A stretch of 42,483 nucleotides of DNA from the NCBI GenBank assembly GCA_028698995.1, contig JAQVVM010000042.1:1-42483 (forward strand), read 5' to 3'. The stretch comes from Bacteroidales bacterium (GTDB lineage: Bacteria > Bacteroidota > Bacteroidia > Bacteroidales > PXBB01). Under the pieces are notes generated by a model. That model worked only from the letters and a program-made list of their open reading frames with translations, made no database searches and was not told the origin of the DNA. Made by a program: the position numbers and the translations under genes. This document shows positions 1 to 42,483 of the stretch, piece after piece; within the stretch, counting starts at the first letter, position 1; each line of letters begins with the position of its first letter.

Positions 1-1
1 A

Positions 2-3000
2 ACAAGTTTTACTGTGACAATCAAACCCACACCATCAGTAAATGCAGTATCCAATATTTCAGTCTGCCCCGGAGATCTGATAAGTATCCCTGCATTTGTA
101 AGTGTTCCGTCAGGAGCAACCTTTGACTGGGGCAATTCAAATGCAGCCATAGGTCTTGGAGTCAGTGGAACAGGAAATATTTCTTCATGGACTGCACCGG
201 CAACAAGTACGGGTATAACAGGAACAATAACTGTAACACCCACGCTAAATGGTTGTCCGGGTACACCAACAAGTTTTACTGTTACAATCAAACCCACGCC
301 ATCAGTAAATGCAGTATCCAATATTTCAGTTTGTCCTGGAGATTTGATAAGTATACCTGCATTTGTAAGTGTTCCATCAGGAGCAACCTTTGACTGGGGC
401 AATTCAAATGCAGCCATAGGTCTTGGAGTCAGTGGAACAGGAAATATTTCTTCATGGACTGCCCCGGCAACAAGTACGGGTATAACAGGAACAATAACTG
501 TAACACCCACATTAAACAGTTGCCCTGGTACACCAACAAGTTTTACTGTGACAATCAAACCCACACCATCAGTAAATGCAGTATCCAATATTTCAGTCTG
601 CCCCGGAGATCTGATAAGTATCCCTGCATTTGTAAGTGTTCCGTCAGGAGCAACATTTGACTGGGGCAATTCAAATGCAGCCATAGGTCTTGGAGTCAGT
701 GGAACAGGAAATATTTCTTCATGGACTGCCCCGGCAACAAGTACGGGTATAACAGGAACAATAACTGTAACACCCACACTAAACGGTTGCTCTGGTTCAC
801 CAATAAGTTTTACTGTAACCATAAAACCTACCCCATCAATAACACAGATAACAGACATAGTTGCTTGCCCCGGAGATGTGATAAATGTAGGTAATTTTGT
901 CAGCACACCATCAGGTTCAACATTTGATTGGTCAAACAGTAATACAGACATAGGACTGTCATTAACGGGAGTAGGCGATATCGCCTCATGGCCTGCACCA
1001 CCAAACACGACAGGGACTGATTTTGTAGGAGATATTAGTGTGATAGCCACACTTGACGGGTGTGAAAGTATTCCAATGGATTTTTCAGTAACTGTATTTA
1101 CAGCACCCACCGTAGATCAGATAGCAGATGTAGAGGTTTGTCCCGGAACAATCATAGATATTGGATTATTTGTCAGTCATCCATCAGGTTCAACATTTAT
1201 ATGGGATAATACAAATACAGATATTGGCATAGCTGCGACAGGAACAGGAGATATTCCGGCATGGCCGGCACCGCAGAATATTACAGGATCAGTTATATCC
1301 GGTACAGTAACAGTGACACCATCTTCCACATATTCATGTGTAGGAATACCGATGAGTTTCACAGTAGATATTTTGCCTACACCTGAAATAGGTCAACTGA
1401 ATGATATCTCAGTATGCCCCGGCACAGTAATTAATATTTTACCTTTTGTGAGCACACCTACAGGTGCTACATTTGACTGGTTTAATACAAATCCTGCTAT
1501 AGGTTTAGGAGCAAGTGGAACAGGTAACATTTCATCTTGGACTGCTCCAGCAAGTTCAACTTTGGGTATTTCAGGTGATATTCAAGTTGTTCCGACCTTG
1601 AACGGTTGTATAGGAGATACCATGAGTTTTTCAGTTGAAATATATCCTACCCCGGAACTCGACCCAATTTCAGATATTTTTGTATGCCCCAATGAACCTA
1701 TTATTATTCCGGATTTTGTACCAGTCCCATCAGGAGCAACCATAACATGGACAAATTCCAATCCAGCTATCCAGCTCGCTGCAAGTGGTTCAGGAAATAT
1801 CCCACAGTGGATAGCACCTGTCAATAATACAGGCTCTGATATTACCGGGACTATAATTGCAACCCCAAGTCTGAATGGCTGTCCGGGTCCTACTATCAGT
1901 TTCGATGTTACAATTTATCCAACTCCTGTAATAGATTCTATAACTGACATCATTGTTTGCCCCGGAGATGTAATAAGCATACCAGCATTTGTTAGTGATC
2001 CGTCAGGAGCAATCTTTGACTGGGGTAATTCAAATGCAGCCATAGGTCTTGGAGTCAGTGGAACAGGAAATATTTCTTCATGGACTGCCCCGGCAACAAG
2101 TACGGGTATAACAGGAACAATAACTGTAACACCCACACTAAACGGTTGCCCTGGTTCACCAATAAGTTTTACTGTAACCATAAAACCTACCCCATCAATA
2201 ACACAGATAACAGACATAGTTGCTTGCCCCGGAGATGTGATAAATGTAGGTAATTTTGTCAGCACACCATCAGGTTCAACATTTGATTGGTCAAACAGTA
2301 ATACAGACATAGGACTGTCATTAACGGGAGTAGGCGATATCGCCTCATGGCCTGCACCACCAAACACGACAGGGACTGATTTTGTAGGAGATATTAGTGT
2401 GATAGCCACACTTGACGGGTGTGAAAGTATTCCAATGGATTTTTCAGTAACTGTATTTACAGCACCCACCGTAGATCAGATAGCAGATGTAGAGGTTTGT
2501 CCCGGAACAATCATAGATATTGGATTATTTGTCAGTCATCCATCAGGTTCAACATTTATATGGGATAATACAAATACAGATATTGGCATAGCTGCGACAG
2601 GAACAGGAGATATTCCGGCATGGCCGGCACCGCAGAATATTACAGGATCAGTTATATCCGGTACAGTAACAGTGACACCATCTTCCACATATTCATGTGT
2701 AGGAATACCGATGAGTTTCACAGTAGATATTTTGCCTACACCTGAAATAGGTCAACTGAATGATATCTCAGTATGCCCCGGCACAGTAATTAATATTTTA
2801 CCTTTTGTGAGCACACCTACAGGTGCTACATTTGACTGGTTTAATACAAATCCTGCTATAGGTTTAGGAGCAAGTGGAACAGGTAACATTTCATCTTGGA
2901 CTGCTCCAGCAAGTTCAACTTTGGGTATTTCAGGTGATATTCAAGTTGTTCCGACCTTGAACGGTTGTATAGGAGATACCATGAGTTTTTCAGTTGAAAT

Positions 3001-6000
3001 ATATCCTACCCCGGAACTCGACCCAATTTCAGATATTTTTGTATGCCCCAATGAACCTATTATTATTCCGGATTTTGTACCAGTCCCATCAGGAGCAACC
3101 ATAACATGGACAAATTCCAATCCAGCTATCCAGCTCGCTGCAAGTGGTTCAGGAAATATCCCACAGTGGATAGCACCTGTCAATAATACAGGCTCTGATA
3201 TTACCGGGACTATAATTGCAACCCCAAGTCTGAATGGCTGTCCGGGTCCTACTATCAGTTTCGATGTTACAATTTATCCAACTCCTTCTCCTCCTTTTGC
3301 TAATGACATTACAGCTTGTGACGGAGATACAACTATCCCTCATTTTACAGCAACAGCAACAGGTCTGGTTAATTGGTATGATGACATGGGTACTTATTTA
3401 GCACAGGGTATTACATATAATTCGGGAATTAATACCACCGGTACTTATGAATTTTATTTAACTCAAACCGTAAATGGTTGTGAAAGTCCTACTGATTCAG
3501 TATTTCTATATATTAATCCAGTTCCGTTACCACCTATTGCAGCAGATTCATCTGCTTGTTTTGGACAAACAATACCATTCTTATATGCTCAAGGTACAGG
3601 TGTAGTACAATGGTATACAGATGTAAGTTTAACTCCTCCGCCAGTTATTGGTGATACATTTAATACAGGACAAGTTGCTGCAGGAACTTATACGTATTAT
3701 GTAACACAGGAAGAAAATGGCTGTGAAAGTAATTATACTTCCGTTGTGCTAACGATATATGCCTTACCAACTGCACCAGTGGCTAATAATGTCTCAATTT
3801 GCTATGCCACTCCAACTCCTGATTTGACAGCTAATGCAACAGGATTGATTAATTGGTATGATGATCCCATGTTACAAACGCCAGTATATACTGGCAATAA
3901 TTTTGCTTGTGGCCAAACTAATGTTGGAACTTATACTTATTATGTAACTCAAACACACAATATTACAGGATGTGAAAGTTTACCAACAACTGTTACATTA
4001 ACTATTTATCCTATACCAAGTGCACCAATTGTAACAGATTTTAGCAGTTGTTCAGGAATGTCTACACCCGATTTTACTGCTATTGGTACAGGTACTTTAT
4101 ATTGGTACGATGATTCTTTGCTGAGTAACAATGTTTTTATTGGGAATAATTTTGCGAGCATGCAAACCAATGCAGGAATTTATACCTATTATGTTACTCA
4201 AATGGAGAACAATTGCGAAGGACCTGCTTCAGCCATTACGCTTACAATATACCAAACTCCATCAGCTCCGGTTGCTTCAGATGAAGCAATTTGTTTTGGT
4301 ACAGCTGTTCCTAATTTGGTGGCAAACGGTACCGGTCTTATTGAATGGTTTGATAATCCAAATTTGACAACTGTGATTTATACAGGAGCTTCTTATCCAA
4401 CAGGAGAAGATCAGGTAGGTACCTACACATACTATGTTGTTCAAACAGAAAACAATTGTACAAGCCAACCCGATACAGTTACACTTACTATATATCCAAT
4501 TCCTGTTGCCCCAACAGGGAATAATGAAACTGCCTGTTTCGGACTTACAATCCCAAATTTAACTGCTGTTGGTACAGGTATAATGGAATGGTATGATAAT
4601 TCAAACCTGAACACAGTGATTTATACGGGGACTTCATTCCCAACCGGGGAGAATCAAATTGGTACATACACCTATTATGTTACGCAAACAGTTAATAATT
4701 GCCCCAGTTTGCCTGATACAGTTACTCTTACAATTTATCCAATTCCATCAGTTCCACAAGGAAGTGATGTTGATATATGTTATAACTTGCCAGTTCCTGA
4801 CCTTTCAGTTACTGCAACAGGTACTGTAAACTGGTATAATAATGTCGGACTGAATCCTCCAATTGTTAATACCGGATTGACTTATACAACAAATCAAACT
4901 GCAGCAGGAATTTATACGTATTATGTTAATCAAATAGAAAATGGGTGTACAAGTCCAGCATTAACAATTAATCTGAATATTATAGCCTTGCCTTCCCCAC
5001 CAATAGGGACAAATGAGCAAGCATGTGTTGGAGGGATTATACCTGATTTAAGTGCTAATGCAGCAGGTATTATTAATTGGTATTCAAATATGAGTCAGCC
5101 CTCATTATTTACAGGAAGTCCTTTTGCAACTGGGCAGACTGCAGTTGGTACTTATACTTATTATGTTACTCAAACCAATACATTTACAGGTTGTGAGAGT
5201 CTGCCTGACACCGTAACGCTTATAATTTATCCGATTCCTCAGGCTCCTACAGCTTCAGATACTATAGGTTGCTTTGGATTTCCAATTCCAAATTTAACAG
5301 CAACCGGAACAGGTACGATACAATGGTATGATAATCCCCTTTTACCAACGCCAAGTCTTTTTACAGGAACATCCTATTCAACTGCACAAACCATGGTTGG
5401 AACTTATGATTACTATGTAACCCAAACTGTAAATAATTGTGAAAGTCCAGCAACAGCTGTTAATTTAACCATTTACCCTATTCCAGCAACTCCAGTAGCT
5501 TCTTCAAATACTCCTGTCTGTGAAGGGGATTCAATATTATTATATACTAATAATGTCACAGATGGTACTTTTAGTTGGACAGGACCATCAGCATTTAGCG
5601 CGAGCTCTCAAAATACATTCATTGCAAATTCAACGATGGCTAATGATGGTCAATATGCTGTCAGGGTAACAGTTGACGGTTGTACAAGTCTTCCCGGAAA
5701 TACAACAGTAGTTGTTATTCCAGCTATTAATCCTCAAATAAGTGGTAATTCACCATTCTGTCAGGGACATAGCACAACATTAGATGCTGGAGGTCCTTAT
5801 AGTACCTATTTATGGTCAACTATGGATACAACCCAGACTATAGTTGTTACTGATGCCGGTACATACATAGTAACTGTTACAGATGTTAATGGGTGCTTTG
5901 GTATTGACAGCGTTATAGCTACTTTTACGCAACCCCCATATACCAATGCCGGCCCCGATCAGTCAATTTGTGTAAACGATGTTACCCAGTTGAATGGACA

Positions 6001-6967
6001 AGGAGGTGTTACTTGGGATTGGTCTCCGTCGACAGGTTTAAGTAATTCTCAAATTCTTAATCCTATTGCAACTCCAACAGTTACAACAACTTATATCCTT
6101 ACAATTCTTGATGATATGGGTTGCTCTGGAAGAGATACCGTAGTTATTACTGTACATCCTTTACCTGTAGTTAGTTTTACTTCAAATACAGTAGCTGCTT
6201 GTGAACCTGCACCTGTTCAGTTTATTGATTTTTCATCTTCAGACATTGCTTCTTGGAACTGGCAATTTGGAGACCCACTAAGTGGTTCCGGAAACACATC
6301 CTCAGTACAGAATCCTGTTCATATTTACGAACAAGAAGGGACTTACAGTGTAACACTTTCTGTCACAACAATACATGGTTGTACAGCACAGTTGTCACAA
6401 CCCAATATGATTACTGTCTATCCTTTGCCTGTTGCTGACTTTACATTCTATCCATCAGAAGCGGATATTAATAATCCTGTAATAACATTTATTAATCAAT
6501 CGTCAAATGCAAACGCATGGTTGTGGCATTTTGGAGATTACCATAACAGCACTTCAACTTTTTCAAATCCAACTCACGAATATAATGAACCAGATACATA
6601 TATAGTCACTTTTATTGTTCAAAGTGCAGACGGCTGTACCGATACAGCTCAACAAACCCTTATTTATAAGCCTTTTTATACATTTTATGCACCAAATGGG
6701 TTTACTCCAAATGGAGACGGTGTAAATGATTATTTTATGCCGGAAGGACTGGGTTATAGTAATGAATACTTCTCCTTTTATATTTACAACAGATGGGGCG
6801 GGTTAGTTTATGAAACCAATGATTATAATAAACCATGGAACGGTGAAACATTTGATGGAAACCCTGCTCCTGAAGGGGTTTATACATGGATTGTTCTTAT
6901 GCGTACATTAGATGGAACTGATTTTGTATATCGTTTTACCGGCCATATAACCTTATTAAGGTACTAA
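2..6967 (+). CDS. Giant PKD/Ig-repeat surface protein with type B T9SS (CHU_C) C-terminal domain, 5' partial
   Basis: The frame is open to the window edge, so the true start lies upstream; the GTG at 14 is not a real start. At least 2,317 residues are present. Twelve PKD-like repeats of about 90 residues (nt 32-3286) each carry a CPGD-like motif, a SGTGNISSW-like motif and a second Cys in NGCPG, suggesting one disulfide per domain. Nine Ig-like repeats of about 80 residues (nt about 3280-5480) follow, marked by NWYDD and GTYTYYVTQ. Then come two less regular Ig/SprB-like domains, two PKD domains with WxFGD cores (nt about 6170-6670), and a final gliding-type sorting domain from about nt 6680, with FTPNGDGVND and YNRWGG motifs. 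By family knowledge this is a T9SS-exported, surface-attached or released adhesin-like protein; the ligand is unknown. No stop or frameshift interrupts the frame. The next gene is 80 bp downstream and functionally unrelated. Confidence 0.9.
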   Translation, partial: TSFTVTIKPTPSVNAVSNISVCPGDLISIPAFVSVPSGATFDWGNSNAAIGLGVSGTGNISSWTAPATSTGITGTITVTPTLNGCPGTPTSFTVTIKPTPSVNAVSNISVCPGDLISIPAFVSVPSGATFDWGNSNAAIGLGVSGTGNISSWTAPATSTGITGTITVTPTLNSCPGTPTSFTVTIKPTPSVNAVSNISVCPGDLISIPAFVSVPSGATFDWGNSNAAIGLGVSGTGNISSWTAPATSTGITGTITVTPTLNGCSGSPISFTVTIKPTPSITQITDIVACPGDVINVGNFVSTPSGSTFDWSNSNTDIGLSLTGVGDIASWPAPPNTTGTDFVGDISVIATLDGCESIPMDFSVTVFTAPTVDQIADVEVCPGTIIDIGLFVSHPSGSTFIWDNTNTDIGIAATGTGDIPAWPAPQNITGSVISGTVTVTPSSTYSCVGIPMSFTVDILPTPEIGQLNDISVCPGTVINILPFVSTPTGATFDWFNTNPAIGLGASGTGNISSWTAPASSTLGISGDIQVVPTLNGCIGDTMSFSVEIYPTPELDPISDIFVCPNEPIIIPDFVPVPSGATITWTNSNPAIQLAASGSGNIPQWIAPVNNTGSDITGTIIATPSLNGCPGPTISFDVTIYPTPVIDSITDIIVCPGDVISIPAFVSDPSGAIFDWGNSNAAIGLGVSGTGNISSWTAPATSTGITGTITVTPTLNGCPGSPISFTVTIKPTPSITQITDIVACPGDVINVGNFVSTPSGSTFDWSNSNTDIGLSLTGVGDIASWPAPPNTTGTDFVGDISVIATLDGCESIPMDFSVTVFTAPTVDQIADVEVCPGTIIDIGLFVSHPSGSTFIWDNTNTDIGIAATGTGDIPAWPAPQNITGSVISGTVTVTPSSTYSCVGIPMSFTVDILPTPEIGQLNDISVCPGTVINILPFVSTPTGATFDWFNTNPAIGLGASGTGNISSWTAPASSTLGISGDIQVVPTLNGCIGDTMSFSVEIYPTPELDPISDIFVCPNEPIIIPDFVPVPSGATITWTNSNPAIQLAASGSGNIPQWIAPVNNTGSDITGTIIATPSLNGCPGPTISFDVTIYPTPSPPFANDITACDGDTTIPHFTATATGLVNWYDDMGTYLAQGITYNSGINTTGTYEFYLTQTVNGCESPTDSVFLYINPVPLPPIAADSSACFGQTIPFLYAQGTGVVQWYTDVSLTPPPVIGDTFNTGQVAAGTYTYYVTQEENGCESNYTSVVLTIYALPTAPVANNVSICYATPTPDLTANATGLINWYDDPMLQTPVYTGNNFACGQTNVGTYTYYVTQTHNITGCESLPTTVTLTIYPIPSAPIVTDFSSCSGMSTPDFTAIGTGTLYWYDDSLLSNNVFIGNNFASMQTNAGIYTYYVTQMENNCEGPASAITLTIYQTPSAPVASDEAICFGTAVPNLVANGTGLIEWFDNPNLTTVIYTGASYPTGEDQVGTYTYYVVQTENNCTSQPDTVTLTIYPIPVAPTGNNETACFGLTIPNLTAVGTGIMEWYDNSNLNTVIYTGTSFPTGENQIGTYTYYVTQTVNNCPSLPDTVTLTIYPIPSVPQGSDVDICYNLPVPDLSVTATGTVNWYNNVGLNPPIVNTGLTYTTNQTAAGIYTYYVNQIENGCTSPALTINLNIIALPSPPIGTNEQACVGGIIPDLSANAAGIINWYSNMSQPSLFTGSPFATGQTAVGTYTYYVTQTNTFTGCESLPDTVTLIIYPIPQAPTASDTIGCFGFPIPNLTATGTGTIQWYDNPLLPTPSLFTGTSYSTAQTMVGTYDYYVTQTVNNCESPATAVNLTIYPIPATPVASSNTPVCEGDSILLYTNNVTDGTFSWTGPSAFSASSQNTFIANSTMANDGQYAVRVTVDGCTSLPGNTTVVVIPAINPQISGNSPFCQGHSTTLDAGGPYSTYLWSTMDTTQTIVVTDAGTYIVTVTDVNGCFGIDSVIATFTQPPYTNAGPDQSICVNDVTQLNGQGGVTWDWSPSTGLSNSQILNPIATPTVTTTYILTILDDMGCSGRDTVVITVHPLPVVSFTSNTVAACEPAPVQFIDFSSSDIASWNWQFGDPLSGSGNTSSVQNPVHIYEQEGTYSVTLSVTTIHGCTAQLSQPNMITVYPLPVADFTFYPSEADINNPVITFINQSSNANAWLWHFGDYHNSTSTFSNPTHEYNEPDTYIVTFIVQSADGCTDTAQQTLIYKPFYTFYAPNGFTPNGDGVNDYFMPEGLGYSNEYFSFYIYNRWGGLVYETNDYNKPWNGETFDGNPAPEGVYTWIVLMRTLDGTDFVYRFTGHITLLRY
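32..832 (+). repeat. Three 267-bp tandem repeats within the giant protein gene
   Basis: Units start at 32, 299 and 566, each beginning CCATCAGTAAATGCAG, and a diverged fourth unit starts in phase at 833. The protein units are almost identical (89 residues). At DNA level units 1 and 3 share silent variants (for example CTGCCCCGGAGATCTG) that unit 2 lacks, giving an A-B-A pattern. The array probably continues beyond the left edge. Confidence 0.93.
668..1927 (+). repeat. Long direct repeat, copy 1 (period 1359 bp)
   Basis: About 1.26 kb is repeated exactly 1359 bp (453 codons) downstream at 2027-3286. By eye the only difference found is T at 791 against C at 2150 (Ser to Pro). The copy covers the end of PKD-like repeat 3 and all of repeats 4-7. 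It ends at CCAACTCCT, after which the two copies diverge. Confidence 0.92.
2027..3286 (+). repeat. Long direct repeat, copy 2 (period 1359 bp)
   Basis: Second copy of 668-1927, covering the end of PKD-like repeat 8 and repeats 9-12. It keeps the reading frame. Silent positions are conserved as well as coding ones, so the duplication is recent or has been homogenised. The Ig-like repeat block starts directly at its right end. Confidence 0.92.
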
Positions 6968-7020
6968 AATTCATTATTTTTTTGCAGCGAAATTTAGTTT
7001 CTATTATCCATTATATTATT

Positions 7021-7028
7021 TACTTTTG
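7021..7028 (+). promoter_or_regulatory. Bacteroidota-type -7 promoter element (TACTTTTG)
   Basis: TACTTTTG fits the TAnnTTTG -7 consensus and lies 19 bases before the ATG of the ABC ATPase gene. No well-spaced TTTG -33 element was seen, and such 6-base matches are common in AT-rich DNA. Confidence 0.35.
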
Positions 7029-7047
7029 TATAGATAAAAGATAATTT

Positions 7048-7764
7048 ATGGAAAGTTTAATAGTATTAAGGGATATAAAAAAATATTATAAGGTTGGAAA
7101 TGAAGTAGTTAAGGCTTTAAATGGCATCTCACTCAGCATAAAAAGAAATGAATACTTAGCGATTATGGGCGCATCGGGTTCCGGAAAATCAACTCTGATG
7201 AATATTCTTGGTTGCCTTGATACACCGAGTGATGGAGAATATTTTCTTAATAATTATAAAGTCAGTGATATGGCTGACAATGAATTGGCTGAGATTAGAA
7301 ATAAAGAAATAGGTTTTGTTTTTCAATCTTTTAATTTATTACCACGTTCTTCAACCCTTGAAAATGTAATGTTACCCTTGATATATGCTGGTATTAAAAA
7401 AGAAAAAAGAATTGAAACTGCAACTCATTTTTTGAAGAGTGTAGGACTTTCTGAGCGTATGAAACACAAACCAAATGAGTTATCAGGAGGTCAAAAACAA
7501 CGCGTAGCTATAGCGAGGGCACTTGTTAATAATCCATCAATTATTCTTGCTGATGAACCGACTGGAAATTTAGATTCAAAAATTTCATTGGAAATTATGG
7601 CTTTACTTAACAAAATTCACCAAGATGGAAATACTGTGATTTTGGTAACCCATGAAGATGAGATTGCACGTTTTGCGCATCGTATTATTCGACTTAAAGA
7701 TGGTGAGATTGAAAGTGATACTATAAATTCAAATGTAGTTAATCCTGAAATAATTAGTGTCTAA
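7048..7764 (+). CDS. ABC transporter ATP-binding protein (MacB/LolD type)
   Basis: Complete 238-residue nucleotide-binding subunit. Visible motifs are Walker A GASGSGKS (41-48), the Q-loop Gln (93) in [11 protein letters not shown], signature LSGGQKQR (145-152), Walker B ILADEP (to about 171) and the switch His in VTHE (202). The N-terminal pattern and FNLLPR loop place it in the MacB/LolD/FtsE group, which powers lipoprotein release, efflux of peptides or macrolides, or division-related FtsEX. It would act at the cytoplasmic face of the inner membrane with a separate permease. No permease gene is next to it: the cobalamin adenosyltransferase gene follows after 11 bp, so the partner must be encoded elsewhere. 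The substrate cannot be inferred. The class is certain; the subgroup is likely. Confidence 0.93.
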
Positions 7765-7775
7765 AGTATGGAGTA

Positions 7776-8336
7776 ATGGAAAAAAAATATAAGATATACA
7801 CTAAAGGAGGCGATAAAGGTCAAACATCCTTACTTGACGGAACTCGTGTGCCGAAGTACCACATCAGGATTCAAGCTTATGGAACTGCTGACGAACTAAA
7901 AAGTTACCTGCCTTTGATTTCCTGCCATCAGAATGATGAAGGAATAAAGTTGGTCATTGAAAATATTCAAGAAAAGATTTTTAGACTTGAGGCATTACTT
8001 GCTACCGCAGATGATAAATCTGCCAAATCCTTACCACCAATTTCAGAGAATGATATTTTATTTCTAGAGAATGAAATTGATAGAATGAATGAAGCTTTAC
8101 CTGAACTTAAAAACTTTATTATGCCAGGGGGCTCTCTTGCTTCAATACATGCTCATGTAGCACGATGTATCTGTCGAAGAGCTGAAAGGATCATAATAGA
8201 ACTTGCTGAAAGTGAAAATGTTAACCCACTAGTAATTAAATATTTTAATCGACTTTCCGATTATCTTTTTGTTTTAGCCCGTTTCTTATGTCAAAAATCT
8301 GAAGATTGTAAAGAAGTTATATGGTCAACTAAATAA
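7776..8336 (+). CDS. PduO-type cob(I)alamin adenosyltransferase
   Basis: 186 residues, normal length for the PduO/MMAB family, which transfers the adenosyl group of ATP to cob(I)alamin to form adenosylcobalamin in the cytoplasm. Evidence: the N-terminal ATP-binding motif GGDKGQTSLLDGTRVPK (11-27), AYGTADEL (34-41), the CRRAER helix (133-138) and NRLSDYLFVLAR (157-168). The usual TGDxGxT reads GGDKGQT and the usual DELN reads DELK, so it is somewhat divergent. The gene starts 11 bp after the ABC ATPase gene and is probably cotranscribed, but no other cobalamin gene is nearby. It likely supplies cofactor for B12-dependent enzymes such as methylmalonyl-CoA mutase encoded elsewhere (inference). 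Confidence 0.9.
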   Translation: MEKKYKIYTKGGDKGQTSLLDGTRVPKYHIRIQAYGTADELKSYLPLISCHQNDEGIKLVIENIQEKIFRLEALLATADDKSAKSLPPISENDILFLENEIDRMNEALPELKNFIMPGGSLASIHAHVARCICRRAERIIIELAESENVNPLVIKYFNRLSDYLFVLARFLCQKSEDCKEVIWSTK

Positions 8337-8411
8337 AAGAATAATTTTTTTTTAGAAGTTAATTGAAATTTTAATTAGATTAAATTGAAAAAATTACTTT
8401 AAAAATTTGAA

Positions 8412-9218
8412 ATGCAGATTTTTATCCGTATTTATATATTGCTATATAAAATTCATAAGAAGCTGGTTGAATGGATTTGTTTTGCTTTAGGTTACAGCAG
8501 ACTAATTTCTGAAGCTTTCTGGATGTCTGTATTACCCTTAAGTTTTATTACAGCTATAGATGAATATCATTATTCAAAATCGAAGAAATACCTTAAGGAA
8601 GATTTTAATCGTTCTTTGTTATTTGATTGGGAGAAAGAGATGGTGGAACTTTATTTTACAAATTGTAAAACTATAATGGTTTTAGCATCTGGAGGTGGGA
8701 GAGAAGTACTGTCGCTACTGAAAATGGGGTTTAAAGCTGATGGTTATGAGTGTAACAGAAAGCTGGTAGAAGTATCAAGGGGATTAATAATAAAGGAAGG
8801 CTATGAATCAAATATTGAATGGGTTGCACCCAATCATGCACCCCTTAATGGCAAGATGTATGATGGTATAATATTGGGCTGGGGTGCATATATACATGTT
8901 AGGGGTAAAGAAAACCGCATTAAACTTTTAAAGGAAATCCAAACTCATATGCCACAGGGAGCTTATCTTTTAATATCATTCTGGTTTTCGAATGAGCAGA
9001 TGGATAAATATTGTCGTAAACTTGTGAAGGTGAATGGTTTTTTTTGTAAAATTTTCAGAACTAAAGTCATTCAAAAGGGGGATAGACTTTCTCCATTTTC
9101 GGGGCATTATTTCACCCTTGAGGAGGTATCAGAGGAATTACAATCAGCAGGATTTGAAGTAATACATCAAGAAGCTTATCCCTACGGGCATAGTGTTGCT
9201 CAGAAGGTAGTATTATAA
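8412..9218 (+). CDS. Class I SAM-dependent methyltransferase-like protein
   Basis: 268 residues. A glycine-rich SAM-binding motif, VLASGGGREVL (90-100), follows the first Rossmann strand. The acidic end of strand 2 is seen in DGYECN (110-115), and a strand 4-like segment, YDGIILGWGAYIHV, precedes a helix and the strand AYLLISFWF. Residues 1-85 form a helical extension with a hydrophobic stretch (about 35-50) that could help bind substrate or membrane. The substrate is unknown. It starts 75 bp after the adenosyltransferase gene in AT-rich DNA and ends at a strong terminator. The fold is fairly sure and the reaction is not known. Confidence 0.75.
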   Translation: MQIFIRIYILLYKIHKKLVEWICFALGYSRLISEAFWMSVLPLSFITAIDEYHYSKSKKYLKEDFNRSLLFDWEKEMVELYFTNCKTIMVLASGGGREVLSLLKMGFKADGYECNRKLVEVSRGLIIKEGYESNIEWVAPNHAPLNGKMYDGIILGWGAYIHVRGKENRIKLLKEIQTHMPQGAYLLISFWFSNEQMDKYCRKLVKVNGFFCKIFRTKVIQKGDRLSPFSGHYFTLEEVSEELQSAGFEVIHQEAYPYGHSVAQKVVL

Positions 9219-9251
9219 AATAAAAAAGGGCAAAAAGCCCTTTTTTATTTT
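9217..9251. terminator. Bidirectional intrinsic terminator
   Basis: A perfect 15-bp inverted repeat, AAAATAAAAAAGGGC (9217-9231) and its complement (9237-9251), encloses an AAAAA loop. A GGGC/GCCC core is flanked by A and T tracts on both sides, so it can stop transcription from either strand. It lies between the convergent methyltransferase and kbl genes and overlaps the methyltransferase stop codon. Confidence 0.92.
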
Positions 9252-9262
9252 GAAAAAATTTA

Positions 9263-10453
9263 TTATTTAATTACTTCAAGTTCTTTACCAACTTTAATGA
9301 AAGCTGCAATAGCTTTATCAAGGTGTTCTTTTTCGTGTGCGGCAGAAAGTTGGATTCGGATTCGAGCCTGACCTTTTGGTACAACAGGGAAGTAGAAACC
9401 GAGAACGTTAATTCCTTCTTCAAGCATTCTTGTAGCGAATTTTTGAGAGAGGACGGCATCATAAAGCATTAAAGCAACAATAGCAGATTCGCTTGGTTTA
9501 AGATCAAAGCCGGCTGCTCTCATTTTTTCTTGAAAATATTTAGCATTTGCCACTACTTTATCTCGGTAAGATGTTGTTTCTGTAAGCATTTTAAAAACTT
9601 CTAAAGATGCGCCAACAATTGCGGGAGATAATGTGTTGGAAAATAAGTAAGGACGTGATCTTTGTCGTAGAAGCTCAATAATTTCTTTTTTAGAAGTTGT
9701 GAAACCACCTAAGCCTCCACCAAGAGCTTTCCCTAGTGTACCAGTGATGATATCTACACGGCCCATGACGTTGTGATATTCATGTGAACCGCGACCAGTT
9801 TTACCAATAAAGCCTGCTGAATGACATTCATCTGTCATTACTAAAGCATCGTATTTGTCAGCAAGGTCACAAATTTCATTCATCTTAGCAATGTCACCAT
9901 CCATTGAAAAAACACCATCGCTAACAATGATACGGAATCGTTGCTCTTGAGCTTTTTTTAATTGTTCTTCCAGATCTGCCATGTCAGCATGATTATACTT
10001 GTAACGCTGGGCTTTACAAAGTCTTACACCATCAATTATTGAAGCGTGGTTAAGAGCATCAGAAATGATGGCATCATTTTCATCAAACAGAGGTTCAAAA
10101 ACACCACCATTGGCATCAAAACAAGCAGCATACAAAATGGTATCTTCCATGCCAAAAAAATCAGCAATTTTAGCTTCAAGTTCTTTATGGATATCTTGGG
10201 TTCCACAAATAAATCTTACTGATGACAAGCCATATCCACGACTGTCGAGCATTTTTTTTGCTGCTTCCTGAACTCTTGGATGTGAAGATAATCCCAAATA
10301 ATTGTTTGCGCAAAAGTTAAGAACTTTCTGACCTGTGTTTAAGGTAATTTCAGCTCCCTGAGGACTTGTAATGATTCTTTCATTTTTATACAAACCGGCA
10401 TTTTTAATTTCTTCAATAATATTTTGAAGATGGTTTTGCATTTTTCCGTACAT
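9263..10453 (-). CDS. kbl: Glycine C-acetyltransferase (2-amino-3-ketobutyrate CoA ligase)
   Basis: 396 residues, matching E. coli Kbl almost end to end. The PLP-dependent enzyme cleaves 2-amino-3-ketobutyrate with CoA to glycine and acetyl-CoA in threonine breakdown. The PLP lysine is K242 in ITGTLGKALGGG. D208 and H211 (TDECHSAGF) sit where the cofactor-binding Asp and His of the alpha-oxoamine synthase family are expected. NFCANNYLGL (46-55), ICGTQDIHKELE and RQRSRPYLFSNTL are also family motifs. The partner threonine dehydrogenase (tdh) is not adjacent. The ATG at 10453 was chosen; the Met at residue 5 is an alternative. A terminator lies directly downstream. AONS/SPT paralogues are the main alternative, but the ERIITS and NHASIIDG segments favour Kbl. 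Confidence 0.95.
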   Translation of the reverse strand: MYGKMQNHLQNIIEEIKNAGLYKNERIITSPQGAEITLNTGQKVLNFCANNYLGLSSHPRVQEAAKKMLDSRGYGLSSVRFICGTQDIHKELEAKIADFFGMEDTILYAACFDANGGVFEPLFDENDAIISDALNHASIIDGVRLCKAQRYKYNHADMADLEEQLKKAQEQRFRIIVSDGVFSMDGDIAKMNEICDLADKYDALVMTDECHSAGFIGKTGRGSHEYHNVMGRVDIITGTLGKALGGGLGGFTTSKKEIIELLRQRSRPYLFSNTLSPAIVGASLEVFKMLTETTSYRDKVVANAKYFQEKMRAAGFDLKPSESAIVALMLYDAVLSQKFATRMLEEGINVLGFYFPVVPKGQARIRIQLSAAHEKEHLDKAIAAFIKVGKELEVIK

Positions 10454-10499
10454 AAATATTTTATTAAATTGTTAATATTGATTTAGTTGATACAATGAG

Positions 10500-10507
10500 C
10501 AAAAGTA
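10500..10507 (-). promoter_or_regulatory. Bacteroidota-type -7 promoter element (TACTTTTG)
   Basis: On the minus strand, TACTTTTG fits TAnnTTTG and lies 46 bases before the kbl start. No clear -33 element was seen. Confidence 0.3.
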
Positions 10508-10550
10508 AAAAAAAAAAGTATATACATGTATTTAAATATAGATTATTCCG

Positions 10551-11984
10551 CTAAACTTTGCTTAAACGGAGTGTGTTGATTTTACCTTTTTCAGAGATAG
10601 GCATGCTTGCCAAATTAATAATTTTTTCCCCTTCTGAAATAATTTTTATTTTTTTCAGGTACTGCTTAAGATCTTCAATTGTGTCATCTGTACTGATAAA
10701 CTTATCATAGAAAAAGCCCGTAACACCCCAAACTAGATTCAGTTTACTTAAAATTGCATGATTGTTTGTAAAAATATAAATTGGTGCTTTAGGTCTGTAG
10801 CTTGAAATTTTAATGGCTGAATATCCCGAATATGTCATACTGATAATAGCAGTTGCATCAATTTCTTGAGCCAAAAGGCAAGCATTAGAACATATTGAGT
10901 CGGTGATAAAGCGTTCAGAATAGATGTTCTCGGGCTTGTTGTGCTTATAATAAATACCTTCAAAAGATTCAGCTTGTAAGATAATTTTTCTTACATTTTC
11001 AACGACATTAACGGGGTACATCCCTATTGAAGTTTCACCACTAAGCATGACCGCATCAGCGCCATCCATGACATTGTTAGCAACATCATTAACTTCAGCT
11101 CTAGTTGGTGTGTAGTTTGAAATCATGCTTTCCATAAGCTGAGTTGCGATAATTATTGGTTTTGAAGCAATTAGACATTTTTTTACAATCATTTTTTGTA
11201 TCAATGGTACATTCTCCATTGGTATCTCAATACCTAGGTCTCCACGTGCTACCATCACGGCATCTGCTGCATTTATAATGTTATCAATGTCATTAATTGC
11301 CTCCGGCTTTTCAATTTTTGCAATGACCAAAGGACTGTTTTTCTTATGATATTTTAATATTTCTTTTTTAAGCTCATGAATGTCAGATGCCTTTCTTACA
11401 AATGATAGGGCAACCCATTGAAATCTGTTTTGCATAACAAAAGATAAATCTTCTTTATCTTTATCTGTAAGAGATGATTGAGATATAAAAGTGTCTGGAA
11501 GGTTAAACCCTTTTTTTGAAGTAAGTACACCTCCATGGACTACCAATGCCTGAATATTTTGATTATTATCTGTACTCACAACTTTCAAAAGAATTTTTCC
11601 ATCGTCAATAAGAATCCTGTCATTTGGTTTAATTTCTTTGGGAAGAGGTTTATAGTTGACACTAAGAATGCTGTCAGAACTCAATGTTTCTTTGGTTGTA
11701 ACAGTTATTATTTTGCCATCTTCCAAATTAACTTCATTATTTTCAACATCTCCAATTCTAAGTTTTGGTCCCTGAAGATCTGCTAAGAGAGCAATATGGC
11801 TATTGTTGTTAATATTATATCGATGAATAATATTGATACTTTTTTGGTGAACTTCATGAGTACTATGTGAAAAATTTATTCTAAATACATCTACTCCTTC
11901 ATTAATAAGCGCAATAATTGTGCTTTCTGATTGAGATGCAGGGCCTAGGGTTGCAATAATTTTTGTTCGTTTATTATTGTTCAT
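10551..11984 (-). CDS. pyk: Pyruvate kinase
   Basis: 477 residues, full length for bacterial pyruvate kinase, which makes pyruvate and ATP from phosphoenolpyruvate and ADP in glycolysis. Evidence: the N-terminal RTKIIATLGPAS (6-17), FRINFSHST (34-42), the lid domain at about 70-170, catalytic K223 with metal-binding E225 in VIAKIEKPEAI, ARGDLGIEIP (246-255), and the long signature around ATQLMESMISNYTPTRAEV followed by DAVMLSGETSIG. The C-terminal allosteric domain (about 345-477) is present. The start overlaps the end of the upstream IPExxxVDY-type gene by 11 bp, so the two are translated as an operon. Confidence 0.97.
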   Translation of the reverse strand: MNNNKRTKIIATLGPASQSESTIIALINEGVDVFRINFSHSTHEVHQKSINIIHRYNINNNSHIALLADLQGPKLRIGDVENNEVNLEDGKIITVTTKETLSSDSILSVNYKPLPKEIKPNDRILIDDGKILLKVVSTDNNQNIQALVVHGGVLTSKKGFNLPDTFISQSSLTDKDKEDLSFVMQNRFQWVALSFVRKASDIHELKKEILKYHKKNSPLVIAKIEKPEAINDIDNIINAADAVMVARGDLGIEIPMENVPLIQKMIVKKCLIASKPIIIATQLMESMISNYTPTRAEVNDVANNVMDGADAVMLSGETSIGMYPVNVVENVRKIILQAESFEGIYYKHNKPENIYSERFITDSICSNACLLAQEIDATAIISMTYSGYSAIKISSYRPKAPIYIFTNNHAILSKLNLVWGVTGFFYDKFISTDDTIEDLKQYLKKIKIISEGEKIINLASMPISEKGKINTLRLSKV

Positions 11985-12444
11985 GATTGTTGGTATTTAT
12001 AAACATTGTACTCATTTCTAATTCATTAATTAACATTTCTATATGTTTTATTTTTGTTATATCTAAGGATGAAAAATATTGAATTTTTTTTATCTTTTTA
12101 ATTTCATCAATAGCTTTAAGAAGAGTTGTATTGTGACTGCTTCCTTTAATGATTAAAATAAAATCAAAATTTTTATATTCAAAAATGAGATGTTTTGAGA
12201 GATTTTTATTTGAAATAAGGAAATATTGAATAAAATGAGGACTGTCATTAAAATAATAATAAGAAAAACTATAGTATTTGTCTTCTTTTGCAGGCATGTA
12301 TTGAAAATCCTGAAGTTTAATAAAGTTGAAATAATTAATATTGAAATTCCATACAAGTTGATAATCTGACATAATAGAGGAAATACCGTAAATGAGTATA
12401 TCTTTACTTGCAAAATCAGCTGTTATTTTAATTTTCTTTTTCAT
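11974..12444 (-). CDS. IPExxxVDY-type family protein (divergent motif)
   Basis: 156 residues, no signal peptide, function unknown. In Bacteroidota a small IPExxxVDY protein is commonly encoded next to pyruvate kinase. Here the defining motif appears as IFEYKNFDF (I-x-E-x-x-x-F-D-F), and an N-terminal block, YGISSIMSDYQLVWNFN, resembles the family's IGI...DYRLAY...N segment. Assignment rests on position, length and these two blocks. The coding DNA is very AT-rich (many Ile, Lys, Asn, Phe). It overlaps pyk by 11 bp and is transcribed with it. Its role, perhaps linked to pyruvate kinase expression or folding, is unproven. Confidence 0.65.
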   Translation of the reverse strand: MKKKIKITADFASKDILIYGISSIMSDYQLVWNFNINYFNFIKLQDFQYMPAKEDKYYSFSYYYFNDSPHFIQYFLISNKNLSKHLIFEYKNFDFILIIKGSSHNTTLLKAIDEIKKIKKIQYFSSLDITKIKHIEMLINELEMSTMFINTNNHEQ

Positions 12445-12523
12445 CGTACTATCAAATAATGTAAATGTATTTTTTGTTTATAGAGAAAAATGAAAATAAT
12501 AAAAATTAATCAAAATGATTTAC

Positions 12524-12531
12524 TAAATTTG
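12524..12531 (+). promoter_or_regulatory. Bacteroidota-type -7 promoter element (TAAATTTG)
   Basis: TAAATTTG matches TAnnTTTG, 23 bases before the serpin ATG, in a 110-bp divergent intergenic region. The -33 element is unclear. Confidence 0.35.
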
Positions 12532-12554
12532 AAAAACATAACAATGTTATTCAT

Positions 12555-13793
12555 ATGATGAAAGGAAATATAAACCTGTTGATATTTTTATTAGCTTTTT
12601 TAGGATTTATAGCCTGTAAAGATAAAAAAATTTCGAATAATACTTTTAACGAAAATAAAGGGAATTCTACGCAGTTTTTAAGTATTGTAGAAAGTTATAA
12701 CAGATTTGCTTTTAATTTATTTCAGTATTCTCCATATCAAACAAAGAATACCATTATTTCCCCTATGAGTGCAGCAATTTCATTAACTGCTTTATATAAT
12801 GGCACTACTAATCAAGCACAAGAAGAAATTAGTAGGGTTATGAGGTATTATGTTACAAAGGACACATTGAATAAGGATTTTTCTTACTTGATGAATCTGA
12901 TGAATCATTACAAAGATTCAGGAATTAAATTTAGCACAGACATGTCATTTTGGCATGAGAAGAGTCATAAATTCAACAGGGTATTTGTTGATATAATAAA
13001 TCATAGATATGGAAATTTGTTCCATAGTTTTGATGCACTGTTACAAAATAATTTGAATGTTGAAATCAACAAATGGATTCAGGGTATTAGCCCGGACTTT
13101 ATCTTTAATATAGGTGAAAGCAATAGTTTGAATGAAGAAGAAATGCTTGTGCTCAATGTGGTAACAATAGAGTCGTTATGGCAAAATACATTTAACAGTG
13201 AACAAGGTTTTATGGCAAATTTCTATTATGATAATCCTTCTGAAAGCAGAAATGTTCCTTTTATGAGAAAGATTGACAGCTTATATTATCGTTCAAATAA
13301 TGCCATGTTATTTATAGAATTGCCTTTCAAAGACAATAAGTTATCCTTTGTAGCAATTGTACCAAGATTTCATTCAGAATTCAGAAAGGTAGAAAATAAT
13401 GTAACATACGATGCTTATAAAAGAATGACATATCCACCAAGAAAAGAAAAAACACATGTTATAATTCCCCGATTTACCTTCAGTAATAATTTTTCTTTAA
13501 AACAAACACTAAAAGGTATGGGTATTAATTCAATTTTTCAAGATTCAGCATTTCCGACAAGTGAAAATAGATCATTAAAAATAAAAGACTTTCACCAATA
13601 TATTGAGATTAAAGTTGATGAGAATGGTATTGATACCATGCCGGTTGTAGAAGATGTTTTTAATGAGTTATTAAGTGGGAGAGTAGAACAAGAGGTGATT
13701 TTGGACAGGCCATTCATCTTTTTTATTAAGGAAAACCGGTACAATATGATTTTATTAATTGGGAGAATTTTTGAGCCAATACCTATTGTATAG
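12555..13793 (+). CDS. Serpin family lipoprotein
   Basis: 412 residues with a lipoprotein signal (hydrophobic 8-20, Cys21 in GFIACKDKK), so it is probably envelope-anchored. The serpin fold is shown by NRFAFNLFQYS and NTIISPMSAAISLTALYNGT near the N-terminus, LVLNVVTIESLWQNTF in the middle, FIELPFKDNKLSFVAIVPR, and the C-terminal DRPFIFFIKENRYNMILLIGRI. Inhibitory serpins trap serine or cysteine proteases by cleavage in the reactive loop. The hinge here reads VDENGIDTMPVVED and lacks the Thr/Ser and Ala-rich residues needed for loop insertion, so inhibition is doubtful. The gene runs opposite to the flanking rnc and IPExxxVDY-type genes, and its end overlaps rnc by 11 bp. ATGATG gives two possible starts. 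Serpins are patchy in bacteria, which suggests acquisition. Confidence 0.92.
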   Translation: MMKGNINLLIFLLAFLGFIACKDKKISNNTFNENKGNSTQFLSIVESYNRFAFNLFQYSPYQTKNTIISPMSAAISLTALYNGTTNQAQEEISRVMRYYVTKDTLNKDFSYLMNLMNHYKDSGIKFSTDMSFWHEKSHKFNRVFVDIINHRYGNLFHSFDALLQNNLNVEINKWIQGISPDFIFNIGESNSLNEEEMLVLNVVTIESLWQNTFNSEQGFMANFYYDNPSESRNVPFMRKIDSLYYRSNNAMLFIELPFKDNKLSFVAIVPRFHSEFRKVENNVTYDAYKRMTYPPRKEKTHVIIPRFTFSNNFSLKQTLKGMGINSIFQDSAFPTSENRSLKIKDFHQYIEIKVDENGIDTMPVVEDVFNELLSGRVEQEVILDRPFIFFIKENRYNMILLIGRIFEPIPIV

Positions 13794-14511
13794 GATTTTC
13801 AATGTCTTTTGGTTGGCTTTTAAGAAAGTTTTCGGCTGCATTTTGTTCCGCCTTTTTTATGGCATAATCTTGCCCTGATGCCGCAAATACGTTATCAATC
13901 AACAAATGAACAGTATAAAGTTTTTGACAATTAAGATTATCAATATTCTCAACTTTAAATACTACTGATTTTTTTTCAGATTGAGCCTTGTTTATGACCT
14001 GGCTTTTAAAATTATCGTTTTCATTTTCAATAATATCAATATCTAAATGATAGGCAAGGATTTTGTCGATAATAACTTTTTTTGTAAAATCAAATCCTTT
14101 ATCAATATATATAGCTCCTACCAAAGCCTCAAATGAATTGCCGATAACATCCTTATTCATGCTTTTTACATCAGAGTTTGCAAGCAATAAATTGTGCATT
14201 CCTAATTTTTCGGCAACTTTGTTTAAACGTTTACGATTAACAATTCTGGAACGGATTTCAGTTAAAAATCCCTCATCTTTAAGTGGGAATTTTTTATAAA
14301 CATAATCGGCAATAACAGCATTTAAAATGGAATCACCTAAATATTCCAGCCTTTCATTAGAAACTCTTATACCATCAATGACTTCTTTCGCTGCTGATTT
14401 GTGTAGAAAAGCCAATTTGTAAACATGTAGATTCTTTGGGGAGAATCCAAACACATTCTCAACAAATAGTTTAATGGCTTTAATGTCGGAGCAATCCTTA
14501 GAGTTAAGCAA
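13783..14511 (-). CDS. rnc: Ribonuclease III
   Basis: 242 residues. This endonuclease cleaves double-stranded RNA in rRNA maturation and mRNA turnover. The catalytic RNase III domain has the signature ERLEYLGDSIL (53-63, with E56 and D60) and a second metal site, GNSFEALVGAIYIDKGF, with E128. A C-terminal dsRNA-binding domain (about 165-235) ends with the AIKKAEQNAAENFL helix. At the place of E. coli D114 this protein has N125; from memory, Asn is common here in Bacteroidota RNase III. It is the last gene of acpP-fabF-rnc, 8 bp after fabF, and its 3' end overlaps the convergent serpin gene. Confidence 0.95.
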   Translation of the reverse strand: MLNSKDCSDIKAIKLFVENVFGFSPKNLHVYKLAFLHKSAAKEVIDGIRVSNERLEYLGDSILNAVIADYVYKKFPLKDEGFLTEIRSRIVNRKRLNKVAEKLGMHNLLLANSDVKSMNKDVIGNSFEALVGAIYIDKGFDFTKKVIIDKILAYHLDIDIIENENDNFKSQVINKAQSEKKSVVFKVENIDNLNCQKLYTVHLLIDNVFAASGQDYAIKKAEQNAAENFLKSQPKDIENPIQ

Positions 14512-14519
14512 AGTGAGTT

Positions 14520-15773
14520 CTATCTGTCAAATTTTTTGAAAATAATACAAGCATTATGGCCTCCAAAACCAAAAGCATTTGATAGTGCGTAATTAACGGT
14601 TCTTTTTTTAGGTAAATTAAAAGTAAAATCAAGTTTGCTGTTAATTTCAGGATCAAGTTCAAAATGATTGATGGTTGGAGGTACAATATCATTGCAGATA
14701 GCTAGTATGCTGGCAATTGATTCGATTGCACCTGCTGCTCCCAATAAATGACCGGTCATTGATTTGGTAGAATTTAGGGATATTTTTGGGGCATGGTCGC
14801 CAAAGAGGCTGGTAATTGCTTTAGTTTCAGCAATATCTCCTTGAGGAGTTGAAGTACCATGGGTGTTAATATGGTCAATGAGATCAGGTTTAATGCCGGC
14901 GTCTTCAAGGGCATTTTTCATGACTTTGAAAGCTCCTAAACCTTCGGGATGAGGAGATGTTATATGATTTGCATCAGCTGTTAGGCCAAAGCCAACAATT
15001 TCTGCATAAATTTTAGCACCTCTGTTCAAGGCATGTTCTAATTCTTCTATAACAAGTCCACCACTACCCTCACCCAGAACAAATCCATCTCTGCCTATGT
15101 CGAATGGTCTTGAAGCTGTAGCAGGGTCATCATTGCGTGTTGAAATGGCGTGCATAGCACTAAAGCCCCCCATACCAACTTCATTAACGGCAGCCTCAGA
15201 ACCACCTGAAATCATCACATCGGCCATGCCGACACGAATCAATAAAGCGGCATCAATAATAGCATTTGCAGAAGAGGCACATGCTGAAGTTGTCGTAAAA
15301 TTAGGTCCCCTGAAATTATTTTTTATAGAGATATGCCCTGCTGCTATATCAGCAATCATCTTTGGGATGAAAAAAGGATTAAAACGAGGTATTTCATTTC
15401 CTTTGACAAATTCTTTAACTTCATATAAAAATGTGGAAATCCCCCCAATTCCTGAACCCCACACCACACCAACTCTGTCCAAATTTAAGTTGTCCATATT
15501 AAAAGCAGCATCTTTAATAGCTTCATCGCTAGCAATAATGGCGTACTGTGAAAAAGGGTCGTGCTTTCTGATTTCTTTGCGGTCGAAAAATGTTGATGCA
15601 TCAAAGTTCTTTAACTCACAAGCGAATTGTGTTTTAAAATTTGATGCATCGTATTTAGTAATTGGAGCAGAGCCACTAACTCCTTTAAGTAATGAATTCC
15701 AATATTCAGGGAGAGAATTACCTATTGGAGTAAGCGCTCCCATTCCGGTTACGACTACTCTTCTAATTTTCAT
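14520..15773 (-). CDS. fabF: 3-oxoacyl-[acyl-carrier-protein] synthase II
   Basis: 417 residues, full length. It condenses malonyl-ACP with acyl-ACP in fatty acid elongation. The Cys-His-His active site is visible: C165 in TTSACASSANA, H305 in NTHGTSTPQGD and H342 in SMTGHLLGAAGAIE, with K337 nearby. The N-terminal RRVVVTGMGALTPIG and C-terminal YALSNAFGFGGHNACI blocks are typical of FabF rather than FabB. It lies 15 bp downstream of acpP, its substrate carrier, and 8 bp upstream of rnc, the usual conserved order. No unusual residues were seen. Confidence 0.97.
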   Translation of the reverse strand: MKIRRVVVTGMGALTPIGNSLPEYWNSLLKGVSGSAPITKYDASNFKTQFACELKNFDASTFFDRKEIRKHDPFSQYAIIASDEAIKDAAFNMDNLNLDRVGVVWGSGIGGISTFLYEVKEFVKGNEIPRFNPFFIPKMIADIAAGHISIKNNFRGPNFTTTSACASSANAIIDAALLIRVGMADVMISGGSEAAVNEVGMGGFSAMHAISTRNDDPATASRPFDIGRDGFVLGEGSGGLVIEELEHALNRGAKIYAEIVGFGLTADANHITSPHPEGLGAFKVMKNALEDAGIKPDLIDHINTHGTSTPQGDIAETKAITSLFGDHAPKISLNSTKSMTGHLLGAAGAIESIASILAICNDIVPPTINHFELDPEINSKLDFTFNLPKKRTVNYALSNAFGFGGHNACIIFKKFDR

Positions 15774-15788
15774 TAAAAAAGGGATTAT

Positions 15789-16025
15789 TTATTTAATATT
15801 GTTTTGAATATAAGATACAGCCTCACCAACAGTGTTGATTTTTTCTGCTTGATCATCAGGAATCTGTAATTCAAATTCTTTTTCAAATTCCATAATTAAT
15901 TCAACTGTATCTAATGAATCAGCACCTAGATCATTTGTGAAACTTGCTTCGAGAGTAACTTCATTTGCATCTACACCAAGTTTTTCTACGATGATGTTCT
16001 TTACTTTTTCTTGAATTTCTGACAT
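15789..16025 (-). CDS. acpP: Acyl carrier protein
   Basis: 78 residues, acidic. S37 in [16 protein letters not shown] is the phosphopantetheine attachment site. It carries acyl chains for fatty acid synthesis, including to FabF encoded directly downstream. Length and helix pattern are standard. It is the first gene of acpP-fabF-rnc and is separated from the divergent purN by a 199-bp intergenic region that should hold both promoters. Confidence 0.97.
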
Positions 16026-16196
16026 GATTTAATATTTATTTAGTTAAACGGATTGCAAAGTAAAGTAATTTTTAGGTACCAACATTAAAAAATGATTTGA
16101 GATAATCACTTTTTCAATATAATTGTTTGATTTATAAGTATTTAAAATTGTTAAATCTTGTTAAACTAAAACAAAAGGCTTTTATCAAAATAATAT

Positions 16197-16204
16197 TAAT
16201 TTTG
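16197..16204 (+). promoter_or_regulatory. Bacteroidota-type -7 promoter element (TAATTTTG)
   Basis: TAATTTTG matches TAnnTTTG, 20 bases before the purN ATG. No well-spaced -33 TTTG was found. Confidence 0.35.
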
Positions 16205-16224
16205 CTAAAAATAGATAAACTTTA

Positions 16225-16800
16225 ATGTTTATGAAGAATGTTGCAATTTTTGCTTCGGGAAGTGGTACCAATGCGCAGAGAATAGCAGCGTATTTTAAAG
16301 ACCATCCTCGTATTTGTATTACTGTCATATTTACAAATAATAGTAATGCTTATGTTATAGAAAGAGCAAAAAGATTAGGTTTGCCTTATGAAATTTTCAG
16401 TAAACACGAGATGCAAGATGAATCTTTTTTATTAGATTTATTAAAAAAGTATAAGATTGATTTTATTGTATTGGCAGGCTTTTTATTGAAAATACCTGAT
16501 TATTTGGTAAGCGCATATAAAAACAAGATTATTAATATCCACCCGGCATTATTACCCAAATATGGTGGCAAGGGTATGTATGGAAGTAATGTTCATAAGG
16601 CTGTTATTGACAATAAGGAAAGTGAATCTGGAATTACAATTCACTATGTTAATGAGTTTTATGATGAAGGAGCCATAATTTTTCAGGCAAAAACCTCCGT
16701 TACAAAACAGGATACAATAGAAAGCCTTTCAGAAAAAATTCATTTTCTTGAACATACTCATTTTCCAAGAGTGATTGAAGAGGTGTTAAAAGGGATGTGA
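16225..16800 (+). CDS. purN: Phosphoribosylglycinamide formyltransferase
   Basis: 191 residues, standard for PurN, which uses 10-formyltetrahydrofolate to formylate glycinamide ribonucleotide in purine synthesis. The substrate-binding loop ASGSGTN (10-16), catalytic N104 and H106 in INIHPALLPKYGG, and D147 in YDEGA are all present. The start is MFMKN; the ATG at 16231 is equally possible, as PurN proteins usually begin a few residues before this strand. It is divergent from acpP and convergent with the TPR membrane-protein genes, with only 10 bp between stop codons and no visible terminator. Confidence 0.96.
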   Translation: MFMKNVAIFASGSGTNAQRIAAYFKDHPRICITVIFTNNSNAYVIERAKRLGLPYEIFSKHEMQDESFLLDLLKKYKIDFIVLAGFLLKIPDYLVSAYKNKIINIHPALLPKYGGKGMYGSNVHKAVIDNKESESGITIHYVNEFYDEGAIIFQAKTSVTKQDTIESLSEKIHFLEHTHFPRVIEEVLKGM

Positions 16801-16810
16801 GACAACCTCC

Positions 16811-18577
16811 TTACTCTGCTTTGTTTTTTTGTTCAAGTGCCCAATTAAGATTGATTTTTGCTGCTTCAAAATCGGGCTTAATGTTCAGGGCATTTTGGCA
16901 ATTGGTAATTGCATTATCCCATTGTTCTAAACCTATATAAGCACAACATTTATTGAAGTGAGCTTCAGCATAATCAGGTTTTAGGATCAAAGCCATATTA
17001 CAAGACTCAATACACTTATCGTACAATAGGATATTGTAAAAATCAAGACTTAAATTCAAGTAATATTCATAAGTAGGAACAATAGGGAACTTTTGCTTTT
17101 GTTCAATTGCCCATGTTTTATTAATTTTTGCGGGTTCAAGAGAAGGGTCAATTTGGAGTGCTTTGTCGCATGTTTCAATGGCTGCATCCCATTTTTCGAG
17201 ACCAATAAACGAGCAACAAATATTGAAGTAGGCCGGTGCATAATCAGGTTTGATTTTAATGGCCTCGATACATGCTTCAATTGTTTTATCGTACATCTTT
17301 AAATTGTAGAATTCTACACTTTTATTCAGATAATACTCCGGAGAGAATTCTCTTGTTGAGTTTAATTGCTCGTTACTGAACTGATTGGGTATTTCTGTTT
17401 TTTCAAAGTTATTAAACATAAAGCCAGGTTCACAGCAATGGGGCATTCGCCACAAAAGCATCAATGGAATAATAAGCAGGAAGAAAAGTTGTTTTTTTGT
17501 TGAAAAAATATTTTGAGTTAAGTTTTTAACAGTTTCTTGCATTGGTAAGATACTAGAAAGAAGGATGAGCAAGAGCATGAAATGGATATGAATCCACCTT
17601 CCCCAATCGATGGCATTGTAAAATAGTGGGCTACTAAAAACAATTGCAACTAAAAAAAACAAAAGAAAAACTTTAAATTGTTTTCTTTCTGAAAGAAAAA
17701 GATAGCTGAAAAAATGCACCAATCCAATTGAAAAACTAAGGATATATAAAAGATAAGCACCACTCATTTCTTTGTAGAACTCGAATATGTTGAATAGGTT
17801 AGGATAGACATTAAACCAAAAAACACCAACCCCGAAAGGAATAAAAGTGACACCTTTTTCCATTAAAATACCCAAAGACTTGCCAGCATTCAGATCTGTT
17901 CCAAAAAGTTTAAAAAGCAAGATGGCAATTAAAGAAGGAATGATATAAAATAGATATCTTTTAATTTCAATTCTTTTATTGAAATAATACAATGCGAAAA
18001 GAAAGTAGGGGATATAGAAGAATATTATTTCATGAAAAAAAGCTGATACAAAAATTAAACAGCAGATGACAAATTCTGACTTTTTTGATAATTTTTGTTC
18101 GTATAAAAGATACATGAAATAGGCAAATAGAGCTAACACCAGTATTTCTTTTCTTCCTACTGCACCAATATCGTTAAAATAGAAAAGAAAAGTGAGAGGT
18201 GAGAAAAACAAGGTGAGAAAGAAAATGTTTAATTCTTTTTTTATCAGGATTTTGATGAAGAACCAAAACAAAATTAGGATAAAAAAGGTATTTGAAATAA
18301 AAACAAGTATTTGTAATTTTAAGCCTGTAAGATGTTGCAGAAAGAAAAACAGACTGCCCGAAAGCCCCCTTCTCTTAAAACCACCATCAGTATAATTAAT
18401 AAGCCAATCCCCCAGTATGTAGCCATGAGGTTGTACAATGTCAAAATGATAGAGATGTTTTATTATCCAAATGAGGGTTAATAAAAATAATAAAAAAGTA
18501 GTTAATTTTGATGTTATCGAAAGCACAGAATCTTTGTTCATTTTTTCATTGAATATATTAAATTGTAAAAGAGTCAA
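16811..18577 (-). CDS. Polytopic membrane protein with C-terminal TPR repeats, paralogue 3 (GT-C-like?)
   Basis: 588 residues, no named family recognised. The N-terminal about 400 residues hold roughly nine to ten membrane segments. Features shared with the two upstream paralogues are LGDWLINYTDGGFKRRG after the first segment (D57, D64), FNDIGAVGRKE, FHEIIFFYIPYF and DWGRWIHIHFMLLL. The C-terminus (about 405-585) holds four TPR motifs in two pairs, each pair ending AKIN.(T/L)WA(I/L)EQK. Acidic residues in the first outward loop plus C-terminal TPRs recall GT-C glycosyltransferases of the TMTC type, so sugar transfer at the inner membrane is an inference only. The start at 18577 lies 6 bp after the previous gene; Met13 (18541) fits the paralogues' N-termini better. 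It is the last of three genes. Confidence 0.8.
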   Translation of the reverse strand: MTLLQFNIFNEKMNKDSVLSITSKLTTFLLFLLTLIWIIKHLYHFDIVQPHGYILGDWLINYTDGGFKRRGLSGSLFFFLQHLTGLKLQILVFISNTFFILILFWFFIKILIKKELNIFFLTLFFSPLTFLFYFNDIGAVGRKEILVLALFAYFMYLLYEQKLSKKSEFVICCLIFVSAFFHEIIFFYIPYFLFALYYFNKRIEIKRYLFYIIPSLIAILLFKLFGTDLNAGKSLGILMEKGVTFIPFGVGVFWFNVYPNLFNIFEFYKEMSGAYLLYILSFSIGLVHFFSYLFLSERKQFKVFLLFFLVAIVFSSPLFYNAIDWGRWIHIHFMLLLILLSSILPMQETVKNLTQNIFSTKKQLFFLLIIPLMLLWRMPHCCEPGFMFNNFEKTEIPNQFSNEQLNSTREFSPEYYLNKSVEFYNLKMYDKTIEACIEAIKIKPDYAPAYFNICCSFIGLEKWDAAIETCDKALQIDPSLEPAKINKTWAIEQKQKFPIVPTYEYYLNLSLDFYNILLYDKCIESCNMALILKPDYAEAHFNKCCAYIGLEQWDNAITNCQNALNIKPDFEAAKINLNWALEQKNKAE

Positions 18578-18583
18578 AACTAT

Positions 18584-20308
18584 TTAATCGTTTTTTTTAC
18601 TTAGAGCCCAATCTCTATTTATTTTTGCAGCTTCAAGGGTAGAATCGATTTCCAATGCCTTTTCACAGTTTTCTACGGCCAAATCCCATTTTTCAAGACC
18701 GATATAAGAACAACACATATTATAATAAGCAGGTGCAAAGTCGGATTTAAGTTTTAATGCTTCCAAACAGGCATTTATACACTTGTCGTACATTTGAGTA
18801 TTGTAATATTCCAGACTTAAATTCAGGTAATATTCAGGTGTATTGTTTGCATTTATAGAACGTTTTTGTTGAGAAATGAATTCTAAGTTTATAGATGCAG
18901 CCTCATTTGCAGGGTTAATTCTTAAAGCATTGGCGCAAGATTCAGTGGCTTTATCCCATTGCTCAAGTTGAATATAGCAACAGCACAGGTTATAATGTGC
19001 AATATCACAATCCGGATTAATTTGCAGTGCTTTAAAACAAGCATTCATGCTTTTTTCATACAATTTTCGGTTGTACATTACTTCGCTTAATCCTATGTAA
19101 GCTTCAATTGGAGGAGATTTGAAGGCATAATTATTAGAAAGTTTTTCTGCTATGTTTCTGAAAGGCAATTCAGCTTTTTTAAATTCAAATCCCTTCATAT
19201 ACATGGGCATAGACCAAATCAAACAAAATGGAATCAGTAACAAAAATTTTAAATTTTGTTTATTTGAAAGAATACTGTTGTTTTGTTGTGATTCAACCGT
19301 TTCTTCGGGTAATAAGAAAGCAAAAAGAATCAGAAAAAAGATAAAATGCATATTTAACCACCTACCCCAGTCAAGAGCAATAATAAAAAGAGGTAGAGTT
19401 GTAAGAAAAACAATTAAAAAAGCGGTAAGGAATTTCTTTAGAAGAAGTTTGTTTGTGTTAAATACAAAACCTGTAAAGTGCAAAAGTCCTAACGTTAAAC
19501 TGACAAAATACAGCATATATCCTGCAAATTCAGCTTTGATATTTTCAATGACATGTAATATAGAATCCCACCTGTCTGGCCACATGAAGATGCCGTAAAG
19601 GCTGAAAACAACACCTCTTTCATAAAGAATGTCTATTGAATCACCGTTGTTTATGCTGCTGCCAAAAAGATAAATGATAAGTAAAGGAATGAATGATGAA
19701 AGTACATATAAAGAATATCTTTTCAGTTCAATTTTTTTGTTGAAAAAATAAAGAGTAAGTCCAAAAAAAGGAGTATAAAAGAATATAACTTCATGGAGCA
19801 AGGTAGTTAGTGTTAAAAGAAAAAGGATAAAATATTCCTTCCTTGGTGTAAGCTTGTTGTTTGATAATAAATAGGTGAAGTAGGCAAAAATAGCAAAGAG
19901 TATTATTTCTTTACGACCTAGTGTTTCTATATCATTAAAAAAGTAAAGCAGAGTAAGAGGTGAAAGCAATAATGTAAAGTAATAAATATCTATAATTCTG
20001 TTTTTCAGTATTTTATAAAAATATTTAAAGAATATGAAATAACAAAATAATTGGGTTAAAAGAACAAAAAACTGTAGTTTAATAGTTGTTAAATCCTGAA
20101 GTAAGAAAAAAAAACTACCAGAAAGCCCTCTTCTTTTGAAGCCACCATCAGCATAGTTTATTAACCAATCTCCAAGGATATAACTGTGGGGTTGTAAATA
20201 CAGATTGAAATACAAAAAAATTGCAATCCAAATAAATGTTAGAACAAATAGTAATTGCACATAGTTTTTAAGATTCAGAAAATAATTATTGATCTTATTA
20301 ATTTCCAT
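18584..20308 (-). CDS. Polytopic membrane protein with C-terminal TPR repeats, paralogue 2 (GT-C-like?)
   Basis: 574 residues, co-linear with its two neighbours and plainly homologous. The first membrane helix (about 17-36) is followed by LGDWLINYADGGFKRRG (D47, D54). Further shared blocks are FNDIETLGRKE, LHEVIFFYTPFF and DWGRWLNMHFIFFLI. After a short linker (about 385) come two TPR pairs containing YNLCCCYIQLEQW and YNMCCSYIGLEKW. The TPR part should mediate protein contacts. Which side of the membrane it faces depends on the exact helix count, which cannot be settled by eye. It is 34 bp downstream of paralogue 1 and cotranscription is likely. Function unknown. Confidence 0.8.
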   Translation of the reverse strand: MEINKINNYFLNLKNYVQLLFVLTFIWIAIFLYFNLYLQPHSYILGDWLINYADGGFKRRGLSGSFFFLLQDLTTIKLQFFVLLTQLFCYFIFFKYFYKILKNRIIDIYYFTLLLSPLTLLYFFNDIETLGRKEIILFAIFAYFTYLLSNNKLTPRKEYFILFLLTLTTLLHEVIFFYTPFFGLTLYFFNKKIELKRYSLYVLSSFIPLLIIYLFGSSINNGDSIDILYERGVVFSLYGIFMWPDRWDSILHVIENIKAEFAGYMLYFVSLTLGLLHFTGFVFNTNKLLLKKFLTAFLIVFLTTLPLFIIALDWGRWLNMHFIFFLILFAFLLPEETVESQQNNSILSNKQNLKFLLLIPFCLIWSMPMYMKGFEFKKAELPFRNIAEKLSNNYAFKSPPIEAYIGLSEVMYNRKLYEKSMNACFKALQINPDCDIAHYNLCCCYIQLEQWDKATESCANALRINPANEAASINLEFISQQKRSINANNTPEYYLNLSLEYYNTQMYDKCINACLEALKLKSDFAPAYYNMCCSYIGLEKWDLAVENCEKALEIDSTLEAAKINRDWALSKKND

Positions 20309-20342
20309 TTATCGGTCTTTATTAATGTTAAAAAATAATGTT

Positions 20343-22079
20343 TTAATAAGATGCATTTTTCTGTTTTAATGACCACTCCAGATTTATTTTTGCTGCCTCA
20401 AAATCAGGCATGATATCTAAAGCTTTCTGACAATCTGAAACAGCATTATCCCATTGCGATAATCCAATATAAGCACAGCATTTATTATAATAAGCCTGAG
20501 CGTAGTCAGGTTTTAAATTAATGGCATTATTACAGGCTTCAATGCTTTTTTCAAACATTTGCATGTTATAATATTCCAAGCTTAAATTCAGGTAATATTC
20601 TGCTGTTGGGTTCTCGGGCAAGGTTTGCGTGTTTTGAAAAGCCCATGCTTTATTCGCTTTTGCCAAAGTATAATCCGGGTATATTCTCAGTGCATTGTCA
20701 CAGGCTTCAATGGCTTTATCCCATTGACCTAAAGCATTATATGCAGAACAGATATTGTTGTAAGCCTGAAAAAAGTCAGGGTTTATTTTTGTAGCATGCT
20801 CACACACTTCAATGCATTTTTCATATTGTTTTTCGTTATAATATGCCAAGCTTAGATTCAGTAATACATCAGGTGTTGGGCTATTACGTACCTGATGTTC
20901 TGCTACATGTATGAGAACCGGATAAAAATGGAAATCAATCTTCTTAATAACAAAGCCGGACCCATAGCCGGGCATGCCCCATAAAAGCATAATGGGTATC
21001 ATCATCCAATGCCAAGAAAATCCTTTTGAATTTCTATCAATTACCTGAATTTCGTCAACTGAATCCTTGTTTTCAAGAAATGCAGCAAATAAAATAAGTA
21101 AAAGCATAAAGTGACTATGAATCCATCTGCCCCAGTCTATAGCAAGAACAAATAAGGGTATGGTGTAAATTATCAAGGCTAAAGATAGTATGAGTAATTT
21201 CTTTAGGTTTTTTTTGTTATTCAAATAAATGAAATAAAAAAAGTGAAGCAATCCTGCAATAAGACTGATTGAATACATTATATAAGGAATTGCCCTCTCT
21301 TTGTAATAGGCAAAAGCATGAGAAACAGCTTCAGAACCTTCCGGCCAAATAAAAATGCCTTGGCTGTAATGGCTGAAAGTTACCCCTCTGCTTAGTAAAA
21401 TACCGATAGAATTTCCTTCGTTGATACTATTGCCAAATACATAAATAAGAACTACAGGAATAAAAGAGGCAAGAAAATAGGGGATATATCTTCTGATTTC
21501 AATTTTTTTGGTGAAAAAATACAATGCCACAATGAAATAGGGTGTATAGAAAAACATGACCTCATGGCATAATGTAGCAATGAAAATAAGAATACAAATC
21601 AGTGCTTCTTTTGTTTTTGATAACTTATTTTCTGCCAATAGGAAAATAAAAAATGCAAATAGTGCAAAAATTAATTGTTCTTTCTTTCCAATCGACTCCA
21701 CATCATTGAAATAAAACATTAAAGTAAGAGGTGAAATGACCAAAGTTAGGAAATAGATACTGATTTTTTTTCTGAGCAGTATTTTTGATAGGTAAAGGAA
21801 AAAAATAAAATACAACAATAGCTGAGAACAGTATGCCAAAGCTTGAAGACTGATGCCTGAAAAATTCTGAATTAAAAAAAGCAGGCTTCCGGTCAGACCT
21901 CTTCTTTTGAATCCCCCATCTTGATAGTTTACAAGCCAGTCTCCGAGTATATAGCCCTGAGGAAATGAAATATTAAAATGGTAAAGGAAACGCACAAGCC
22001 AGAAGAAAATAAAAATAAAAAAAACAATAATCAAGCTTTTCAAACTTAAAAATTGTTTTATATAACGTTCTTCGTCCAT
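20343..22079 (-). CDS. Polytopic membrane protein with C-terminal TPR repeats, paralogue 1 (GT-C-like?)
   Basis: 578 residues, first gene of the three-paralogue cluster. Membrane helix 1 (about 14-34) is followed by LGDWLVNYQDGGFKRRG (D47, D54). FNDVESIGKKE has Lys where the others have Arg; CHEVMFFYTPYF and DWGRWIHSHFMLLLI are shared. Between about 240 and 260 lies a loop with HYSQGIFIWPEGSEA. Four TPRs start near residue 395. The first pair (YNNICSAYNALGQW) lacks the double Cys seen in the other five positions of the family. The upstream 120 bp are AT-rich and separate it from the nitroreductase gene, so its promoter probably lies there. No signal peptide apart from helix 1. Function unknown; a GT-C-like transferase is the leading guess. 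Confidence 0.8.
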   Translation of the reverse strand: MDEERYIKQFLSLKSLIIVFFIFIFFWLVRFLYHFNISFPQGYILGDWLVNYQDGGFKRRGLTGSLLFLIQNFSGISLQALAYCSQLLLYFIFFLYLSKILLRKKISIYFLTLVISPLTLMFYFNDVESIGKKEQLIFALFAFFIFLLAENKLSKTKEALICILIFIATLCHEVMFFYTPYFIVALYFFTKKIEIRRYIPYFLASFIPVVLIYVFGNSINEGNSIGILLSRGVTFSHYSQGIFIWPEGSEAVSHAFAYYKERAIPYIMYSISLIAGLLHFFYFIYLNNKKNLKKLLILSLALIIYTIPLFVLAIDWGRWIHSHFMLLLILFAAFLENKDSVDEIQVIDRNSKGFSWHWMMIPIMLLWGMPGYGSGFVIKKIDFHFYPVLIHVAEHQVRNSPTPDVLLNLSLAYYNEKQYEKCIEVCEHATKINPDFFQAYNNICSAYNALGQWDKAIEACDNALRIYPDYTLAKANKAWAFQNTQTLPENPTAEYYLNLSLEYYNMQMFEKSIEACNNAINLKPDYAQAYYNKCCAYIGLSQWDNAVSDCQKALDIMPDFEAAKINLEWSLKQKNASY

Positions 22080-22199
22080 GATTCAATTTATTTACATTGA
22101 TAAGTGGTAGTTTTTTTAATCACTTTATAATGATAAATCTCAATAATACAGATTCCTTAGCAGGGATTAATAAAACAAACATGTTTAACACAAAATTTA

Positions 22200-22952
22200 T
22201 TATTGATTAAAAAAGCCTTGTTTTTTAACGACATCCAAATATACCTTTGAAAAGAAAATGTTATCTGTTTTTTTATATCTTTTCTGAACAAACACCTGAG
22301 CTAAATTGTCAACTTCATTGATAACAATCAGTTCTTTGGTCTGTTTAAGATTTTCTTTCTCGAAATACAATGCATCAATATCTTCTTTTGAATAGTCTTT
22401 GTAAGTTTCGTTGTGGATAACAGCTTTTAAGGGCAGCCTATCGGTGAGTGAGGGTTTTTCATCAGGGTAGCCAATTACAACTGTAGTAACGGGTACCACA
22501 CCTTCAGGGAGATTAAAGAAGTTAATAATTTTATCGGCTGTATAAGTAGTTGTACCAAGGTAAACAGTACCCAAACCAAAACTTTCTGCTGCAATCACAG
22601 CATTTTGTGCAGCAATTACTGCGTCAATAATGCCATTACAAAACCACATAAAATTATCGTATGATTTTTCTGCATTGCGCTGTTCGCACCATTTGTGAAA
22701 ACGGTTTAAATCAGCACAGAATGTAAGCACGACAGGGGCATCTTCAACCATTCTCTGATTAAAGTGTAAAGGCAACAGAGCCTTTCGTTTATCAGGGTCT
22801 TTAGTGACTATGATACTATAGAGCTGCATGTTGCCGGTTGTTGCACCACGGGATGCTGCTTCTAAAATTTTATTCAAAATGTCATCGCTGATAGTATCTC
22901 TTTTATACTTGCGAATTGTGCGGTGTTCCAATATAGTGTTTAAAATACTCAT
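22200..22952 (-). CDS. Nitroreductase family FMN oxidoreductase (NfsA-like)
   Basis: 250 residues. The N-terminus, EHRTIRKYKRDTI, and AASRGATTGNMQLYSIIV form the FMN-binding start of the nitroreductase fold. AAQNAVIAAESFGLGTVYLG (about 113-132) and VVPVTTVVIGYPDEKP complete the core. The C-terminal extension (about 190-250) is typical of the NfsA/FRP subgroup, where it helps form the dimer and the NADPH site. It probably reduces quinones, nitro compounds or flavins with NAD(P)H in the cytoplasm; the real substrate is unknown. It lies on the same strand as yggS, 79 bp downstream of it, with its own promoter-like element, so cotranscription is not certain. Confidence 0.9.
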   Translation of the reverse strand: MSILNTILEHRTIRKYKRDTISDDILNKILEAASRGATTGNMQLYSIIVTKDPDKRKALLPLHFNQRMVEDAPVVLTFCADLNRFHKWCEQRNAEKSYDNFMWFCNGIIDAVIAAQNAVIAAESFGLGTVYLGTTTYTADKIINFFNLPEGVVPVTTVVIGYPDEKPSLTDRLPLKAVIHNETYKDYSKEDIDALYFEKENLKQTKELIVINEVDNLAQVFVQKRYKKTDNIFFSKVYLDVVKKQGFFNQ

Positions 22953-22965
22953 GCTGTTTTTTTTG

Positions 22966-22973
22966 CAAATATA
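22966..22973 (-). promoter_or_regulatory. Bacteroidota-type -7 promoter element (TATATTTG)
   Basis: The minus strand reads TATATTTG, 13 bases before the nitroreductase start, implying a very short leader. No convincing -33 element. Confidence 0.3.
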
Positions 22974-23031
22974 AATATTATGAAAGAAATAATAAATAAA
23001 TGCTTATTTCTATTCAATACAAGGATTATTT

Positions 23032-23694
23032 TTAAGGATTTTTAAATACTGCTGACCCAATCCGCACTATCGTGCTTCCTTCTGCAATTGCAATCTGAAA
23101 ATCGTCTGACATACCCATGGAAATTTCTTTAAAGAAATCATTTTCAGCAAAATAATTTGTTTTAAGATAATCAAATATTTGCCTGAGTTTTCTAAACTCC
23201 TCTTGAATTTGCGATGTGTCTTTAGTAAAACTAGCCATACCCATGACACCACAAATACGAATGTTTTTCAATTCTTTAAACTCATAGCAATCAATAATCT
23301 CAGTAACAGTGTTGTATGACAAGCCATATTTACTCTCCTCCTGTGCAATATGAAATTCAAACAGACAATCAATGATCCTGTTGTTTTTAATAGCCTCTTT
23401 ATTAATTTCTCTGAAAAGTTTTAGGCTGTCAACACTATGAATAAGCTTTACAAATGGAGCAATAAATTTTACTTTGTTGGTTTGAAGATGTCCAATAAAA
23501 TGCCATTCAATATCTGAAGGTAATTTGGGTTGTTTGCTTATGAGATCCTGTACTTTGTTTTCACCCATAATTCTTTGACCTGCATCATAGGCTTCTTTTA
23601 TTGACTCTAAAGGTTGATGTTTAGTCACAAGCACAAGTTTTACTTCTTCTGGAAGTAAGTTTATGATGTGCATCAGTTTATCTGTAACAGACAT
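23032..23694 (-). CDS. yggS: YggS family pyridoxal phosphate homeostasis protein
   Basis: 220 residues, the single-domain TIM-barrel PLPBP/YggS protein that binds PLP and keeps vitamin B6 and amino acid pools in balance; no enzyme activity is known. The PLP lysine is K25 in LVTKHQP (usually VSKTKP). GENKVQDL, WHFIGHLQTNKVK, LIHSVDSL, GVMGMASF and SMGMSDDFQIAIAEGSTIVRIG... blocks follow the family order. It is monocistronic or at the head of a pair with the nitroreductase gene. The region upstream (23695-23942) is AT-rich and contains no other gene before the tRNA on the opposite strand. Confidence 0.95.
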   Translation of the reverse strand: MSVTDKLMHIINLLPEEVKLVLVTKHQPLESIKEAYDAGQRIMGENKVQDLISKQPKLPSDIEWHFIGHLQTNKVKFIAPFVKLIHSVDSLKLFREINKEAIKNNRIIDCLFEFHIAQEESKYGLSYNTVTEIIDCYEFKELKNIRICGVMGMASFTKDTSQIQEEFRKLRQIFDYLKTNYFAENDFFKEISMGMSDDFQIAIAEGSTIVRIGSAVFKNP

Positions 23695-23942
23695 GCTTAT
23701 ATTTATTAATTATAAAAAATATTTAAAATTTATGAAGTTTACAATGCCATTGGTACTAAATACAGCAAAAATAAAATTAATTAATATTTTTTAGCGTTTT
23801 GACTTAATATATTTTTGTATTTATTGCCTTTTTAAAGGGGTATTTTTATTATTTTTGTGAAATAAGATTATGATTAATGGCTTTCTAATATGGTTGTGGT
23901 TTTACAAATATTAAATTCACAAAGAATAAAAAAATAATAAAA

Positions 23943-24014
23943 GCCTCTTTAGCTCAGCGGTAGAGCAGCTCACTCGTAATGAGCAGGTCGTGGGTTCAAT
24001 TCCCATGAGAGGCT
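23943..24014 (+). tRNA. tRNA-Thr (anticodon CGU)
   Basis: A full cloverleaf can be drawn. The acceptor GCCTCTT (23943-23949) pairs with GAGAGGC (24007-24013) with one G-U. The D stem is GCTC/GAGC, the anticodon stem GCTCA/TGAGC with loop CTCGTAA (anticodon CGT at 23975-23977, codon ACG), and the T stem GTGGG/CCCAT with loop TTCAATT. The discriminator is T at 24014; CCA is not encoded. TATTTTTG at 23850-23857 is a possible promoter element. Confidence 0.96.
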
Positions 24015-24101
24015 CAAAAAAAATATCCTTAAAGGTATGTTTAAAAAACATATCCATCAAGATTCATATTATTTTAATGACATGAACTAAACTTCCGTTT
24101 A

Positions 24102-25391
24102 ATGAATTCAAATAAAACTAATTTTTTTATTTTAAGAAGTTTGTTGACAATGTTTTTTATGTCAATGCTTTTATTTGCACTTGGCAATGATTTAAGTACA
24201 AAGGGCGATTTTGATAAAAAATGTTTGACTAGAAATATTCCTGATAGCTCTTATAATGTTTCATCCGTTGAGGATGAAATAATATCACTGACAAATCCGG
24301 ATAGTTCATTATTAGAAGTTTTTTCTGAAGATGGGCTTAAATTTTTTCTTGTCTTAAATGGTATTAAACAAAATGTTAGTCCTCAGGAAAATGTTAAAGT
24401 AGCCATCTCTTATTCAACAAATCTTCAGATTACGATTGTTTTTGAAGATGAAACCATTCAATATTTATTACAATATACGCTTAACAATACTTCAATTTAT
24501 GGAAATCATTGTGTAATGAAGATTTTAAGAAACAGAGAGGGGAAATATGAATTAAAACCATTATCAACACCGATTCCAAGAAAAAGGAATTCATTTGGTT
24601 TTGAAAAAACCGGTGGTTATGTTGCAGATGATGTTGGAATAGGAACTTTAGGTTATCGTTTTTCAGATTTTCAGAATGGTTTTCAATGCGTGCTTTTTAA
24701 TTACTATTACTCAGACCTTATTGGAATTGGAATAAAAGCAATTAAATGGGATTATTACCCATCCTATATAATTTCTGTTTCAAATTATGGTGATTTATCT
24801 AGTAATTTGGTTGATGGTGATGACAGTTTGCACGCCACAAGTAACGTATCTCGACCGGAAGACGGAATTGGGAATTCTGTTCATGTTAGACATCATAATT
24901 TTTCAATGATTAACGCTGCTTTCTTGATAGACTTGTTTGATTTTGATTTGGATAATAATCATGTCAGCAGACAGATTCTTAGACCGTTTAATTTCAGGGT
25001 TTTATTATATGGAGAAGTTTCCGGTGTTGATTTAATGCTTACAAAATTACCCTTTGCGTGGATTGATGGACATTCCACTCAAGACAAAGCGATAGATCAT
25101 GGTGAATACAGTTCTTCAGTAATTGCACCAAATAAATATGCAGTGCAATGGAAATGGTTAAATTCTGTTGAAGCCGGATTACAAATGCGTAGTAGTATAT
25201 TTGATTTAAAGATTGGTTATTATTCAAATATTCGTGAAACTGAATTTAAAGCAATCCAAAATTATGGTACAAGAACAATTACTACGCCCCATCTTGGAAC
25301 TGAAAGTGTTGTTGGAGGAAAGAAAATTATACTCCCCCAATATGGATATTTTTTCGTAGAAGTTGGTTTTAATTTCAACTGGCACAAGTAA
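24102..25391 (+). CDS. Uncharacterised exported protein with possible outer-membrane beta-strand C-terminus
   Basis: 429 residues, not recognised. The N-terminus (Lys5 and Arg12, then a hydrophobic core at about 13-28, FALGND) looks like a Sec signal peptide. Residues 30-150 are acidic and probably a small soluble domain. From about 160 the sequence alternates polar and aromatic residues (YYYSDLIGIGIKAIKW, FNFRVLLYGEVSG, SSIFDLKIGYYS) and ends in YFFVEVGFNFNWHK, a pattern expected for outer-membrane or curved beta-strands. No T9SS tail. It follows the tRNA gene by 87 bp and converges on the FISUMP gene. No neighbour hints at a role. It could be a lineage-specific envelope protein. Confidence 0.7.
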   Translation: MNSNKTNFFILRSLLTMFFMSMLLFALGNDLSTKGDFDKKCLTRNIPDSSYNVSSVEDEIISLTNPDSSLLEVFSEDGLKFFLVLNGIKQNVSPQENVKVAISYSTNLQITIVFEDETIQYLLQYTLNNTSIYGNHCVMKILRNREGKYELKPLSTPIPRKRNSFGFEKTGGYVADDVGIGTLGYRFSDFQNGFQCVLFNYYYSDLIGIGIKAIKWDYYPSYIISVSNYGDLSSNLVDGDDSLHATSNVSRPEDGIGNSVHVRHHNFSMINAAFLIDLFDFDLDNNHVSRQILRPFNFRVLLYGEVSGVDLMLTKLPFAWIDGHSTQDKAIDHGEYSSSVIAPNKYAVQWKWLNSVEAGLQMRSSIFDLKIGYYSNIRETEFKAIQNYGTRTITTPHLGTESVVGGKKIILPQYGYFFVEVGFNFNWHK

Positions 25392-25420
25392 GTTTTTTGT
25401 TTTAATAGTTATTATTCAAT

Positions 25421-26758
25421 TTAGTCTTTAACACAACGCACACTGAACCCGCTCTCAATAGCATAGCTGGAACGACCAACAAGGGTAAGGCTGTAATTCA
25501 ATGCATGAACCCAAGCAAAAAAAAGTGGTTCCGTGGATGTCCAGAAATAAGCACTTTGTCCAAAATCCTCGAAAACGCCATTCCATGTATCACCACCGGG
25601 AAGGCCAGAAAAACCGCTTGAATTTGTTGCGCCTGCATTTGGTGCCCACCAATAAGTAGTACAGGTTTCTTTTAAGTTACCGCCTTCGTCAGTGCCAAGT
25701 AAACTAATTGTTGACATATCATAAGGAAAAGCATTAGGGTTACTGCCAGCATTTCTTTCTAAGGTGGTCCATTCGTAATGAGAAGGTATGTGCCAGCCAG
25801 TAGGGCAAAGACCTTTAACGGGAGTAGTGCACCTGTCGTTAGGTGGTGCGCCTGTGCCATTGCATTGGGAAGCCCCTTGCATCATGTTTTCCCACTCATA
25901 CAAACCACCCATGGGGCAATTGGGATCTGCTTGTCCGTTTACATTCATACAAAACTTTGTTCCTGAAACTTGTGGTGTTACAATGGGTGCATAAGTTCCT
26001 GCATTCAGATTTTCTGCCATCCACCATTGATTTCCTATCTTTACAATAGAGTAGTTGTTTCCATTGGCATCAGTACATGGGATAAAAGTAAAGGTGACAG
26101 TCTGACTATTAGATGGAACAAGCATATAGACGGTACGAAAATCACCTGATTTTCCTGTCAATTTCAATACATCACCTGAATTATATTGCATTTCAATTAA
26201 TGACTTTTGGACTTTCAATTCCTCTGTGCTTACGAGAACATGTGTGTTTGAAATTGTTTCAATATGCTTAAATTCAGTGCTTTCTGTGGGTTCATTTATA
26301 CTTACTATCCTAGAGTTGAAGCAAGAAGTCTCAACTTCAACCTTCAAAATGAATATTCCTTTATTTAACCCTTTAAGTTCATAGGTGTGATGACCTTTGG
26401 GAAGCAAATCCTCTAACTTAATAATTGTTCTTCCGGTTAAATCGTAAAGCTTTAAAGTTGTTTTTCCTGATGAGTAGGATTCAAAATTTACGAAACAATG
26501 GCCTGATGTTGGGTTAGGGTAGATATTTATTTCAGTTGCTTTACCTGAATTTTCTGCATTAATTCCGGTTTCAGCAACGAGATGCAAAATGTCAGTTCCA
26601 TTAAGTTCTAAATTTGTACATTGTGTCAGATTTTCAACTTTAACAAAGTCAACATTTGTGCTTGCTCCCGTTCCTGTAAAGTCAATCTGATAATTCTGAG
26701 CTTGGAGCAAAAAGCTTGTAGTTATTCCGAAAATTAAGGTCAATACTTTTGATTTCAT
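25421..26758 (-). CDS. Secreted FISUMP-domain protein with internal T9SS type A-like domain
   Basis: 445 residues with a signal peptide ending ...LLQAQ (about 1-20). Residues about 75-145 resemble a type A T9SS tail (INIYPNPTSGHCFVNF, LYDLTGR, LKGLNKGIFILKVE), but it is internal, not terminal. The C-terminal about 215 residues are a Fibrobacter succinogenes major paralogous domain: CTDANGNNYSIVKIGNQWWM, AENLN, GGLYEW, CPTGWHIPSHYEW, a GFSGLPGG-like segment, YFWTSTE and FSVRCVKD. FISUMP domains occur on exported proteins of Bacteroidota and Fibrobacteres; their function is unknown and a C-type-lectin-like fold is often suggested. Several Cys pairs suggest disulfides. It is isolated, with a 233-bp empty region upstream. 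Confidence 0.88.
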   Translation of the reverse strand: MKSKVLTLIFGITTSFLLQAQNYQIDFTGTGASTNVDFVKVENLTQCTNLELNGTDILHLVAETGINAENSGKATEINIYPNPTSGHCFVNFESYSSGKTTLKLYDLTGRTIIKLEDLLPKGHHTYELKGLNKGIFILKVEVETSCFNSRIVSINEPTESTEFKHIETISNTHVLVSTEELKVQKSLIEMQYNSGDVLKLTGKSGDFRTVYMLVPSNSQTVTFTFIPCTDANGNNYSIVKIGNQWWMAENLNAGTYAPIVTPQVSGTKFCMNVNGQADPNCPMGGLYEWENMMQGASQCNGTGAPPNDRCTTPVKGLCPTGWHIPSHYEWTTLERNAGSNPNAFPYDMSTISLLGTDEGGNLKETCTTYWWAPNAGATNSSGFSGLPGGDTWNGVFEDFGQSAYFWTSTEPLFFAWVHALNYSLTLVGRSSYAIESGFSVRCVKD

Positions 26759-26991
26759 AATTTTTTTAATATTCCCATATTTGGCATAAGCTTCTCCCCA
26801 AAGCCTATTTTCTGCAACTCAAAAATACTAAATTTTTTCCACTTCGGAAACTGGAAAACGTAAATGTATTTTATTTGATAATTATCAATTTGCCGGATTT
26901 TAATAATTGCTTGTTTTACAAAGCATTATGTAAAATTACCTAAAACGCTCTGGAAGACCTTGTTGGACAAACAGGGATGAGTTTTATTTCT

Positions 26992-27642
26992 TTAACTTAG
27001 ATTTCTGACTTTGTAACTTTCTGTTGAGCTGTCAAAGAAAAATACATCCGTAAGTTCCATTTTTTCTTTCAGCCATATTGTATTCAGACCGCAGGATTTG
27101 GCGGCATCAATATTATCTTTAAGGTCATCAATAAACAAAGTTTCGTTTGGTGTAAGATGGCTGTTCTCAATTACTTTTTCAAAGATTTCTAAAGATGGTT
27201 TTCTCATGTTCATTTCGAATGAAAAATATGATTTATGCAAAAGCATGTCCCAAGTTAAACCGTGCGACTGAAATAGATCATGTGTGTAAAAATCATAATG
27301 AATGCTGTTCGTATTGCTCAGTAGATATGTGTTATATGTTTTTTTTAACTCAAGCAAAAGTTTTATTCTTTCCTTTGGAAAGTCAAGTATAATGGCATTC
27401 CATATTTTGTCAATTTCTGAATAATTTAAATCAACACCAATATTTCTCACAAATTCTTTTCTGAATTCATCAGGTTGGATGATGCCTTTTTCAAAATTAT
27501 CAAATAATTCATCTTGTTTTGCTTTGGAATACACTTTTTCAAAATCGGTAATTCCCATTGAGTTAAGGACTTTTGCAGGTCCATTGTAATCAATATTTAA
27601 TATGACAGCACCGAGGTCAAAAATGATATTTTTTATTTCCAT
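26992..27642 (-). CDS. HAD family hydrolase (YihX-like phosphatase)
   Basis: 216 residues, cytoplasmic. Motif I is IIFDLGAVILNID with nucleophile D9; as in E. coli YihX (glucose-1-phosphate phosphatase) the second Asp is replaced (DLG). Motif II is LLSNTNSIHYDFY, motif III is the Lys of MRKPSLEIF, and motif IV is LFIDDLKDNIDAA. The helical cap follows motif I (about 18-95). It likely dephosphorylates a sugar phosphate or similar small metabolite; the substrate is not predictable. It lies 113 bp downstream of the eight-gene envelope operon on the same strand, so read-through is possible, but there is no functional link in sequence. Confidence 0.88.
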   Translation of the reverse strand: MEIKNIIFDLGAVILNIDYNGPAKVLNSMGITDFEKVYSKAKQDELFDNFEKGIIQPDEFRKEFVRNIGVDLNYSEIDKIWNAIILDFPKERIKLLLELKKTYNTYLLSNTNSIHYDFYTHDLFQSHGLTWDMLLHKSYFSFEMNMRKPSLEIFEKVIENSHLTPNETLFIDDLKDNIDAAKSCGLNTIWLKEKMELTDVFFFDSSTESYKVRNLS

Positions 27643-27755
27643 TATTTGATATTGTATGCAAACATAAGAATTTTTTTAAACCCTTAAAGCTGGAATTTTC
27701 ATGAAGCAAACTATAGTACTTATAAACAGTAATTATAAGGAATAGTCCAGAGAAA

Positions 27756-28643
27756 TCAATTTGAATGGTTGAAACGCAAAAGTCTGGGTTTGTTATTCTG
27801 CCCTTCGTTAGAAATAAGCATGTCTCCGTTTGGCATAAAAGCAATTCCCTCTGCTTTATTGAATAAAAGAGGGTTTAGTTGTTGTATGTGCTCAATTTCA
27901 CCATTTGCATTACAGATAAAAAGCAGGTACTCGGCAGCCGAAAGAATAAATATTTTCTTAGTTATAGGGTGTATGGCTATTGAAGAGATCCGCATTTTAA
28001 TGTCAGGGATGATCTTTTCTCCATTTTTCTTTGTCTTTTCAGGAAGTTGTATGTTGTTAATTTGAGCAAAATCTCTAATTTCATTTAGGTTGAAGTTAAA
28101 AACAGGGACTTGAGAAGTTGACATATTATCCAAGTTATAAGCATAAATAGCCTTTCTGTCCTTGAATTCAGAACCATTTCCGGCTTTTGTTTTACAACCA
28201 ATCAGTAAACGATTTTGGTCTGAATCGTAACAGAGTCCCTCACTTTCTTTAGCATTGATACCGGTAATAATTGAGTCGGCAGGAGAATGAGCTGTTTTAA
28301 AGTCTGAAATAAAAAAAATAACGCCATCACTTCTTAGTACGTACAGGTTGTTATTAACTCTTGCAATATCTTCATAATCGCCGTCAGAAGCAAAAGTCAG
28401 TTGATTAACAATCATTTCGGATTTAAAATTGTAAAAAAATATAATTCCTTTTTCATCCTGAACACAGGCCAATGTCACTGAATCAATTACTGTTATGCCG
28501 GAAATTTCATGAAGTATTTCAGGTAAATCAATATTTAAATCGGGTGACGCTAAATTGTAGCCCGAAAATAAATTTGTTTGGGAGGTGCATGAGTTATAAC
28601 CAAATAAGGCTATTAAAACTAAGATATTCAGCAGTTTTTTCAT
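27756..28643 (-). CDS. SdiA-regulated-type beta-propeller lipoprotein
   Basis: 295 residues. The signal sequence has a loose lipobox (FGYNSCTSQ, Cys19), suggesting a lipoprotein. Residues 35-290 match the SdiA-regulated (YjiK-like) pattern: LPEILHEISGITVIDSVTLA, CVQDEKGIIFFYN, GDYEDIARVNNNLYVLRSDG, KESEGLCYDSDQNRLLIGCK, ISSIAIHPITKKIFILSAAE and EGIAFMPNGDMLISNEGQ. The fold is expected to be a beta-propeller; biochemical function is unknown. It is the last gene of the operon, 28 bp after the TolC-type gene. Because repeated ISG..., EGL... and EGIA... blocks bind calcium or sugars in related propellers, a role in recognising a surface polymer is possible but speculative. Confidence 0.8.
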   Translation of the reverse strand: MKKLLNILVLIALFGYNSCTSQTNLFSGYNLASPDLNIDLPEILHEISGITVIDSVTLACVQDEKGIIFFYNFKSEMIVNQLTFASDGDYEDIARVNNNLYVLRSDGVIFFISDFKTAHSPADSIITGINAKESEGLCYDSDQNRLLIGCKTKAGNGSEFKDRKAIYAYNLDNMSTSQVPVFNFNLNEIRDFAQINNIQLPEKTKKNGEKIIPDIKMRISSIAIHPITKKIFILSAAEYLLFICNANGEIEHIQQLNPLLFNKAEGIAFMPNGDMLISNEGQNNKPRLLRFNHSN

Positions 28644-28671
28644 GGAGAATTAATTTTAACAGTAGTATAAT

Positions 28672-29994
28672 TTATTCTGGTAATACGCCTGTGTAAAAGT
28701 CAATAATTTTTTTCTTAATTATCAGATTGTATTTAGCTGTGAGTAATTCCTTTTCTGAAGTGATGAATCTTTCTGCAACATCTGTAAACTCAAAAATGCC
28801 CATATTGCCGATTTCAAAAAGTCGTGATGCGTAATCGTATTCTTGTTTTAAAGCGTCATATTCTTTTTGTAATGCAAAAAAGAGTCTGTAAGCACTGTTA
28901 TAGTCTGTTACAGCAGTAAAAATTTTGTTTTCAAGTTCTAGGAGCAAATTTTTGGAATTTATTTTTGCGATTTCCATATCAATGCGTGCGATATCCATGC
29001 CTTGTCTGATTGTGTAATTCTGATAAAGAGGAATATTTAGCTTGAGGCCAATATATTGGTTAAAATTGTTGTGGATTTGTGTTCCGAAATTGTTGGTTAA
29101 ATTATTTGTTGAGGTTTTAGTACCAATTTGACCTTCAATCAGCAGAACAGGATACTTTAAAGATTGTGCTTGCTGGAATGCAAATTTTGAACCTTCAATT
29201 TCTGAATTTCCAATTTTAATATCAGGGAAAGAATTGATGGCTTTTTCAAGGGTTACATTGTAATCATACAAAGAAAGTTGTGTTTGAAGAGTATCCTCAG
29301 AATTAATTATTACAAATTCCTGTGTATTACTTAGTCCAAGTAAAAACATGAGTTGTGTTTTCTGTTGTTGTGAAAAATTTTCAGTCATTATAAGTAATGC
29401 TTCGTCCTGTGCAATTAGAGATTCTATGCTGTAAATATTTCTTTGATGTAGTATCCCAGAATTGATGCTTCCCTGAATAAATGTTTTCCTTTGTTGAAGT
29501 CTCTCTATCCTTTTTCTAATCAGTTCAGCACTCTCATCAGCCATTAAAACTTGGTAATAATAGAATGTTATTTCAAGAGCAATTTCATTAAATCTTTTTT
29601 CGAATTTAAGGTTTGCAGTATTTACTTGGCTACGGCAAAGATTTTTATGGTATTTATTATAAAATCCTCTGAAAAGATTAAAATCCGAGTTTAGCTGGAA
29701 GCTGTTCATATAGGTATTGCCAAAGTCCAGAATGTTGGTTGTGGGATCTATCAAAAAGCCATAGTTATTACCTGTTCTGATATCAGCATCCAGGTTGGGA
29801 TAAATAAGGTGTTTTGATGCTGTCTGATTGATTTGTGCTCTATCAATTTCCTGTTTAAGCAGTGCAAGCTCAATATTGCTTTCTTTTGCAGTCTCCAGAC
29901 ATTTTTTTAAATCCCAAACTTCTTGAGCCGAAAGGTTCTGTAAGTAAAGAAGGAGCAATAAAATAATGTTGAATTTCATTTTTATCATATTCAT
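28672..29994 (-). CDS. TolC family outer-membrane efflux protein
   Basis: 440 residues with a signal peptide (about 1-23, LSAQ). WDLKKCLETAKESNIELALL starts the first TolC helix. The duplicated helix-strand layout is visible: YPNLDADIRTGNNYG and LKLNIPLYQNYTIRQGMDIA are the beta-barrel strands, and long heptad-rich helices lie between about 100-200 and 325-430. It forms an outer-membrane channel together with a periplasmic adaptor, here probably the HlyD-type protein encoded three genes upstream in the same operon. No inner-membrane pump (ABC, RND or MFS) is encoded in the operon. The start ATG at 29994 is close to a second Met (MKMKF region), either of which gives a good signal peptide. Substrate unknown. 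Confidence 0.92.
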   Translation of the reverse strand: MNMIKMKFNIILLLLLYLQNLSAQEVWDLKKCLETAKESNIELALLKQEIDRAQINQTASKHLIYPNLDADIRTGNNYGFLIDPTTNILDFGNTYMNSFQLNSDFNLFRGFYNKYHKNLCRSQVNTANLKFEKRFNEIALEITFYYYQVLMADESAELIRKRIERLQQRKTFIQGSINSGILHQRNIYSIESLIAQDEALLIMTENFSQQQKTQLMFLLGLSNTQEFVIINSEDTLQTQLSLYDYNVTLEKAINSFPDIKIGNSEIEGSKFAFQQAQSLKYPVLLIEGQIGTKTSTNNLTNNFGTQIHNNFNQYIGLKLNIPLYQNYTIRQGMDIARIDMEIAKINSKNLLLELENKIFTAVTDYNSAYRLFFALQKEYDALKQEYDYASRLFEIGNMGIFEFTDVAERFITSEKELLTAKYNLIIKKKIIDFYTGVLPE

Positions 29995-30003
29995 TAAAAT
30001 GAA

Positions 30004-30678
30004 TTAGTCTTCATCATAAAATAAATTAACCTGTCTGACATTGCTTAGTTTCTTCAATTCAGCAATAAGTACTTGTCCTTTATTCTCATTCTTTAGGTTC
30101 ACGTAAAATGAAATTTCAAGGATGTCATGCTCTTCCTCTCCTAATGTTTTGACATTGATAACTTTATATTTCCAGCAATATTTTCTTAAAATATTATCAA
30201 ACTCATTATTTTCACCTGCAGAACTTAAGGATATGAGTTGTAAAAGATATTCCCTGCGTTTGGGCATTGCAAAATTTACTTTATTAATAATGACAAAAGC
30301 AGCTCCGATAATGATGGTAGCGAAAATGGCAACGGAGAAAAGTTTAACACCGCAAGCAAGACCTATTGCCAATGAAAAGAAGATAAACATAATATCTGAA
30401 GCATCTTTAACAGCAGTACGGAACCGAATAATTGACATGGCACCCACCATTCCAAAAGCACGAGCAAGATTATTACCAATAACCATAATAACAACACTTG
30501 TTATCATGGTAAGCATAACAAGCGAAACTGTAAAAGAAGCTGAATAACTCAGACCTTTATATGTCCAACGGTATATCATCGAAATTCCTACTCCACAAAG
30601 CAGTGCCACTAAAATATTTGCAATAACATCCTTGATAGTGATACTGAAAACAAAAATATTCTGAAAATCTGTCAGCAT
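30004..30678 (-). CDS. DUF4956 membrane protein
   Basis: 224 residues. Four membrane segments lie at about 16-36, 46-68, 94-110 and 113-132. The DUF4956 hallmark is the loop GAMSIIRFRTAVKDASDIMF (78-97), whose charged residues (R84, R86, K90, D91) are unusual within a membrane protein. A cytoplasmic C-terminal domain (about 140-224) looks ACT/ferredoxin-like. The function of DUF4956 is not established. From memory it is often encoded beside VTC polyphosphate polymerase-like and CotH genes, as here. It follows the VTC gene by 6 bp and precedes tolC by 9 bp, so translational coupling is likely. A transport or polymer-translocation role is inference. Confidence 0.9.
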   Translation of the reverse strand: MLTDFQNIFVFSITIKDVIANILVALLCGVGISMIYRWTYKGLSYSASFTVSLVMLTMITSVVIMVIGNNLARAFGMVGAMSIIRFRTAVKDASDIMFIFFSLAIGLACGVKLFSVAIFATIIIGAAFVIINKVNFAMPKRREYLLQLISLSSAGENNEFDNILRKYCWKYKVINVKTLGEEEHDILEISFYVNLKNENKGQVLIAELKKLSNVRQVNLFYDED

Positions 30679-30684
30679 AATTTT

Positions 30685-31431
30685 TTAATAAAGTTGTAAT
30701 GATTTTAGATTGTTTACATCGTAACCAATTGTATATTTTGAAAGTGCTTCATGTCTCAGCTTAAATTCTTCAACAAGACTTTTAGCCCAGCTTGGCATAT
30801 TGTCGCCATAATATTTTATTTCAAGAATAAAATGACTGTCAAAAAGATATTTGAGATTATTATCACAATATAATTCTTTAAGAGGAGTGTAAGTTCTACT
30901 TCTTATGTTTTTATCAAAAGTAATTCTTGTGCCTGAATCAAATTTCCCATGATATGCTTCTCTGTCATACACAATCAGAACCGTAGGTTTAAATTGGTAC
31001 TTCACAATATGATAAAAAAAACGTTTAGCATCTTCTACACCTTCAGTATATTTGTTATCCTTAATGACAAATTTTTCTACATCTCCGGAAGCAAACACAT
31101 TCTCAACATCATCAAATAACATAAAAGCACGGTGCTTACGGATGCGGTCTTCAATTTTTCGTTTGATTTCAAAAACAACTTTACATCCATTACAGTAATT
31201 GTCATAGCCACGTACTCTGAATTTGCGACGAAACATAATTCCATCACCTTTTTCGTAATAACTTATAAGGTCATTACTGTCAAAATAGATGCTTCTTACT
31301 GTATATTGGTTAATCCCTTTTTCGTTCACAGAAGTAAAACTATCAGGTCTTACAAATGTGATAAGGCGCTTGCGTAAAGCATCCATTAATGAATTTGGAA
31401 CAAGATATTTTCTTTCGTATCTGAGCAGCAT
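30685..31431 (-). CDS. VTC domain protein (polyphosphate polymerase-like)
   Basis: 248 residues forming one VTC/CYTH-type tunnel domain. Basic and acidic residues of the tunnel are visible: ERKYLVP (6-12), RSIYFDS (46-52), FRRKFRVRGY (67-76), VFEIKRKI (86-93), RIRKHRAF (96-103) and, near the C-terminus, FILEIKYYGDNMPSW. Yeast Vtc4 uses such a tunnel to make polyphosphate from ATP; bacterial single-domain members beside DUF4956 are annotated by similarity and their activity is unproven. The protein is cytoplasmic with no membrane anchor and would work with the DUF4956 membrane protein encoded 6 bp downstream. The upstream HlyD-type gene ends 1 bp before its start. Confidence 0.9.
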   Translation of the reverse strand: MLLRYERKYLVPNSLMDALRKRLITFVRPDSFTSVNEKGINQYTVRSIYFDSNDLISYYEKGDGIMFRRKFRVRGYDNYCNGCKVVFEIKRKIEDRIRKHRAFMLFDDVENVFASGDVEKFVIKDNKYTEGVEDAKRFFYHIVKYQFKPTVLIVYDREAYHGKFDSGTRITFDKNIRSRTYTPLKELYCDNNLKYLFDSHFILEIKYYGDNMPSWAKSLVEEFKLRHEALSKYTIGYDVNNLKSLQLY

Positions 31432-31432
31432 T

Positions 31433-32530
31433 TTAGTTTTCTGAAACTGTATTAAACAATCTTAAAAAATATTCAAAAAGAGAAATTTCTCCACATTCAA
31501 TTGAGCCATCAAGAAACATATTAAAGAACATCTGGTCTATGTTTTCCGTAATTTCAACAGTGATAAAAATAACCTGTCTTCTTTTTAAAATCTGAACAGA
31601 ATTGTCAATATCAATTATTTTTCCTTGAATAATTTTTCCCTGAGGGGTTTCCCCGAAATTTACAATCCCGTCCAATTTCAGATATTTGTTTTCATAAAAT
31701 TCAATTGGCAATACAACAAGCATACTGCTGATATCAACCATTTTAATGATTTCTTCAATATCAATAATATTTCCGTTTAAATCAACATTGCCTTTTTTCT
31801 GGCGTATAATTTTTCCATTGAACGGGGCAATAATTATGTTTGCTTTGATTTTTTTATTGAGTTGTTCAATTTGTTGTTCATACGATTCAATAAGACCTGT
31901 GCTTAGATTCAGTTGTTCTTCTTTTGCACCGGTTTCCATATTTCTGACATTAGATTCAGCTATTTTAAAATTGTGTTCTTTAATTTTTAATTCATTCAGA
32001 GCTATTTCAAAGTCGTTTCTTGATACCAAACTATCATTATACAGTCTGTTGACTCTTTCAAAAATACCCTTTTGGGTTTCCCATTCAACAGAGGCAAGTT
32101 CTTTTAGTTCTCTGTAGTAATCAACAAGTTCTTGTTTTTCTCCTGATGCGTACACATCAAATAATCGTTCTTCGTTGATAAGTTTTCCTTCAAGTTCCAA
32201 CAAACGCAAGCGGTCTTCGTTTGAGTAAATATAACCAATTGTATCGCTATAATTTATAGTGAGTTTGGAGAATATTTCATTGTTGAGAATAAATTCTGAT
32301 GCATCACCCCTAACAAATTCTGAAACAGAATATTGAGAAATACTGTTGATGCGGTTATTACGTAAAACAGTAAAGAGGGTTCCGTTTGTGGATTTACTTA
32401 TCGTCCACTCTTGAATCGGATATACAATACCTTTTGAAGAAATAGAGTAAGGAATTTTAATAAAGTATGAGCTGACTGCAAGCGTAATTATTACTAATAA
32501 AATAATGATTGTGGTTTTTTTGTTTTTCAT
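31433..32530 (-). CDS. HlyD family membrane fusion (adaptor) protein
   Basis: 365 residues. There is one N-terminal membrane anchor (about 6-24), then a split lipoyl/barrel domain (SSKGIVYPIQEW early, IIIAPFNGKIIRQKKGN late) around a long alpha-helical hairpin (about 105-235, with many Glu, Lys and Leu and the turn VSRNDFEIAL-type). This is the architecture of the periplasmic adaptor that links an inner-membrane machine to TolC. No pump is encoded alongside it. The flanking genes encode CotH (55 bp upstream) and VTC (1 bp downstream), so it appears dedicated to this operon. The C-terminus lacks a long membrane-proximal extension. Substrate unknown. Confidence 0.88.
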   Translation of the reverse strand: MKNKKTTIIILLVIITLAVSSYFIKIPYSISSKGIVYPIQEWTISKSTNGTLFTVLRNNRINSISQYSVSEFVRGDASEFILNNEIFSKLTINYSDTIGYIYSNEDRLRLLELEGKLINEERLFDVYASGEKQELVDYYRELKELASVEWETQKGIFERVNRLYNDSLVSRNDFEIALNELKIKEHNFKIAESNVRNMETGAKEEQLNLSTGLIESYEQQIEQLNKKIKANIIIAPFNGKIIRQKKGNVDLNGNIIDIEEIIKMVDISSMLVVLPIEFYENKYLKLDGIVNFGETPQGKIIQGKIIDIDNSVQILKRRQVIFITVEITENIDQMFFNMFLDGSIECGEISLFEYFLRLFNTVSEN

Positions 32531-32585
32531 TTTTCCTGAGAATGAATAGAGAGATTTTAACCGGATTTTCGATTATACGTTTATT

Positions 32586-34409
32586 CTAAAAAATTGTTGC
32601 CTTTTCAATTTGTTGCCCTACTTTGATGAAATAAAGGCCACTTCTAAACCCTGAAACATCAATAGAAGCCGGAAATGACAAAAGGTTTTTATACACTTTT
32701 TTCCCTGTAATATCATAAATAATTAGCTCTTCAATCAAAAATGTGGTTTTATTGATTTGTAATATTTTAGAGTTACTGTTATAGTAAATAAAAAAGTTAT
32801 TGGAGTTGACTTTTATTGAGGGGGTTCCAACAATATCTATAAGATTAAAATAGGCATGTTCAGCCTGCTCCGGTGAAAAAATACCGGCAAACTGATTTTC
32901 TGCATATATATAGAACTGGCTGTAAGCTATGTTTGCAGTTAAAGAAATACCAAATATATTATCACCTGCAATGCCATCATTGTGATTGCCATCATCAAGC
33001 ATGCTGAACAATTCAAACTTCTGAAAATGGTCTGGTCTGAAGCCTATAAATACATTTGTTGCATTATTCACCTGAGCAGTTATATTGGCAGTTGATGTAG
33101 GTTGAGAAAATGTTGAAGAAATATTTGTTACTACAGGAGGTATTGCAGTAAATTCAGACTGTGCTTGTATATATTCAATACGATCTGACATCAGGTTTGA
33201 AATACCCGGTGTCAAATAAGCTCCTGCTGAAATATCTGTTGTTAATGAATTATGAAACTGAGCATCTGAAAAGAACTTATTTGTATCTGCTGTTACAAGA
33301 CTGTCTATCAATGTCTGCATTTGATTTGCCAGAGTAATATACAAATTATTAGAGAAGAAATCATTGATTAATGTTCTCAAATGGGCCACATATTTTCTTT
33401 TATAAACAGGGTTCTGCATAATGGTATTAATAAGTGGCCAATAGGGATCTGATGCATGAAAATCAATCGGGAAGTTCTTCATGTTATCAATGGATAATGC
33501 GGCCATACTTGTATTTGAAGAACCTGCAAAGGGAAATCCTCCAAAAGACATATTTAAATCCCAGACCACAGGGTTAAAGACACCATTATTATCTTTAAAG
33601 AGGTAGTAATTTTGAGCAAATGTACCAGAATAGCTGTCGAGATTTACCAATAGGTTGTTGAAAGCCAGCATCCAGATTGCTCTGTCCATGTCAATGTATG
33701 AAGCAGCTACTGATTGGTTGTTGGTTACAATGTTACACAATTCAACCAGATCGCTCCACCCGTAATCCGATTTAAGTTCATAATAATCTGAATAGGCTAA
33801 ACTGTCGGCAGAAATGTACTTCAGATTACTTTTAACTGAAGGGCCGGGTGTTGTTGCCGGATTACATTTTATAAAAGTGTTGTTTTTCAGGCTTAAAAAG
33901 CTTTTTGAACAGAATGTCTTATTTACATCTTCAATGTTTGAATAAAGTCCAATGTAATTGTTGTTTATATATAGTTGGGCAAAATTTGCTTTAGAGCAAT
34001 ACATATAGTTCTTTAGGATATTATAAGATAATATTTCCCTTATCATGGATGGATCCTGATAACCATTGCTTAGTTTGATGTCTGTTATATCGTTGTAAGA
34101 CTGGCTCTGATATTTATCTAAAGAAATATGAAAAGGATTTTTAGTAAAAGATGAATCATATGAGCTGCTGCCTTTATATTTCACACCTACATCAGAAAAA
34201 ACGGTTCCATTTATAATTATCGAATCCGCCTGTAAATAATCGCCGGTTGTTGCTTTAAGTGTATCTAGCTGATATTCCCAGTTGCTCTGAGAAAAGAATA
34301 ATTCAATTTTTTGAATGGTATCTAAATTGTAAAAAGATGGTTGGGCATTAATATGTTTAGCCCCATAGAATATAGAAAACAAACAAAATATGAGATAGTG
34401 TTTTTTCAT
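32586..34409 (-). CDS. CotH kinase family protein with T9SS type A tail
   Basis: 607 residues with a signal peptide (about 1-22, INAQ). CotH core: IELFFSQSNWEYQLDTL, GVKYKGSSSY (75-84), KNPFHISLDKY (90-100), YINNNYIGLYSNIEDV, then MDRAIWMLAFNNLLVNLDSY with D258, and PVVWDLNMSFGG with D284 and N286, the expected catalytic and metal-binding region. Spore-coat CotH of Bacillus is a protein kinase that phosphorylates other coat proteins; this predicts an extracellular kinase here. A linker with an Ig-like segment (about 420-520) and a type A sorting tail (LIIYDITGKKVYKN, GFRSGLYFIKVG) follow. It starts 2 bp after the upstream gene's stop codon. Candidate substrates are the two T9SS proteins encoded upstream. 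Confidence 0.92.
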   Translation of the reverse strand: MKKHYLIFCLFSIFYGAKHINAQPSFYNLDTIQKIELFFSQSNWEYQLDTLKATTGDYLQADSIIINGTVFSDVGVKYKGSSSYDSSFTKNPFHISLDKYQSQSYNDITDIKLSNGYQDPSMIREILSYNILKNYMYCSKANFAQLYINNNYIGLYSNIEDVNKTFCSKSFLSLKNNTFIKCNPATTPGPSVKSNLKYISADSLAYSDYYELKSDYGWSDLVELCNIVTNNQSVAASYIDMDRAIWMLAFNNLLVNLDSYSGTFAQNYYLFKDNNGVFNPVVWDLNMSFGGFPFAGSSNTSMAALSIDNMKNFPIDFHASDPYWPLINTIMQNPVYKRKYVAHLRTLINDFFSNNLYITLANQMQTLIDSLVTADTNKFFSDAQFHNSLTTDISAGAYLTPGISNLMSDRIEYIQAQSEFTAIPPVVTNISSTFSQPTSTANITAQVNNATNVFIGFRPDHFQKFELFSMLDDGNHNDGIAGDNIFGISLTANIAYSQFYIYAENQFAGIFSPEQAEHAYFNLIDIVGTPSIKVNSNNFFIYYNSNSKILQINKTTFLIEELIIYDITGKKVYKNLLSFPASIDVSGFRSGLYFIKVGQQIEKATIF

Positions 34410-34411
34410 TC

Positions 34412-35389
34412 TTACTGTACTATATATTTAAAAGCAGTTTGTTTTTTATTTAAGATATTGGTAACAAAAATAAAATAAATGCCCGGTTTAAGATTGGCAA
34501 TGCTTAATGAGGAGTTTGTAAAGTCTTCATATGAATTTATGAGAGAACCTTTTGCGTCATTTATTGAAATATTATTGTGCAGCTCATTGAAAAATATTTT
34601 AGCGTTACCATTTGAGGGATTGGGAAATATATTTACCGCAGATGTTTCTACATCATTAATGCCTGTGCCACAAGGGCCACAACCGGAAAAGCAAACAACA
34701 GCCATTATGGTGTCTTTTGCAACAAAAATACTTCTGTTGTTGTTTGTTGCACATCCTGCAGGCACTATTTCAGCATTAATGGCATTACTTCCATTGGCAA
34801 ATTTATATTCGTAATTTCCATCAGGCATATACTGTATTACTTCATAAATGCTACTTTCGAAGCTATAAAGTGCTGACAGAGCAAACCCCCACGAATTAAA
34901 GCTTCCGGCTACATGCACCCCATTGGCAGAGACTGTTTCATAGCTCATGTCAACTAAAAAACGGACTAATTTTTTCCCTTCAGGGGCATTGCCTCCGTAT
35001 TTGATAGCTCCAATTAAAGTAGTGTCGTTGGCTATGGAGTCAATATAAATCCAGCGGTTATCGTTAAAACCATAGCCTACCTGTGATTCAACCGGAATAA
35101 ATTCTGTCTCATAAAACAAATCACCATTTATAAAACGGTATTCATATTTTTGAAAGGCAGGAATATTAACAATAATACTGTAAATATTTGATGACCCTTC
35201 CTGAAGCATGGTACATATGGCGGGATTCCAGTTATCAATATAACCTGCTGCTATTTGAAAATCACCGGAAACATGAATCCCGTTTGGACTTATTGTTTGC
35301 CCTGTCATATCAACAGAAAATTTAACACTCTTAGCAAAAATAGTTGTGCCTGTGAGAAGCACAAAAATACAAACTATTATCTTTTTCAT
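34412..35389 (-). CDS. T9SS protein with two starch/glycogen-binding-like domains
   Basis: 325 residues with a signal peptide (about 1-19, IFAK). Two homologous domains, about 21-125 and 140-235, share VKFSVDM...SPNGIHVSGDFQ / VRFLVDM...SANGVHVAGSFN, then W, then YEYRFINGD / YEYKFANGS, then NDNRWIYI / NNNRSIFV. This matches the early-Ig/CBM20-CBM48 type found in starch- and glycogen-binding proteins, so polysaccharide or protein binding is likely. A Cys cluster, CFSGCGPCG, ends the second domain. A type A tail follows (VNIFPNPSNGNAKIFF, LKPGIYFIFVTN). It lies between the arylsulfotransferase-like gene (11 bp) and cotH (2 bp). It may be a CotH substrate or scaffold; that is inference. Confidence 0.8.
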   Translation of the reverse strand: MKKIIVCIFVLLTGTTIFAKSVKFSVDMTGQTISPNGIHVSGDFQIAAGYIDNWNPAICTMLQEGSSNIYSIIVNIPAFQKYEYRFINGDLFYETEFIPVESQVGYGFNDNRWIYIDSIANDTTLIGAIKYGGNAPEGKKLVRFLVDMSYETVSANGVHVAGSFNSWGFALSALYSFESSIYEVIQYMPDGNYEYKFANGSNAINAEIVPAGCATNNNRSIFVAKDTIMAVVCFSGCGPCGTGINDVETSAVNIFPNPSNGNAKIFFNELHNNISINDAKGSLINSYEDFTNSSLSIANLKPGIYFIFVTNILNKKQTAFKYIVQ

Positions 35390-35400
35390 TTTTATTTAAA

Positions 35401-37122
35401 TTATTTAATGAGTGATAATTTTTTAATAACTTTTTTATTGTTTTCAAAAGTGAAAACTACAAAATAAAGTCCTGATTGATAATCTTTTAAATCAAATGAT
35501 TTAATGTTGTTATCATTCAAAATGATTCTTCCAATGGGGTCAAATACTTCAAGCAGATAGTTTAAATTGTTTGAAGGCAACTTAATATTGAAAACATTTG
35601 ATGACGGGTTGGGATAAATTTCCAGGTTGTCAATTGCATTTTCATTGGTTCCGACTGTTACATCAACAACGACAGAAGATGTGGAAGAACAGCCCAGAGC
35701 CGTATTGGTTACCAATACTGTATATGTTGTTATTGTATTAGGTGTCAAAATAGGGTTTTGTACAGACGATGTAAATCCTGCCGGATTTGAAGACCAATCG
35801 TAAGTATAAGTAGGGTTAGTTTCAGTTACTGAAGTAGCGGTTGCGTTAAGAGTCACCGGTGTGCCGGCTGTAATTTGAGTTTGTGAAGCACCTGCTGTAG
35901 CTATTGGCCCTCTTACATAACAAAGAGAGTACCTGTATACATGTGTTGAATTTGTACTGGTTTTAGACCAGACTATAGTATTTGAAGAATCAATTTCATA
36001 AACTGAAGCAAAAGAATTGTTTACAATCATATTCCCGTTTGGTAATTGTTGAGAATTACCTTCATTCTGGCAGGTAAAAGAAGAGTTGTATTGATAGGCG
36101 TAGTTTGCCGGGCCATAAGCCTGACCTGCTGTATAGGAATAATTGTATCCATTGTAAGGAGGACTCCATATGGTAATAGCCGTTTTACTGCCTGTTCCGC
36201 CCTTATTATTGTAGGCACAAAGATAATTGGGATATTTAGGATTATCAGAAGATATCCAATGGGCATCGTGTATGACATTAAATTTAGCTGTTCCTGAGGC
36301 TCCATATGAAGCCGGATTACCCCAACGATATAGAAAATCGCCTCCTTTGCCTGAGTTACCTCCTGTATGGCCTGCTGCTTCGGCTGTTGTTGTACTGTGG
36401 TCTATTACAAACACCTGATTCATATAATGCATACTTACAACTATCTGATCAAGAGCAGCATTATAATCCACACCATTCATGTGCCATCGGTCTGATAAGT
36501 CACTGCCAGTAGTGTAATTGATATTCAGCAATTCAGGGTGATCAGAAATAGTGGCATAATAGTTATCTTTAGCGGCATTATAATTCTGACACAGGTGATC
36601 CCATAAATGCCATTCCCATACAACAGTTCCAGTTGTAGGTCCTGTAGGATGCACCTCCATAAGTTTTTCCGATTTTATTGTTACATTGCTTGATGCACCT
36701 GCCTGAGTAGCTTCTGCGCTGGTTTTTTTTTCGTAAGCAATCATAAGCACATTACCGTTGGGCATAGGGCAGATGTCATGATGCAGCGTGAAATTTGCAC
36801 TGTTGTACTGAAAATCCCAGGCCACTGTACCAATCCATGTCACTTTTTGCACGCCTCCTGTAACACCTCCACCTGTCATCCCTCCGGATGACGTATAATT
36901 ATATGATCTTACTATTGTATCTCCGGGAATGAGATAGGCTGAATAACCCGATGTTTTGTTTGAAGCAAACGTCCATGAATGATACTGGGTGCTGTTAGTA
37001 TCAACTAGGTAAGCGCTTGTCTGACCTTTTGTCGCATAAAAAGTGTACATACCCCATTGCTGAGCAAATGAAGAAGTCATCGAAATTATTATTAATGTTG
37101 CTAAAAATTGATATTTTCTCAT
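35401..37122 (-). CDS. Arylsulfotransferase (ASST)-like T9SS protein
   Basis: 573 residues with a signal peptide ending SSFAQQ (about 21). Residues 40-410 follow the ASST beta-propeller pattern: LHHDICPMPNGNVLMIA, VVWEWHLWDH, DRWHMNGVDYN (H214, at the place of the His sulfated during catalysis), QIVVSMHYMNQVFVIDHST (H232), DFLYRWGNP, FNVIHDAHWI and NSQQLPNGNMIVNN. ASSTs move sulfate between phenolic compounds in the periplasm; in exported Bacteroidota homologues activity is untested. An Ig/PKD-like domain (about 415-490) and a type A sorting tail (LEIYPNPSSNVFNIKL, YQSGLYFVVFTF) follow. It is the first gene of the eight-gene operon, 102 bp upstream of which (on the other side) the LytTR regulator gene ends. 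Confidence 0.87.
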   Translation of the reverse strand: MRKYQFLATLIIISMTSSFAQQWGMYTFYATKGQTSAYLVDTNSTQYHSWTFASNKTSGYSAYLIPGDTIVRSYNYTSSGGMTGGGVTGGVQKVTWIGTVAWDFQYNSANFTLHHDICPMPNGNVLMIAYEKKTSAEATQAGASSNVTIKSEKLMEVHPTGPTTGTVVWEWHLWDHLCQNYNAAKDNYYATISDHPELLNINYTTGSDLSDRWHMNGVDYNAALDQIVVSMHYMNQVFVIDHSTTTAEAAGHTGGNSGKGGDFLYRWGNPASYGASGTAKFNVIHDAHWISSDNPKYPNYLCAYNNKGGTGSKTAITIWSPPYNGYNYSYTAGQAYGPANYAYQYNSSFTCQNEGNSQQLPNGNMIVNNSFASVYEIDSSNTIVWSKTSTNSTHVYRYSLCYVRGPIATAGASQTQITAGTPVTLNATATSVTETNPTYTYDWSSNPAGFTSSVQNPILTPNTITTYTVLVTNTALGCSSTSSVVVDVTVGTNENAIDNLEIYPNPSSNVFNIKLPSNNLNYLLEVFDPIGRIILNDNNIKSFDLKDYQSGLYFVVFTFENNKKVIKKLSLIK

Positions 37123-37224
37123 AAGAAGAAATTAAAAGGTTTTGATTTAAAAGTATTTGAATTGAGAAGGTGTAATTTAAATTATAGGTAAATGTGTATT
37201 TTGTGTCGGTGAAATTCTTTATTT

Positions 37225-37911
37225 TTATAAATTGCCATTTAAAATATCTTTGTAAGTTTTCCCGATAGGAACTTCATTTCCTGCAATTGTAACAGTATTT
37301 TTGTGAACGCGTTCAACCTTTTTTAATGGAACAATGTATGATCTGTGGATTCTAAGGAAATCAGTTGCAGGAAGTTTTTCAATAATATTGGTCATAGTCA
37401 TCCTTGTAATGATGTGATTTTTTTTGTCTAAATGTATTTTAATATAATCGTCATATCCTTCTATATAAAGAATTTCTTCAATATTTACTTTAACAAGACT
37501 GTAACCGGACCTTATAAAAAAATGTGTTGAATTCTGGAAGTTAGATTTTGCTTGAGATGTAAAAATTTTTGCAGCCTTGTCTACTGCTTGTTGAAACCGT
37601 TCAAAGGTAAACGGTTTCAATAGAAAGTCAACAGCATTTACATTAAAACCGGCAACAGCATACTCACTAAAGGCTGTTGTGAATATTATAAGCGTTTTTT
37701 GTCCTGATTTTTTTAGAAATTCGAAGCCTGAAACTGAAGGCATCTGTATGTCTAGAAATAGTAAATCTACAGGGAAACTTGATATGTAATACAATGCTTC
37801 ACGCGGCTCAGTAAATGTTTTCTTAAGGCTTATAATATCAGTTTTCATAGAGAAATTCTCAATAATTCTTAGTGCGGGAGGTTCATCATCTATGGCGATA
37901 GCTCTAATCAT
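37225..37911 (-). CDS. LytTR-family response regulator
   Basis: 228 residues. Receiver domain 1-120: acidic pocket D8, D9, phosphoacceptor D54 in LLFLDIQMPSVSG, switch T78/T79 and K99 in DFLLKPF. A LytTR DNA-binding domain (about 130-228) contains FFIRSGYSLVKVNIEEILYI, EGYDDYIKI, FLRIHRSYIVP and EVPIGKTYKD. It is paired with the LytS-type kinase; the two genes overlap by 1 base (start at 37911). Its target is unknown. It lies between the kinase/copper-type receptor divergent region and the ASST-CotH operon, so either could be controlled by it. Confidence 0.95.
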   Translation of the reverse strand: MIRAIAIDDEPPALRIIENFSMKTDIISLKKTFTEPREALYYISSFPVDLLFLDIQMPSVSGFEFLKKSGQKTLIIFTTAFSEYAVAGFNVNAVDFLLKPFTFERFQQAVDKAAKIFTSQAKSNFQNSTHFFIRSGYSLVKVNIEEILYIEGYDDYIKIHLDKKNHIITRMTMTNIIEKLPATDFLRIHRSYIVPLKKVERVHKNTVTIAGNEVPIGKTYKDILNGNL

Positions 37912-38951
37912 TATAATTCTATTTTTAATTGAGTAACATAAGTTGAGTCATCTTCAGTAATGTGAAGTTGATATTTAATTGGATACAAATTTTCAAGTCT
38001 CTTTTGAGTGTTTTTCAGGCCTAATTTATACGAGTCCTCTGGGGATTTAATTGATAATTTCCTGTTGAATGTTCTCAGAAAAAGTTGGTTTCTTTTTATA
38101 TCAATGTTTATTTCAACAGTTGAATTCTCTTCAGGATTTATACCATGTTTAAATGTGTTCTCAACAAAAGGAATTAATATAAGTGGCGCAATAAATAGAT
38201 TACTTGAATCGCCACTAATTGTAAAGGACAGGTTAACAGTATTTTCAAACCTGAACTTTTGTAGATCAACATAGTCCCGAATATAATTAATTTCTTTCTC
38301 AAGAGGTACAAAATCACTGTTAGCTTCATTGATAATATAGCGCATTATACCAGATAATTTAACTATAGCTGTTGCTGTTACATCCGATTTATCAAGGGCA
38401 AGTGCATAAATACTGTTGAGTGTATTAAAAAGAAAATGTGGGTTAATCTGGGCTTTAAGATAAGATAGTTCAGCTATTGTCTTTAATTTTTCTGTATTTC
38501 TTAAATGTTCATTTAGTTTAAGTATCAATGATAGTATCAAAATAAGTAAAAATTGAACTATTGGAGGTCCAAAATTAAGAAAACCAAAAAACTTAAAAAA
38601 ATGGGGTGGGGAAGGGGGGCTGTGTCTCATATTGTCGCTGAGTTCACTAAATATTTTGGGCTCAGGATGTGGATTGTGAAAATCAAATAGTAAATCTGGT
38701 AAAAGAATAATAATAAAAAATATTATTACAACTATTCCAGAATAAAAAAAATATTTTTTTGTAAAATAAAAGCGTGGTACTAAAAAATAATAGTTGATAT
38801 AAAAGAAAACAAGCATCAATAAATATACTATAAAATTTCTTTGAAAGGGAGGCAACAAAAATAAATGTAAGGATACATCAAAATCAGGAGAGAAAATGAC
38901 TGGTAATGAGAGAAAAAACAGGCAACCTATTATATGAAAAATTATTTTCAT
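37911..38951 (-). CDS. LytS/YehU-type sensor histidine kinase
   Basis: 346 residues. Four membrane helices (about 3-20, 39-58, 66-90, 127-146) precede a His_kinase domain with phosphoacceptor H172 in AQINPHFLFNTLNS and an HATPase domain (LILIPFVENTFKHGI; GLKNTQKRLENLY). The loop between helices 3 and 4 (91-126), predicted periplasmic, carries H92, H95, M108, H110 and H117 among many Pro, which suggests metal sensing. The kinase and regulator genes form an operon, and the kinase is divergent from the copper-type TonB receptor across 202 bp. A role in copper response is inference from the loop and neighbour. Confidence 0.93.
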   Translation of the reverse strand: MKIIFHIIGCLFFLSLPVIFSPDFDVSLHLFLLPPFQRNFIVYLLMLVFFYINYYFLVPRFYFTKKYFFYSGIVVIIFFIIILLPDLLFDFHNPHPEPKIFSELSDNMRHSPPSPPHFFKFFGFLNFGPPIVQFLLILILSLILKLNEHLRNTEKLKTIAELSYLKAQINPHFLFNTLNSIYALALDKSDVTATAIVKLSGIMRYIINEANSDFVPLEKEINYIRDYVDLQKFRFENTVNLSFTISGDSSNLFIAPLILIPFVENTFKHGINPEENSTVEINIDIKRNQLFLRTFNRKLSIKSPEDSYKLGLKNTQKRLENLYPIKYQLHITEDDSTYVTQLKIEL

Positions 38952-39083
38952 AGTTTTTTTTAAATAAAAGTAGTTTGTGTAATAAGTAAAATTAATTTAT
39001 TTCGGTAAACGGATATAAATAAGAGGTGAAAATTTGCAAACAAGTTTTTATTAATTTATGCAGACATAATAATAATTAAACAT

Positions 39084-39091
39084 TAATTTTG
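39084..39091 (+). promoter_or_regulatory. Bacteroidota-type -7 promoter element (TAATTTTG)
   Basis: TAATTTTG matches TAnnTTTG, 62 bases before the TonB receptor ATG, in the divergent region shared with the kinase gene. The longer leader leaves room for control. No clear -33 element. Confidence 0.35.
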
Positions 39092-39153
39092 CTATTGAAT
39101 AATATATTTTAAATTCCTTACAAATTTTGAATATCAACTAAAATACTAATTAA

Positions 39154-41853
39154 ATGCGTAAATTTATTTTTAAATTCGGATTTTTATGGTTTGTATTATT
39201 GTTAATTTCTAACTTGCTTACAGCACAAACGGATTTAAAATCAGTAAAAGGACAGGTGCTCAATCTGAGAAGTTTCCAGCCATTAGAAAATGTTAGGGTG
39301 TATGCTTTACTTGAAGTTGATTTTGAGTATCTTGATGAACAAAATACACCAACACCTCTTTTCGGAATTGATACATTGCAAACAGTGGTCACTAATCAGA
39401 ACGGGGAGTTTTTTATGGATTCTTTGCAGCCATTGGATTTGGTGTTTTCTTTTACAATGGAGGGTTTTGATGAGTTGCGTCAGGATGTCAGTCTTACAAA
39501 TAATTCGAATGCCGATTTTATGGTATTACTCAAGCCTGTTGACGTTGTTAATGAACAGGTTTTTTATAGTTTACAGGGCTATGTCCAAGATGCAGTTTCA
39601 TTTTTGCCCGTAAGCAATGCGCAAGTAAAAATTGAAACTTTAAATGAACCTTTTTTAACTCAGCCACTAAGCACTGTAAGTAATGAAGAAGGTTTTTTTA
39701 TTTTTCAGAACATACCAAAACCATTGATTTTGTTAAGCATAGAGCATGGCGATTTTCAGCAGTTTACCAGTAATTTAAACCTGACATCACAGGTAGCAGG
39801 AGATGTTATGGTACTGCTTAGAAAGAATGAAGTTCGTAATTTGCCTTTAGTTACAATTTCGGAACGTAAAATTGAACGAACGCCCTATGTTTCTAATTTA
39901 ATTCTGGCAAATGAATTTGAGCAAAATGCAATTTCTGATATAGGAGATTATCTGAGAAGTATTCCAAATGTGAGTGGCATCAGAAAAGGAGGTGCAAATG
40001 TTGACCCTGTTATTAGGGGTTTTAAATACAGCCAACTTAATGTTGTCATTAATGGAGCTCAAGGTGTTGAGGGTGGCTGTCCTAATAGAATGGATCCTGC
40101 TACTTCACGCTCAGAAGTTGAAGATCTTGAACGTATAGAAGTTTATAAAGGTCCTTATGCGCTTCGTTTTGGAACAGCTTTAGGGGGTACAATTAATCTT
40201 ATAACCCAGAGGCCTACTGTCACAGAAAGTCCCAAAATATCCGTCAGGGGGTTAAGGGGTTACGAAAGTAACTGGAACGGCCATAAAGAACATATTTCGG
40301 TTAAAGGTTCTAATGAACATGCATTTTTCCTTGCCAGTGGTAGCAGGTGGAACTATGGAAATTATCAAGATGGCAACGGCAATTATATTAGATCTTCATT
40401 TTCAAAATATAATTTCGGAGGACTAATCGGAGCTAATTACTTGAAACATGAGTTCGTTTTTTCTGTCCGACAGAGCTTTAATAAAGTTCTTTTTCCTGCT
40501 TTACCAATGGACGAAGTGGATGATAATTCATCTCTCCTGTTTACTGAGTATAAATTCACGCCACAAAATGAATTTTTTAAAGAACTTTCGTTAAAAGGAT
40601 ACCAATCCAATATTCATCACATTATGGATAATATGAACAGGCCTTTCTCTGATACAGTGGCAACAGTTTCAGATGTTGTGGCTTTAACCACTGGAGCGAA
40701 AGCTGAAACCCTTCTAGGTATTATGAAGGGTAATTTAATAATAGGCCTTGATTACCAAAACAGGCAGAAGAACGGGCAAAGAACAAAAAATATGATCATG
40801 CAGCCCCAATTGCCAGTTAAAGTTGAAAATTTATGGAATGATGCAGTAATAAATAATTATGGAGCTTATTTTGAATATGCAAAAGCTTTTGCGAAATATG
40901 ATTTGGTGCTGGCAGCCCGCTATGATTTAAATATTGCTGAGTCAGATATAATCAATCTTAAAAATACCCAAGGAATTTCAATATTAAATATCTCTGATAC
41001 AAAAAGTACATATAATAACTTTAGCTTTAGTGGTGGTCTGACCCGACATTTTGGTACTCATACTTCTCTTTCTCTTTCTGTAGGTCGCGTTTCACGTAGT
41101 CCGGACATGCTGGAACGTTTTATTATATTGTTGCCGGTTGGTTACGACCCATACGATTATCTTGGTAATCCAAAATTATTGCCTGAGATTAATAATCAGG
41201 TCGATTTTACCTTTAGAAATAATAGTAAATGGGGAGGATTTGAACTTAATTTTTTCTATGCTTTTGTTGAGAACTTTATATATGGCAGACTCTTGCCGTC
41301 AACAGTTCAAAAGCCTTTTACAATTGGTGTTTTGGGAGTTAAAGAATTTTACAATGCCGCTGATGTAAACATAAGTGGGGTAGAAGCTGCCTATCAATCA
41401 CCAGAGGATTATAATCTGCAAATCGACCTGACTGCTGCTTATGCACAAGCAACTTTAAGCAGTGTTACAAAATATATAAGGCAAAATAATCAGGTTGTTG
41501 ATGAAGAATTAATTCAGAATGATCCACTTAACGAGATTCCTCCTTTTGAAGGTCGTTTAAATATTGCTTACAGGATTTTTAATAAAAGATTAATCCCATC
41601 AGCAAGTTTGCGTATGGTGGCTTCACAGAATAAAATTTCAGAAGTAATGTATGAGCAAAAAACACCGGGCTTCACTTTATTTAATGCAAGTTTAACATAT
41701 AAACATAATAACCTGCTGAGTTTGACAGGCGGTGTTAATAATATTCTTGATAAAGCTTATTATGAACATTTAAATCGACGTGTCATTGGCAGTAATCTAA
41801 ATATTTATGAACCGGGCAGGGTGTTTTTTGTTAACCTTATTATTAATCTGTAA
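39154..41853 (+). CDS. TonB-dependent receptor with OprC/NosA-type copper ligand pattern
   Basis: 899 residues. Signal peptide about 1-24 (LLTAQ). Two carboxypeptidase-regulatory-like beta domains (about 30-125 and 145-230), then the plug (about 245-365: DYLRSIPNVSGIRKGGANVD, RIEVYKGPYALRFG, GGTINLIT) and a 22-strand-type barrel ending in FFVNLIINL. The plug has GGCPNRMDPATS with C309 and M313 (CxxxM), and the barrel has HIM with H489 and M491 (HxM). These four ligands match those I recall for Pseudomonas OprC (C143, M147, H323, M325), with the same 180-residue Cys-to-His gap. It probably imports or binds copper at the outer membrane, powered by TonB. A lipoprotein gene follows by 12 bp. Confidence 0.93.
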   Translation: MRKFIFKFGFLWFVLLLISNLLTAQTDLKSVKGQVLNLRSFQPLENVRVYALLEVDFEYLDEQNTPTPLFGIDTLQTVVTNQNGEFFMDSLQPLDLVFSFTMEGFDELRQDVSLTNNSNADFMVLLKPVDVVNEQVFYSLQGYVQDAVSFLPVSNAQVKIETLNEPFLTQPLSTVSNEEGFFIFQNIPKPLILLSIEHGDFQQFTSNLNLTSQVAGDVMVLLRKNEVRNLPLVTISERKIERTPYVSNLILANEFEQNAISDIGDYLRSIPNVSGIRKGGANVDPVIRGFKYSQLNVVINGAQGVEGGCPNRMDPATSRSEVEDLERIEVYKGPYALRFGTALGGTINLITQRPTVTESPKISVRGLRGYESNWNGHKEHISVKGSNEHAFFLASGSRWNYGNYQDGNGNYIRSSFSKYNFGGLIGANYLKHEFVFSVRQSFNKVLFPALPMDEVDDNSSLLFTEYKFTPQNEFFKELSLKGYQSNIHHIMDNMNRPFSDTVATVSDVVALTTGAKAETLLGIMKGNLIIGLDYQNRQKNGQRTKNMIMQPQLPVKVENLWNDAVINNYGAYFEYAKAFAKYDLVLAARYDLNIAESDIINLKNTQGISILNISDTKSTYNNFSFSGGLTRHFGTHTSLSLSVGRVSRSPDMLERFIILLPVGYDPYDYLGNPKLLPEINNQVDFTFRNNSKWGGFELNFFYAFVENFIYGRLLPSTVQKPFTIGVLGVKEFYNAADVNISGVEAAYQSPEDYNLQIDLTAAYAQATLSSVTKYIRQNNQVVDEELIQNDPLNEIPPFEGRLNIAYRIFNKRLIPSASLRMVASQNKISEVMYEQKTPGFTLFNASLTYKHNNLLSLTGGVNNILDKAYYEHLNRRVIGSNLNIYEPGRVFFVNLIINL

Positions 41854-41865
41854 AACAATATTGAG

Positions 41866-42237
41866 ATGAACAAGTTTCTTTTAGCAGCTTTTTTATGTAC
41901 TTTGGTTTTTGTTTCAATCCTGTCTTCATGCAAAAAGGATGTTGAAAAAAAACAAGTGATGTATGAAATAACGAAATCTGTTTCGGGTTTTAAAGTTACT
42001 TATTTAGATGAAAACAATGATTTAATCACCCAAAATATTGTTACAAACAGTGCTGAAGACATCTGGAGGTACTCATTTGAAGAAACACCCAGAAATGTTG
42101 TATATGTGTCAGCCTCCTATAAAGATATTAATTCGGCTATTCAGGTGAAAGTGTTTGTTGATGGCAAAGTATATAAACAAGCTTCTACCAAATATGATAC
42201 AACGATGTTTGTAACTGTTTCAGGTGTTGTACCTTAA
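41866..42237 (+). CDS. Small lipoprotein, MmpS-like
   Basis: 123 residues with a clear lipoprotein signal (hydrophobic 4-19, ILSSCKKD, Cys22). The mature part is about 100 residues of predicted beta strands: VMYEITKSVSGFKVTYLDEN, WRYSFEETP, VVYVSASYKD, VKVFVDGKVYKQASTKYDT and a final VTVSGVVP. This order resembles the MmpS-type accessory fold (YEVTG..., TYTDENG, VDGKLVKEA, VSG) seen in mycobacteria and on bacterial lipoproteins, but similarity is weak. It starts 12 bp after the copper-type receptor gene and is surely cotranscribed, so it likely assists that receptor in the envelope. No Cys, His or Met cluster suggests metal binding by itself. Confidence 0.85.
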   Translation: MNKFLLAAFLCTLVFVSILSSCKKDVEKKQVMYEITKSVSGFKVTYLDENNDLITQNIVTNSAEDIWRYSFEETPRNVVYVSASYKDINSAIQVKVFVDGKVYKQASTKYDTTMFVTVSGVVP

Positions 42238-42398
42238 TTTTCTCAGTAGGATTTATGTTTGAATTAAAATCCTTAAATCTTTCCTGACTTCGACACTAAT
42301 ATATTAGATTATTTTATAACTACTTGATAATCTATTTATTAATTAAATTTTTGAGATACTTTTGGGTGACCCAGCCTCCTTTTTCTTACTTTTACTCT

Positions 42399-42483
42399 AT
42401 GTTTGTTCGTAATAAAGTAAATAAAAGTGGAGTTGTAAGTGTTCAGGTTATTGCCAAAGTTAAGGGCAAGGCTAAGCTGGTTA
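42399..42483 (+). CDS. IS1634-type transposase, 3' truncated by window edge
   Basis: Only 28 codons are visible: MFVRNKVNKSGVVSVQVI then AKVKGKAKLV. Bacteroidota transposases of the IS1634/IS4-like group commonly start MFVRxKxNKSGxxSVQVI followed by a K-rich turn, which supports the call. The region just before it (42355-42398), including a small palindrome TGGGTGACCCA, may contain the left end of the element, but the terminal repeats cannot be defined without the right end. Confidence 0.6.
   Translation, partial: MFVRNKVNKSGVVSVQVIAKVKGKAKLV

Follow-up and report, generated by a model that had tools for sequence, protein, structure and literature searches.

Three tandem genes on the reverse strand of a 42,483-nucleotide stretch of Bacteroidales DNA (the whole of the sequence analysed, called the window below) encode paralogous proteins that combine a membrane part with C-terminal TPRs, as the initial annotation had proposed and as identity, Pfam and alignment confirm. 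Paralogue 1 (P0003, 578 aa, positions 20343..22079), with its GT-C-like membrane part and TPR tail, was delimited from the open reading frame, Pfam matches, alignment and structure models, and paralogue 2 (P0002, 574 aa, 18584..20308) and paralogue 3 (P0001, 16811..18577, 588 aa when read from a TTG codon) from the open reading frame, Pfam and alignment. An alternative start for paralogue 3, an ATG at 18541 that gives a product of 576 aa, fits the paralogue alignment better than the TTG. The genes are separated by gaps of 34 bp and 6 bp, the second becoming 42 bp if paralogue 3 starts at the ATG. They are flanked by a formyltransferase gene on one side and a nitroreductase gene on the other, and no glycan genes were found beside them in the window.

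The three proteins are 45-48% identical in pairs over their whole length, and every one of the loop motifs listed in the initial annotation is present in the trio alignment. Identity varies by part, with 46-47% in the membrane part, 48-55% in the TPRs (60-67% in the last TPR half) and 12-24% in the linker. In a tree of the family, paralogues 1 and 2 pair with support of 86/89, and all three are joined in 34% of bootstrap trees; a single origin of the trio was not recovered in this tree, and paralogue 3 has no firm placement in it.

Relatives of the membrane part

For the membrane part, the initial impression that the proteins belong to no named family stands: neither Pfam nor NCBIfam gave a significant match there in the trio, and only the TPRs match these two libraries with weight. 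Among 28 family members tested, the best E values for the membrane part were 0.07 (Pfam) and 0.024 (NCBIfam), neither of any weight. Furthermore, the membrane part had no match among PDB sequences, and PADLOC and PHROGs returned weak matches only. Viral contigs, phages and plasmids yielded no relative of the membrane part, the plasmid matches falling in the TPR part.

Searches with single sequences or with a three-row alignment missed most relatives (one scan found none in 98 other genomes), and a scan of genome contigs gave a TPR match only. A profile of the trio matched 7 of 395 genomes of the phylum, namely the source genome, three good and three weak cases, with the strong matches lying in one other genus. 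The weak matches (genomes G217, G259 and G274) were discarded as chance because they were short, contained stops or looked on inspection like a different protein. Widened profiles matched 6 of the 395 genomes, one of which (G466) was then dropped because its 496 aa protein does not contain the motif. The same profiles found members in 16 of 120 genomes of the taxonomic family of G362 and in 3 of 247 genomes of the window's own order, including the source genome; the other two carry four copies (G738) and two copies (G741). The source genome also holds a fourth member, a 415 aa protein without TPRs whose gene adjoins a GT2 gene. A search with a DNA motif pattern matched 4 of the 395 genomes, and the match in the source genome alone proved real. 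A neighbouring membrane protein of 333-337 aa (A8, 'c4') was considered as a relative and rejected at a profile probability of 2-3%.

The trio, the 415 aa member, six members from the window's order and 24 of the 26 match rows from the family of G362 make up the 34-member alignment used below; the other two rows, both fragments from G500, were excluded. The strings GGFVRRG, GGFKRRG and GFVRRGL do not occur in the 5.39 million papers searched, which cover few subscription journals, and a search of the same literature for GT-C, TPR and Bacteroidetes together found nothing. Judged by sequence comparison, the membrane part is a family that has no model in the libraries searched, is so far unnamed, and is spread in Bacteroidota.

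Predicted fold of the membrane part

A model of full-length paralogue 1 reached a pLDDT of 80.5 and a pTM of 0.63. Because VIA-align returned only TPR proteins for this model, the membrane part was folded alone with AlphaFold2 from a 28-row alignment, giving a pLDDT of 86.3 and a pTM of 0.90. When the membrane-part model was compared with 769 chains by VIA-align, rows 1-49 of the best 50 PDB entries were, judged by their titles, GT-C enzymes or assemblies containing one, with Z from 6.1 to 10.7, and row 50 was an unrelated entry with Z 3.7. The matches include Pmt4 (Z 10.7), AftB (10.6), ALG12 (10.4), AftD (10.1), PglB (9.0), ArnT (8.6), ALG3 (8.1), ALG6 (7.3) and PimE (6.8). They span 249-326 aligned residues, and Z values of 6-11 with an rmsd of 5-7 Å lie in the range of the tool's warning on helical bundles. 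Foldseek likewise placed GT-C proteins at ranks 1-11, the best being AftB (E 7.6e-3, prob 1.00), with no match reaching 1e-3; from rank 12 its list, on which the VIA-align comparison drew, contained receptors and transporters, none of which is among the 49 GT-C rows of VIA-align. Since the Z values by themselves are moderate, this contrast between GT-C and other proteins is the main argument for the fold. No entry named SEDS, WaaL or WzyE stood among the best 50 VIA-align rows, an absence that applies to that list only. A viral structure library gave nothing under 1e-3, its best match (1.2e-3) being an uncharacterised phage protein.

The suspicion of a GT-C fold is therefore supported at the level of the model, in that the predicted membrane part matches GT-C(A) enzymes almost exclusively. 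The GT-C(A) fold is described as having a core of seven helices, with a pair of juxtamembrane helices that separates TM1 from TM2 (PMC12041299). The predicted structure has this arrangement, with helices at residues 42-49 and 62-74 between crossings 1 and 2; it also has helices in the loop between crossings 7 and 8 and a C-terminal domain after crossing 11. Among the closest known counterparts is AftB, a mycobacterial arabinofuranosyltransferase of the GT-CA class and the best Foldseek match. According to the account of its structure, two juxtamembrane helices occupy the first periplasmic loop of AftB, its TM7-8 loop contains further helices, and TM11 is followed by a periplasmic domain at the C-terminus (PMC12041299), the same plan as that predicted for the trio. 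The trio differs in that its C-terminal domain consists of TPRs rather than the alpha/beta domain of AftB, and no sequence similarity between the two was found. Pmt4, ALG12, PglB/STT3, ArnT and ALG6, all GT-CA enzymes, share the membrane fold, at an rmsd of 5-7 Å and 6-11% identity, and each belong to a sequence family of their own.

Topology and conserved residues

In paralogue 1 the membrane part comprises residues 1-370 (positions 20970..22079, reverse strand). About ten membrane helices had been proposed for the paralogues; the models are read as about 11 crossings. The model helices and the loop charges together place the N-terminus inside and the C-terminus outside. The density of Lys and Arg averages 0.219 in the presumed inner loops versus 0.081 in the outer loops, and it is higher in the inner loops of 34/34 members. 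On the strength of this topology reading and charge bias, all of the invariant residues and the TPRs are placed outside. The motif loops with their conserved Asp residues would accordingly lie outside, as had been expected.

The first outer loop carries a shared motif, GDWLVNYQDGGFKRRGLTG in paralogue 1 (residues 46-64, 21888..21944), with its counterparts in paralogue 2 at residues 46-64 (20117..20173) and in paralogue 3 at residues 44-62 counted from the ATG (18356..18412), all on the reverse strand. In the numbering of paralogue 1, G56, R60, G61 and G64 of this loop are invariant in 34/34 members, as are an acid at 134 (D/E), H172, E173, D315 and R318; P308 is present in 33/34. D47 and D54 had been proposed to lie at the catalytic pocket. 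An acid occupies position 47 in 28 of the 34 members (20 D and 8 E, against 5 H and 1 S), and all five H47 members have D51, so that D47 stands as a fair candidate; D54 is present in only 19/34 and therefore is no family-wide catalytic residue. The authors of the AftB structure describe a catalytic Asp, common to all GT-CA enzymes, at the tip of juxtamembrane helix 1 (PMC12041299). In the family alignment, the acid at position 47 would be the likeliest catalytic residue.

The TPR tail and the resemblance to TMTC proteins

All three proteins match the Pfam model TPR_1 above its curated cut-off (E 2.2e-24 to 2.9e-19). The tail of paralogue 1 covers residues 386-577 (20349..20924), as judged from Pfam, the full-length model and the TPR matches of VIA-align, and those of paralogues 2 and 3 lie at 18587..19108 and 16814..17344, as judged from Pfam and pairwise identity, all on the reverse strand. 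Four repeats had been counted in each; the repeats are there, with 3, 4 and 4 stretches passing for TPR_1 and 11 C-terminal helices in the model. The paralogue 1 tail consists of an internal duplication whose halves are 48% identical over 83 residues. Among the 34 aligned members, TPRs occur in the trio only, as follows from open frames of at most 485 aa in the others, and the TPR-fused form is the rarer form of the family.

The nearest TPR tail in the source genome belongs to a TMTC-like gene on contig C72 (E 2e-30, versus 1.4e-8 for the next); between paralogue 1 and a TMTC-like protein encoded in this genome, identity in the tail reaches 53% over 83 residues. A domain exchange within the genome, in either direction, would best explain this likeness. 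The source genome has 23 matches (about 22 open reading frames) to a TPR-bearing GT-C protein of the TMTC-like kind, and six of these lie consecutively on contig C58; genes of this kind were present in 51 of 89 genomes examined, including the source genome.

The resemblance to TMTC proteins extends to the membrane part. TMTCs are described as crossing the membrane 11 times and exposing their TPRs to the lumen, and as having RxD in EL2, KE in EL3, a Pro in TM9 and ERxxY in EL5 (PMC7801869). At the corresponding places the family has [KR]x[DE] (with few variants at the first position), HE, P308 and DxxR, so that the two groups agree in the basic-x-acid motif of EL2, the Arg-aromatic pair of EL5 and the Pro of TM9. 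The trio also shares with TMTC1-4 and the bacterial TMTC-like proteins the 11 crossings, the inside N-terminus and, alone among the aligned members, a TPR tail on the outer side, as read from the models and loop charges. Unlike TMTCs, the family has in its first loop D/E-x(8-9)-GF-x-RRG or close variants, neither a DD motif nor a YRP/SHKSYRP-type motif was seen in the first outer loop in the family alignments, and the membrane part has no Pfam match.

Profile comparison points the same way. When the 34-member family was aligned by hhalign with 30 bacterial TMTC-like proteins, the score was 45.0 (P 67.9%), mainly over crossings 3-5, with K132-K133-E134 falling on R-K-D, R318-W319 on R-Y, and the HE pair one residue off S-K. 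This score exceeded all 100 controls in which one side was block-shuffled (50 for each side, maxima 33.0 and 32.5), and the reversed family scored 19.2, EpsG 21.9 and 'c4' 29.4 against the same TMTC-like profile. By clade, the main clade (19 members) scored 39.8 and the E47 clade (nine) 23.1, with P 1%. A single TMTC-like sequence in place of the 30-row profile gave nothing, and at P 67.9% a link between the two profiles is suggested but not conclusive. The initial comparison with enzymes of the TMTC or oligosaccharide-transferase kind thus survives in its first half, as a moderate resemblance (11 crossings, outer TPRs, EL2/EL5 register and TPR kinship), and was not demonstrated for the oligosaccharyltransferases.

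The TPR array, placed on the same side as the motif loops, most likely would bind an acceptor or a partner protein. One narrower form of a glycosyltransferase reading, fully compatible with the broader one developed below, would have the trio act as TMTC-like protein O-glycosyltransferases whose TPRs bind secreted protein acceptors. The tail's outer position behind 11 crossings, a feature of TMTCs (PMC7801869), and its kinship to a TMTC-like tail of the same genome favour this idea, as does the lack of TPRs in the relatives from glycan clusters. The acceptor role is nevertheless a prediction, and TPRs also serve in partner binding or complex assembly, so we regard this narrower form as a tentative possibility.

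Gene context and the nature of the reaction

Many relatives lie in surface-polysaccharide clusters, with neighbours that include glycosyltransferase, Wzz-like kinase, Poly_export, ABC2/Wzt, bacterial sugar transferase, UbiA and FAD_binding_4 genes. Others have a GT2 gene as a direct neighbour or a GtrA gene at a distance of about 7 kb, and four loci (L028, L070, L074 and L078) are outside any visible glycan cluster. At L025-L027 and L067-L069, the family gene is accompanied by a gene of the EpsG cluster and a third membrane gene near topA (named by eye).

Such surroundings, in many cases exopolysaccharide or O-antigen clusters, would also suit a polymerase or ligase of the Wzy/EpsG kind, acting to join repeat units linked to lipid diphosphate, and the long loop after the first helix, together with conserved Arg, Asp and His, recalls the polymerases of clan GT-C3, as described in PMC10920833. 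However, EpsG (PF14897) itself is encoded beside the family gene at L025 and in the same cluster at L079, L080 and L083, where these neighbours match the Pfam EpsG model at 7.9e-44 and weaker and the family members do not match it; the polymerase post seems to be taken, and the family is therefore unlikely to be the polymerase there. Furthermore, the profile comparison with EpsG, a comparison by sequence only, was not significant (P 0.2-1.2%), so that membership in EpsG/Wzy was rejected, and the structural matches are to GT-C(A). A polymerase or ligase function is accordingly unlikely.

PIG-U is a non-catalytic subunit of the GPI transamidase, and some of the transamidase chains among the VIA-align matches (Z 8.3, 6.7 and 6.1) are presumably PIG-U. 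A trio of non-catalytic subunits that keep only the GT-C membrane arrangement would accommodate a presumed catalytic acid that is not universal, but it is very improbable given that nine positions, of which six are charged residues or His, are invariant across 34 divergent members and placed in outer loops, which points to an active site.

We consider it probable, chiefly from the predicted structure, that the trio are glycosyltransferases of an unnamed GT-C(A)-fold family, here called the GGFxRRG family, that would use a sugar carried on polyprenyl phosphate to modify an acceptor in the periplasm. The fold, topology, conservation and family spread come from prediction, and from these we infer the reaction, the donor, the residue roles, the acceptor and the role of the TPRs. 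The donors of known GT-C(A) enzymes are sugars or oligosaccharides borne on polyprenyl phosphate or polyprenyl diphosphate (PMC10920833), and the periplasmic decoration of O antigens with side sugars is carried out by three-component systems that include an enzyme of this class (PMC11127046). By analogy, transfer of a single sugar would be the likeliest function of the family. Each enzyme would most likely work at the outer face of the inner membrane, where it would pass one sugar from its polyprenyl-phosphate carrier to a surface glycan, either lipid-linked or polymerised, or to a secreted protein. The acid at position 47 may serve in catalysis, R60 and R318 would probably hold the carrier phosphate, and D/E134, H172, E173 and D315 may line the pocket; in the trio, the TPR array would give an added site for an acceptor or partner, protein or glycan.

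Several observations count against a GT-C reading. They are the absence of a Foldseek match below 1e-3 and of a sequence match, the non-universal acid at 47, the hhalign values for the whole family and for the E47 clade, and the lack of a glycan gene adjoining the trio in the window.

Implications

Under the GT-C(A) glycosyltransferase reading, the trio would be a case of a second GT-C lineage with the kind of TPR tail that TMTC proteins have. A bolder proposal, which we think improbable, is that the trio, as members of a new GT-C family, O-glycosylate proteins, having evolved when a surface-glycan GT-C enzyme was joined to the TPR tail of a TMTC-like protein, and belong to the transferase set behind protein O-glycosylation in Bacteroidota. 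In Tannerella, the O-oligosaccharyltransferase and the glycan-core enzymes were called unknown in a 2022 account (PMC8729774), and this gap makes candidates of the trio type worth testing. The motif set GF-x-RRG, K/R-x-D/E, HE and DxxR offers a handle for annotating the family. With no Pfam or NCBIfam model, and with members inside surface-polysaccharide clusters, the family may represent one step of sugar assembly in those clusters that has gone without annotation.

Secreted proteins near the family genes

Genes of the GGFxRRG family, the predicted GT-C(A) glycosyltransferases to which the tandem trio belongs, are adjoined in three loci (L025, L026 and L069) by large secreted proteins that form a single protein cluster, and a T9SS tail was confirmed in the L026 member. 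The window also encodes a Fib_succ_major T9SS protein (25421-26758), separated from the trio by about 3.3 kb. The nearness of such proteins to the family genes may be coincidence. Elsewhere in the window are a gene cluster (28672-37122) encoding an outer membrane efflux protein, DUF4956, VTC domain and CotH kinase proteins and T9SS-tailed proteins, an arylsulfotransferase among the latter, and a bacterial serpin (12555-13793; Pfam Serpin, E 1.6e-61).

Other possible GT-C-like proteins

A membrane protein family of 333-337 aa with YAYR, RE and ETR motifs (A8, also called c4; L025:17778-18791 and five orthologues) is encoded in tandem with EpsG. It had no Pfam match above the cut-off, and hhalign against the TMTC-like profile returned a probability of 8%; it is perhaps another GT-C-like family.

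The window's own genome contains about 22 ORFs (515-943 aa) matching a TMTC-like GT-C protein with TPRs, six of them in succession on one contig (C58:15866-27013) and further ones on C25, C41, C61, C65, C72, C75, C85, C89, C104 and other contigs. As putative lipid-fed sugar transferases, these proteins make up an unusually expanded set.

Follow-up and report, generated by a model that had tools for sequence, protein, structure and literature searches.

The gene string described here lies in a 42,483-nucleotide stretch of DNA from a Bacteroidota-type genome, the whole of which we refer to as the window. Judged by gene order in relatives, it consists of two separately conserved modules and is not a fixed eight-gene operon. 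Module 1 comprises HlyD, VTC and DUF4956 genes, often with a TolC gene and a gene for an SdiA-regulated-like propeller, and module 2 comprises an ASST-like protein, a starch-binding-like protein and a CotH kinase, each bearing a T9SS tail. Our best reading, to which we give a probability of about 0.5, is that the two modules have been fused, with module 1 forming a synthesis-driven exporter of a polymer, probably polyphosphate, and module 2 supplying the T9SS surface proteins that it serves, the CotH kinase among them.

All eight open reading frames are on the minus strand at the coordinates first assigned to them (37122-35401 through 28643-27756), and the gaps of 11, 2, 55, 1, 6, 9 and 28 bp between them are as claimed. 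Pfam searches agree with the family calls made earlier for the ASST-like, starch-binding, CotH, VTC, DUF4956, TolC and SdiA-regulated genes. The HlyD-type gene has no Pfam match, and its assignment is upheld by weak NCBIfam matches, a PDB profile match to MacA and its predicted fold. Missing from the original prediction are a LytTR regulator and a histidine kinase encoded just upstream of ASST on the same strand, with 102 bp between the LytTR and ASST genes (Table 1). This pair is kept beside ASST in a genome of the same family (L169) and is probably the regulator of module 2. Scans of the region for sigma-70 and Bacteroidota-type promoters gave results at chance level.

Table 1. Genes and spacer of the two-module region, in window positions
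Feature	Position	Strand	Remarks
Sensor histidine kinase (PF06580)	37911..38951	-	Probable regulator of module 2; order HisK-LytTR-ASST also in L169
LytTR response regulator (PF00072 + PF04397)	37225..37911	-	Adjoins VTC-DUF4956 in L047, L064, L066
Arylsulfotransferase-like (ASST; PF05935) + T9SS tail	35401..37122	-	Opens module 2; Arylsulfotrans + Por_Secre_tail (Pfam)
Double starch-binding-like protein + T9SS tail	34412..35389	-	X25/AMPK1_CBM + Por_Secre_tail (Pfam); module 2
CotH kinase (PF08757) + T9SS tail	32586..34409	-	Closes module 2; CotH + Por_Secre_tail (Pfam)
Spacer of 55 bp between CotH and HlyD	32531..32585	-	Widest gap; border of modules 1 and 2
HlyD/MacA-type periplasmic adaptor	31433..32530	-	Opens module 1
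VTC-family (triphosphate tunnel) polyphosphate polymerase domain protein	30685..31431	-	Pfam VTC; module 1
DUF4956 membrane protein	30004..30678	-	Four predicted membrane helices + ACT/ferredoxin-like tail
TolC-type outer membrane channel	28672..29994	-	PF02321 x2 (Pfam OEP)
SdiA-regulated-like beta-propeller protein	27756..28643	-	Pfam SdiA-regulated; closes module 1

The core of module 1 is nearly invariant. We compared 79 homologous loci, drawn from Bacteroidota and other diderm phyla. VTC is immediately preceded by HlyD in 77 of them and immediately followed by DUF4956 in 75, and the genes lie a few bp apart in lineages that include Bacteroidota, Neomarinimicrobiota, KSB1, Latescibacterota and Ignavibacteriota. 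Cultured carriers of the triad from the environment include Alkaliflexus imshenetskii (L084) and Alkalitalea saponilacus (L080). Reciprocally, all 14 strong HlyD matches in a 148-genome phylum sample adjoin a VTC gene. The TolC and SdiA-like genes are recurrent but optional members. TolC also directly follows DUF4956 in L068, L069, L135 and L136 and is in the operon at 5 of ~80 triad loci; TolC and SdiA-like genes follow the triad in the window, L068 and L135, and the SdiA-like protein is homologous to a triad-adjoining protein in ~14 loci (hhalign probability 92%, E 6e-7). In the two monoderm plasmid loci that we looked at, the VTC-DUF4956-CotH set is retained and HlyD is missing, as expected if HlyD and TolC serve the outer membrane. 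An apparent VTC fusion protein (a frame of 774-787 aa, G194/L148) was rejected as an artefact, a GC-rich open frame overrunning the HlyD gene. Literature searches on HlyD with VTC domains yielded nothing relevant, and we came across no earlier account of the HlyD-VTC-DUF4956 trio.

The 248-aa VTC protein consists of the VTC domain only, which matches PF09359 with 120 bits against a curated cut-off of 23, and a profile search of the PDB returned only Vtc4/2/3 chains. Its residues R72, R74 and E204, invariant in six relatives, align to Vtc4 R264, R266 and E426, the last pairing through a weak second alignment segment. Substitution of these Vtc4 residues impairs the yeast enzyme (PMC9911596), and by this alignment the window protein keeps the residues whose mutation inactivates yeast Vtc4. 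The window genome also carries PPK1, so VTC is not its sole source of polyphosphate. The HlyD protein models as a MacA/EmrA-type adaptor of the kind found in TolC pumps: its predicted structure (pLDDT 88) has a membrane anchor, a lipoyl/barrel domain and a long alpha-hairpin, and MacA and EmrA are among its best structural matches (Z 12-13.6). The DUF4956 model has a mean pLDDT of 72, and its matches to known folds are limited to the ACT-like tail, which filled the PDB match lists; no known fold for the membrane part appeared in them. DUF4956, encoded by the gene next to VTC, is a probable membrane partner of that protein and a putative passage or sensor.

Module 2 has a history of its own. 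The ASST-starch-binding-CotH trio is intact in another family (L167), far from VTC, with a 45% identical orthologue of the starch-binding-like protein in the same position and a CotH that is 51% identical over 546 aa. The window CotH matches PF08757 with 146 bits (cut-off 24), and K90, D258 and D284 are invariant across nine CotH proteins; by motif and spacing, the catalytic Asp residues would be equivalent to D228/D251 of B. subtilis. Pfam identifies T9SS type A sorting tails on all three proteins, and the genome encodes the T9SS translocon (SprA, 603 bits). ASST matches PF05935 with 50.6 bits against 24.2, and its close subfamily is found mainly beside CotH. Searched against the PDB, the ASST profile returned only T9SS tails and marginal sulfotransferase matches and could not be usefully aligned with an arylsulfotransferase of known structure. 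The single CotH and ASST sequences, used as PDB queries, retrieved no homologue of the catalytic domain. Large neighbours initially taken for ASST proteins were rejected, their matches coming through T9SS tails or repeats alone.

How the modules come together bears on the original prediction of a single eight-gene system, which holds for the non-random assembly of the region and fails for its unity, ASST and the starch-binding gene being usually away from VTC. That prediction had proposed random neighbours around VTC-DUF4956 in related genomes as the mark of a chance assembly. In the homologous loci, HlyD stays with VTC-DUF4956 almost always, CotH, sometimes with ASST, has joined repeatedly, ASST and the starch-binding gene are mostly absent, and TolC is optional. 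ASST-CotH is joined to VTC-DUF4956 in L158, L143, L046, L047 and L066, and the two modules, or parts of them, have been brought together repeatedly.

CotH adjoins VTC far oftener than chance predicts, in agreement with the claim that CotH-VTC-DUF4956 neighbourhoods recur. CotH is near the triad in 25/79 loci, where 1.6 CotH genes are expected (~15-fold); these neighbours were counted with Pfam, since large lamin-tail CotH proteins escape a profile based solely on the CotH of the window. Within the order, CotH and VTC are at most 3 kb apart in 9/29 VTC-positive genomes, and CotH is present in 25/29 VTC-positive versus 10/31 VTC-negative genomes (p=2.5e-5). The linkage requires at least 12 changes on the VTC tree. 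Neither gene needs the other, because VTC occurs without CotH in 4 of its 29 genomes and CotH without VTC in 10 of its 35. A chance origin of the gene string would fit two observations: most relatives lack ASST and the starch-binding gene next to the triad, and the window genome is rich in T9SS-tailed reading frames (at least 150). But each module is conserved separately, the modules have been joined repeatedly and CotH linkage is ~15 times expectation, which makes this explanation very improbable.

From these gene partnerships we infer the identity of the polymer, its export and the link to CotH. Module 1 would be devoted to exporting a polymer that is synthesised at the inner membrane. VTC, given its fold and intact catalytic residues, would polymerise phosphate from ATP on the cytoplasmic side, DUF4956 would be its partner in the membrane, probably serving as a passage or a sensor, and the HlyD adaptor and TolC would take the chain through the periplasm and outer membrane. 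The window operon contains no ABC, MFS or RND pump gene, and none recurs beside the triad among the identified neighbours in the 79 relatives, which leaves room for a pump encoded elsewhere. Because no pump gene is conserved with HlyD/TolC, polymerisation itself could drive export. Triad loci without their own TolC would have to use one from elsewhere. The module 2 proteins, under the LytTR pair, would be sent to the surface by the T9SS, where CotH may phosphorylate surface or matrix proteins. Polymer export is consistent with this anatomy, and the near-invariant HlyD link adds support.

A stronger form of this reading holds that the exported polyphosphate is the phosphoryl donor for surface CotH, ATP being absent outside the cell; module 2 would then consume high-energy phosphate provided by module 1. 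It would account for the repeated association of a kinase acting outside the cytoplasm with a polyphosphate polymerase and an envelope route, as well as the CotH-VTC link in monoderms without HlyD, but known CotH uses ATP, in the spore mother cell, and the CotH-bearing order genomes that have no VTC also count against it; we consider it possible but unlikely. Combining all of these elements, the locus would encode a new TolC-type machine for secretion, with a polyphosphate polymerase in place of the pump, export driven by chain growth and the product serving T9SS-delivered CotH kinases outside the cell as donor, a proposal that we regard as distinctly unlikely in this complete form. HlyD and TolC might instead be parts of a conventional efflux or type I system with its pump gene at another site, VTC and DUF4956 acting alone in phosphate sensing. 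Their folds are those of efflux pumps and DUF4956 carries an ACT-like domain, but the confinement of this HlyD subfamily to VTC neighbourhoods in the 148-genome sample and the lack of a conserved pump gene at the locus make this improbable.

CotH, VTC and DUF4956 genes are also placed at Gram-positive pel operons, where mutation of DUF4956 or CotH changes Pel and aggregation (PMC7112168, PMC12345266); among the three deletions in Streptococcus intermedius, that of VTC alone is without a reported phenotype (PMC12345266), a point against the exporter reading. The set could be an accessory whose role is to control or decorate an exopolysaccharide synthesised by other genes, along the lines suggested for Gram-positive Pel clusters, with HlyD/TolC exporting that glycan or a modifying group. 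The starch-binding-like protein in the window, an MBOAT gene adjoining VTC in L053 and glycosyltransferases at a Pseudobutyrivibrio locus fit this alternative. Against it, PelG exceeded the cut-off in 0/60 order genomes, the window's included, and the triad has no conserved glycan synthase neighbour, and we give it a minor share of the probability. The synteny has been stated not to be found outside Pel (PMC12345266). The combination was already known, and it occurs outside Pel in many genomes, which corrects that view.

No dedicated bacterial polyphosphate exporter was found in the literature searched, though bacterial polyphosphate has been reported outside cells, and the source of phosphoryl donor for secreted kinases is a second question touched by these results. 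The trio kept across several diderm phyla is a concrete candidate for both polyphosphate export and donor supply to secreted kinases.

Three known systems resemble parts of the region. The Gram-positive Pel accessory set and C. perfringens NELoc-2 (PMC2879425) have the same families in one gene string, the DUF4956-position gene of NELoc-2 being annotated as tubulin-like and its DUF4956 identity being our assignment. In contrast to the Pel accessory set, the set described here lacks Pel genes, has a diderm-type HlyD adaptor gene as a fixed member, may be followed by TolC and SdiA-like genes, and includes a CotH with a T9SS tail. The tripartite TolC systems (MacAB-TolC, EmrAB-TolC and type I secretion) share the adaptor and outer membrane channel folds, whereas the locus has no ABC, MFS or RND pump gene and encodes no inner membrane partners besides VTC and DUF4956. 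The eukaryotic VTC complex (Vtc1/3/4; PMC9911596) has the catalytic fold and residues in common with the window VTC and is the source of the model borrowed here, in which synthesis is coupled to membrane passage. Unlike that complex, the window VTC has neither an SPX domain nor a Vtc1-type membrane domain; DUF4956 would be the membrane partner, and the proposed adaptor/TolC route would replace the vacuole.

A reading-frame check of the minus-strand gene string reproduced the strand, order and gaps of all eight open reading frames as originally predicted, and seven of the eight family assignments are backed by Pfam. The HlyD-type assignment lacks a Pfam match, but the identity of this protein as an adaptor was reached by three other routes. 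With eight genes on the same strand and no gap wider than 55 bp, the arrangement is that of an ordinary operon.

Positions of the gene string and of other features in the window
Position	Strand	Feature
27756-37122	minus	Eight-gene string
14-6967		2317-aa protein; nine Ig_7 domains, PKD domains, CHU_C T9SS signal
1445 and 2804		Identical 31-bp stretches, inside the 14-6967 gene
12555-13793		Serpin in a bacterial genome, full-length, 209 bits
16811-22079		Three successive TPR-rich proteins, 574-588 aa, same strand
25421-26758		445-aa protein; T9SS type A tail at residues 79-145 (first third), then Fib_succ_major at 239-444

T9SS sorting tails are normally C-terminal. The 31-bp identity indicates near-identical repeats, and the TPR-rich proteins are apparently tandem paralogues.

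The string contains a HlyD-VTC-DUF4956 triad. A search of 84,980 genomes with an alignment of the window-type VTC gave at least 80 loci, 79 of them usable, which are non-independent because related genomes from soda-lake sediment contribute many of them. Among the matches listed, HlyD is the immediate upstream neighbor of VTC in 77 of 79 loci and DUF4956 the immediate downstream neighbor in 75 (contig ends account for two of the four exceptions), with intergenic gaps mostly of 0-20 bp; in a Stahlbacteria genome (locus L143), ASST occupies the HlyD position. The hosts of these listed loci include Bacteroidales, Marinilabiliaceae, Flavobacteriales, Saprospirales and other Bacteroidota, as well as Neomarinimicrobiota, KSB1, Latescibacterota and Ignavibacteriota. 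The reverse test, a HlyD profile run against 148 phylum-wide genomes, is independent of the choice of VTC neighbors: all 14 matches above 119 bits adjoin a VTC gene, and the remaining matches (≤107 bits) cover only part of the profile and do not lie beside VTC. This HlyD is missing at five VTC genes of that sample; all three that were examined (L149-L151) have a different HlyD-family protein (HlyD_3) after DUF4956. Within a 60-genome sample of the window's order, VTC and DUF4956 are paired in all 29 VTC genomes. Among the matches listed, TolC follows DUF4956 in the window and in L068, L069, L135 and L136, and the Lishizhenia locus L135 has five genes identical in kind and order to those of the window from HlyD to the SdiA-regulated-like protein. 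The window's version of the latter shows homology, across 258 columns, with a protein adjoining the triad in ∼14 loci.

In the PDB, the VTC profile matches yeast-type VTC chains and nothing else, and the three residues whose loss kills Vtc4 are conserved in the window-type VTC (one, E204, through a weak second alignment segment). DUF4956 has four membrane helices followed by an ACT/ferredoxin-like tail, the same anatomy as that reported for SIR_1592 of S. intermedius. The HlyD protein combines a membrane helix (residues 2-23) with hairpin arms at 104-165 and 171-230, and its best structural matches are MacA and EmrA. No recurring ABC, MFS or RND gene was seen at the locus. In the simplest machine, the polymerase would feed its membrane partner and the adaptor, and chain growth might serve as the motor by analogy with yeast VTC. 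The gene partnership, the folds and the catalytic residues in this model are observed; its product, channel, motor and export are putative. HlyD-less sets occur on monoderm plasmids of Planococcus and Pseudobutyrivibrio, which fits a function of HlyD and TolC in crossing the envelope. Two genomes (G033 and G049) have the triad and give no PPK1 match, which may leave VTC as their principal polyphosphate enzyme.

CotH has been joined to VTC repeatedly. It lies within 10 kb of the triad in 25 of the 79 listed loci, as verified by Pfam on representatives, compared with 1.6 genes expected from genomic CotH density. In the order sample, CotH is present in 25 of 29 genomes with VTC and in 10 of 31 without it (Fisher p = 2.5e-5, kinship ignored), and nine of the VTC genes lie no more than 3 kb from CotH. 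CotH linkage changes 18 times on the VTC tree, at least 12 of them at well-supported branches, a count in which truncated contigs inflate the losses and which comes from a tree with long branches. Both ASST and CotH are joined to VTC-DUF4956 in L158 (with HlyD), L143, L046, L047 and L066. All six order-sample ASST subfamily matches above 580 bits are in CotH loci; this subfamily is tied to CotH.

The two halves of the string also occur apart. A locus from a different family of the same order (L167) has ASST, starch-binding protein and CotH in the window's order with similar spacing (45% identity to the window protein for the starch-binding protein, 51% for CotH); its CotH is at a contig end, and HlyD-VTC-DUF4956 sits on a different contig of that genome. 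G001, from the window's family, repeats the window's arrangement of divergent receptor-like gene, histidine kinase, LytTR regulator and ASST (L169; 51% identity for ASST as far as the contig end), and its HlyD-VTC-DUF4956-TolC-SdiA set is located after dapF (L041). The window therefore joins two modules found apart in these relatives, the seam being the 55-bp gap between CotH and HlyD.

In other VTC lineages, a DUF2490 protein often lies downstream of DUF4956. One such lineage (L046, L047, L066) has a near-fixed order of ASST, propeller protein, CotH, two small proteins, VTC, DUF4956 and DUF2490 protein, and L047 and L066 also include a HisK-LytTR pair. The DUF4956-DUF2490 pair BT3498-BT3499 of B. 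thetaiotaomicron is listed in an iron-dependent stimulon (PMC10434189), which places a relative of the system in a tractable species. Among known neighborhoods, C. perfringens NELoc-2 contains CotH and VTC genes (PMC2879425), and the CotH-polyphosphate polymerase-DUF4956 set of S. intermedius was examined by deletion in a study whose authors did not find this synteny outside Pel (PMC12345266). We found no publication connecting DUF4956 with HlyD. CotH, polyphosphate polymerase and DUF4956 were described as accessory to the Pel clusters of Gram-positive bacteria (PMC7112168); here, PelG exceeded the cut-off in none of the 60 sampled genomes of the window's order. The known neighborhood is thus present here in a new form, possibly a new kind of exporter.
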